NCBI GenBank assembly: GCA_024742305.1
Contig: JANSYQ010000031.1
Location: forward strand, 1-41,823
DNA length: 41,823 nt
Source of the DNA: a bacterium
Lineage (GTDB): Bacteria; Bacteroidota; Bacteroidia; Flavobacteriales_D; Crocinitomicaceae
Reading direction: 5' to 3'
Made by a program: the position numbers and the translations under genes. The notes beneath the pieces were generated by a model. It saw nothing but the letters and a program-made list of their open reading frames with translations. It made no database searches and was not told the DNA's origin. Of the stretch, positions 1-41,823 are shown one piece after another (the first letter of the stretch is position 1; each line of letters begins with the position of its first letter).

Positions 1-140
1 ATCACCACTTGTTGTGAATCTACCTCCGTCTCCGAGCCAGAAGACATGAACAACTGCACGCCAATGATGGCTACACCAATTGCTGCGTAAATCCAATAAA
101 TTGAAAAAGGACTCTTCTTTTTGTTTTTGTTATCGCTCAT
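1..140 (-). CDS. ftsH: FtsH, ATP-dependent zinc metalloprotease (N-terminal fragment)
   Basis: Only the first 46 codons lie in the window; the gene continues past the left edge. It starts at ATG 140-138 with a short Lys/Asn-rich cytoplasmic tail (MSDNKNKKKSPF), then one hydrophobic segment at about residues 13-32 (IYWIYAAIGVAIIGVQLF), then an acidic/polar stretch entering the periplasm. That is the start of Bacteroidota FtsH, a membrane-anchored hexameric AAA+ protease that degrades membrane and regulatory proteins. The AAA and zinc-protease domains are outside the window, so the call rests on the N-terminus and on position: in this phylum ftsH commonly follows rsfS directly, as here (9 bp gap, same strand). 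It is probably co-transcribed with rsfS. Confidence 0.78.
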   Translation of the reverse strand, partial: MSDNKNKKKSPFSIYWIYAAIGVAIIGVQLFMSSGSETEVDSQQVV

Positions 141-149
141 TTTTAATAA

Positions 150-527
150 TTAATCAAGGTTGGGTACATCTACTCTGACGGCGTCGGCCCATAAATCTTC
201 CAATTCGTAGAAGGCACGTGTTTCTTTGTAGAAAACATGGGCAACAACACTTACGTAATCCAAAAGGACCCATTCGCGGTTGCTTTTCCCCTCAACGCTG
301 TAAGGTTTTTCCGACAGCTCCTTGCGAGTATGGCGTACAACGGATGAACTAATACCGTCAACTTGGGTTGACGAATCTCCACTACAGATGACAAAAAAGT
401 CACAAACAGCATTGTGGATTTCGCGTAAATCGAGGACCACAATATCCTTTGCTTTATTCTCTTGCATTCCCTCTACAATTGCATCGCAGAGTACCTGTGA
501 GTCATCTTCTCTTAACTCTTTCTCCAT
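150..527 (-). CDS. rsfS: Ribosomal silencing factor RsfS
   Basis: This 125-residue protein belongs to the RsfS/Iojap (DUF143) family. The family binds ribosomal protein uL14 and blocks joining of the 30S and 50S subunits when nutrients are scarce. The family core is visible: KDIVVLDLRE near residues 27-36, a DFFVICSGDSSTQV segment, and the signature EWVLLDYVSVVAHVF at about 85-99. Length is normal. The start at 527 fits the family N-terminus and lies 20 bp downstream of a perfect minus-strand -7 box (548-555). It is followed by ftsH on the same strand and is divergent from birA, the usual Bacteroidota order. No oddities in the protein. Confidence 0.95.
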   Translation of the reverse strand: MEKELREDDSQVLCDAIVEGMQENKAKDIVVLDLREIHNAVCDFFVICSGDSSTQVDGISSSVVRHTRKELSEKPYSVEGKSNREWVLLDYVSVVAHVFYKETRAFYELEDLWADAVRVDVPNLD

Positions 528-539
528 GTACGTTTTTTA

Positions 540-555
540 TACCTTTGCAAATCTA
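540..555. promoter_or_regulatory. Face-to-face -7 boxes of birA (+) and rsfS (-)
   Basis: The 16-bp string TACCTTTGCAAATCTA contains two perfect TAnnTTTG boxes. TACCTTTG (540-547) reads rightward toward birA. TAGATTTG, the reverse complement of 548-555, reads leftward toward rsfS. The boxes abut with no spacer and point at each other, so the two predicted transcripts would overlap at their 5' ends and the promoters could not easily be used at once. I do not see a convincing TTTG -33 element for either. TACCTTTGCA recurs identically at 31078-31087. Confidence 0.55.
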
Positions 556-608
556 ACTTTATATTTACAGAAAACCAGCCGAAATCGGTTGAACTATCAA
601 TAATCCAC

Positions 609-1418
609 ATGGAGGAAATCGGTCGTTCTATCATCCGTTTGGAATCTGCAGATTCTACGAACAATTATACTGCCAATCGTGCAAGAGAGAACGATTTGCG
701 TCATGGTGCTGTTATTTTGGCAGTAGAGCAAACAAGAGGAAAGGGGCAGATGGGGGCACACTGGCAGTCAAATGCAGGTGAAAACCTCACATTTTCCGTC
801 TTTTTGAACAACGTCAATCTGTCAGTACAGCGTCAGTTCCTTTTAACAAAAATTGTGTCTTTGTCACTGGTCGATCTTCTCTCGAAATTTGGGGTTTCTG
901 CCGAAATTAAATGGCCCAATGATATTTATGTAGCCGACAAAAAAATTGCCGGTGCTCTAATTGAAAATGTGATCCATGGAAAAACGATCACAAAGTCCAT
1001 CATTGGAATTGGACTGAATATTAATCAAAGAGATTTTGGAGCACTTTCCGCTACCAGTTTATCTTTGGAAAAAGAGATGCATTACTCGCTAGACGACGTA
1101 CTTTTCTCCTTTGTGGCAGCATTCAATAATCGATTAAAGATGATGGAATCACGCACGATTCATGACGACTACCACCATTTACTGTATCGTTTGGACGAAA
1201 AGCATCGATTCGAGGACAGCGAAGGCGTTTTTGAAGGAGTGATCAAAGGAACTACTGATTCGGGACTTTTGATTGTGAACCGCCACTTCGGCTCCCATCA
1301 ACAAGCTCAAGGCGGCACCGCTCAGGGGTCGGACTATTTGCACATCGAGCGGAATCGAGATGCGCAAAAATCAATAGATCACGAGTATCACCTAAAAGAA
1401 ATAAAGTTTCTTATTTGA
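609..1418 (+). CDS. birA: Biotin--[acetyl-CoA-carboxylase] ligase (with C-terminal insertion)
   Basis: This enzyme makes biotinyl-AMP and attaches biotin to the carrier lysine of carboxylases. The protein has 269 residues and lacks the N-terminal DNA-binding domain, so it is a ligase only and not a repressor. Visible motifs are TRGKGQMGAHW (42-52, the biotin/ATP loop), KWPND (101-105) and KIAGALIENV (111-120). The C-terminal SH3-like domain starts normally (FEGVIKGTTDSGLLIV) and ends normally (EYHLKEIKFL). Between them lie about 35 residues rich in Gln, Gly, His and Arg, where the family usually has about 10. The encoding DNA (about 1280-1363) is GC-rich and resembles the repeat at 3093-3232. 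The gene overlaps the convergent SRPBCC gene by 8 bp. Confidence 0.92.
   Translation: MEEIGRSIIRLESADSTNNYTANRARENDLRHGAVILAVEQTRGKGQMGAHWQSNAGENLTFSVFLNNVNLSVQRQFLLTKIVSLSLVDLLSKFGVSAEIKWPNDIYVADKKIAGALIENVIHGKTITKSIIGIGLNINQRDFGALSATSLSLEKEMHYSLDDVLFSFVAAFNNRLKMMESRTIHDDYHHLLYRLDEKHRFEDSEGVFEGVIKGTTDSGLLIVNRHFGSHQQAQGGTAQGSDYLHIERNRDAQKSIDHEYHLKEIKFLI
1280..1363. repeat. Repeat-like insertion inside birA
   Basis: This segment encodes the extra residues of the biotin ligase C-terminal domain. It contains CATCGAGC (1343-1350) followed closely by TCGAGATGC (1355-1363), the same two half-sites that flank a 3-nt centre in the intergenic repeat unit at 3163-3183. It also contains ACAAGCTCAA (1301-1310), which matches the reverse strand of the same repeat class, and a CCGCC/GGCGG pair (1280-1284 and 1311-1315) that could close a stem. 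Base composition is richer in GC than the surrounding birA. The exact ends are my estimate from where family-like sequence stops and resumes. Confidence 0.55.
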
Positions 1419-1809
1419 ATTGCTCCACCAACTTTTTCGACATATAGTTGAAGAGGTTGGTCAATGGTTTTTCCACCATCATTTTTAGAAAGGCGTTCAC
1501 TTCACCATCAAAAAGAATATGTCCATCGGTCTTGCCATCGTTTTCATTCATGAAAATCGTTAGCTTGAAAGGAAAGGGTGATTTTTCTCCCGATTTCATG
1601 TACAATTCGTTCGAACCGTTATCACCATCTTGGAGTAGTGAAATTGTAATGCCTCCTTGCACTTTGAACGAACATCCTTCTTTTGTGGCTTGAAAATCTG
1701 AAATCTTATCGGTTGGAAGAAGATATTCCATGTTGTTGGAATCTCCTAAAAAGGCGCGAACAGTTGCCTGATCGGCATTTACTACTACGTTGTCGGCTTT
1801 GATTTTCAT
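1411..1809 (-). CDS. SRPBCC-fold (START/Bet v1-like) protein
   Basis: This 132-residue protein begins MKIKADNVVVNADQATVRAFL and has the alternating beta-strand pattern and long C-terminal helix (LTNLFNYMSKKLVEQF) of SRPBCC ligand-binding proteins. No ligand is known. There is no signal peptide, so it is cytoplasmic. It lies 1 bp after the pyrE stop on the same strand, so the two are almost certainly one transcript; the pyrE-SRPBCC pair is common in Flavobacteriia, though no functional link is established. Its end overlaps the 3' end of birA by 8 bp. The family assignment is from the overall pattern and the neighbourhood, not from a catalytic motif. Confidence 0.75.
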   Translation of the reverse strand: MKIKADNVVVNADQATVRAFLGDSNNMEYLLPTDKISDFQATKEGCSFKVQGGITISLLQDGDNGSNELYMKSGEKSPFPFKLTIFMNENDGKTDGHILFDGEVNAFLKMMVEKPLTNLFNYMSKKLVEQFK

Positions 1810-1810
1810 A

Positions 1811-2452
1811 TTATTTTTTCCATTCTTTTGGAGCGCGGCGCCATTCGCTCAATGATTCCATATCGTTTTGAGTGATCCAGTCGTTTTTCAACGCGACCTC
1901 CACAAGGGTCTTGTAGTCTGCTAAAGTCACGTACGGACATTCTGCATCTGCAAAGTTCTGGTGCGCTATATCGAATCCGTAAGTAAAAATGGCTACCAAA
2001 CCTCTCACGTCTAATTTTGCTTCGCGAAGAGCATCAACGGCTTTTAAGCTGCTTCCTCCGGTCGAGATTAGGTCCTCAATCACCACGATTTTTTGTCCTT
2101 CCTCGTAATAGCCTTCAATTTGGTTGCCCATTCCGTGCGCTTTCGCTGAGCTTCGAACGTAGATAAACGGTACGCCCAATTCTTGAGCCACTAAAGCTCC
2201 TTGAGCAATTCCTCCCGTTGCAACACCGGCAATTGCGTCCGGTTTTCCAAAGTGATCAATGATCGCCTCGGAGTATGCCTGACGGATAAACGTTCGGATA
2301 TTTGGGTAGGACAAAGTGACGCGATTGTCGCAGTATATCGGAGAATTGATTCCCGATGCCCAAACAAAAGGTTCATTTGGACTTAACTTAACTGCTTTGA
2401 TTTGTAGCAAAAATTCAGCTACTTTTGAGGCCTTATCAGAGTTCAAAATCAT
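1811..2452 (-). CDS. pyrE: Orotate phosphoribosyltransferase
   Basis: PyrE transfers phosphoribose from PRPP to orotate, giving OMP in pyrimidine synthesis. The protein has 213 residues, a normal length. Family motifs are visible: the orotate-binding N-terminus (FVWASGINSPIYCDNR), the flexible-loop segment YVRSSAKAHGMGNQIEG, and the PRPP-binding stretch VVIEDLISTGGSSL. The ATG at 2452 matches family N-termini. A perfect minus-strand -7 box (2458-2465) ends only 5 bp upstream of this ATG, so the mRNA would be leaderless or nearly so. The next gene on this strand is the SRPBCC protein, and the divergent neighbour is a NUDIX hydrolase whose start codon is 8 bp away. Confidence 0.96.
   Translation of the reverse strand: MILNSDKASKVAEFLLQIKAVKLSPNEPFVWASGINSPIYCDNRVTLSYPNIRTFIRQAYSEAIIDHFGKPDAIAGVATGGIAQGALVAQELGVPFIYVRSSAKAHGMGNQIEGYYEEGQKIVVIEDLISTGGSSLKAVDALREAKLDVRGLVAIFTYGFDIAHQNFADAECPYVTLADYKTLVEVALKNDWITQNDMESLSEWRRAPKEWKK
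2396..2427 (+). promoter_or_regulatory. Promoter of the NUDIX gene, inside pyrE
   Basis: On the plus strand TTTG (2396-2399), a 20-bp spacer and TACTTTTG (2420-2427) give a complete match to the Bacteroidota consensus TTTG-N17-23-TAnnTTTG. Transcription would start near 2432-2434, about 28 bp before the NUDIX ATG at 2461. The whole promoter lies within the 5' coding part of the divergent pyrE gene. Confidence 0.6.
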
Positions 2453-2457
2453 GGGGG

Positions 2458-2485
2458 CAAATGTACAAAGTTTTTATTGATCAAA
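2458..2485 (-). promoter_or_regulatory. Promoter of pyrE, overlapping the NUDIX start codon
   Basis: On the minus strand, TTTG (complement of 2482-2485), a 16-bp spacer and TACATTTG (complement of 2458-2465) match the Bacteroidota promoter, with a slightly short spacer. The -7 box covers the NUDIX start codon ATG (2461-2463). The expected start of transcription, 5-7 bp further on, falls at or next to the pyrE ATG (2452). Confidence 0.5.
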
Positions 2486-3072
2486 AGCCTGTAGTTTTCA
2501 TCGAAAAAGAAGAGTTATCCACAGAAAATATCGTGGATAAAGCGAAAAACATCAGTAATCTTGACGAGCTGAAACCGTTGCTGAAGAAGGCGTCTATCGA
2601 TTCACCTGTGTATCTTACCGCGAAGAACCCGAAGAAGGCTTTCAAAGCTTTTTTTTCCGAATACAAGAAGATAAATGCTGCCGGAGGAATTGTACAACGA
2701 AAGTCGAAGTTTTTGGTGATCAAGCGCAAGGGTAAATGGGATATTCCAAAGGGACGAATTGACAAAGGAGAGGAGGCAGAAGCTGCCTGTGTTCGTGAAA
2801 TTATGGAGGAATGCGGCATTGAAGGTCACTCTATTGTGCATCCGCTGTGTGAAACGTATCACTGCATGAAATGGAACGGTCGACCTGCTTTGAAGCGAAC
2901 CTATTGGTACATGCTTTCTTATGATGGACCGAAAGAAACGAAGCCTGAGGTAAAAGAAGATATCACAGTGGCAAAGTGGATGACGCGCGAGAAACTGCTT
3001 GGAATTCGAAAGAAGACGTTCGGTTCAATCAATGTAGTTTTGGATGCTTTTGTCGAGAATTATCCGGAGTAG
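2461..3072 (+). CDS. NUDIX hydrolase
   Basis: NUDIX enzymes cleave nucleoside diphosphates linked to another moiety; the substrate here cannot be told. The protein has 203 residues with an N-terminal region of about 75 residues of no recognised domain, then a NUDIX domain. The box is complete: G-R-I-D-K-G-E, seven residues, then REIMEECGI (encoded at about 2755-2820), which supplies the metal-binding glutamates. I chose ATG 2461 (MYKVFIDQKP) over an upstream in-frame start at 2425 because the earlier codons lie in the pyrE coding region and would overlap this gene's own promoter (2396-2427). It is followed by the repeat array at 3093 with no clear terminator. Confidence 0.9.
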   Translation: MYKVFIDQKPVVFIEKEELSTENIVDKAKNISNLDELKPLLKKASIDSPVYLTAKNPKKAFKAFFSEYKKINAAGGIVQRKSKFLVIKRKGKWDIPKGRIDKGEEAEAACVREIMEECGIEGHSIVHPLCETYHCMKWNGRPALKRTYWYMLSYDGPKETKPEVKEDITVAKWMTREKLLGIRKKTFGSINVVLDAFVENYPE

Positions 3073-3092
3073 CCGAGAAATGATCAAGTGAA

Positions 3093-3232
3093 GGTCATCG
3101 GCTTGTCGAATGTAGGTCATCGAGCTTGTCGAATGTAGGTCATCGAGCTTGTCGAATGTCGGTCATCGAGCTTGTCGAGATGCCGAAATTCAAACCTAAC
3201 GTACTGCTACCATCTCGACAGGCTCGATGTCC
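3093..3232. repeat. Tandem 22-24 bp repeats with an inverted terminal copy
   Basis: Four head-to-tail units with core GGTCATCGAGCTTGTCGA lie at 3093-3114 (one base shorter), 3115-3137, 3138-3160 and 3161-3184, with no spacers. After about 26 bp an inverted unit follows at 3211-3232. The last direct unit and the inverted unit can pair over about 22 bp to form a strong hairpin between two convergent genes, so it may also serve as a terminator. Related pieces occur in birA (1280-1363) and at 39179-39200. Confidence 0.85.
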
Positions 3233-3264
3233 GCTTAGTATTTCTTCATTATTCAACCGCGCTC

Positions 3265-4038
3265 TCACGCTCCGCTCTCACCCTTGTGCAAAACTGCTGG
3301 ACTTGCCTGAGCTGTCGGCATAATAACGATATCATTCAAAGTCACATGGGGCGGTCTCGTAGCTGCGAAATAGGCCGTTTCCGCAATATCCTTTGCTACT
3401 AAAGGCTGATAGCCTTGATATACAGAATCTGCAGCCTCTTGATCTCCTTTGAAGCGAACCACAGAGAATTCCGTTTCGGCAGCGCCCGGAGCAATGTTCG
3501 TTACTTTGATACCATGAGACACCAAATCAATGCGCATGGCTTGAGATAACGCATCCACAGCATGTTTCGAAGCGCAATACACGTTTCCTCCTGGATAAAC
3601 TTGTTTTCCCGCAATGGAAGCAATGTTAATAATCTGCCCGTTGCCGTTTTCTTTCAAAATGGGAATTACGGCTTTTGAAACATAGAGTAAGCCTTTCACA
3701 TTCGTATCAATCATGCGTTCCCAGTCTTCAATCACTCCTTCGTCAATCGGACCTTTTCCCACTGCCAATCCCGCATTGTTGATCAACAACTGAATTTCTG
3801 ATCGAACTTCAATGGGAATACTATTAATGGATTCGTTTACCACGTCATTATCTCGAACATCGAAACATAAGGTCGAAACAGAGACACCATACTTTGATTC
3901 GATTTCAGATTTCAAATTTTCCAGTCGCTCCTGCCGACGTCCGGTTACAATAAGGTTCCAGCCATTTTGTGCAAATTCGTGTGCGCATGCTTCTCCAAAC
4001 CCTGCTGTTGCTCCTGTAATTAGTGCCGTTTTACTCAT
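3265..4038 (-). CDS. SDR family NAD(P)-dependent oxidoreductase
   Basis: This 257-residue short-chain dehydrogenase has the full classical set: cofactor loop TGATAGFGEA (8-17), NNAG (87-90), catalytic Ser141, and YCASK with Tyr154 and Lys158. TGRR after the second strand suggests a preference for NADP(H). It resembles the YdfG group of broad-specificity 3-hydroxy acid/carbonyl reductases; the true substrate is unknown. The family-like end MPTAQAS is followed by about 11 extra residues (to GESGA). The start overlaps the end of the upstream membrane-protein gene by 8 bp, so the two are translationally coupled. It converges on the NUDIX gene across the repeat array. Confidence 0.93.
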   Translation of the reverse strand: MSKTALITGATAGFGEACAHEFAQNGWNLIVTGRRQERLENLKSEIESKYGVSVSTLCFDVRDNDVVNESINSIPIEVRSEIQLLINNAGLAVGKGPIDEGVIEDWERMIDTNVKGLLYVSKAVIPILKENGNGQIINIASIAGKQVYPGGNVYCASKHAVDALSQAMRIDLVSHGIKVTNIAPGAAETEFSVVRFKGDQEAADSVYQGYQPLVAKDIAETAYFAATRPPHVTLNDIVIMPTAQASPAVLHKGESGA

Positions 4039-5500
4039 GTTTCAATGTTTTTGACTTCTGTTGATATAATATCCCTGCAATGATGAGAATTGCCAAATAG
4101 ACCGGAATTCGATATCGGGCAATTGCACCCAATACTGGCGTCGTCCAACCTATGATTAACGATAACAAAATCGCGAATAGTATCAAAGCAGCAATGCGTA
4201 TTGTCTCGCGCTCGTTGAGTTTTTTTCGTTGAGCGATTGCCCAAACCAAAGCGCTGAAGAGCAATACCGTTTCAATGAAAGCAATCCAGTTCATAGCACC
4301 TCCCGGATCTCCTGGTATTGGTCGCAAAAGCGCATGATAAAGTGCTTCAGGGATGTTTTTTACCAGCTGTCTGTATGAGTTATTGATAGGCGTAACTGGA
4401 ATAAACCCGTTGGATTGCGTGTTCTCAAAGTACTTGATCCAGCGTTCACCATCCGCTTCTAAATGAATGGGAACAGGGTCGGAGATTTGACCGAGTTTTA
4501 AAATTTGAGCATCTATATCGTGTTTCAGCCAAACGGTGTCATGGTCCCGATGCAAGGCTGAAATTTGATCTGTTCGGAAGTAGTAGAAAACACTGTCTGC
4601 ATACACGTGAAGTCCGCCGCGGCCCACCTGAACAAAATCAAATTGTTTTCGGCTAATTGTATGTATCGCTTTTTCTCGAGGTCCGGGAAATAATGAGAAC
4701 GCGATAGATGCAAGAACGGTCAAAATTAAGATGCCGCCAACAATTTTGAATTTAGGAAGCCATCGTGTAGCCAATAAAAACAAAAGAACTGGGATGAACA
4801 TGAAGATGACGTATGGCTTGAAGCCAAGTAGTAACAAACCACCGATGATTCCTAACAACCACTTTTTCCTTAGCGAATCATCGTGAAATACGCCTCGAAG
4901 GAACAGTCCAAGTCCAAGCAGCATAAAAGGCTCTTTGAGTATACTTGATGACCAAAAGAAAACACTCGGCAAGAGCAAAAGCGTCCAAAACACCACTTCT
5001 TTTCGTATAAAAACCATGGGCTTGATCGTTATATACAGTTGCTTTACCCCCATAAGTCCGACAAAGCAGCAAACCAAAGCGTGAATAATTTCAGAGTTGA
5101 AGCTGATAAAGTGAATCAAACTGTGGACCCGAAGAATGTTCTTGTTATCGTTTATAAGTGATTGCGCGCCGACATCCCAGTGTGTAGTTTCCGGAAGATA
5201 AGTCGCTATAAGTGGTTGCGTTTCTCCAACTCCCGTCAGAAATTTGAAATAAGTTCCCGGCGACTCCCAAAATACGTCATAAAGCATCCGACTTTCTCGC
5301 ATAAATACTCCTGCATCTTCGCTTAATGTTCCGTGTCCAAGAACCTGCGTGTAAACGAAAAGGAAACAGAACGCCATGCCAACTTTCAATGCAAAAGCGA
5401 TGGGGAATGTCCACGGGTTTAACTCAGAAACTGATAACAAACGCCAGTAGCGCAGTCCCAAAAAGAACATTAGAAAAAGTACAATTGTGTACACAATCAC
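4031..5500 (-). CDS. Polytopic inner-membrane protein of unknown function (possibly GT-C-like)
   Basis: This 489-residue protein has about 9-11 hydrophobic segments: an N-terminal one (VYTIVLFLMFFLGL), others across residues 30-270, a long hydrophilic loop at about 275-390, and three or four near the C-terminus. An acidic cluster (SEDAGVFMRES) after the second segment and an ILKEPF motif in the middle recall membrane glycosyltransferases of the GT-C type or O-antigen polymerase-like proteins, but I do not recognise a named family and the link is weak. It shares an 8-bp overlap with the downstream SDR gene and is divergent from htpG. The start at 5500 puts the first membrane segment at the N-terminus. 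Confidence 0.7.
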   Translation of the reverse strand: MIVYTIVLFLMFFLGLRYWRLLSVSELNPWTFPIAFALKVGMAFCFLFVYTQVLGHGTLSEDAGVFMRESRMLYDVFWESPGTYFKFLTGVGETQPLIATYLPETTHWDVGAQSLINDNKNILRVHSLIHFISFNSEIIHALVCCFVGLMGVKQLYITIKPMVFIRKEVVFWTLLLLPSVFFWSSSILKEPFMLLGLGLFLRGVFHDDSLRKKWLLGIIGGLLLLGFKPYVIFMFIPVLLFLLATRWLPKFKIVGGILILTVLASIAFSLFPGPREKAIHTISRKQFDFVQVGRGGLHVYADSVFYYFRTDQISALHRDHDTVWLKHDIDAQILKLGQISDPVPIHLEADGERWIKYFENTQSNGFIPVTPINNSYRQLVKNIPEALYHALLRPIPGDPGGAMNWIAFIETVLLFSALVWAIAQRKKLNERETIRIAALILFAILLSLIIGWTTPVLGAIARYRIPVYLAILIIAGILYQQKSKTLKHE

Positions 5501-5636
5501 GCGTCGGAATTTCCGGCTAATTTAGTGATAATTCGAAGTAAGGTGCCACAATGTCCATCAATAGCAGTCACTTTGTCAGTTAACTTCTGATGGCACAGTC
5601 ATTGACCAAGGAAAAGCACTATAAAATTGAAAAAAG

Positions 5637-7526
5637 ATGAAAACAGGTCAAATTAATGTTCAAACGGAAAATATATTTCCAATCATTAAAAAATTCTTGT
5701 ATTCCGATCACGAAATATTTCTTCGTGAACTCGTATCGAACGCAGTAGATGCCACACAGAAATTGCGTGTTCTTGCCACAAATGGTGAGTACAAAGGTGA
5801 AATGGGAGATTTGAAGGTGGAGGTCCTTTTGGATAAAGAAGCCGGAACTTTAACCATTCGCGATGCCGGAATTGGAATGACGGACGCTGAAATCGATAAA
5901 TACATCAACCAAATTGCATTTTCCGGAGCGGAAGAATTCGTAAAGCAGTACGAAGGAAAAGAAGGAGCTGAACAAATTATTGGTCACTTCGGATTGGGAT
6001 TCTACTCTGCGTTTATGGTTGCTGAAAAGGTACAAATTCGAACATTGAGTCGCCACGACGGAGCACAAGCAGTGCAATGGGAAAGCAATGGATCACCGGA
6101 GTTTACCATCGAGGAAATTGAGAAGGAATCGCGTGGTACCGATATCGTACTATACATTTCTGAGGAGTCGAAAGAATTTTTGGAGAAGTCACGTATTCAG
6201 GGAATTTTGGATAAGTACTGTAAGTTCTTGCCAGTTCCTGTATTCTTCGGAACGAAGACGGAATACCAAGACGATCCCAACGGAGAAAAAGATGAAAATG
6301 GCAAGGTAAAACGTGTTGCAATTGAAGTACCGAATCAAGTGAACAACGTTTCGCCAGCATGGACGAAAGCTCCGGCAGATTTAACCGATGTCGATTACGG
6401 AAATTTCTACGGAGAGCTGTATCCAGGGTCGATGGAGATGCCTCTGTTTAATATCCACTTAAATGTTGATTATCCGTTCAACTTAACGGGAATTTTGTAC
6501 TTCCCGAAAATTTCGGAAAACGTTGAGGTGCAACGAAACAAAATCAATTTGTACTCCAACCAAGTGTTCATCACGGATTCAGTGGAAGAGATCGTACCGG
6601 AATTTTTGACCTTACTTCACGGAGTAATTGATTCTCCAGACATTCCATTGAACGTATCTCGTTCCTACTTGCAAAGCGACAGCAACGTAAAGAAGATTTC
6701 GTCTCATATTACGAAGAAAGTAGCGGACAAATTAGCGAGCATGTTCAAGAACGACCGCGAAGATTTCGAAGAGAAATGGGAGGACTTGAAAATTTTTGTT
6801 CAGTATGGAACACTTTCCGATGAAAAGTTCGCGGAGAAAGCGAAGCAGTTCACGTTGATGAAAGATACTGACGGAAAGTACTACACGGTAGATGAATACA
6901 AGGAGAAAGTTGAAGCGCTTCAAAAAGATAAGAACGATAAAATCGTGATGCTTTACACGAATAATCCGCAAGAGCAATACGGGTTTGTGAAAAAAGCGAA
7001 CGACCGAGGATACAATGTTTTGGAGTTGGGAGGACCTTTGACATCGCATTGGATTGCGAAAATGGAGCAATCGTTCGATGGGATTTCATTCGCACGTGTC
7101 GATGCTGACACCTTGGACAAACTGATCCAAAAAGAGGAAGAAATTCCTTCGAAACTGACAGAAGAAGATGAAAACGCGTTGCGCCCAATGTTTGAAGGCG
7201 TGGTCAACAAGGAAAAATTCACCATCCAGTTTGAAAGCATGCACGCTGACGATGCTCCGATCATTATTACGCAACCGGAGTTTATTCGTCGAATGAAGGA
7301 GCAACAAGCAATGGGCGGCGGTGGATTTATGGGCGCTTTCCCAGAAATGCATAATTTGGTCATCAATTCGAATCACGACAAAATCAGTCAGATTCTTAGC
7401 ACTAAGACCAAGAAGTCGCAAGAACGACAGGTAAAGCAGCTGACCGATATTGCGTTATTGTCGCAAGGCATGCTGAAAGGTGAAGAATTGAATGCCTTCA
7501 TAGAGCGCAGTATCGAATTGATATAA
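5637..7526 (+). CDS. htpG: Molecular chaperone HtpG (bacterial Hsp90)
   Basis: HtpG is the bacterial Hsp90, a cytoplasmic ATP-driven dimeric chaperone acting late in folding. The protein has 629 residues, full length. The GHKL ATPase motifs are ELVSNAVDA (31-39, with the Mg-binding Asn), DAGIGM and GHFGLGFYSAFMV (ATP lid). The middle domain follows, including LNVSRSYLQSD with the catalytic-loop Arg. As in other bacteria there is no MEEVD tail. ATG 5637 matches the family N-terminus. The upstream gap (5501-5636) has no TAnnTTTG box. It contains TGTCAGTTAACTTCTGATGGCAC (5575-5596 region), which could be a stress-response site, but I cannot support that further. A hairpin follows directly, then a TerB/J-domain gene. 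Confidence 0.97.
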   Translation: MKTGQINVQTENIFPIIKKFLYSDHEIFLRELVSNAVDATQKLRVLATNGEYKGEMGDLKVEVLLDKEAGTLTIRDAGIGMTDAEIDKYINQIAFSGAEEFVKQYEGKEGAEQIIGHFGLGFYSAFMVAEKVQIRTLSRHDGAQAVQWESNGSPEFTIEEIEKESRGTDIVLYISEESKEFLEKSRIQGILDKYCKFLPVPVFFGTKTEYQDDPNGEKDENGKVKRVAIEVPNQVNNVSPAWTKAPADLTDVDYGNFYGELYPGSMEMPLFNIHLNVDYPFNLTGILYFPKISENVEVQRNKINLYSNQVFITDSVEEIVPEFLTLLHGVIDSPDIPLNVSRSYLQSDSNVKKISSHITKKVADKLASMFKNDREDFEEKWEDLKIFVQYGTLSDEKFAEKAKQFTLMKDTDGKYYTVDEYKEKVEALQKDKNDKIVMLYTNNPQEQYGFVKKANDRGYNVLELGGPLTSHWIAKMEQSFDGISFARVDADTLDKLIQKEEEIPSKLTEEDENALRPMFEGVVNKEKFTIQFESMHADDAPIIITQPEFIRRMKEQQAMGGGGFMGAFPEMHNLVINSNHDKISQILSTKTKKSQERQVKQLTDIALLSQGMLKGEELNAFIERSIELI

Positions 7527-7536
7527 AAATAACCAG

Positions 7537-7568
7537 GCTGTCCGTCATTTGGCGGACAGCTTAATTTT
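7537..7568 (+). terminator. Hairpin downstream of htpG
   Basis: GCTGTCCG (7537-7544) pairs perfectly with CGGACAGC (7553-7560) around an 8-nt loop and is followed by the T-rich TTAATTTT. It sits 10 bp after the htpG stop, consistent with an intrinsic terminator or attenuator before the TerB/J-domain gene. Confidence 0.7.
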
Positions 7569-7575
7569 AAGGAGT

Positions 7576-8346
7576 TTGTACAGTATAATTTTTGCCGTAG
7601 TAGGCTATTTAATCACACGAAGTTTTTGGGGAGGACTCCTCGGTTTTATTATTGGTGGTGGGGTTGATAATTACCGTCGCATCCAAGGCGCTGCCCAAAG
7701 AGCCAATGGAGGACGGCGTGTTTCCCCGGAGGAAATGTTCCAATACTACCAGCAGCGCTCTACTTCCAACGATGTTCCAACGATGTTGATGGCGCTATCT
7801 GCGGCCGTAATGAAAGCGGATGGAAAGGTTTTGAAAGCTGAGTTGAACTTCGTAAAGTCGTTCTTCAATCAACAATTTGGACCGCAATTTTCGCAACAAC
7901 ACCTACAAACTCTCAAGCGATTTTTGGATAGCAATGAAATTCCGCTGCAACGAATATGCAACGATATCAAGTTAAGAATGCAGCCAGAAGTTCGTGTGCA
8001 ACTTGTTCACTACATGTTTGGAATTGCTAAAGCTGATGGTGATGTATCTCCTTCAGAAGTCAACGTCATAAGTCAGATTGCAGATATGTTGGGTGTTTCT
8101 CGTCAAGATTTTGAGTCTGTCAAGAACATGTTCTACCGAAACGTAGATTCAGATTACAAGGTGCTAGGTGTTGAATCAGATGCTACGGATGAGGAAATCA
8201 AAAAAGCCTATCGAAAAATGGCGATTAAGTTCCACCCTGATAAAGTGTCCCAAATGGGAGAAGAATATCAGAAAGGAGCTAAGGAGAAATTCCAAAAGAT
8301 TCAAGAATCCTACGAAGCTATCAAGAAGCGTCGAGGAATGAAATAA
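7576..8346 (+). CDS. Membrane-anchored TerB / J-domain (DnaJ-like) protein
   Basis: The frame encodes an N-terminal hydrophobic anchor (SIIFAVVGYLITRSF, then a Gly-rich second segment), a TerB-like helical domain (about residues 65-190, with the paired ADGKV and ADGDV motifs), and a C-terminal J-domain with the HPD motif (FHPDK) that stimulates DnaK. The layout is that of DjlA co-chaperones. The start is uncertain. No ATG precedes the anchor, and two TTG codons are possible, 7549 (265 residues) and 7576 (256 residues). I prefer 7576 because 7549 lies in the loop of the htpG terminator hairpin. Its position behind htpG suggests a shared role in protein quality control. A bidirectional terminator follows. 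Confidence 0.88.
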   Translation: MYSIIFAVVGYLITRSFWGGLLGFIIGGGVDNYRRIQGAAQRANGGRRVSPEEMFQYYQQRSTSNDVPTMLMALSAAVMKADGKVLKAELNFVKSFFNQQFGPQFSQQHLQTLKRFLDSNEIPLQRICNDIKLRMQPEVRVQLVHYMFGIAKADGDVSPSEVNVISQIADMLGVSRQDFESVKNMFYRNVDSDYKVLGVESDATDEEIKKAYRKMAIKFHPDKVSQMGEEYQKGAKEKFQKIQESYEAIKKRRGMK

Positions 8347-8350
8347 AACA

Positions 8351-8380
8351 AAAAAGGTGCTTACGAATAAGCACCTTTTT
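8351..8380. terminator. Bidirectional intrinsic terminator
   Basis: AAAAAGGTGCTTA (8351-8363) and TAAGCACCTTTTT (8368-8380) form a perfect 13-bp stem around a CGAA tetraloop. The run of A on one side and T on the other lets it work on both strands, ending the TerB/J-domain transcript and that of the convergent metalloprotease. Confidence 0.9.
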
Positions 8381-8397
8381 CTTTGTTTGTGATCAAG

Positions 8398-11300
8398 TTA
8401 TATCTTCACTATCGATCGAACTGCGGCATAGCCGTTTAATTCGAACGTGTAGGTTCCTCTTGCCAAATGGATAATAGAAATGTGATTGACTCCTGTTTGA
8501 AGCGTTCCTGTCATGACAACACGACCTGAAGCATCGTACAAGGTGTATCGTTGTGCATCCAATTCTGCAATATCAACTGTTAGCTCTCCATCTGTTGGAT
8601 TCGGATATATGGCGAATACCGCCGCATAAAACTCATCTGTACCAATCGTATTTATGGTAACACAAGCCGAAGTGTCGGAACAGTTGTTATCCGTTACGAT
8701 TACAGCGTAGTTACCATTTGCAGTAGCTGTATATTGCTGCGATGTAGCTCCTGAAATTGGCGCATTACCGTTATCACAATCAATCCATTGATACGTTCCG
8801 GTTGTCGAGTTTGCCTCCATCAAGTTATAATCCAACTGCGTAATTCCATTGTCTACCGTATTAACCGTTAGATCTAAAGTAATCACAGAGTCACAACCTG
8901 CACTGTTTGTTGTTGTGAACGTTGCTGTGTTGTTGGATGAGGTGTATGTATTTCCGTCAATCCATGTGAAAGGTCCACAAGATGTTTGAACATCAGTAAA
9001 TGAAGTTGAATTGTTGATCGTCAAGTTTAATGTTACAACGGAATCACAACCATTGGCAGCTGGAATAGTCGCTGTGTAGCTTCCTCCAGTTGTGTATGTT
9101 GTGCTGTTTGCTGACCACGTGTACGAATCACATGCTGTTACACTTTCACTGGTCGGTGTAGGAATTGCTAATGGACTCGCTGTTCCCGTGCCAGGCGAAC
9201 TTGTACATCCTGCCACTGTTTGCGTAACGGTGTATGCTCCTGCAGTTGTTACTGTGATGGATGCTGTTGTTTCACCTGTTGACCATGAAAGGTTACTTCC
9301 TGTTGCTGTCAATGTTGATGATCCGCAGTTATCAGTTACTGTTACCGTTGGTGCTGCTGGAATCGGTGTAGGGTTAGCAACTCCTGAACCTGCTGCACTC
9401 GTACATCCCGCTACTGTTTGAGAAACAGTGTAAGTTCCTCCCGTAGTTACAGTGATCGAGGTAGTTGTTTCGCCTGTTGACCAAGACAAGTTACTTCCAG
9501 TCGCTGTCAGGGTCGATGAACCACAGTTGTCTACAACCGTTACCGTTGGTGCGGCTGGAGCAGCTGGATCGGACAATGATTCATTCAAGGTGTTGGAGAT
9601 ACAACCATCATCAAAGGTGATTGCGTAACCACCAGCAGTTAAACCGGTAATTGTGTATGGTAAAGAAACAACACCGCTGTTTCCAGAAACTGGACCTGTC
9701 CAAGTTACTGTTCCTGATCCTGTTCCGTTTACTGCAATAGATCCGTCATTGTTCCCACACGTTGAAGGGTTGGTCAATGTTCCAGCTGTAATTGAAGGAA
9801 CCGGTAACGGGTTCGCAGTACCCGATCCGTTGGAACTCGTACATCCTGCCACTGTTTGGGTTACTGTGAAAGTGCCCGCTGTAGTTACTGTGATAGATGC
9901 CGTAGTTTCTCCGGTTGACCAAGAAAGATTACTTCCTGTTGCCGTCAATGTCGATGAACCACAGTTATCTACGACAGTTACCGTTGGTGCTGCTGGAATT
10001 GGCGTTGGGTTGGCTGTACCCGTTGCAATAGGACTCGTACAACCTCCTACTGTTTGAGTTACGGTGTAAGCTCCTGCCGTTGTTACGGTGATAGATGCCG
10101 TCGTTTCTCCAGTTGACCAAGAAAGGTTACTTCCTGTCGCTGATAAAGTAGATGATCCACAATTATCAACTACGGTTACTGTAGGTGCTGCTGGAGTGGC
10201 TCCTGCTGTCATGGATATCGTTCCACAAGTTCCTGGAACCACGCAACCTCCTTCACCGCGCACGAAGTAATCGTTTGTGCCCGCGGCCAATGTAACATCG
10301 AAAGTGCCTGTCGTGGTTGTTCCCTCAAGAGTGCCTCCACAAGAACCTGAATAAATGGACCATTGCGTCGCATCGTTTAAGTTTCCTGCAATATTCAATG
10401 TCACGACGTCGCCTTCACAATACGGTCCTGCCGCAGCGGTTACCGTCGGTACATCCGGATCTGTACATGGTGGTGGAGTGGTACAAATTTCCAATGACCA
10501 TCCCGTTAATGCACCTCCATCTTGGTTGAATACATCGTCAATGGTTAATGTCCATGTTCCGTTCGGGTCTTCTCCGTCAAAGGCACTCAATACCTGATTT
10601 GGTTGATAAACGCCCCCTCCAACTGGTGGACATGGAATTGAGCCATAAGGCTGTGCAGATTCATCATCGAATGCGATGTCAAAGTCGTTTTCGTTGTTAC
10701 AAACCGAGTTCATAATCACAACGTTTGTACCGGTCGGACTCGTCAATGTGAAAACCAAGTCACTGATGTATGTATGGTTCCCTACCAATTGAGTCACGTT
10801 CAAATCGCTAATGGTTCCCGTTGTTGAAACATTCAAAGTGGATGTCACTGTTGGAGTTCCGCTCGCCGAAATGTTCACAGGAACGTTTGTTGAAGTGTAC
10901 GTATTACATGAGCTCGTTGTGAATGAGAAGGTCGATGAATACGGTGAAGTTCCACATCCAGTAACTACGCGAACGCGCCAGTAATAGGTCGTAAGATTAC
11001 TTAAACTGGCAGACACGTATGAGTTTGTTCCCAAACCAGTCGCCTGATCTACGATAGAAGTAAATCCTGCGTCCGTTGCGATGTCAATGTCATAGGTTGC
11101 ACCGTTGTCAGGCGATGCTGTCCATGTGAATGTTGTATTTGTTGCCACGCCGGTTGCGGCATCAGCAGGAGCAGTAAGCGTAATCGCAGCTGGAGAACCA
11201 TTGTTGATATTTAGGTCCATTGATAGCGATTTCGGTCCAGAGGTGCTTGATGCATTCACCGTGAAAGTATATGCACCAGGTGTTACCGCTCCAATGTTAG

Positions 11301-13470
11301 AGATCGTCAATACGCTACTTCCAACTGGGGTTACTGGGTTCACGCTAAAGTTTGATGTTGCTCCAGCGGGCAATCCCGTTACAGAAAGAGTCACTGGATC
11401 AGAATATCCACCGACCTCACCGATGTCAATGGTGTATGTTGCATCGTTAGGTGAACAAACAGTTGCTACGTTGTTCGGCGTAGTCATGGTGTAATCAAAC
11501 GTAGCTCCGGAAATTTCAAAGTCATTGTCAGAAATATCAAAGAAAGTTCCCGCGGAATTCACCACCATCACGCGAGCCGTTGTTGTCGGTGTATTCGGCA
11601 CAGTAATCAATTGTGAACCATCGTTGGGTGTATTTGACGCCAAAACAGTTGGGTAAGTCAATCCACCATCAGTGGAAAGTAAAATATCCACGTTCGAACA
11701 TGATACAGGTGCTTGATCCGTTCCTGCAACATCCCAAGTTACTGTTTCAGATGTTAGACCAGTCCAAACAATTCCTGTCGCTGATGGATAAAGAACTACG
11801 AAAGGTCCTGAACCTCCATCAATATCCATGGTAACATCCATATAGTCCGTACAAGATGCTCCGGCAGAGTTATCGCGTACTGTTACACGGAAATTCATTG
11901 TTCTCGTAACACTTGGAAGTACTTCCCAAGTGAACGGACCACCATTTGATAGTGCGGTCAAATTCGGGAAGTGACGTGTTGGACTTGTGCTTGAAGAAAA
12001 ACTTCTGAAGTTCGGTCCGCCAGTGGCAGTAGAAACAGGTGGCTGCGTACTTACTTGGTTATCCATTTGCTCCCAGTTGTACGTCAAAACGTCTCCATCA
12101 GGATCGGTTGCCGTAGCTGTAAGCATGAACGGTGTACTCGCTGGAACAGTTACGTTTCCGTTTGTTCCCGTGATGGTTGGCGCGGAATTCGTTAACGCTG
12201 TTTCTAGCTCACAAGTATGTGCAGTGATGTCTGCTCCGATTTCCTGCATGCTAATCGCATGAAAATGGTCATCACTGTTATTTTGAACGTTCGGTGCACA
12301 AATTCCTGCATAGCCCATAATAGTGCTGGCACTTCCGGGCTCCATCGCCGTCGCATTATTTCTGTTACAGTTATTGTTTTGGGTGTGATTGGCTCCAAAC
12401 TGGTGTCCCATTTCGTGCGCAACGTAATCGACATCAAAAGGATCTCCTACTGGTGCTGCACTTCCGGTTACACCGCGTGCTTTGTTTCCACCAATACAAA
12501 CGACTCCAAGACCAGCAATTCCACCACCACCAGTAGAGAACACGTGTCCGATATCGTAATTGGCAGAACCAATGGTAGCATCTACCTCTGCCTGATTTTG
12601 TCCGAGCATGGTAGCACCGTTGTTATTTGTGTATGGGTCCGTATTCGGATTGGTAAAAATCAAAAGGTTGTTATTCCCAATGATGTTCATCCTTACGGCA
12701 AAATCACGTTCGTAAATACCATTCACACGGTTCATAGTTGTCACCTGTGCAGCCAATGCTCCGGCTACAGTTCCTCCGTGGAAGGCGGTGTATTCTCCAG
12801 TGGCAGCAAGTGCCAATCTGTACTCACGTAATTCACAAGAGTTGTAAGATAGCGCCTGTGGATCGACTGGGTTAGTGGTTACACTTGAGGTAACTCCACA
12901 ATCCTTCACTTTCGCTACAGAAGGGGTGAAATTTGCTCTTTCGTAAACAATGTAATGCTCTGTGTCGCCTCCACCGAAAGAATAAGGATCTATAAAAATA
13001 GTGCTGCTACCAGCGACAAGAATCATGGCGTGGAAGCCTTGGGGTGTAAGATCAAATCGTACTGATTTACCGGGATCAGTTGTGCTAACTCCGGCAAAAG
13101 TTCTAATGTCAGGAAACATAGTTTGCAGTGGTTCTTCCATAATGGGAGAGTTGACAATTCGGAAGGTCTCCATCGTTCCGTCCGGCATTGGTAAGTCAAC
13201 AGTGACCAACTTGGTGAGCGCCAAGGGAGTAAACTCCATCGGAGCGTTGTCCAAAATTGGAGTCAGCTCTTGCTTGTCCAAATGAACCGTTCGATAAGAA
13301 ATAGGGACAATGTAACGTGTTCCCGAAACAGGAATACTCGATTCTTTCATGTTCGTCCAAGGTCCAGTTGCAGTTAAGTTTGAGCCGTTGCTCTGTGCAA
13401 TTGAATGAAGACTAAAAACAAGAAGTACCAAGAAAACAGCCGTAATACGGCGAATAAGAGAGGTTTTCAT
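8398..13470 (-). CDS. Secreted reprolysin-type zinc metalloprotease with P-domain, repeats and T9SS sorting domain
   Basis: This 1690-residue protein has a signal peptide (to about residue 25, ending SIAQ) and an N-terminal pro-region. The metzincin catalytic domain carries HEMGHQFGANH (His352, Glu353, His356 and His362), followed by a Met-turn at TIMGYAG. Ig/cadherin- and fibronectin-like regions follow (about 430-850), then a proprotein-convertase P-domain (about 860-995). Next come four near-identical repeats of about 54 residues at a spacing of about 66 (core VVDNCGSSTL...LSWSTGETT), with pairs 1-2 and 3-4 separated by a SprB-like insert, then two CDS-type repeats (GCDSVVTLNLTI). A T9SS type A sorting domain starts at AIYPNPTDGEL (about 1617-1690). 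It is predicted to be cell-surface or extracellular and to digest proteins. No perfect -7 box was found; TACATTAG (complement of 13496-13503) is a 7/8 match. Confidence 0.93.
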   Translation of the reverse strand: MKTSLIRRITAVFLVLLVFSLHSIAQSNGSNLTATGPWTNMKESSIPVSGTRYIVPISYRTVHLDKQELTPILDNAPMEFTPLALTKLVTVDLPMPDGTMETFRIVNSPIMEEPLQTMFPDIRTFAGVSTTDPGKSVRFDLTPQGFHAMILVAGSSTIFIDPYSFGGGDTEHYIVYERANFTPSVAKVKDCGVTSSVTTNPVDPQALSYNSCELREYRLALAATGEYTAFHGGTVAGALAAQVTTMNRVNGIYERDFAVRMNIIGNNNLLIFTNPNTDPYTNNNGATMLGQNQAEVDATIGSANYDIGHVFSTGGGGIAGLGVVCIGGNKARGVTGSAAPVGDPFDVDYVAHEMGHQFGANHTQNNNCNRNNATAMEPGSASTIMGYAGICAPNVQNNSDDHFHAISMQEIGADITAHTCELETALTNSAPTITGTNGNVTVPASTPFMLTATATDPDGDVLTYNWEQMDNQVSTQPPVSTATGGPNFRSFSSSTSPTRHFPNLTALSNGGPFTWEVLPSVTRTMNFRVTVRDNSAGASCTDYMDVTMDIDGGSGPFVVLYPSATGIVWTGLTSETVTWDVAGTDQAPVSCSNVDILLSTDGGLTYPTVLASNTPNDGSQLITVPNTPTTTARVMVVNSAGTFFDISDNDFEISGATFDYTMTTPNNVATVCSPNDATYTIDIGEVGGYSDPVTLSVTGLPAGATSNFSVNPVTPVGSSVLTISNIGAVTPGAYTFTVNASSTSGPKSLSMDLNINNGSPAAITLTAPADAATGVATNTTFTWTASPDNGATYDIDIATDAGFTSIVDQATGLGTNSYVSASLSNLTTYYWRVRVVTGCGTSPYSSTFSFTTSSCNTYTSTNVPVNISASGTPTVTSTLNVSTTGTISDLNVTQLVGNHTYISDLVFTLTSPTGTNVVIMNSVCNNENDFDIAFDDESAQPYGSIPCPPVGGGVYQPNQVLSAFDGEDPNGTWTLTIDDVFNQDGGALTGWSLEICTTPPPCTDPDVPTVTAAAGPYCEGDVVTLNIAGNLNDATQWSIYSGSCGGTLEGTTTTGTFDVTLAAGTNDYFVRGEGGCVVPGTCGTISMTAGATPAAPTVTVVDNCGSSTLSATGSNLSWSTGETTASITVTTAGAYTVTQTVGGCTSPIATGTANPTPIPAAPTVTVVDNCGSSTLTATGSNLSWSTGETTASITVTTAGTFTVTQTVAGCTSSNGSGTANPLPVPSITAGTLTNPSTCGNNDGSIAVNGTGSGTVTWTGPVSGNSGVVSLPYTITGLTAGGYAITFDDGCISNTLNESLSDPAAPAAPTVTVVDNCGSSTLTATGSNLSWSTGETTTSITVTTGGTYTVSQTVAGCTSAAGSGVANPTPIPAAPTVTVTDNCGSSTLTATGSNLSWSTGETTASITVTTAGAYTVTQTVAGCTSSPGTGTASPLAIPTPTSESVTACDSYTWSANSTTYTTGGSYTATIPAANGCDSVVTLNLTINNSTSFTDVQTSCGPFTWIDGNTYTSSNNTATFTTTNSAGCDSVITLDLTVNTVDNGITQLDYNLMEANSTTGTYQWIDCDNGNAPISGATSQQYTATANGNYAVIVTDNNCSDTSACVTINTIGTDEFYAAVFAIYPNPTDGELTVDIAELDAQRYTLYDASGRVVMTGTLQTGVNHISIIHLARGTYTFELNGYAAVRSIVKI
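9198..10192. repeat. Four near-identical ~160-bp repeats within the metalloprotease gene
   Basis: The repeat cores lie at about 10034-10192, 9833-9995, 9398-9560 and 9198-9360, in coding order. Each pair has a spacing of about 200 bp, and an unrelated insert (9561-9832) separates the pairs. The encoded cores differ at only a few residues (for example STLSATG or STLTATG, AGAYTVTQ, AGTFTVTQ or GGTYTVSQ). This suggests recent duplication or gene conversion and a capacity to change copy number. Confidence 0.85.
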
Positions 13471-13670
13471 CGTTCGTTTTAGTTATTGGTTTGGTCTAAT
13501 GTAAGAAAGGAAAACCAGTAATTAAAAAAACGAAACCCTAAAATGCCTAATCCACAGATAATTAACTTGGTTTGAAAAAAGACACGAAAAGTTAAGAATG
13601 TTTTCTTCGAGTCGAATGTAAAGTATAAATTGTCACCATTTTCGATATTGAAAAGGGAATTTCATGTTCG

Positions 13671-14384
13671 TTACTGTACTTTCCCAATGGAAAAAATCGT
13701 GGGTTTTTTACTCAAATCATATGCTTTCTCTCGCCAATCTAGAACCGACATTGTTTGAATGTTTTCATCTCCCATGGTGATGTTAGAAGCAATGGAGAGC
13801 ATTGTGGCATCGTTCAGTTCATTCAACAAGTCCTCCAATACATTCATGTTTCGGAACGGAGTATCCATGAACAAATTCGTTGTTCCAGTACGACGCGTAT
13901 CGGCTTCAAAATCTCGCAACTTTCGAATGCGCTCCTTTCTATCCTTTGGTAAATAGCCATGAAAGGCAAATTCTTGCCCTGAGAATCCGCTGCCGATGAG
14001 TGCCAAAAGGATGGATGACGGTCCAACCAAAGGTTTTACATGAATTCCAAGTGAGTGTGCCACGGTTACTACTCCTGCTCCTGGATCTGCTACGCCAGGA
14101 CATCCGGCTTCCGACATTATTCCCATGTCTTCGCCTTTCATTGCGGGTTGAAGAAACTTCTGAAATTGGGCAGGATCTGTTTTCTTGTTTAGTATGAAAA
14201 AGGTTGAGTCATCAATAGGAAATTCGCGGTCCAACTTTCGCAAGTAGCGTCGCGCCGTTTTAATATTCTCAACAATGAAACAACGTAATTCAATGGTTTT
14301 CTGAATTACTTCCGCTGGAATCACATCCGCAGCGTGTTCGCCTCCGAGCATCGTTGGAAGCATGTAAATCGTTCCTTTTTTCAT
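13671..14384 (-). CDS. RsmI-like SAM-dependent methyltransferase (tetrapyrrole methylase fold)
   Basis: This 237-residue protein resembles RsmI, the enzyme that 2'-O-methylates C1402 of 16S rRNA. It has SEAGCPGVADPGAGVV and LVGPSSILLALIGSGFSGQEFAFHGYLP, matching RsmI motifs in order. The first glycine-rich motif (TPIGNxxD) of true RsmI is replaced by MLPTMLGG, and the C-terminal domain is shorter. This fits a second RsmI paralogue seen in Bacteroidota, whose substrate I do not know. The start overlaps the stop of the upstream phosphatase gene by 4 bp (ATGA-type), so the two are translationally coupled. Confidence 0.85.
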   Translation of the reverse strand: MKKGTIYMLPTMLGGEHAADVIPAEVIQKTIELRCFIVENIKTARRYLRKLDREFPIDDSTFFILNKKTDPAQFQKFLQPAMKGEDMGIMSEAGCPGVADPGAGVVTVAHSLGIHVKPLVGPSSILLALIGSGFSGQEFAFHGYLPKDRKERIRKLRDFEADTRRTGTTNLFMDTPFRNMNVLEDLLNELNDATMLSIASNITMGDENIQTMSVLDWREKAYDLSKKPTIFSIGKVQ

Positions 14385-14839
14385 GATTTTAAGTCTGAAA
14401 TTATTTTAGTAGTCGCTTCATCTAGCATATTGAAGACATCGACAAATCCTTGGTCACCACCGTAGTAGGGGTCGGGAACTGACATGTTTTCACCCGGATA
14501 AATCTCGTTGAGGATGAGTTTTACCTTTTGTTTGTCTTCCTCATTTCTTGCCAATCGGAACATGTTGTCGCGATTGCTTTCATCCATTGCGTAGATTACA
14601 TCGAAACGGTCATAATCTTCCTGCACAAATTGTCGCGAAGAAAGAGAATCAATATTAATTCCCATGCTTTTTGCCGTGGCACGCATTCGAGGGTCGGGCG
14701 CTTCACCAATGTGGTATCCGGAAGTGCCAGCGGAATCTACTTCAACGTCCAAACCATCTCGCTCTACCTTAGCTCGAAGCAAACCATCAGCCATGGGAGA
14801 GCGGCAAATATTACCCAAACAGACCATTAATATTTTCAT
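14381..14839 (-). CDS. Low-molecular-weight protein-tyrosine phosphatase
   Basis: This 152-residue cytoplasmic phosphatase has the CX5R P-loop near the N-terminus, VCLGNICRSP (Cys7 nucleophile, Arg13). The general-acid loop is VPDPYYGG (Asp123 within DPYY). Length is typical. In other bacteria such enzymes dephosphorylate tyrosine kinases or, in some cases, phosphoarginine; no kinase is nearby to suggest the partner. The minus strand has TAGTTTTA (complement of 14844-14851), a 7/8 match to the -7 box, only 4 bp before the ATG, so the message may be leaderless. The gene is coupled to the downstream RsmI-like methyltransferase and divergent from rpoD. Confidence 0.93.
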   Translation of the reverse strand: MKILMVCLGNICRSPMADGLLRAKVERDGLDVEVDSAGTSGYHIGEAPDPRMRATAKSMGINIDSLSSRQFVQEDYDRFDVIYAMDESNRDNMFRLARNEEDKQKVKLILNEIYPGENMSVPDPYYGGDQGFVDVFNMLDEATTKIISDLKS

Positions 14840-14992
14840 GGTGTAAAACTACAATTCCCTTCAGTGTCCGCCTAAAAATGTTCAATCATTCTATTGAAAT
14901 ATTCATCCTTTCCAGGAAAATCACCCATTTCTTCCAACCGTAACCGATTGGCTATCGTTAGTTTATATGTAAGGAGCAACTAAGCGATACCT

Positions 14993-15862
14993 ATGAGACA
15001 ATTAAAAATAGCCAAGCAGGTGACCAACCGTGAAACGGCGTCACTTGACAAATACCTTCAAGAAATTGGACGTGTCGAATTGATTACGGCCGATGAAGAG
15101 GTACGTCTCGCGCAGCGCATAAGAGAGGGAGATAAAGAGGCGTTGGAGCGATTGACAAAAGCAAATCTACGATTTGTGGTTTCCGTTGCTAAGCAATATC
15201 AAAATCAGGGAATGTCATTGCCCGATTTGATCAACGAAGGAAACATGGGACTCATTAAAGCGGCAGAACGTTTTGACGAAACCCGTGGATTCAAATTTAT
15301 TTCTTACGCTGTTTGGTGGATTCGACAGTCGATCCTGCAAGCTTTGGCTGAGCAGGCGCGAATTGTTCGATTACCATTGAACAAAATTGGAACAATCAAC
15401 AAAATTAACCGTGCATATTCAGAATTGGAACAACGCCTAGAGCGTCCGCCTTCAGCAGAGGAACTTGCAGAAGAATTGGAAGTATCCGTTAGCGATATTC
15501 GAAATTCTTTGAAGAATAATGGTCGACACGTGTCTATGGATGCACCATTGGTAGCAGACGACGAATCTTCTTCGAGTATGTATGATATTTTACCAAACGA
15601 TTCATTGCCAGGTCCTGAAAAGAATTTGGTACTGGAGTCTTTGCGTAAAGACATTGAACGATCGCTCTCTACCTTGACGTCACGTGAAGGAGATGTGGTT
15701 CGTTTGTACTTTGGACTGAACGGGAAGCACCCGATGACGTTAGAAGAAATTGGAGACCGATTTGAATTGACGCGAGAACGTGTCAGACAGATCAAAGAAA
15801 AAGCAATTCGTCGATTGAAACATACTTCCCGCAGCCGGATGTTGCAATCATACCTTGGTTAA
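14993..15862 (+). CDS. rpoD: Primary RNA polymerase sigma factor (RpoD / sigma-A)
   Basis: The housekeeping sigma factor has 289 residues. It begins [14 protein letters not shown], as Bacteroidota primary sigma factors do, and lacks region 1.1. Region 1.2 ([18 protein letters not shown]) and region 2 ([25 protein letters not shown]..., with the -10 recognition helix [15 protein letters not shown]) are followed by region 3. Region 4 includes [22 protein letters not shown], the -35 helix-turn-helix. This is the sigma factor expected to read the TAnnTTTG promoters noted here. Its stop codon overlaps that of the convergent priA by 4 bp (TTAA), leaving no room for a terminator. No clear promoter box is visible in the 153-bp upstream gap. 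Confidence 0.97.
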
Positions 15863-18342
15863 GCGGGGTCAACATCAATAATCGAGCGAATTGATTTATT
15901 GTTAGGAGCGCTAAAAAAGTCATCCATGATGAAAGCAATGCGCTCCTTTACTTTTTTATCATTAGCCTCACGTTCTATTTTCAACGTAATCTTCTTTAAG
16001 TACTGATTGTAGATTCTTTTCACCACGGGGAATTCTGGACCTAGCACGCGTTCTTTAAATGTAGCTTTCAAGCGTTTCGCTAGCTCTTCCGCAGCTCGAT
16101 TCAATTCATTTTCATTTCGATGTTTCAAGGTAATTTCAATCACTTTGAAGTACGGTGGATAGAAGTAATTCTTCCGTTCAATAATTTCTGCATCGTAAAA
16201 ACCAACAAAATCGTGGCGGGTCACTTTTTCAATCACCCAATGATCGGGGTCGCCTGTTTGAACTACCACTTTTCCTCTTTTGTCACGTCGCCCTGATCGA
16301 CCTGCAACCTGCGTCATGAGCTGGAAGGAACGCTCGTAAGCACGGAAGTTCGCTCGGTTCAGTAGCATGTCTGCATCTAAAATTCCCACCAAGTTGACGT
16401 TGTCAAAATCCAGTCCTTTCGTCACCATCTGCGTTCCGATAAGAATATCGATGTGTCCATTATCGAAGTCGTCAAGGATATTTGCGTAGGCATTTTTCGA
16501 ACGCGTTGTGTCTAAATCCAGTCGCTTTATGACCTTATCAGGAAAGAGTACAGCAAGTTCGTCTTCAATTTTTTCCGTTCCAAATCCAAGCATCTTCAAA
16601 CGATTACTTCCACAAGCTTTACATGAGCCAATGGGAGGAGTGGTATAACTGCAGTAATGACATTTTAGATTGTTACTGTGCTTATGATAGGTCAACGAAA
16701 CATCACAGTTGACGCATTTCGGTGTCCAATTGCAGACCTCACACATCCACATGGGCGTGTAACCCCGACGGTTTTGGAATAAAATGACTTGTTCCTCCAA
16801 ATTCAAGTGCTCACGGATATGCTCCATGAGGAAATTCGTGAAATGCGATTGCATGCTTTTTTGCTTCCTTTCCTTACGCACGTTGGCGATCAGTATTTCA
16901 GGAAGTAGATTGGCTCCAAAACGATCGGTCAATGAAACCAATGCAAATTTCCCCGATTTGGCATTGTGATAGCTTTCGATGGAAGGTGTTGCCGACCCTA
17001 GAACGATATTTGCCTTGTGGAGTTTACTCAATACGATGGCGCTGTCTCTCGCATTGTATCGAGGAGAGGGATCGTATTGCTTGAACGACGATTCGTGCTC
17101 TTCATCCACGATGATCAATCCCAAGTTACTGAAGGGAAGGAAAATCGAAGAACGCGCACCTAGAATGATGCGGAACTTGTTGGGGTCATTGTCTAAGACG
17201 TGGTTCCAAATTTCAACGCGCTCATTTTGATTGAATTTGGAGTGGTAGACACCCACTTGATCTCCAAAATAGGCAGATAGTCTCTGAATGAGCTGCGTGG
17301 TAAGAGCAATTTCCGGAAGTAAGAAAAGTACCTGTTTGCCTCGATCCAAGTGTTCCTGAATCAATTGAACGTAAATTTCTGTTTTCCCCGATCCCGTCAC
17401 ACCGTGAAGTAACACCACTTTTTCTTGATCAAACCCGGCTCTCGTTTCCTCTAAAGCAATCTTTTGTGGCTCCGAAAGTTCCTTGAAAGCACTGCCTTCG
17501 TATGGGTTCTCTTCCAAGCGAGAAACTTCCATCTTTTCCTGAAATAGAACACCTTGCTTTTCCAAAGTGTTTAAGGAGGATTGCGAAACGCCTTCTTCAA
17601 TGAGTGTTTTTCTAAGGACCACTTCTGAACCTTCGTTATCCACTTGAACATGGCGTAACACACTCAGTAGTGCATTTAACTGCTTTTCCTTGCTTTTAAC
17701 TCCGTCCAGCTCCGCGATAAATGCTTCCAAAAGTTCATCGTTACGGAAATCTTCTGTCAAGCCAACAAACATTTTCGTTTTTGGTACAAATTTTTCGTTG
17801 AGTTCTTCCAAGGAAAGAACTGCTTTTTTATCGATCAGTGCTTTGATTACCGGTTGAATGGTTTTAATGCCGACAATTTCCGAAATCTCTTTCAGGTCAA
17901 GAACCTCTCGAATCTCCAAGGCATCCAAAATATCCAATTCACGCTCAGTGAAGTATTTCGGGTCTTTGTTGAAATCGGGGTGAAGCACAATTTTGGTTTC
18001 ACTTGCCAGTTTAAAATTGGAGGGTAGAGCAGCGTTCATTACATCTCCAATGGGTGCCATGTAATATGAGGAAATCCACTTCCAAAAAGTATACTGGTTG
18101 GGATGAATGATGGGGCGCTCGTCCAAGATATATTCAATCAACTTGGCTTGATAATCTTCCGGTACGGTTTCATGAATGCGTGTCACGATGCCAGTAATCC
18201 GTTTTGAGCGACCAAAAGGAACCACCACACGAGCACCATTAAAAATGGCGTCGTTCATCTCAAACGGCACGCGATACGTGAATTCGTTATGAATTGGAAC
18301 CGGAAGAATGAGATCTACAAAAAGCGTTTTCCTTTCAGGCAT
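15859..18342 (-). CDS. priA: Primosomal protein N' (replication restart helicase PriA)
   Basis: PriA recognises stalled forks and D-loops, unwinds DNA 3'-5' and reloads the replicative helicase. The 827-residue protein contains an N-terminal 3'-DNA-binding domain ([12 protein letters not shown]-like start), Walker A GVTGSGKT (about 314-321), Walker B DEEH (about 410-413), a zinc module with paired CxxC motifs (CEVC, CVNC, CHYC, CKAC; about 535-580), [11 protein letters not shown], and [13 protein letters not shown] (motif VI). Length is normal for the phylum. TACCTTTA (complement of 18347-18354) lies 4 bp before the ATG, so there may be a near-leaderless promoter of its own despite the close lipoprotein gene upstream. 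It ends tail-to-tail with rpoD. Confidence 0.97.
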
Positions 18343-18346
18343 GCGC

Positions 18347-18354
18347 TAAAGGTA
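18347..18354 (-). promoter_or_regulatory. Candidate -7 box immediately before priA
   Basis: TACCTTTA on the minus strand matches TAnnTTTG at 7 of 8 positions and lies in the 25-bp gap between the DUF4249-like gene and priA, 4 bp from the priA ATG. No -33 element was identified. Confidence 0.35.
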
Positions 18355-18367
18355 GAAATTGAATAAA

Positions 18368-19504
18368 TCAGTTGCAAGCCCAAGATTCGCCTTGTACAAT
18401 ATCAAGTGGTTGTTGACTGCAGAATGAATGCGCTCCTGTAATGGGACCCATGCACAACTCCATGGTGGAAATTCGGTCGATGCAACGAAAACTTTGGTTC
18501 GTATTCACCATTGGATGGTGCACGGTATGCGTATATCTAGAGGAGAATAGACCAATGGCCGGGTGATCATTCGTAGCCGTTAAATTGGTGAACTCAGGCT
18601 TGTTTTGCGTTATTGAAGAATTGGGTTTGTTCACCAAAATGTAGGTATATAAATCTTCTGAACCTCCCGTTATTTTCACCGTGAGTCCTTCAATGTTTCT
18701 GCGCATAACATCCAAAACTTCTCCCTCGCATGCTTGATTGATTAATTGATAAAAAGATTCCCCTTTTCCATTAAAAACAACTGGACCACCGTTGTCAATA
18801 GGAATTTCACCCCATTTCCACTTAATCTGATTCGTAAAGGAGTCTGTATTGGTGTAATTCTGAATATCAATAAGCAGGCTAGCGTTGACCACTTTCGCGT
18901 TTCCGGTATTTACGTACATAATAGTGGGACGATATTCTCCTGTGATATTATTGTCTTCCGCGAATTTGAATTGAAAGTGCGGTGCATCTGTAGAGGTAGA
19001 GATTCCGCTTACTATTTGTGTGGATCCAAATACTTCGAATGCGGATGAGGTTCCTGCATCAATGGTGATGTGCAAATGATACGTCGCTTGAGCATTCAAA
19101 GGTTCATAATTGGGGTTGCCGCTGTCATCTTTGCTTCTTGAGTAGAAAGCATAGACTTTTTGTTCAGGCGCATAGAAAATTCCATTCGTTTCTTTGGTGT
19201 CGACCAAAGTGTCGAATAAGGTCCATGATCGTCCGGCACTACCATTGGCGAGTTCTTCCGTGATGACCACATGAATATTCTCGAAATAGTTCGAATCAGG
19301 AATTTTTGATATCTCTAGGGCATTGCCGGGTCCAACAAATGCGCGGGTTATTTTAATGAAGTGTACGGAATCTGCTTGATCGAGTAAGCCATATACGACG
19401 GCGGTTTCCTTGAAGTCACCAATAACATCTACCTCTTCGTTGCATGCGCTGAGGGAAAGGAGTAGGAGAACTAAAGAAACGAGTATAGTGAAGCAGCTTT
19501 TCAT
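18368..19504 (-). CDS. DUF4249-like lipoprotein (paralogue 1)
   Basis: This 378-residue exported lipoprotein has a signal peptide with a lipobox ending LSLSAC (Cys21). It probably belongs to DUF4249, a Bacteroidota family of unknown function. The mature part opens with a conserved block (ETAVVYGLLDQADSVHFIKI, then RAFVGPGNALEIS) typical of beta-sandwich surface lipoproteins. The C-terminus carries four cysteines (RCIDR, ELC, HSFC, SWACN-stop) that could form disulfides. The next gene upstream is a clear paralogue with the same blocks, lipobox and last residues, so the pair is a tandem duplication. Members often sit beside TonB receptors, but none adjoins these. Function unknown. Confidence 0.8.
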   Translation of the reverse strand: MKSCFTILVSLVLLLLSLSACNEEVDVIGDFKETAVVYGLLDQADSVHFIKITRAFVGPGNALEISKIPDSNYFENIHVVITEELANGSAGRSWTLFDTLVDTKETNGIFYAPEQKVYAFYSRSKDDSGNPNYEPLNAQATYHLHITIDAGTSSAFEVFGSTQIVSGISTSTDAPHFQFKFAEDNNITGEYRPTIMYVNTGNAKVVNASLLIDIQNYTNTDSFTNQIKWKWGEIPIDNGGPVVFNGKGESFYQLINQACEGEVLDVMRRNIEGLTVKITGGSEDLYTYILVNKPNSSITQNKPEFTNLTATNDHPAIGLFSSRYTHTVHHPMVNTNQSFRCIDRISTMELCMGPITGAHSFCSQQPLDIVQGESWACN

Positions 19505-19620
19505 GTGAGTAACGATTTCTACTAAGGTAGCTTTTGTCCAAAGAAATGGACATACCGTTTACTCGACTGTTTCCGCAACAGACTCAATTACATTAAAAAT
19601 AAACGAGAATTCTGACCTTC

Positions 19621-20766
19621 TTAGTTACAAGCCCAAGGTTGACCTTGAACGATATCCAAAGGCTGCTGGCTACAGAAAAGATATTGTCCCGTGATAGGTC
19701 CGATGCACAATTCCATAGTTGAGTTACGGTCCATACATCGTGTGTTCTGGTTGAAACTCACCATTGGGTGATACACGCGGTGTGTGTAACGGGAAGAGAA
19801 CAATCCAAGAACAGGATGCTCATTAGTCGCCGTTAAGTTTGTATACGTTGGCTTGTTTTGCGCCAATGACGAACTCGGCTGATTCACTAAGATGTAGTTG
19901 TACAACTCTTCTGAACCACCTACAACTTCTACTGTGATACCTTCTAGGTTGCGACGTGTTACCGCTGGATTTCCACTAGCACATACGCTTGCAATCAAAT
20001 CATAGAAAGACTCACCTTGCGCATTGAAATTGGTCGTAGGTCCGGTTCCAGTTGGCACCTCTCCCCATGTCCAATTGATACGTTGCATCGTAGAATCTGT
20101 TCCTACAAACTCCTTTATATCGATCAGTAATTTTGTGTTTACAATCTCAGAATTCCCGTGTGTCACGAACATCGGTGCTGAAACGTATTGCCCCGTTGTT
20201 ACTGAGTTTTCTGCAAATCTAAATTGGTAATTCACACCGTCTGTTGATGTGGAAATGCCAGAAACGATTTCTGTTGATCCAAATACTTCAAACTCCGAAG
20301 AAGTTCCTTCGTTAATCAAAATGCGTAAGTTGTAAGTTGCATTGGCACTTAGCGGTGCATTCGTTGGGTTGTCGCTGTTGTCTTTACTTCGCGAGTACAT
20401 CGCGTAAACAATTTGCTCCGGCGCATAGAAAACTCCGTTGGTTTCTTTTGTGTCTACCAAAGTATCGAACAAAGTCCACGTTCTTCCAGTAACTCCTCCT
20501 GAAAACTGCTCGGTAATAGTCGCCGATACACTTTGAAAGTAGTTGGAATCCGGAATTTGAGAAATCTCTAATGAGTTTCCGGGCCCGATGAAGGCTCTCG
20601 TAATTTTGATGAGGTGAACAGAGTCCGATTGGTCCAATAAACCGTAAACGACAGCTGTTTCTTGGAAATTACCCGAAACGGTAATGTCCTCATTACATGA
20701 ATTGAATCCGAAAACCACCAGAACAGCGGCTGTAAGAAGTAAGAGAGTTTGTTTCATTTTGTTCAT
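19621..20766 (-). CDS. DUF4249-like lipoprotein (paralogue 2)
   Basis: This is a tandem paralogue of the preceding lipoprotein, sharing ETAVVYGLLDQ.DSVH.IKITRAF, GPGN, the internal KETNG.FYAPEQ block and the C-terminal four-cysteine tail ending in WACN. From ATG 20766 it has 381 residues (MNKMKQTLLLL, lipobox FGFNSC). The frame is open further upstream to 20817. I reject that longer start because a perfect -7 box (20778-20785) lies inside it and because the signal peptide begins at 20766 or 20757. A 116-bp gap separates it from paralogue 1. It is predicted to be attached to the outer membrane by its lipid; function unknown. Confidence 0.82.
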   Translation of the reverse strand: MNKMKQTLLLLTAAVLVVFGFNSCNEDITVSGNFQETAVVYGLLDQSDSVHLIKITRAFIGPGNSLEISQIPDSNYFQSVSATITEQFSGGVTGRTWTLFDTLVDTKETNGVFYAPEQIVYAMYSRSKDNSDNPTNAPLSANATYNLRILINEGTSSEFEVFGSTEIVSGISTSTDGVNYQFRFAENSVTTGQYVSAPMFVTHGNSEIVNTKLLIDIKEFVGTDSTMQRINWTWGEVPTGTGPTTNFNAQGESFYDLIASVCASGNPAVTRRNLEGITVEVVGGSEELYNYILVNQPSSSLAQNKPTYTNLTATNEHPVLGLFSSRYTHRVYHPMVSFNQNTRCMDRNSTMELCIGPITGQYLFCSQQPLDIVQGQPWACN

Positions 20767-20777
20767 AAGAGTAGCGC

Positions 20778-20785
20778 CAAAGTTA
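20778..20785 (-). promoter_or_regulatory. -7 box of DUF4249-like paralogue 2
   Basis: TAACTTTG, the complement of 20778-20785, is a perfect TAnnTTTG box 11 bp upstream of ATG 20766, giving a very short leader. It supports the start choice for this gene. No well-spaced TTTG -33 element is visible. Confidence 0.45.
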
Positions 20786-20845
20786 CGAAAAAGAAGTGGA
20801 TAGATTTTCCCGTTCAATCAATCAGTATTGTCGTTGAATCAATGG

Positions 20846-21913
20846 TTAGTCTTTCACTTTGTTGAGCCCCATGGTTCGAAGCATCCAGTTCGGTAGATGT
20901 TTCCCCGGTTTACGGTTCTTTAGGTGGATGTACCAGCCAAGTTTTTTCATAATCGGCACCTTGTGTGTCTCCACAAATTCGATCCAAGTTCCATCCGGAT
21001 CTTCTACATACGAGAAGCGCCCACCGGCCTCTCCCATATCGAAAGTATCAGAACTATCTACGGTAAATGGAAATCCTTTCGCTTCGCACTCTTTTTGTAG
21101 GGCATCCATTCCTTGAACATCAAAACATAGGTGAATGAAGCCCCAGTCCCCCCAATAACGATTGGCAAAAATGGATTGCGTATCGTCTCTGTCAAGCGCC
21201 TGTACCAATTCAATTTGAGATGGACCTAACAACCTTGCAAACGGACCTCGTCGGTCTTTTTTGTGCGTTAACAGCACACGACGTACTTTTTTATCTCCTG
21301 CAGGAAGTCCTTTTAAATCATCAAATACGCCTGTTTCGTCGTACACAACCGTCTCGTACTCCAAGATGTCTTGATACAACGCTAGTGCCTTTTCTATGTC
21401 ACTAACGCCAATCATAGTTCCAGCGGCTCCACCACATTTCGAGGCGTGTCCGGTATTTTGAAACCATCCTTTTCCTTCTACAATGTTGAAAATATTCCCG
21501 TTTGGATCTTTTGTAAAGAACGATTGCTCTCCGTTGGGAGCTGTTTGCAATTCACCGAGAATTTCAGCTCCATTCTCTTGAAAATATTTGAAACTCGCAG
21601 CAACGTCGCGCGATTTAATTCGACACGCATACAATCCGTAATCGCCTAATTGGATATCAAATGTGGCTTTTTCCGTTGGACGTGAAGTAAATTGCCAAAT
21701 TTCAAATCCGCCACCACCGTCCATGCTGAGTGCAAGCGTGGCTGTTCTTGAGTGCACATCTCCACCGGTATAGCGTGTCATTAATGGTGCATCTGCTGCT
21801 TCTTCAAAAACACGCACATTAACGCCAAAAAACTTACGGTACCATTTCCAAACTTCTTGTACGTTGGGAACTCCGATTCCCATTTGCTGAATTCCACAGA
21901 TGATTTTTTCCAT
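20846..21913 (-). CDS. Two-domain VOC (glyoxalase/bleomycin-resistance fold) protein
   Basis: This 355-residue protein has two VOC modules: about residues 1-140 (MGIGVPNVQEVWKWYRKFFG... and FFTKDPNGNIFNIVEG) and about 160-325 (MIGVSDIEKALALYQDIL... and FSYVEDPDGTWIEFVE). Paired VOC domains bind a metal ion in isomerases, dioxygenases and epimerases. Each domain has the usual terminal Glu position, but I cannot name a substrate. ATG 21913 is preferred over an in-frame TTG at 21934 because the sequence between them is the arm of a perfect palindrome. It follows the patatin gene on the same strand after 33 bp, a gap that contains a -7 box overlapped by the palindrome, so it is probably separately regulated. 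Confidence 0.85.
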   Translation of the reverse strand: MEKIICGIQQMGIGVPNVQEVWKWYRKFFGVNVRVFEEAADAPLMTRYTGGDVHSRTATLALSMDGGGGFEIWQFTSRPTEKATFDIQLGDYGLYACRIKSRDVAASFKYFQENGAEILGELQTAPNGEQSFFTKDPNGNIFNIVEGKGWFQNTGHASKCGGAAGTMIGVSDIEKALALYQDILEYETVVYDETGVFDDLKGLPAGDKKVRRVLLTHKKDRRGPFARLLGPSQIELVQALDRDDTQSIFANRYWGDWGFIHLCFDVQGMDALQKECEAKGFPFTVDSSDTFDMGEAGGRFSYVEDPDGTWIEFVETHKVPIMKKLGWYIHLKNRKPGKHLPNWMLRTMGLNKVKD

Positions 21914-21939
21914 TGCTAACTTTTGAGTTAGCAAATATA
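21913..21939 (-). promoter_or_regulatory. Operator-like palindrome overlapping the VOC gene -7 box
   Basis: TTGCTAAC (21913-21920), a 6-bp spacer and GTTAGCAA (21927-21934) form a perfect 8-bp inverted repeat directly before the VOC ATG. The outer arm shares bases with a perfect minus-strand -7 box TATATTTG (complement of 21932-21939). A dimeric repressor bound here would cover the start of transcription. It could instead act as an RNA hairpin in the leader. No T-run follows, so it is not a terminator. Confidence 0.6.
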
Positions 21940-21946
21940 CAGTTCC

Positions 21947-24238
21947 TTAGCGAATCGCACGCTCGTTGAAGAGCACATATCCCATGCTAAACTGGAAAGA
22001 AAAGGGCGTTTCTTGTTGTGGAAAATAGTTGGTTGTAAAACGAATTGGGCCAATGAAACTGTGGAATATTGCCGAAGCCGACGCCATGAGTGTAGAATTA
22101 TCCAAACTGCTGACTAGCTCCTGTTTTCCGTCCGCATCCACTCGTAATTGCGTAAAGGGTTGATAGAAATAGGCGTCCAATCGCAGGTCGATAACTTTCT
22201 TGATGGTAAATACAGTATTGGCGCCAACGGCTGCAAATTGCGGAGAACGATACTCGGGCAAGAAATAGGTCTTGGCATCTGGTACCAAAGAAAATTCAGT
22301 CAGCGCAAGGAGTGATGCAGTATAGTTCGCAAAAACGGTTTGACTATTCGAAACCAATTGGCCGTGCACGCCAAAATGAAAGAAAGGCTCATCTACGATG
22401 AACGATTGAAAGTCCAAGCGCATGTTGATCCACTCGTGATAACCTTCAATATCAAACGGTAGAATAGAGGTAGAGCCCGATAAGGTACGTTCCTTACCAT
22501 TAACGTATCGAAACTCGAAATTGAAGAAGTTCCCTGAAGACGCAAATTGTTTTCTGTTCAAGGTATTATGCGTCAATTTGAAATACGCTGAGTAGCCATC
22601 AAAATTAGTAATGTCGGCAGTGTCTGCACTTGTGAAGTCTTCAATTTGGTAGTAATTGTCATCCAAGCGAAACATCCGCATCCCAGCCGTGGCTTTGATA
22701 GTGTTACTAACCGGAATGCTTGCGTTTCCGCCGAGGTAGATTTCGTTTTGCACCAAAAAGGATGGCTTGGATTCCTCAAAGAATGTGGCAAAGCTTCGGA
22801 AGTAGTCCCAGCGATTGAGTACAAAGTACCCGGTGATTGCAGTAGGGAATACTGCCGGAAGATCTACGGTGGATTGTGCTTTTGCCGAACCATAAAACTT
22901 ACCGAAATAGGTTTCCACCTTTGTTCTCGTGCTGATTTTACCAATGGATTGAAAAGTCAGGCCCGCATATCCAGTGTTCACTGGTCTCGATGAAATATGT
23001 CCGCCGATATCTAGCTTAAAATCTCGCGCCTTGTGCACGTTCAAACTCATTTTGTAGGTCGTATCTGAGTTTTTAGAAAGTGTGGGGTATAAGAAGTCAA
23101 TCTGTGGTGCAGCGTACAATCGGTAGTAACGCTTTTCCAATTGACTTTGATCCAAAACTTCATTTTTTCTCGGGCGAATCATCGTTCGTTGTGCGAACCC
23201 CACTCGTTTGTTCTCAAATTGACTTTGAACTTCGGATATCTTGAGGTCTATCACTTCATCTCGGAAGGCTGTGCGCCGCTCTTGGATGCTATCCGCGTTG
23301 GATTCCTTTGAAACATAAATTCGAATAGAGTCTATGTAAGCAATCGTGGCATCGTATCCACTTTGTATTGCCTCTCGCGCGCTTTTCTCATCAAATGCAA
23401 AGGAGGATACATCCGTTTGCGGTTCAATGATTATGCCTTGTTCGCACGGCAACTCAAATTTAGTATGGCTCACCAACATGTTCGTTACCTGACCAATGAG
23501 ATCGTCCTCCGTTGGAGGGTCAGCGTTGTAAGAAACATTACTTCCGATGATGAAATCAGGGTTGAAATCGGTGTACATCACATCAGCGGGGAAGTTGTTG
23601 TACAAACCGCCATCAAACAACAAAATGTCGTCTACTCGAATAGGGAAGAAGTAAAACGGATAGGTCATGGAGGCACGAACGGCAGCATTCAAATCTCCAT
23701 CTTCAAAGACTACCGGACTTTTCATTTGAATGTCAGATGCGACACATCGGAACGGCACAAATAGTTCGTCGAAGTTTTTGTTGTGAGACGCTGAAACACT
23801 TCCAAGCAAGCGCATCATTTCGAAGTCTAAATACGCTGAAGATGTAAAGTTTGTTGGTAATGAACGCTTCAGTAAACTATCTTTCGAAAAAGACAAACTA
23901 ACCATCCCCGCATGAGACTCTTCCTCGCGAAGCAAGAAGCGATCCTTACTAGGAAGATCACCATTCGCCATCATTTCGAAGTTTTCATTCACAACAATGG
24001 CTTCTATTTCTGAAGGACTGTAACCGGCTGCGTAAAGACTTCCCACCAAAGCTCCAGCCGAAGTTCCAGTAATATAGTCTATGGGAATATTTTTTTCTTC
24101 AAGTGCCTTTAAAACACCAATGTGGGCCAATCCCGTAGCACCACCGCCACTTAATACTACACCCACCTTTTCCTGAGCCAACGAGGTAGTGGTCAGTAGA
24201 AAAGATAGAATCACTAGGTGTAGCTTGTTTGCGCCCAA
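21947..24238 (-). CDS. Patatin-like phospholipase with C-terminal outer-membrane barrel
   Basis: This 763-residue protein has a signal peptide (ending SLAQ, about residue 22). The patatin domain shows the oxyanion loop SGGGATGLAHIG, nucleophile GTSAG (Ser60) and the dyad Asp in DGG (Asp209). A linker/POTRA-like segment (about 310-370) follows, then an alternating beta pattern to the end (about 375-763) typical of a BamA/Omp85-type barrel. The barrel anchors the lipase in the outer membrane. The design resembles PlpD/type Vd proteins, although Bacteroidota versions form their own group. The likely activity is hydrolysis of phospholipid acyl chains. It is divergent from the RNA methyltransferase gene (48 bp apart). 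VOC follows it on the same strand. Confidence 0.93.
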   Translation of the reverse strand: MGANKLHLVILSFLLTTTSLAQEKVGVVLSGGGATGLAHIGVLKALEEKNIPIDYITGTSAGALVGSLYAAGYSPSEIEAIVVNENFEMMANGDLPSKDRFLLREEESHAGMVSLSFSKDSLLKRSLPTNFTSSAYLDFEMMRLLGSVSASHNKNFDELFVPFRCVASDIQMKSPVVFEDGDLNAAVRASMTYPFYFFPIRVDDILLFDGGLYNNFPADVMYTDFNPDFIIGSNVSYNADPPTEDDLIGQVTNMLVSHTKFELPCEQGIIIEPQTDVSSFAFDEKSAREAIQSGYDATIAYIDSIRIYVSKESNADSIQERRTAFRDEVIDLKISEVQSQFENKRVGFAQRTMIRPRKNEVLDQSQLEKRYYRLYAAPQIDFLYPTLSKNSDTTYKMSLNVHKARDFKLDIGGHISSRPVNTGYAGLTFQSIGKISTRTKVETYFGKFYGSAKAQSTVDLPAVFPTAITGYFVLNRWDYFRSFATFFEESKPSFLVQNEIYLGGNASIPVSNTIKATAGMRMFRLDDNYYQIEDFTSADTADITNFDGYSAYFKLTHNTLNRKQFASSGNFFNFEFRYVNGKERTLSGSTSILPFDIEGYHEWINMRLDFQSFIVDEPFFHFGVHGQLVSNSQTVFANYTASLLALTEFSLVPDAKTYFLPEYRSPQFAAVGANTVFTIKKVIDLRLDAYFYQPFTQLRVDADGKQELVSSLDNSTLMASASAIFHSFIGPIRFTTNYFPQQETPFSFQFSMGYVLFNERAIR

Positions 24239-24286
24239 TTTCGTTCTTTTGTACGAAAATACGGATATTCCGAGAAAAGGTTTGGT

Positions 24287-25468
24287 ATGAAGGAAGTGAG
24301 CGACTCAGATAAGTTATTGGTAATTACCTTGAAAACGTTTTATGGTTTCGAGGACGTTTTGAAGGAAGAACTTGCTGAGCTTGGCTTTCCGAATGCACAA
24401 AAATTAAATCGTGCGGTACAAGTTACCGGTAGTTGGCGCGATGTCTACTTTCTGAATGTACATCTTCGATGTGCCCTTTCTGTATTGGTGGAGGTGAAGA
24501 AGTTTCGCATTCGAAATGAGGACGATTTGTACACACAAGCCATGAAAATCGATTGGACGAAGTACTTCGATGTTCGTAAAACATTTGCCGTGAAAGGTGC
24601 TGTTTATTCGGACTTCTTTAAGCATTCTCAGTATCCTTTTCTCTTGGTGAAAGATGCCATTGTAGATACTTTCCGAAAGAAGATCAATGAACGTCCGGAC
24701 GTAAATACGAAGAAGCCACAAGTAATGTTCGACGTCTACATCAACAACAAGGAGGTCACTATTTCATTGAATACTTCTGGTGCTCCGTTGTTTCAACGTG
24801 GATACCGAGATGAGACAGGAATAGCGCCTATGAATGAAGTTGCAGCTGCAGGACTCATTCGAATGTCGGGATGGGACAAAAAATCTGCATTTGTGGATCC
24901 ATTTTGTGGTTCCGGTACTTTTTTGATTGAAGCGGCGCTGATGGCAGCGAACTTGCCAGCAACCTTGGAACGACATCACTACGCTTTTAAAAACTTCGCG
25001 AATTTTGATGCAGACGTGTGGGACGAAATTCAAGATGCTATTCCTAAGCGGATTACAGAGCTTCCATGCCTTATTGTTGGGTCGGATAAAAATGCCGAGA
25101 TGGTGATGAAGGCACGAAGAAACCTACGCAGATTGCCTGTTGGTCGCTTTGTAAAAGTCAATGCAGACAGTTTTCAAGAGTCGAAAAAGCCAGCCGAATC
25201 GGGAGTAATGATTACCAATCCACCATACGGAGAGCGGATGGGTGATGAAATTGAAGAGTTGTACGAACAGTTGGGTGATTGGATGAAAACAGAGATGCAA
25301 GGATTCAATTGCTGGATTGTTTCATCGAATTTGGAAGCGTTCAAATTTGTTGGATTGCGACCCGACCAAAGGGTAAAAGTATTCAATGGTAGCTTGGAAT
25401 GTTCCTTTCGAAAATATGAGATTTACTCCGGTTCGAAGAAGGGGAAATACATGACCGAGAGCGAATAA
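24287..25468 (+). CDS. THUMP-domain class I SAM-dependent RNA methyltransferase (RlmL N-terminal-half family)
   Basis: This 393-residue cytoplasmic enzyme has an N-terminal ferredoxin-like/THUMP region (about 10-165) that binds RNA, then a Rossmann methyltransferase domain. The SAM-binding motif is FVDPFCGSGTFLIEAALMA, and the catalytic motif IV is TNPPYGER (about 308-315), typical of base-amine methylation. It corresponds to the N-terminal half of E. coli RlmL, which makes m2G2445 in 23S rRNA; the RlmK half is absent. A gene for an FHA-like membrane protein follows after 32 bp on the same strand, probably in one transcript. Specificity for G2445 is inferred from the family. Confidence 0.92.
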   Translation: MKEVSDSDKLLVITLKTFYGFEDVLKEELAELGFPNAQKLNRAVQVTGSWRDVYFLNVHLRCALSVLVEVKKFRIRNEDDLYTQAMKIDWTKYFDVRKTFAVKGAVYSDFFKHSQYPFLLVKDAIVDTFRKKINERPDVNTKKPQVMFDVYINNKEVTISLNTSGAPLFQRGYRDETGIAPMNEVAAAGLIRMSGWDKKSAFVDPFCGSGTFLIEAALMAANLPATLERHHYAFKNFANFDADVWDEIQDAIPKRITELPCLIVGSDKNAEMVMKARRNLRRLPVGRFVKVNADSFQESKKPAESGVMITNPPYGERMGDEIEELYEQLGDWMKTEMQGFNCWIVSSNLEAFKFVGLRPDQRVKVFNGSLECSFRKYEIYSGSKKGKYMTESE

Positions 25469-25500
25469 TTCCCTATCTTGCCGCCTCAAAGCTGATTGAG

Positions 25501-27081
25501 ATGGAAATCGTAAGAACTGTTGGAAGCGGTCTAAAGAACAGAATTGTCATAAACAAACCTGGAATTGCGGAAGTTCATGCCGAGATTACGTATGCAACGG
25601 GCCATTTGATGATGGTTGAGGACTTAGGTTCACCGGCAGGAACTTACGTCAACAATCGAAGAATTCAAGGTAAGAAGATCTTGAAGTCGGGCGACATTCT
25701 TAGCTTCGGCGAACACGTTTTTCCATTTGAAGAGCATTATCCAGAAATGCTCAAGACGCAGACTGAAGGCAGTACTTTAGACTCAGGACCTGACGATGGT
25801 GAACCCGAAGAGGTACGTGCTAAAAACGATGAACATCAAGAAGAGGTGTTGAGCGGTTTATCCGGGATCAAACGATGGATTTACGCGCTGCAGTTCCCCA
25901 AGGAGAGACAAAAACTACAACGGTTGTGGATTTTGGTGGTTGCTTCGGTAATGCTGCTTTCTATCGTACTTCCTTGGCTTTCTTGGTCGAACCCAAGCAA
26001 CGCAACAATAGTGAATGATGACACTTTTGAAGCACTCTCAGGAATTGGAATGTTTTTGGACATGTTAGAGGTAGAAGTTTCCGGAACGCCGCTAATGTAT
26101 ATTGCTTTATACGGAGTGTATATGCTCACATTTTTGGGTACGATTACCGCAATCATTTGCTACTTCCTTATCGGAGCCAAAGTTTGGATACCACATAATC
26201 TATTGGCAGTTCGCAGGATTTCGCAAGTAGTTTTGGTCTTGTTTGGAATCAATTTTTTCCTACAATTTCTGCGTTACGTTTGGTACTGGTTGGATGGAGA
26301 TAATGCACTAGTGGTTCCGGAGCGCCTGGTGGGATCTGCAGTTTCTGAATCCCGCGTATTCATTGAGTACATGGGATTGGGTTATTGGATCTGTGGATTT
26401 GCAATATTGCTCGTATTGAGATCTACCAGAAATGGATTGTGGCAACCGCGCTTTAATCGAAAATGGACTCCGCTGAGTTTGACCTTTTGGATGCCCTATG
26501 TCCTATTACTATTTATGGTGCATCAAGGACTAGGATTGGTGCAAACCAGCATTGATGAAGATTACTCTAGTACGGGATCATTCAACAGCTTTTTCAGACG
26601 ACAAGAACTCAAAGAGCGCATCGTTCAGAATGGACCCAACTTGGCTGATAAGTCATACATCTTTTTGATAAGTGAATTAAAAATCGACGAAGTAGGGCGA
26701 GAGAAATTGGGTAAACGTGTGCTAGGAGATGTAAACAAGCGAAAAGCTCAAAAGATTATCTCCTTCATCATTTGGATGTCATTGCATGGCATCTTTATCG
26801 TTTCATTGCTACTGATGTTCCGAAAGAGAATCCGAGGCACGACGACATTCATTTTATCATCCATGCTCTTTGCTTGCACCACGGTATTGGTGATTTTGCT
26901 TTATCTAATTGTTGACATGGAACCCGAGCAGGAAGGAATTGAGGTTTCTATGGGCTATGGTACATTTTTCGCCTTGGCCGCTGCTGGAGCATTGCTTGGT
27001 GAGCAATTCTATTTTTGGACAAAGCGAAACGATAAGCAAGCTGTCATAGAAACATCGAATACGCTAGATGATTTGGTTTGA
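25501..27081 (+). CDS. FHA-like domain fused to a polytopic membrane protein
   Basis: The first 85 residues or so have the FHA strand pattern (RIVINKPG..., HAEITY, VEDLGS..GTYVNN, KKILKSGDILSFGEHVF). The rest (from about 140) has around eight hydrophobic segments, the first being LWILVVASVMLLSIVLPWL, and no recognised enzyme. FHA domains read phosphothreonine, but here the usual SRxH binding motif is AEVH and the SxNG turn is SPAG, so the phosphate-contacting Ser, Arg and Asn appear to be missing. The linker (85-130) is acidic. No Ser/Thr kinase or phosphatase is nearby. The gene follows the RNA methyltransferase by 32 bp. It is full length at 526 residues; function unknown. Confidence 0.8.
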   Translation: MEIVRTVGSGLKNRIVINKPGIAEVHAEITYATGHLMMVEDLGSPAGTYVNNRRIQGKKILKSGDILSFGEHVFPFEEHYPEMLKTQTEGSTLDSGPDDGEPEEVRAKNDEHQEEVLSGLSGIKRWIYALQFPKERQKLQRLWILVVASVMLLSIVLPWLSWSNPSNATIVNDDTFEALSGIGMFLDMLEVEVSGTPLMYIALYGVYMLTFLGTITAIICYFLIGAKVWIPHNLLAVRRISQVVLVLFGINFFLQFLRYVWYWLDGDNALVVPERLVGSAVSESRVFIEYMGLGYWICGFAILLVLRSTRNGLWQPRFNRKWTPLSLTFWMPYVLLLFMVHQGLGLVQTSIDEDYSSTGSFNSFFRRQELKERIVQNGPNLADKSYIFLISELKIDEVGREKLGKRVLGDVNKRKAQKIISFIIWMSLHGIFIVSLLLMFRKRIRGTTTFILSSMLFACTTVLVILLYLIVDMEPEQEGIEVSMGYGTFFALAAAGALLGEQFYFWTKRNDKQAVIETSNTLDDLV

Positions 27082-27143
27082 TATTCGACATGTATGAATC
27101 CTTAAGGTGGATTTCCAAATTATCAGTGAGTTGTAGTTTGTTC

Positions 27144-27275
27144 ACCAAAAAGACACGGAGAACACCACGAAACTGTGGTGGGTGAGTACACGGTGCGATT
27201 CTGACAGTGTCAGAATCTAGTGTACTTGTTAAGTTATTTGATAGTATTTTTCTGTGAACTTTGTGGCTTTGTGGT
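27144..27275. repeat. MITE-like intergenic element with imperfect terminal inverted repeats
   Basis: The left end (27144-27165) and the reverse complement of the right end (27254-27275) agree at about 16 of 22 positions (ACCAxAAAGxCAC...CAC). Inside are two hairpins: CACCAC/GTGGTG (27163-27180), and a perfect GATTCTGAC-AGT-GTCAGAATC (27197-27217) nested in GTACAC/GTGTAC (27186-27191 and 27220-27225). The ACCACAAAG-type end belongs to a class of short palindromic repeats common in Bacteroidota. It encodes no protein. One further end lies at 31132-31153. Confidence 0.6.
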
Positions 27276-27370
27276 AAAAATACTGTATCGTCCATTTCAA
27301 TGATGTTACCAATAATCGAAAGCTATTTAAGCAGGAATAAGTCAAGAACTACTCGGTCTTTTGGGAACGA

Positions 27371-27398
27371 AAAAAGGGAACCATAAATGATTCCCTTT
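27371..27398 (-). terminator. Intrinsic terminator of gltA
   Basis: AAAGGGAA and TTCCCTTT flank a 10-nt centre; read on the minus strand, the stem is followed by a run of T (the A-run at 27371-27376). It lies about 20 bp past the gltA stop. Confidence 0.8.
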
Positions 27399-27418
27399 CC
27401 TTTCAATATTTCAATCGC

Positions 27419-28708
27419 TTAACGATTCGCTACATCTACGTAGTCACGTGCAGTGGCACCTGTGTAAATCTGACGCGGACGTCCAATTGGCTCACCGTTT
27501 TCGATCATTTCTTTCCATTGTGCAATCCATCCTGGAAGACGTCCAATAGCAAACATTACTGTAAACATCTCTGTTGGAATTCCAATTGCTTTGTAGATGA
27601 TTCCTGAGTAGAAATCAACGTTCGGATACAAGTTACGCGCTTTGAAGTACTCGTCTTCCAAGGCAACTTTCTCCAATTTCTTTGCGATTTCCAACAATGG
27701 ATCGTCTACTCCTAATTTCTCCAATACTTCGTCACAAGCTTTCTTTATGATCGTTGCGCGCGGATCGAAGTTTTTGTATACACGGTGTCCGAATCCCATC
27801 AAACGGAACGGATCGTCTTTGTCTTTCGCTTTTGCTACCCACTTGTCCAAATCTCCTCCGTCTTCGTGGATGGTTTGCAACATCTCAATCACAGCTTGGT
27901 TAGCTCCACCATGAAGTGGTCCCCAAAGTGCAGAGATTCCTGCTGAGATAGATGCGTACAAGTTGGCGTGCGAAGAACCTACGATACGTACTGTTGACGT
28001 AGAACAGTTTTGCTCGTGATCGGCATGCAGGATCAACAATTTGTTCAATGCAGAAACTACCACTGGGTCTGGCTCGTAATCACCTGTTGGCATTCCGAAC
28101 ATCATGTACAAGAAGTTTGCTCCGTAGCTCAAATCGTTTTTTGGGTACATGAATGGATGACGCATGGCGTTTTTGTACGACCAAGCCGCCAAGGTTGGCA
28201 ATTTGGCAATCAATCGCTGAATCGTCAAGTCTTTTGCTTCCGGTGTTCTGTTCGGATCCAAAGATTCTGGATAGAAAGTTGAAAGTGAACATACCATTGA
28301 CGCCAAGATTCCCATTGGGTGTGCTTTAGCTGGATACGCTTCGAAGAACTGTTTCATGTCTTCGTGTACCAAGGTATGATTCGTAATACTTTCTTGGAAG
28401 TGATCCAATTGGTCCTGCGTTGGAAGTTCTCCATAGATCAACAAGAAAGCTACCTCTAGAAAGCTCGCTTTATCTGCAAGTTGCTCAATTGGATAACCGC
28501 GGTAACGAAGAATTCCATTCTCCCCATCCAAATACGTAATCGCACTTTGACAACTTCCTGTGTTTTTAAATCCGGAATCTAGGGTGATGTATCCGCCCGT
28601 GGCTCCACGAAGCTTTCCAATGTCAACACCTTTTTCTTGTTCTGTTCCTTCAACTACAGGCAATTCATACGATTGTCCTCCTAATTCTATCTTCGCGATT
28701 TCACTCAT
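27419..28708 (-). CDS. gltA: Citrate synthase
   Basis: Citrate synthase condenses oxaloacetate and acetyl-CoA, the entry step of the TCA cycle. The 429-residue protein matches the type II (hexameric, Gram-negative) form in length. The catalytic residues are His266 in LHGGAN, His308 in GFGHRVYK and Asp365 in NVDFYSG; the oxaloacetate-site segment HADHEQNCSTSTVR is intact. It starts MSEIAKIELGGQSYELPV. The gene stands alone: a 95-bp gap separates it from the DPP-IV-type gene upstream on the same strand, and a strong terminator follows. No clear -7 box was found in that gap. Confidence 0.97.
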   Translation of the reverse strand: MSEIAKIELGGQSYELPVVEGTEQEKGVDIGKLRGATGGYITLDSGFKNTGSCQSAITYLDGENGILRYRGYPIEQLADKASFLEVAFLLIYGELPTQDQLDHFQESITNHTLVHEDMKQFFEAYPAKAHPMGILASMVCSLSTFYPESLDPNRTPEAKDLTIQRLIAKLPTLAAWSYKNAMRHPFMYPKNDLSYGANFLYMMFGMPTGDYEPDPVVVSALNKLLILHADHEQNCSTSTVRIVGSSHANLYASISAGISALWGPLHGGANQAVIEMLQTIHEDGGDLDKWVAKAKDKDDPFRLMGFGHRVYKNFDPRATIIKKACDEVLEKLGVDDPLLEIAKKLEKVALEDEYFKARNLYPNVDFYSGIIYKAIGIPTEMFTVMFAIGRLPGWIAQWKEMIENGEPIGRPRQIYTGATARDYVDVANR

Positions 28709-28803
28709 TTTTCTATCTAAATCTTAACTATATATTCAGTTCGGTCGCCTAAGATAATACACAAAATCAATTCTATCAAGACTTCCGAAAAAAAGAATAC
28801 CCT

Positions 28804-30960
28804 CTATAAATTTTCCATGGTATATTTATACATCATTCGGAAAAGGTGGTTACGCGTATTTCCTCCATAAATTCCGTGATTCTTGTTCGGATAAATGAAC
28901 AAATCAAAGTCTTTATCCGCCGCTACCAAAGCATTAACCATTTCCATCGTATTTTGATAATGTACATTATCGTCGCCCGATCCATGAATCAATAAATATT
29001 TCCCTTTCAACTTCTCCACATGATTGATGGGTGAGTTTTCATCGTAACCAGAGGCGTTCTCTTTTGGTGTACGCATGAATCGCTCTGTGTAAATGTTATC
29101 GTAATAACGCCAGTTGGTTACCGGGGCCACAGCAATCCCCATTTTAAAGTAATCAGCGCCTTTTGTCATCGCAAGCGAAGTCATGAATCCTCCATAGCTC
29201 CACCCCATGATACCAATTCTTGTTGGATCAACATAATTCATTGTTTGTAGCTCTTTCGCTACTGCGATAAAGTCTTCTGTTTCCAGTTTTCCGAGTTCGA
29301 GATACGTACTCTTTTTAAACTCGGCACCTCTGCGCATGGTTCCTCTTGGATCCACGGAAATAACAAGGTATCCGCTTTGCGCCAAAAGTTGATGGTACAT
29401 GTAATTAAATCCGCCCCATTCATCAGCTACTGTGTTCGATCCAGGGCCTCCGTATATGTTAATGTAGACAGGATACTTTTTACTCGGGTCGAAATCTGCT
29501 GGTTTGATTACCCATCCATTCAATTCTGTTTCATGCCCTTTAAATGTGATGAACTCCTTTTTGCTCAAGTTGTAAGGTGCTAATTTTTCCATGAAAGCGC
29601 TGTTGTCTTCCATAACGGTGATTTCCTTACCCTTGCTATTGCAAAGTGAGTACACGGGAGCAGTATTGGCCGTAGAATAAGTCTTGATGAAATATTTCAT
29701 CCCGTTCGAGAAATCGGCGGTGCTTGTTCCGTGCTTTTCGCTGATGCATTCTTTTTTGGAACCATCCAACTTGATTTTATGAATAGACTGATACAGCGGC
29801 CCGAATTCAGCCGATGAATAGTAGACCGTGTTTTTCTCATCAATTCCATAGCAATCGATTACGTCCCAGTTTCCTGAAGTAACAGCGCGCGATTTGCCAT
29901 CAAAGGTCAAAGCGTAAATGTGATTGTAACCGTCTTGCTCACTCGTTCGAAGAATGGTGTTTCCGTCATCAAGAATAAGCAAGTTATCGTCGATTTCCAC
30001 GTAGGTATCAGAGGTCTCCGTGTAAAATGATTTCACAGACATTTCGGTGCCATCTAAAGTCATTAAGTGGTACTTCAATTCGTTTTGATGACGATTCAAG
30101 GTTTGTAGTACCAATTTGTTTTCGGTCGAGGACCACTTCATTCGAGGGATGTATTCATATTCGCCCAAATCAATATCTCGAATCTTACCATAAAAACTTA
30201 CGATGTGCGCGGTTACTTTCGAATTGTCCTCACCAGCTTTTGGATACTTAAACGTATATAAGTCGGGATATAAGTCATTGAAGAATTTCATATTATACTC
30301 ACGGACTTCAGATTCGTCAAAACGAAGAAAGGCAATATGTTCACTATCAGGCGACCATCCATAGGCCTTGGTGATGGCAAATTCTTCCTCATATACCCAG
30401 TCTGTAGTACCGTTAATCACCTTGTTTTTAAGTCCATCATGTGTCAAACGTCGCACATTTCCTGAAGCAATGTCCTTCACATAGATATTGTTCTCATAAA
30501 TGTAGGATACTTTCTTTCCATCCGGGGAATACTCTGCCAATGTTTGTGGTTCGTGTTCCGGATCCAACGGTTGTACCTCTTGGGTATTCAAATCGATGAG
30601 GTAATGTACCGCTGTATAACTTCTTCGGTAAATCGATTGGGTTTTTGTGGTGATGAGTGCTTTGGTTTCATCGGCGTTGAAACTGTAATCATCCATTCCG
30701 ATATCCTTCAACAGTTTCGCAGGAATGATCGTCTCGCCTTCACCTTCGTAATCTGCAAACTTGTGTTTTGTCACCGAAGGCCCTTCAGAAGTATTGGTGG
30801 TTTTAGAGAAGTAGTTTCCATCGTTCATGGACCGAAATCCAGCTACTGAGGAAGGGACGAACTCGTAATACTTCCAAATTTTTTCAACAGATAGTTGCTT
30901 GTCTTGTGCAAAAACAGCAGAAACGCTGCAAATACATACGAAAAGGATAAATTGCTTCAT
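28804..30960 (-). CDS. S9 family dipeptidyl peptidase IV-type protease
   Basis: This 718-residue periplasmic serine peptidase has a signal peptide (ending AVFAQ, residue 19). The N-terminal beta-propeller (about 90-460) carries the double-Glu motif VYEEEFAITKAYGWSPD, which in DPP-IV grips the substrate N-terminus. The C-terminal alpha/beta hydrolase domain (about 470-718) has Ser588 in GWSYGG, Asp663 in GSGDDN and His695 in KNHGIYG. Such enzymes remove X-Pro or X-Ala dipeptides in the peptide-scavenging pathway of Bacteroidota. Length and triad are normal. The gene could act downstream of the secreted metalloprotease at 8398-13470, but the two are far apart in the window. Confidence 0.95.
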   Translation of the reverse strand: MKQFILFVCICSVSAVFAQDKQLSVEKIWKYYEFVPSSVAGFRSMNDGNYFSKTTNTSEGPSVTKHKFADYEGEGETIIPAKLLKDIGMDDYSFNADETKALITTKTQSIYRRSYTAVHYLIDLNTQEVQPLDPEHEPQTLAEYSPDGKKVSYIYENNIYVKDIASGNVRRLTHDGLKNKVINGTTDWVYEEEFAITKAYGWSPDSEHIAFLRFDESEVREYNMKFFNDLYPDLYTFKYPKAGEDNSKVTAHIVSFYGKIRDIDLGEYEYIPRMKWSSTENKLVLQTLNRHQNELKYHLMTLDGTEMSVKSFYTETSDTYVEIDDNLLILDDGNTILRTSEQDGYNHIYALTFDGKSRAVTSGNWDVIDCYGIDEKNTVYYSSAEFGPLYQSIHKIKLDGSKKECISEKHGTSTADFSNGMKYFIKTYSTANTAPVYSLCNSKGKEITVMEDNSAFMEKLAPYNLSKKEFITFKGHETELNGWVIKPADFDPSKKYPVYINIYGGPGSNTVADEWGGFNYMYHQLLAQSGYLVISVDPRGTMRRGAEFKKSTYLELGKLETEDFIAVAKELQTMNYVDPTRIGIMGWSYGGFMTSLAMTKGADYFKMGIAVAPVTNWRYYDNIYTERFMRTPKENASGYDENSPINHVEKLKGKYLLIHGSGDDNVHYQNTMEMVNALVAADKDFDLFIYPNKNHGIYGGNTRNHLFRMMYKYTMENL

Positions 30961-31077
30961 GGTGATTTTTAAAATTCCGACTAAAAATAAGGATACTTTT
31001 TTCTACTAAACCGCATTAGCTGGAAAACATTAACCCATTGTTAATATTTAATTAGTGTAAGCACGGGGTTTTTGTCA

Positions 31078-31085
31078 TACCTTTG
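31078..31085 (+). promoter_or_regulatory. -7 box upstream of the lamin-tail gene
   Basis: TACCTTTG is a perfect TAnnTTTG match followed by CACC; the 10-mer TACCTTTGCA is identical to that of the birA promoter. The best -33 candidate, TTAG at 31052-31055, is one base off with a 22-bp spacer. Transcription would begin near 31090, leaving a leader of about 210 nt. Confidence 0.5.
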
Positions 31086-31131
31086 CACCGAATCGACCTT
31101 GTGTTCTCCTTGATATCGGTTATCGATTGAA

Positions 31132-31153
31132 ACCACAAAGTCGTGAAACACAG
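31132..31153. repeat. Solo end of the ACCACAAAG-type repeat
   Basis: The sequence starts ACCACAAAGTCGTGAAACAC and resembles both terminal arms of the element at 27144-27275. Only one arm is present. Confidence 0.45.
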
Positions 31154-31301
31154 ATACAATGAACTAATGCATTTCCCAACATCGGTGAATAGAGAAATTC
31201 AAAGATGTAAACTACTACAGGAGGTCAGACTCAACGACCTTGTGCATTCTTTCGTTGATACTACAGTTAATTCGTAACACTTATATTAAATGTTTTCAGC
31301 T

Positions 31302-32282
31302 ATGAAAAGAACATTACTTTTTTTAGGAACAGTTTTCATGGGCGTATCTGCTTCAGCTCAAGATTGTTCCGACCTCTTTATCTCAGAATACGTAGAGGGA
31401 TGGTCCAACAACAAGGCACTTGAAATTTACAACCCAACAGATCAGCCGATTGATTTGTCAGCGTACTTTGTTGCTAGATACAACAACGGTTCAACATCTC
31501 ACACATCGTCAAGCACAAGCTCTATTGCTGTTCAGTTGACAGGAACTTTGGCTCCTTATGATGTACACGTTGCGGTTATCGATAAGCGTGATCCTAACGG
31601 AACAGGACAAGAAGCTCCAGTTTGGGACTCATTGCAAGCGAGAGCAGACGAATTTTACTGTCCGGTATATGGTGACTCTTACGCAATGTACTTTAACGGA
31701 AACGATGCTGTAATTCTTTACAGAGGAAGTGTAAACGATATTCCAAATGCTACTCCGGTAGACGTTTTCGGTAAAGTAGGAGAAGATCCAGGTCCTGGTT
31801 CAGGTTGGTCCACAGACTTTCCATACAACAACGAAGCAGGAGTTATCGTTACTCAAGATCATTCATTGATTCGTAAGGAAACAGTTTTAACTGGACAATC
31901 AAATCCAATTCCATCATTCTTTGATCCATTGGCAGAGTGGGATTCGATTCCAGCAGTGATTGAAGTAGGTGGATTTACACAAGGTAACTGGGGGACTTTG
32001 GGATCACACACATGTGATTGTGCTACTTTGAGTATTGAAGAAGCAGCAACTCCAATGAACGTGAGCATCGCTCCAAACCCTTCTAAAGGTGCGTTCACTG
32101 TGAACAACATCGCAGCGTACACAAACGTACAAGTGATTAACTCATTGGGACAAGAAGTATACTCTGTTGATACTAACGGACAAACTTCTATCTCCATTGA
32201 TCTTTCCAACCGTCGTGGTGTTTACTTCGTGAAGCTTAGCGGCAACGGAGAAGCGGTAACACGTCGCGTGATTATCAAATAA
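31302..32282 (+). CDS. Secreted lamin-tail-domain protein with T9SS sorting domain
   Basis: From ATG 31302 (MKRTLLFLG..., signal peptide ending ASAQ) this is a 326-residue secreted protein; an in-frame ATG at 31290 is possible but adds four residues before the positive charge. After cleavage comes a lamin-tail (LTD) domain, about residues 20-135, with the hallmark LFISEYVEGWSNNKALEIYNPT split around its turns. The C-terminus is a T9SS type A domain (SIAPNPSKGAF... to RRVIIK). LTD domains are beta-sandwiches often joined to secreted nucleases and phosphatases and may bind nucleic acid or surfaces; here no catalytic domain is attached. A strong terminator-like hairpin separates it from the TonB receptor gene. 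Confidence 0.88.
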   Translation: MKRTLLFLGTVFMGVSASAQDCSDLFISEYVEGWSNNKALEIYNPTDQPIDLSAYFVARYNNGSTSHTSSSTSSIAVQLTGTLAPYDVHVAVIDKRDPNGTGQEAPVWDSLQARADEFYCPVYGDSYAMYFNGNDAVILYRGSVNDIPNATPVDVFGKVGEDPGPGSGWSTDFPYNNEAGVIVTQDHSLIRKETVLTGQSNPIPSFFDPLAEWDSIPAVIEVGGFTQGNWGTLGSHTCDCATLSIEEAATPMNVSIAPNPSKGAFTVNNIAAYTNVQVINSLGQEVYSVDTNGQTSISIDLSNRRGVYFVKLSGNGEAVTRRVIIK

Positions 32283-32291
32283 ATTTTTCAC

Positions 32292-32323
32292 AGGTCCTTG
32301 ACTTCGGTTAAGGACCTTTTTTA
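32292..32323 (+). terminator. UUCG-loop hairpin between the lamin-tail and TonB receptor genes
   Basis: AGGTCCTTGAC (32292-32302) and GTTAAGGACCT (32307-32317) pair over 11 bp (one G-T) around a TTCG tetraloop, followed by six T. It has all the features of an intrinsic terminator. The next start codon is only 11 bp beyond the T-run. Confidence 0.85.
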
Positions 32324-32333
32324 TTCATAGGCA

Positions 32334-35186
32334 ATGAAGGCAATTCTTGTAGTTCTTGCTTCGTTTCTTACGGTGGCAACTTATGCCCAAACGGGAACGT
32401 TGAGTGGAACGATAACAGACAATGTATCGAAACAACCTGTTGTTGGAGCGAAAATCGTTTTCTCCTCTCAGTTTCGGGCAATTACGGATTACGATGGGAA
32501 ATACACCATCGCAGATATGCCCTACGGAACGTACTCTGGAACGGTAACAATGCTGGGGTTTGACACGCTAACCATTTCGGTAGACATCGATCAAGCGCAG
32601 GTTTCAAATGATATCTTATTGGGAGGAAGTCAAGAGCTAGAAGAAGTTCGAGTGATCGGAAACATTGCGGAAGATCGCAAAACCCCTGTTGCGAAAACAA
32701 CATTGGATCAAAAAGAAATCCGTGAGGAATTGGCATCGCAGGATTTGCCCATGATTTTGAACTCAACTCCTGGTGTTCACGCTACAGAGCAGGGTGGAGG
32801 TGACGGAGATGCTCGTATTACTATCCGTGGATTCAACCAACGAAATGTTGGGGTAATGATTGACGGAGTTCCGGTGAACGACATGGAGAACGGCTGGGTG
32901 TATTGGTCGAACTGGTTCGGATTGGACAATATTACTTCTCAAATTCAGGTGCAACGAGGACTGGGTGCCACCAAACTAGCCATGCCTTCTGTTGGAGGAA
33001 CGATGAACATCCTCACGCAAAACACAGGAGGAAAACGAGAAATTACAGCACGTCAAGAATACGGTACAGGTAACTTCTTTCGTACTTCGGTTTCCTACAA
33101 GTCAGGAACATTGAAGAATGGATGGGGGGTACTTTTCTCGGGATCGTACAAACAAGGTGATGGCTGGGTAGATGCCCTCAACACGCAAGGAGGTTTTTAC
33201 TACCTCAAAGTGCAAAAGAAATTAGACAAGCACGTAATCTCTTTAAGTGGATTCGGTGCTCCGCAGCAACACGGACAGCGTTCTTTTGAACAAGGTATTT
33301 CTTATTGGGATGCTGAATACGGTCGAGCAATGTTCGAAGGAAGTGATGAACTGTACAACATCATCACGCGCTACCGCAATGATGGAGATTACAACGCCTA
33401 TGTTCAAGGATTGCAATCGCAAGGACTGGATGAGAATTCAGTACAACAATACATGACCAATTATGTAGATACGACAGGAGCAGAAGATCGTGGAATTCGA
33501 TTCAACGAGCACTGGGGATATCGCACCGTGGATGGACAGCGTACCATTTTGAACGAGCGTCGTAACTTCTACCACAAACCGCAAATCACCTTGAAAGACT
33601 TTTGGAAAGTGAACGAGAAATTGTCGATTTCCAATATGGTGTACACTTCTATCGGACGCGGTGGGGGACAACGTTACTTCAACTCAAGCTCTTCTATCAT
33701 TACCGATGAAAACGGACAGGTTGATTGGGATCAAATTGTTCAAAACAACCAGTTTACAACCTTTGGTGGACAAACATTTCCAACAATCGACGCGTTTTAT
33801 GATCCTGAGATGTTGAAATCATCTCAAATTCTTTCAGCGTCAATTAACAATCACTTTTGGTTGGGAGGTTTATCTCAGTTTGATTACGAATATTCTCCAC
33901 ATTTGACATTTGCTGGAGGTTTGGATTACCGCTATTACAAAGGAGAACACTATAATGAAGTGTTGGACTTGTTGGGAGGAGATTACTTCGTAAACGGTCA
34001 GGATCAGAATGCTGAATCGGATATGAAAACAGTAGGAGACAAAATTGGTCGTCAGCCTTGGCACAACCACCGTGACGGTTTGGTTCAGTGGGCCGGAGCT
34101 TTCGGGCAGATGGAGTACTCAAAAGGAGCATGGACAGCCTTCGTAAACGCTTCTGTTGTGGCGAATTTCTACAAAGGAATTGATTACTTCCGCGGAAAGC
34201 AGCTTGTATTGGAAGATACGACTCTAGAAATTGGATATGACGATGTGATCACGTACAACGGAGAAACGTACGATCGTAACTCTCCCGGTCTTCGCGATCA
34301 CCAAACGGACTGGGTAAACAAGAACGGATTTACCTTCAAGACGGGAGCCAACTACAACGTTACTGAGAAGCAAAACGTGTTCGTGAATGTTGGGTACCTA
34401 TCAAGAACTCCGATGTTCAACAACGTTATCGACAATCAAAACAACCGTGTTTTTGATACCCTAGTAAACGAAAATATTTTGGCGTTCGAATTCGGCTATG
34501 GATTCCGATCTAAGAAGTTGAGCGTGAATGTGAACGGGTATTTCACCAATTGGACGAACCGCCCATTGCCATTTGGATTGAGCGTTCAAGATCCATTGGA
34601 TCCATTGGAGGTAATTATTGTAAACATTCCAGGAATGGATGCACGCCACATGGGAATCGAAATAGATGGAGCATATCGAATCAACAAGAAATTGACGCTG
34701 GAAGGTATGGCGAGTATTGGTGATTGGATCTGGAATTCCGCAGAGGAAATTGTGGTGTATGGAGATACTATCACGTTTGATGCGCGTGGCGTTCACGTAG
34801 GAGATGCGGCACAATCGACGTATGCAGCTTCCATTCGCTGGGCACCCATCAAAGGAGGATACTTGAAATTGAAATACACATATTTTGATCGCTACTATAC
34901 AGATTTCGATCCAATTTCCCTTACGGGAGCAACAGCCGGTCGTGATTCTTGGCAAATGCCTGATTACGGATTGATGAGCTTGCACGCTGGGTACCGTTGG
35001 GCGATGGAAAAAACAACATTGAACTTCCGTGCGAATGTGATCAACCTACTAAATACGAAATACATTCTTGACGGAACAAACAACAGAAATTTCGATGAAC
35101 CTGAAAGCAACTTCAACGCGCAGTCTGCTTCGGTATTCTTCGGACAAGGAATTCGATTCAATGTATCCGTTGGATTTGAATTCTAA
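32334..35186 (+). CDS. TonB-dependent outer-membrane receptor with carboxypeptidase-regulatory-like N-domain
   Basis: This 950-residue importer has a signal peptide (ending ATYAQ), a CarboxypepD_reg-like beta-sandwich (about 20-100, GTLSGTITDNVSKQPVVGAKI...), a plug (about 110-240, including ITIRGFNQRNVGVMIDGVPVND) and a large barrel ending in aromatic Phe (SVGFEF). It lacks a SusD partner, so it is not a standard SusC pair. It moves ligand across the outer membrane using TonB energy. The ligand is unknown, but the next three genes encode a secreted nuclease and the two halves of a 5'-nucleotidase, which points to nucleic-acid fragments or nucleotides. It has no visible promoter of its own in the 51-bp gap before it. 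Confidence 0.93.
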   Translation: MKAILVVLASFLTVATYAQTGTLSGTITDNVSKQPVVGAKIVFSSQFRAITDYDGKYTIADMPYGTYSGTVTMLGFDTLTISVDIDQAQVSNDILLGGSQELEEVRVIGNIAEDRKTPVAKTTLDQKEIREELASQDLPMILNSTPGVHATEQGGGDGDARITIRGFNQRNVGVMIDGVPVNDMENGWVYWSNWFGLDNITSQIQVQRGLGATKLAMPSVGGTMNILTQNTGGKREITARQEYGTGNFFRTSVSYKSGTLKNGWGVLFSGSYKQGDGWVDALNTQGGFYYLKVQKKLDKHVISLSGFGAPQQHGQRSFEQGISYWDAEYGRAMFEGSDELYNIITRYRNDGDYNAYVQGLQSQGLDENSVQQYMTNYVDTTGAEDRGIRFNEHWGYRTVDGQRTILNERRNFYHKPQITLKDFWKVNEKLSISNMVYTSIGRGGGQRYFNSSSSIITDENGQVDWDQIVQNNQFTTFGGQTFPTIDAFYDPEMLKSSQILSASINNHFWLGGLSQFDYEYSPHLTFAGGLDYRYYKGEHYNEVLDLLGGDYFVNGQDQNAESDMKTVGDKIGRQPWHNHRDGLVQWAGAFGQMEYSKGAWTAFVNASVVANFYKGIDYFRGKQLVLEDTTLEIGYDDVITYNGETYDRNSPGLRDHQTDWVNKNGFTFKTGANYNVTEKQNVFVNVGYLSRTPMFNNVIDNQNNRVFDTLVNENILAFEFGYGFRSKKLSVNVNGYFTNWTNRPLPFGLSVQDPLDPLEVIIVNIPGMDARHMGIEIDGAYRINKKLTLEGMASIGDWIWNSAEEIVVYGDTITFDARGVHVGDAAQSTYAASIRWAPIKGGYLKLKYTYFDRYYTDFDPISLTGATAGRDSWQMPDYGLMSLHAGYRWAMEKTTLNFRANVINLLNTKYILDGTNNRNFDEPESNFNAQSASVFFGQGIRFNVSVGFEF

Positions 35187-35206
35187 ATGAGCAATAAAAC
35201 AAACAC

Positions 35207-37483
35207 ATGAGTATGAGAAAAATAGGATTATTGATTGCCGTGCTTACCGGAAGCTTTTTTTCCTTTGCGCAGCAAAATATCGCCGATGCACGTACCTTCG
35301 GTATCGGATCCACAGTAACGATTACAGGAATCGCTACGAACGGAGGTGAATTAGGACCAATTCGTTACGTGCAAGATGCCACAGCAGGTTTGGCATGTTA
35401 CGGAGGACCTATCACAGGAGTAAGTGAAGGAGATTCTGTGACTGTAACAGGACCGTTAATTGAATTCTCCGGATTGTTGGAGATTTCCATCGTAGATAAT
35501 GTAGTTAACCACGGACAAGCAATTGTTCAGCCAACTCCATTACAAATTCCAATTACGTCTGCGGGCGAATCATTGGAGTCTCAGTTGGTACAAATCGAAA
35601 ACGTTACGTTCGTTCAATCGGGTAATTTTTCAGGAAACACGACGTACCAAATTACGGACGGTACCAATCAATTGGACGTTCGCGTTAATAGCGGAACCAA
35701 CCTAGTTGGAACGGCAATTCCAACGGGTCCAGTGACGATTACAGGTCCATTGGGTCAGTTTAATGCGAACTATCAAATTGTACCACGATCTACCAACGAT
35801 ATCGTTGCTTACGTGGCGCCGTTGTACGAAATCAACGTTTTGTTGGATGGTGCTACCGTACTTCATACGTCCGATTACTTTATCGGGAATACAGCATCTC
35901 TATCTGTTGAAATTGAAAATTCGGGAACGCAGGATTTGATCGTTTCAGGAGCGAGCTTTACAGGACCAGACGCAGCCGATTTTAGTTCAAATATTGGAAC
36001 ACCAACGATTGCTGGAGGTTCTTCTCAAACATTCACTATTAACTACGCGCCTTCCAACACAGGATCGCACTTTGCTACTTTGGAAATTGCTTCCAACGAT
36101 GCAGATGAGAATCCTTACATCATCAACTTTGAAGGTGTAGGAACAGACAACTTGGCTACTGAACCAACTGCCAATCCAACTGGGTTGACATTCCCGACGA
36201 TTGAAGCGTACACACTTAACGGAACGTACGCAGCTGGAACCGGGGCGAACAACTACCTAGTTCTTTGGAAAACTGGAAGTCCAATTACGGGCGTTCCACA
36301 AGATGGAAATACGTACTTGCGCGGTGACATTATCGGTGATGCCAAAGTAGCGTATGCTGGAGCGGGAACAACGTTTACACCGCGTGGTGTGATTGCCAAT
36401 CAAGATTACCATTTCGCGGTATATGCATTCAACGGTGCTGCTGGATTCGAAAACTATCTTACGACTTCACCAGCTACAGCTAACGTAACGAGTGGTGGTG
36501 AAAACATCGGAAATTACTACGGAAGCATTACCGCGGCCTCTCCAACATTGCATACTGACCTTCAGGCATTGATCAACCCACATACTGAGGTAACTTACTT
36601 CTTGTACAAGTTGACCATGATGGATCAGTTTGAAGTACGCGATACCACCGGAGGACAATCTTACGTAGAATGTGTGTACTCAGGTGAGCGCTACGTGTTC
36701 GATGATCCATTTGATTGGACAGCTACAGGATATAGCCGTGAGCATACTTTTGCACATTCATGGATGCCAACGTTCCCAGCAGATCAGCCGGAAGAGCCGG
36801 AGTATAACGATCAGCACAACTTGTACCCAGCAAACTTAGCTGAGGCGAACTCTCCACGAAGTAACTTGCCTTTGGGTGAGATTGATGGAACGGTAGTAGA
36901 TTCATACCTTGAAGGTGCTACAGGTTACAGTGGTTCTCAGTTGGTGTACGAGCCAAGAGACAGTCATAAAGGAAATGCAGCACGTGCGATTTTCTACATG
37001 GTTACATGTTACGGCTTCCCTTTAACGGGAGTAGCTAGTGCCGATGAGCAAGATCAAGACTTGTTGAAAACGTGGCACTTCAATGACTTACCAGACAACC
37101 GTGAGATTGCTCGTCATGAGTTCATTTATAATCAGCAAGGAAACCGTAATCCATACATTGACTCAACGGATTGGGCATGTTTCGTCAACTTTGATGATTT
37201 CTCTTACGACGCAACGAACTGTAACTTGAGCGTTGAAGATCAATTACAGAACAGTATGGTGGTTTACCCTGTGCCAGCGAACGAAAAAGTTTACGTTCAG
37301 GTAAACGGAACAAAGATTACGAGCTACGAAGTAATCGACATGCAAGGACGCGTGGTGACATCTAACAATGATGCGAACTTAGACGTTGTAATCTTCAACA
37401 CGAACGAATTCTCTACGGGAAGCTACATTGTGAAAGTGACGACACCACTTGGTGAAGCACAACGCAAAATGATTGTTGAGTGA
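35207..37483 (+). CDS. Secreted endonuclease I with OB-like and choice-of-anchor domains and T9SS sorting domain
   Basis: This 758-residue extracellular nuclease has a signal peptide (ending FSFAQ). Two OB-like modules (about 22-205; GSTVTITGIATNGG, DSVTVTGPL, PVTITGPLGQF) resemble those preceding YhcR/ExeM-type nucleases. An ASPM/choice-of-anchor D domain follows (about 210-320), then the endonuclease I (His-Me finger) domain, about 440-670. Catalytic features are REHTFAHSW (Arg511, Glu512, His513), DQHNLYPAN (Asn538) and PRDSHKGNAARAIFYM. The end is a T9SS type A domain (MVVYPVPANEKVYV... to KMIVE). It is expected to cut DNA or RNA outside the cell. It starts 21 bp after the receptor gene (ATG 35207, or 35213), and its stop overlaps the next start. 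Confidence 0.92.
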   Translation: MSMRKIGLLIAVLTGSFFSFAQQNIADARTFGIGSTVTITGIATNGGELGPIRYVQDATAGLACYGGPITGVSEGDSVTVTGPLIEFSGLLEISIVDNVVNHGQAIVQPTPLQIPITSAGESLESQLVQIENVTFVQSGNFSGNTTYQITDGTNQLDVRVNSGTNLVGTAIPTGPVTITGPLGQFNANYQIVPRSTNDIVAYVAPLYEINVLLDGATVLHTSDYFIGNTASLSVEIENSGTQDLIVSGASFTGPDAADFSSNIGTPTIAGGSSQTFTINYAPSNTGSHFATLEIASNDADENPYIINFEGVGTDNLATEPTANPTGLTFPTIEAYTLNGTYAAGTGANNYLVLWKTGSPITGVPQDGNTYLRGDIIGDAKVAYAGAGTTFTPRGVIANQDYHFAVYAFNGAAGFENYLTTSPATANVTSGGENIGNYYGSITAASPTLHTDLQALINPHTEVTYFLYKLTMMDQFEVRDTTGGQSYVECVYSGERYVFDDPFDWTATGYSREHTFAHSWMPTFPADQPEEPEYNDQHNLYPANLAEANSPRSNLPLGEIDGTVVDSYLEGATGYSGSQLVYEPRDSHKGNAARAIFYMVTCYGFPLTGVASADEQDQDLLKTWHFNDLPDNREIARHEFIYNQQGNRNPYIDSTDWACFVNFDDFSYDATNCNLSVEDQLQNSMVVYPVPANEKVYVQVNGTKITSYEVIDMQGRVVTSNNDANLDVVIFNTNEFSTGSYIVKVTTPLGEAQRKMIVE

Positions 37484-38199
37484 TTCGAAATGTTGTCATA
37501 ATACTATTACTCGGAGCAGGCTTATGGGCCTGCTCTGATGTTTATAAGCTCTCGGCTGAGAGTAAGTCGGTGGTGGTTGATGATGCCATAACTTCGAATG
37601 CTTCTATTGACTCAATGATCGCTCCGTATCAAGATTCTATGTCGGCGATTATGGACGAGGTGATTGCTTTTGCACCAGCGGACTTTACCAAAGGACGTCC
37701 CAATGCTGCATTGAACAATTGGGCGGCAGATGCAGTACTCGATTTACACGCCCGACGAAATCCAGTAAGGGGACAACCGCAAATGATTGTAATCTCCCTG
37801 TTAAACGTTGGGGGATTGAGAAACCCAATTAATCAAGGTGATGTAACCGTTGGCGACATATTCAAAGTAATGCCTTTTGACAACGAGGTGGTTTGGGTAG
37901 AAATGCCTTGGGAGACAATCCCTGAAATTACCAATTACTTAATACAAAAAGGGGGAGAACCGATTGCCGGTGCTCGCTTAGATCGCGATACTTTGTTGAT
38001 CGATGGCGTTACTGCTCCTGCAGAAAGCTTTTGGATCATCACTTCTGACTATCTTATGAATGGTGGAGATAAAATGGATTTCTTTGAGCAGCGAATTGAT
38101 CAAGAGTATCACGGAGGATTGTTGAGAGATGTATTTATGGAGGCAGCCAAAACGCAGGATACTTTAGTATTTGATAATGGAAATAGAATTCAATTGTGA
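37480..38199 (+). CDS. 5'-nucleotidase C-terminal domain as a stand-alone lipoprotein
   Basis: This 239-residue protein starts with GTG (37480), overlapping the nuclease stop as GTGA. It has a lipoprotein signal peptide with lipobox LWAC (Cys18). The mature part is the C-terminal, nucleotide-binding half of UshA/CD73-type 5'-nucleotidases: LNNWAADAVLD, VISLLNVGGLR (the N...R substrate-binding motif), KVMPFDNEVVWVEM, and ITSDYLMNGGDKMDFF. It has no metal centre of its own. The missing catalytic half is the next gene, which overlaps by 1-4 bp. The two are therefore translationally coupled and probably act as a complex in the periplasm or at the outer membrane. Confidence 0.93.
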   Translation: MIRNVVIILLLGAGLWACSDVYKLSAESKSVVVDDAITSNASIDSMIAPYQDSMSAIMDEVIAFAPADFTKGRPNAALNNWAADAVLDLHARRNPVRGQPQMIVISLLNVGGLRNPINQGDVTVGDIFKVMPFDNEVVWVEMPWETIPEITNYLIQKGGEPIAGARLDRDTLLIDGVTAPAESFWIITSDYLMNGGDKMDFFEQRIDQEYHGGLLRDVFMEAAKTQDTLVFDNGNRIQL

Positions 38200-39116
38200 T
38201 GAACAGAAGAGACTTTCTTAGAAACACAGCATTGATTTCCGGCGGAACGATGATCGCTCCGTCTTTATTTTCGCGAGAAGTATTCGGTTCGAAGACATCT
38301 AAAAAAGATAAGATTACCATTCTTCATACCAACGATACGCACTCGAATATTGAACCATTTCCTGAGAATCACGCAAGGTATCCCGGTCAGGGTGGAGTAT
38401 CGCGTCGCTTCGAAATGATTGAGCAAATCCGGAACGAGGAGGAAAACGTATTACTCCTAGATGCTGGAGATATTTTCCAGGGAACGCCTTACTTTAATAT
38501 GTTTGAAGGTGTTCTGGAGATGAAGTTGATGACACAACTGGGTTATGACGCTGCTACTATGGGGAATCATGACTTTGATGGAGGAATGGACGGCTTTAAA
38601 AGTGCGAAGGAGTATGCCGATTTTCCATTTCTCTGCTCGAATTATGACTTCGCGAATACAGAGTTAGATGGACTCACGGAACCTTACACAATTTTCGAGA
38701 AAGGACGCTACAAGGTGGGGGTTTTTGGAGTAGGAGTAGAGTTGGATGGACTAGTTCCTGACAACAAATACGGAGAAACGAAGTACATTGATCCGGTGGA
38801 AACAGCCACGGATTGTGCTTCGAAATTGAAGGAGGAGGGCTGCGACTTAATTATCTGCCTATCGCACTTGGGATATACTTACGACGATGAAACCCGAATG
38901 TCGGATATCAACCTAGCGCGAAAAACCAAGGATATTCATCTCATCATCGGGGGACATACGCATACTTTCCTTGAAAAGCCCGTTGAAGAAACGAACGCAG
39001 ACGGAAAAACTGTTTTGATCAATCAAGTGGGCTGGGCCGGAATCAATTTGGGGCGTATTGACTTTCACTTTGAAAAATCGACGTTTGAAAAAGATGAACT
39101 GATTTTGGTGCAGTAA
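38199..39116 (+). CDS. 5'-nucleotidase N-terminal catalytic domain (metallophosphoesterase), Tat-exported
   Basis: This 305-residue calcineurin-like phosphoesterase is the catalytic half of a UshA-type 5'-nucleotidase. Metal ligands are present: TNDTHSN (Asp46, His48), LLDAGD, GNHDFDGG and GGHTH. The N-terminus, NRRDFLRNTALISGG, is a twin-arginine signal, so the enzyme is probably exported folded with its metals. The start is ATG 38199, overlapping the previous stop by 1 bp (TGATG); an in-frame GTG at 38196 is also possible. It ends directly after the catalytic domain, with no substrate-binding domain, which the preceding gene supplies. The likely activity is release of phosphate from nucleotides. 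Confidence 0.94.
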   Translation: MNRRDFLRNTALISGGTMIAPSLFSREVFGSKTSKKDKITILHTNDTHSNIEPFPENHARYPGQGGVSRRFEMIEQIRNEEENVLLLDAGDIFQGTPYFNMFEGVLEMKLMTQLGYDAATMGNHDFDGGMDGFKSAKEYADFPFLCSNYDFANTELDGLTEPYTIFEKGRYKVGVFGVGVELDGLVPDNKYGETKYIDPVETATDCASKLKEEGCDLIICLSHLGYTYDDETRMSDINLARKTKDIHLIIGGHTHTFLEKPVEETNADGKTVLINQVGWAGINLGRIDFHFEKSTFEKDELILVQ

Positions 39117-39178
39117 TTTTATGCTTCGGAGATAAGTCTAGTAAAATACCGAGATATTGATGCAAAAAAGCAGAAGTA

Positions 39179-39200
39179 CACTGAGCTTGTCGGAATGGTC
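39179..39200. repeat. Solo copy of the GAGCTTGTCG-type repeat
   Basis: CACTGAGCTTGTCGGAATGGTC shares the GAGCTTGTCG core with the units at 3093-3184 and lies in the 186-bp gap before the outer-membrane barrel gene. Confidence 0.5.
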
Positions 39201-39302
39201 TAAGTATCTTTCCATCTTTACCCTAAAAATCAAACGTTAAATATTTTCTTTTTTCCAACCCTTTGAATTGGCAGGTCGTCTTGGAGGTAAACACTCAAAC
39301 AC

Positions 39303-40004
39303 ATGAAATTAATTGCTTATCTATCCGCTTTATTCATTACCACTTCTGTAGTTGCGCAGGAGGAAATTATCATTATTGATCGTTCAAAATCGCGAATTAA
39401 AACTGAACGAGACGTAAGAAAAACTGAGAACACTCAAGTCGTAAAGTTTGCTCCACTAAGTTTGTTCGACGGGGAGATTTTGTTCGGTTATGAGCGTCAG
39501 TTGACCACCAAGGGAAGTGTTGATTTGGAACTTGGACCGACTATATCAAAAATTGGTTTCGGTATTCCCGGACATGTCGGAGATCCTTTTCAGCCATCCG
39601 TAGGAGAGTCTACTGGTATGGGGTTCGTTACGGGTATAGCGTATCGCTACTATCCATTGGATGAAACCGAAGCTTTGAATCGCTTTTACGTGTCTCCTCA
39701 GTTTCGCTACAAGCTCTACACGCATTCGGTACAAGATTATTCAGGTTTTGTCCCGGGAACGCAACGTGGAAATGAAACGATGGCAAACTTCTTCTTTAAT
39801 TTCGGTTATCAATCTTGGCTTTCGGAAACGTTCTCCTTGGACTTTTACTTCGGATTGGGAATCGGAAATTACACAAGTACAAATTACTACGCTGAGAGTT
39901 TCTTCAACGGGACAGATTGGGAATATCAGTGGAGAGAAGACAGTCGATCTGGTGCACGCTACGTGTTAAATGCCGGAATCAAAGTAGGAATCGGATCCAA
40001 GTAA
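39303..40004 (+). CDS. Small outer-membrane beta-barrel protein
   Basis: This 233-residue protein has a signal peptide (ending SVVAQ, residue 19) and a short charged stretch. It then shows eight or so amphipathic strands (FDGEILFGYERQL, VTGIAYRYYPL, FYVSPQFRYKLY, FFFNFGYQSWL, FSLDFYFGLGIG, YVLNAGIKVGIG) typical of an OmpA/OmpW-sized barrel. DUF3575-like proteins look similar. No enzyme motif is present. It lies 186 bp after the 5'-nucleotidase gene on the same strand, with a repeat between, so its membership of the cluster is uncertain. Its stop is 1 bp from that of the convergent glycosyltransferase gene, with no terminator between. Confidence 0.82.
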   Translation: MKLIAYLSALFITTSVVAQEEIIIIDRSKSRIKTERDVRKTENTQVVKFAPLSLFDGEILFGYERQLTTKGSVDLELGPTISKIGFGIPGHVGDPFQPSVGESTGMGFVTGIAYRYYPLDETEALNRFYVSPQFRYKLYTHSVQDYSGFVPGTQRGNETMANFFFNFGYQSWLSETFSLDFYFGLGIGNYTSTNYYAESFFNGTDWEYQWREDSRSGARYVLNAGIKVGIGSK

Positions 40005-40005
40005 A

Positions 40006-40968
40006 TCAAACGTACCAAACGGTTTTACCGAACGTATATCCTAAGCGCGTCACGAGTTTTTCGAGGCGCGTTTTTTCTTTTGGGTAAACGGCTAAAAGCA
40101 AGAGATCGCAATCGCAGGTTTTTGGGTCCAAAATGACGTGTCCCTGAACAGGTGCATTGAATCGCTCGAATTCGTGATCGTACCAGCGAATATCGAAGTC
40201 ATTCTGCAAGTGCTGAACCACCATTTTACCTTTTGGTCCTGCTCCAAAAACACCCAAAGTTTTTCCATTTTCGTTGCGTTGGAACCAGTCCAGTTTCAGT
40301 TGAAAAAAGGAAGGTTGATCGTATACCTCAGAATTACGGGAGGTACGACCAGGATGCTCCCGCCAATGGTGCGTTACCTGATTCACAGGGATAATTTGGT
40401 AGCCATACTTTTTCCAGAGGAATGTCATGTCATAATCTTCCGGATATTGCAATTGCTCAAAGATTAGATCTTCACGTAAAAACTTTGTGGGCACGAGCCA
40501 GTTTGGCGACGCAATAACGCATTCGCGATAGATGTGGTCGTAATGATCGTTCTGTTCTATGCGTTCGTTTAGCCAATTTTCGTATTTCCGATAACCTTCT
40601 GAAACCTCACTTTCAGAGAAGTATTGAACTTTTCCTGTAACTACGCATCGTTCTTGCTTGGCATGCTTCAAAAGAACCTCTAATTTGTCTTCAGGCATCC
40701 GGTCGTCTGCGTCCATACGTGTGATATAGTCTCCCGTTGCTTGATTGAGTGCCGTTTGCAATGCTGGAATAATTCCTTCACCTGCATTCTTTTTTACTCG
40801 AATCCGCGGATCGTTAAAGCCCTGAATCAATGTTGTTGTTTCATCCGATGAATAATCGTCAACTGCAATCAGTTCCCAATTTTCATGGTGCTGATTTTGA
40901 ATGGATCGAATCGTTTCTTCCATCCAAGGGGCGGCATTTCGATAGGGAAGTAGGATAGAGATTTTCAT
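40006..40968 (-). CDS. Family 2 glycosyltransferase with C-terminal Rossmann-like domain
   Basis: The first 220 residues or so form a GT-A glycosyltransferase: SILLPYRNAAPWMEETIRSI, the nucleotide-binding VDDYSSD, the metal-binding DADD (in RMDADDRMPEDKL) and a catalytic-base region YPEDYD. The last 85 residues are unusual: KTLGVFGAGPKGKMVV has the GxGxxG shape of a dinucleotide fold, followed by CDLLLLAVYP, so a small Rossmann-like module is attached. Donor and acceptor are unknown. There is no membrane segment. The start overlaps the stop of the upstream esterase by 4 bp (ATGA-type), indicating coupling. Confidence 0.9.
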   Translation of the reverse strand: MKISILLPYRNAAPWMEETIRSIQNQHHENWELIAVDDYSSDETTTLIQGFNDPRIRVKKNAGEGIIPALQTALNQATGDYITRMDADDRMPEDKLEVLLKHAKQERCVVTGKVQYFSESEVSEGYRKYENWLNERIEQNDHYDHIYRECVIASPNWLVPTKFLREDLIFEQLQYPEDYDMTFLWKKYGYQIIPVNQVTHHWREHPGRTSRNSEVYDQPSFFQLKLDWFQRNENGKTLGVFGAGPKGKMVVQHLQNDFDIRWYDHEFERFNAPVQGHVILDPKTCDCDLLLLAVYPKEKTRLEKLVTRLGYTFGKTVWYV

Positions 40969-41744
40969 TCTTTCGAACCAAACATGTGTTCAAATGCATC
41001 GTAAACGGCAAGGTGTAAAACATCGCCATGGTCATTCTCTTTAAAGAAGCCCCAGTACAGCTGATCGTTCTCTTCGATCTCCTTCGATAACTTTCTTCGT
41101 AGTTTCTTGGCAACACTTTTCATCTCTTTACCTTCTTCTCCCACACCAACATAGATGTTTAAATCATGCTCTGCTTCCTTCATTTCTAGGTCCAAATACG
41201 ATTCATAATCAAACCAAAGGCTCGGACTAATAATGATGTAATTTTGAAACATGTTGGGATGCTTCATCAGTATTTCCGTGGCAAGCAATCCGCCGAATGA
41301 CTGTCCGATGAGCGTGCGTTCCGGCGTGGTGTTGTAGTTGGATTCGACATACGAAAATACCTCCGAATCAAGGTAACGAATGAATTTGTCTGAACCGCCC
41401 ATTTCCGGGTATTCTGCCTTGTGAAGAGAATCTCTTGTGTCACTTGTAAAATCTCTTGTTCTGTCTACATTTTCGATGCCGACAACAATGCTTTCAGGAA
41501 TCATATTGATCCATGGGAATGAACCGAATTGTACCAACCCCGCGATATGAATGAAATCTTCATGCGCCGATCCGTCTAACAGATAAATGACAGGATATGT
41601 TTTCGCAGAATCTGCCGAGTACGACTGAGGCAGGTAGACATTCAGAATGCGTTCCTCATCCATGATTTTGGAAGTCGTTGTCACGCGATCTCCAATACTA
41701 AAATCCGAAACCGTTTCCAATTTGGTGATGGCGAGAGTGGGCAT
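40965..41744 (-). CDS. Alpha/beta hydrolase, esterase D/IroE-like (5' end uncertain)
   Basis: This hydrolase has 259 residues if it starts at ATG 41744. The core is intact: NVYLPQSY, YPVIYLLDG, the nucleophile elbow GQSFGG (Ser149), ISPSLWFDY, and the catalytic His in ENDHGD (His239). It belongs to the group that includes siderophore esterases; the substrate is unknown. Related proteins usually begin with a signal peptide. None is visible here, and the frame stays open upstream for at least 26 more codons to the right edge, passing through a 41-bp repeat (41730-41805). The true start, perhaps with a signal peptide, may lie outside the window. It is coupled to the downstream glycosyltransferase gene. 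Confidence 0.82.
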   Translation of the reverse strand: MPTLAITKLETVSDFSIGDRVTTTSKIMDEERILNVYLPQSYSADSAKTYPVIYLLDGSAHEDFIHIAGLVQFGSFPWINMIPESIVVGIENVDRTRDFTSDTRDSLHKAEYPEMGGSDKFIRYLDSEVFSYVESNYNTTPERTLIGQSFGGLLATEILMKHPNMFQNYIIISPSLWFDYESYLDLEMKEAEHDLNIYVGVGEEGKEMKSVAKKLRRKLSKEIEENDQLYWGFFKENDHGDVLHLAVYDAFEHMFGSKE

Positions 41745-41805
41745 CGTGCTCGCCGAGCCTATTCGATGGTCGGGGAAGTGGACATCATGCTCGCCGGGCC
41801 GATCT
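41730..41805. repeat. Two 41-bp-spaced repeat units at the right edge
   Basis: CATCGTGCTCGCCGAGCC (41742-41759) and CATCATGCTCGCCGGGCC (41783-41800) differ at two positions, and the flanking bases (GTGG before, AT after) also match. The spacing is 41 bp. The first unit contains the esterase start codon assigned here. Confidence 0.7.
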
Positions 41806-41823
41806 TCAATAGGGGAAGGATTC

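What the first reader, a model, noticed from the sequence alone, without database searches (positions are those of the whole stretch)
31302..40004. Candidate extracellular nucleic-acid scavenging locus: secreted LTD protein, TonB receptor, secreted nuclease, split 5'-nucleotidase, barrel
Seen: six same-strand genes, all with export signals, three of them joined by near-zero spacing (nuclease stop and GTG start share GTGA; next overlap TGATG). Known: endonuclease I cuts DNA/RNA, UshA-type 5'-nucleotidases release phosphate from nucleotides, TonB receptors import ligands too large for porins, and LTD domains accompany secreted nucleases. Inference: the genes form a pathway from extracellular DNA/RNA to fragments, uptake and nucleoside plus phosphate, analogous to a polysaccharide utilisation locus but without SusD.
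Basis: partly seen in the sequence, partly recalled or inferred. Interest (0 to 1): 0.78.

Follow-up and report, generated by a model that had tools for sequence, protein, structure and literature searches.

The report
DNA-uptake receptor with its own nucleases
A block of bacterial surface genes (a DNA-cutting enzyme, an outer-membrane import receptor and a phosphate-releasing enzyme) looks like a machine for taking in environmental DNA, and its receptor is a distant relative and apparent stand-in of one that a bird-infecting relative seems to need to acquire genes.

Summary
The genes are as described. The core is LTD protein, TonB receptor, secreted nuclease: in 86 counted loci of seven families the LTD gene is directly upstream in 85 of 85, and a DUF5689/nuclease protein directly downstream in 83 of 84, that could be judged. 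The catalytic domain in that slot is Endonuclease I in some lineages and an unrelated PLD nuclease in others, so the constant theme is nucleic acid. The split 5'-nucleotidase is an addition of the window's family (33 of 33 with room; no hit in the 55 loci fetched from six other families); the terminal barrel is incidental (6 of 33). The receptor is related to a second type (B), which sits beside a DUF5689 lipoprotein and usually a divergent EEP nuclease, and matches in architecture the Riemerella pair whose deletion abolishes natural transformation (PMC8459023). The two types never co-occur: 89 and 47 of 150 genomes in the order, 99 and 88 of 395 in the class, overlap 0. Best reading: TonB-powered DNA import with built-in nuclease, for food, transformation or both. 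Import and substrate are inferred; Riemerella sequences were not retrieved.

The parts
31078..31085 (+). promoter-like TACCTTTG (Bacteroidota -7 type TAnnTTTG), about 215 bp upstream of the LTD gene
   Evidence: read; consensus recalled, not tested
31302..32282 (+). secreted LTD-domain protein with T9SS type A sorting tail; first gene of the conserved core
   Evidence: Pfam LTD 1e-13, Por_Secre_tail 1e-11; N-terminal ExeM-like match NF033680, 55 bits, below its cut-off; homologue directly upstream of the receptor in 85 of 85 loci with room
32292..32317 (+). terminator-like hairpin between LTD and receptor (probably partial termination)
   Evidence: 5 such sites in the 9.2 kb scanned against 8.0 expected in shuffles, so alone not significant; elements of this kind in the same gap of 33 of 86 loci, 20 of 35 in the window's family, against a mean of 4.0 and 2.5 in 20 shuffles of those gaps
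32334..35186 (+). TonB-dependent receptor, 950 aa (type A)
   Evidence: Pfam CarbopepD_reg_2 9e-13, Plug 6e-16; barrel model resembles TonB transporters
35207..37483 (+). T9SS-secreted nuclease: DUF5689 (residues about 95-199), choice-of-anchor D (226-301), Endonuclease I (447-653), sorting tail (686-757)
   Evidence: R511, E512, H513, N548 invariant in 46 of 46 EndoI-type partners, window included
37480..38199 (+). 5'-nucleotidase C-terminal (substrate-binding) domain as a separate, probably lipid-anchored protein
   Evidence: Pfam 5_nucleotid_C 2e-14; overlaps nuclease by GTGA
38199..39116 (+). 5'-nucleotidase N-terminal metallophosphatase domain as a separate protein with Tat-like signal
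   Evidence: Pfam Metallophos 1e-18; solved 5'-nucleotidases from 2.9e-36 (snake venom) to UshA 1.6e-21
39303..40004 (+). small outer-membrane barrel; probably not part of the system
   Evidence: OMP_b-brl 0.0083, below cut-off; homologue in 6 of 33 family loci

Best explanation
The locus encodes a TonB-powered outer-membrane system for taking in environmental nucleic acid, most likely DNA. Two T9SS-secreted surface proteins handle the substrate: the LTD protein and the DUF5689-Endonuclease I protein, which cuts it. The receptor moves the pieces to the periplasm with TonB energy. In the window's family a split UshA-type 5'-nucleotidase, encoded directly behind the nuclease, strips phosphate from nucleotides. 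The receptor (type A) is a distant homologue and functional stand-in of the type B receptor, whose pairing with a DUF5689 lipoprotein matches the Riemerella pair that is indispensable for natural transformation. What enters can be eaten, or handed to the ComEC/DprA route present in this genome. Shown: genes, domains, intact catalytic motifs, conserved order, nuclease-fold exchange, homology and mutual exclusion of the two receptor types. Inferred: substrate, direction of transport, division between food and transformation.
For: Core order in 85/85 and 83/84 loci of seven families. EndoI or PLD nuclease in the same slot, catalytic motifs intact: 46 of 46 EndoI; 37 of 40 in the PLD set carry both HxKxxxxD motifs. 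A and B receptors match each other's profiles over about 660-710 positions (118-316 bits), while 10 of the 11 other large ORFs that either profile found scored 67 bits or less. Overlap of A and B is 0 of 150 (within-family expectation 8.3) and 0 of 395 (expectation 22); exclusive within single genera g3, g25 and g35. Type A EndoI or PLD nucleases also sit near B receptors in 6 of 100 B loci. In the window's family both A (33 of 33 with room) and B (5 of 5) loci carry the 5'-nucleotidase pair nearby, and the one family genome without A or B among 42 (G026) has no match to either half at the cut-offs used. Long B loci show a receptor with a carboxypeptidase-regulatory domain (PF13715 in 4 of 4 scanned, PF13620 in 3) and an adjacent DUF5689 lipoprotein, the architecture reported for RA0C_RS04915/RS04920, whose markerless deletions gave no detectable transformants (PMC8459023, sections 18, 20, 21 read, passages). 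tonB mutants lower transformation in R. anatipestifer, tonBA without an iron defect (PMC8383284, passages); R. columbina transforms better without phosphate or peptone (PMC7965970, passages). The window's genome has ComEC, DprA and a DUF1343/NamZ protein.
Against: No R. anatipestifer sequence was retrieved: the scan kept 80 of at least 588 relatives, so the B = RA0C link rests on architecture, adjacency and an NCBIfam family named after an R. anatipestifer locus tag, matched at 158-227 bits against a cut-off of 475. A and B share only about 25% identity, and a FastTree run did not unite them against the window genome's other receptors. Exclusion is clustered by lineage, and A/B were split by score thresholds. 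A fused nuclease could destroy transforming DNA. The receptor (-25) and its partners are not positively charged. ComEC does not discriminate: 86 of 89 A, 37 of 47 B and 11 of 14 genomes with neither have it at E 1e-10 (split checked). In R. anatipestifer phosphate or peptone removal lowers transformation, opposite to R. columbina.
Confidence: 0.62

Rival explanations
1. Pure nutrient scavenging: surface nuclease and nucleotidase break DNA/RNA to oligonucleotides, nucleosides and phosphate, the receptor imports the products, and transformation plays no part.
For: Active-site motifs intact in secreted nucleases; 5'-nucleotidase genes directly behind the nuclease in the window's family; PLD nucleases with weak NucT matches (below cut-off) in other lineages.
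Against: The receptor is related to and mutually exclusive with the receptor type matching an essential transformation gene; no nucleotidase hit in the loci of the other six families.
Confidence: 0.22
2. The receptor imports something unrelated (iron, a cofactor, a glycan) and the nucleases are a co-regulated surface function such as biofilm or neutrophil-trap DNA degradation.
For: Many TonB receptors import metals and vitamins (established knowledge); the model's nearest solved folds are PqqU, Fiu and OprC, which say nothing about ligand; negative net charge.
Against: Adjacency to nucleases of two unrelated folds across seven families, and a related receptor beside a third fold, EEP.
Confidence: 0.1
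3. The receptor works in secretion, helping to release or display the LTD and nuclease proteins, as a TonB receptor does for PopC in Myxococcus (example cited within PMC8383284).
For: Both neighbours are secreted proteins; a TonB-dependent exporter has precedent (reference seen).
Against: Both neighbours carry T9SS sorting tails and so have their own exporter; the type B partner falls in a lipoprotein family.
Confidence: 0.05

Closest known systems
Riemerella anatipestifer RA0C_RS04915 / RA0C_RS04920 (natural transformation pair, PMC8459023)
   Same: Outer-membrane protein with carboxypeptidase-regulatory domain, adjacent to a DUF5689 protein; conserved adjacency
   Different: The window's partner carries choice-of-anchor D, Endonuclease I and a T9SS tail in place of DUF5017/choice-of-anchor J; LTD gene upstream and nucleotidase pair downstream; receptor lies in a separate clade from type B. 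R. anatipestifer sequence not compared directly
SusC/SusD polysaccharide utilisation loci
   Same: TonB receptor beside genes for secreted degrading enzymes
   Different: No SusD and no glycan enzyme in the locus; the enzymes are nuclease and nucleotidase
Endonuclease I family (EndA, Vvn)
   Same: Pfam PF04231; E-H and metal-ligand N motifs invariant (roles recalled)
   Different: 758 aa multidomain T9SS protein tied to a receptor
UshA / CD73 5'-nucleotidases
   Same: Both domains present
   Different: Split into two genes, C-domain first, with different export signals
ExeM/NucH extracellular nucleases
   Same: LTD protein and DUF5689 part give weak matches to N-terminal segments of ExeM/NucH models
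   Different: Modules are on separate proteins here; no EEP domain found in the window locus

Membership tests
TonB-dependent transporter | Plug domain and large outer-membrane barrel | tested here: met
   Plug 6e-16; Foldseek to PqqU 3.5e-28, model mean pLDDT 63.6, higher in the barrel strands
TonB-dependent transporter | TonB-dependent uptake | not testable with these tools
   needs experiment
SusC/SusD PUL | SusD lipoprotein beside the receptor | tested here: not met
   no SusD model for the nine window proteins scanned between 28804 and 41744
Riemerella-type transformation receptor pair (type B) | receptor directly followed by DUF5689 protein | tested here: met
Riemerella-type transformation receptor pair (type B) | partner with DUF5017 / choice-of-anchor J C-terminal domain | tested here: not met
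   window partner has choice-of-anchor D and Endonuclease I instead
Riemerella-type transformation receptor pair (type B) | receptor inside the type B clade | tested here: not met
   A (86 rows) and B (4 rows) separate at SH-aLRT 100; 14 B rows one clade; about 25% identity
Riemerella-type transformation receptor pair (type B) | direct homology to RA0C_RS04915 | not tested
   sequence not obtained; one search returned 80 other relatives
Riemerella-type transformation receptor pair (type B) | needed for transformation | not testable with these tools
   needs deletion mutant
Endonuclease I (PF04231) | domain above gathering score with catalytic E-H and metal N | tested here: met
   93 bits against 25; E512, H513, N548 invariant in 46 of 46; residue roles recalled from Vvn
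UshA 5'-nucleotidase | metallophosphatase and C-terminal domain in one protein | tested here: not met
   both domains present but on two genes; UshA equivalog cut-off 600 not reached, 122 and 45 bits

The most novel reading that the evidence does not exclude
Across Bacteroidia, DNA crosses the outer membrane through one family of TonB-powered receptors and not through type IV pili. It comes in two interchangeable versions that never share a genome: type B, tied to transformation, and type A, which carries its own exchangeable nuclease (EndoI or PLD) and in some lineages a nucleotidase, making DNA uptake for food and for genes variations of one machine.
Probability: 0.42. Interest if true: 0.88.

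Novelty: new variant of a known kind. Interest (0 to 1): 0.72.

Why it matters
How bacteria of this phylum move DNA across the outer membrane is open: the Riemerella screen found essential genes without known function. A class-wide, nuclease-armed counterpart of that receptor would give a transport mechanism (TonB), a candidate surface nuclease and a direct genetic test of the old question whether DNA uptake serves food or gene exchange. It would also suggest a role for DUF5689 and for hundreds of uncharacterised loci.

Tried and rejected
Rejected: the barrel 39303-40004 as a system part (6 of 33); SusD or a PUL; one simple six-gene transcription unit (hairpin); an RNA element upstream (no Rfam match at E 0.5 in 28000-41823; fold z -1.35); a positive-charge argument for DNA binding. 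Inconclusive: how often nuclease types were exchanged (3 changes on the tree after one label was corrected, but PLD loci as one clade not rejected, p-AU 0.077); the kinship of A and B (a FastTree run with eight own-genome receptors, midpoint-rooted, did not unite A and B against them; I relied on profile scores, where one own paralogue, L224 of G000:C40, also reached 202 bits with the A profile); ComEC as discriminator. The fold of the DUF5689 domain was not resolved: the structure hits seen cover mainly the C-terminal jelly roll; any OB-fold assignment is recall.

Rows and limits: four receptor-fragment loci (L067, L115, L119, L120) were dropped; L080, whose receptor frame is interrupted, was kept and its partner looked for one gene further on. 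L065 was labelled PLD because its partner is cut by a contig end; relabelled EndoI, but it still sits in the PLD set of 40. In the class searches only the best two candidates per genome were scored. Neighbourhoods of the class-level type A hits were not fetched. The profile for the third type B protein also hits DUF5689 proteins, so its count (54 of 80) is inflated.

Paper searches that listed nothing. DUF5689 occurs in one held paper, and the locus tags of RA0C_RS04915, RS04920 and RS02645 in the same one only. The library lacks most subscription journals. One search gave nothing useful.

Full report
What is there. The nuclease is a 758-residue protein: DUF5689-like N-terminus, choice-of-anchor D domain, Endonuclease I domain, T9SS sorting tail. 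The two nucleotidase halves match UshA/CD73-type enzymes, the metallophosphatase half strongly and the C-terminal half weakly. A hairpin of 11 pairs followed by T's lies between the LTD gene and the receptor. In the 9.2 kb scanned such sites are not more frequent than in shuffles (5 against 8.0), but in this particular gap they recur in 33 of 86 loci, 20 of 35 in the window's family, against means of 4.0 and 2.5 in 20 base shuffles of the same gaps. This suggests that more LTD protein than receptor is made. The window is contig C42 of a 4.09 Mb genome. Its family is taken to be Crocinitomicaceae, because genome G033 of the same family has a contig of the same length (390,341 bases) as Crocinitomix algicola NZ_LYPF02000001.1; the window's own species is not known.

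Conservation. The receptor was found at E 1e-80 or better in 89 of 150 genomes of the order. I fetched the neighbourhoods and annotated them by BLAST with the window's proteins. Of 86 loci counted (four with receptor fragments left out), an LTD homologue is directly upstream on the same strand in 85 of 85 with room, and a nuclease/DUF5689 protein directly downstream in 83 of 84; the miss is L068. In the window's family both nucleotidase genes follow in 33 of 33 loci with room. Where the C-domain gene directly follows the nuclease gene (32 loci), 27 have a nuclease/C-domain gap of at most 5 bases and 29 a C-domain/N-domain gap of at most 5. None of the 55 type A loci fetched from the other six families has a nucleotidase hit anywhere in the stretch. 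A homologue of the barrel follows in 6 of 33.

The nuclease changes fold. In ten non-window partners scanned, the catalytic domain is Endonuclease I in L085, L069 and L075 and a double PLD domain in the other seven. Catalytic motifs are intact: R511, E512, H513 and N548 invariant in 46 of 46 EndoI partners; both HxKxxxxD motifs in 37 of 40 members of the PLD set, the exceptions including a mislabelled row (L065) (residue roles recalled from the Vibrio nuclease Vvn). Substitution of one nuclease fold for another beside the same receptor is the strongest sign that the receptor's business is nucleic acid. The number of exchanges is uncertain: 3 changes on the tree, but one origin of the PLD type is not rejected (p-AU 0.077).

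A second receptor type. A family search for DUF5689 over the same 150 genomes showed strong hits (E below 1e-25) in 43 genomes, none of which has the window's receptor and all of which have the receptor type described next. Reading 20 of those loci gave a second system, type B: receptor, DUF5689 + DUF5017/choice-of-anchor J lipoprotein, often a T9SS protein with an ExeM/NucH-like segment, and a divergent EEP-family nuclease. In 100 B loci (20 unnamed, 80 named, a few duplicated) the EEP gene is within 1.5 kb upstream and divergent in 64 of 91 with enough flank; DUF5689 is within 1 kb downstream on the same strand in 72 of 80, several of the rest being overlaps that the script scored as upstream. 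Type A EndoI or PLD nucleases also stand near B receptors in six loci (L130, L131, L162, L210, L215, L219). In the window's family all five B loci carry the nucleotidase pair within about 4 kb.

Mutual exclusion. Type B was found in 47 of 150 genomes, type A in 89, both in none, neither in 14. If B were placed at random within families, 8.3 shared genomes would be expected (P about 1e-9, not corrected for kinship inside families). In 395 genomes of the class: A 99, B 88, both 0, expectation 22. The split runs inside single genera (g3, g25, g35). In g25 the type A receptor of G014 groups with the window's, as if the A locus had entered a lineage whose other sampled members carry B. The two receptors are homologous: each profile finds the other over about 660-710 positions, whereas 10 of the 11 other ORFs over 600 residues that either profile found in the fetched DNA reached 67 bits or less. 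A FastTree run with eight own paralogues did not unite A and B against them, and one own paralogue reaches 202 bits with A, so the exact kinship among receptors is open.

Link to transformation. A transposon screen in Riemerella anatipestifer found RA0C_RS04915 (predicted outer membrane, pfam13620) and its neighbour RA0C_RS04920 (DUF5689 + DUF5017, choice-of-anchor J) indispensable for natural transformation; markerless deletions of each gave frequencies below detection (PMC8459023: outline, passages and sections 18, 20, 21 seen). The authors proposed that the first transports DNA and the second binds it. Sixteen further B loci were read: a DUF5689 protein is next to the receptor in 15 (not L246), a divergent EEP gene in 12, one EEP gene on the receptor's strand (L243), and none in the genes listed for three (L239, L246, L248). 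Of four of these receptors scanned, all have PF13715 and three PF13620. Of six of the lipoproteins scanned, all match NCBIfam lipo_M949_1556 and four also choice-of-anchor J. That family is named after a gene of R. anatipestifer CH3 (listing, passages); with the two, eight matches score 158-227 bits, below its cut-off of 475, six of them over nearly the full length. In L247 the C-terminal part is ExeM-like, the segment that the window's LTD protein resembles. In R. anatipestifer, tonBA and tonBB mutants transform less, tonBA without an iron defect (PMC8383284, passages). In R. columbina, removal of phosphate or peptone raises transformation about two- and five-fold, read by its authors as DNA for food (PMC7965970, passages); in R. 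anatipestifer such removal lowers it. The window's genome has ComEC, DprA and a DUF1343/NamZ protein, but ComEC is in 134 of 150 genomes (86 of 89 A, 37 of 47 B, 11 of 14 with neither) and does not discriminate.

Mechanism proposed. LTD and nuclease proteins at the surface bind and cut DNA; the receptor imports it with TonB energy; nucleotides are dephosphorylated by the two-part nucleotidase; longer strands could go to ComEC. Nothing measured here shows transport, substrate length, DNA against RNA, or regulation. The net charge of the receptor is -25 and its partners are acidic, which does not favour simple electrostatic binding. A fused nuclease argues for food; exclusion with type B argues for the transformation role; both can be true.

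Verdict. It should not be filed as a member of the Riemerella pair, because the partner domain and the clade differ; it probably works like it.

Noticed in passing
L247:10595-12001 (G511): A type B DUF5689 protein ends in an ExeM-like segment instead of the choice-of-anchor J domain, linking the LTD and DUF5689 modules.
   Followed up: no
L066 (G014, family f3, genus g25): Type A receptor (68%) and nuclease (63%) closest to the window's, in a genus where two other sampled genomes (G040, G096) carry type B: likely horizontal transfer of the locus.
   Followed up: partly
G000:C54:247322-250608: In the window's genome the DprA match starts about 260 bp beyond the start of a TonB-receptor-like ORF (L231) on the opposite strand.
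   Followed up: no
L224 (G000:C40): A second own receptor of 817 aa scores 202 bits over 700 positions with the type A profile; its neighbours were listed but not identified.
   Followed up: partly
window 32292-32317: Terminator-like hairpin between LTD and receptor recurs in 20 of 35 loci of the family (2.5 expected from shuffles), suggesting graded expression.
   Followed up: partly
L131 (G030): Hybrid locus: type B receptor and lipoprotein followed by a type A PLD nuclease.
   Followed up: partly
window 28804-30960: Divergent dipeptidyl peptidase IV gene; an opposite-strand ORF of 700-760 aa lies upstream in 30 of 33 family loci, not confirmed by family search.
   Followed up: no
window 8401-13470: 1690-residue T9SS-tailed reprolysin-like metalloprotease with P-domain.
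   Followed up: no
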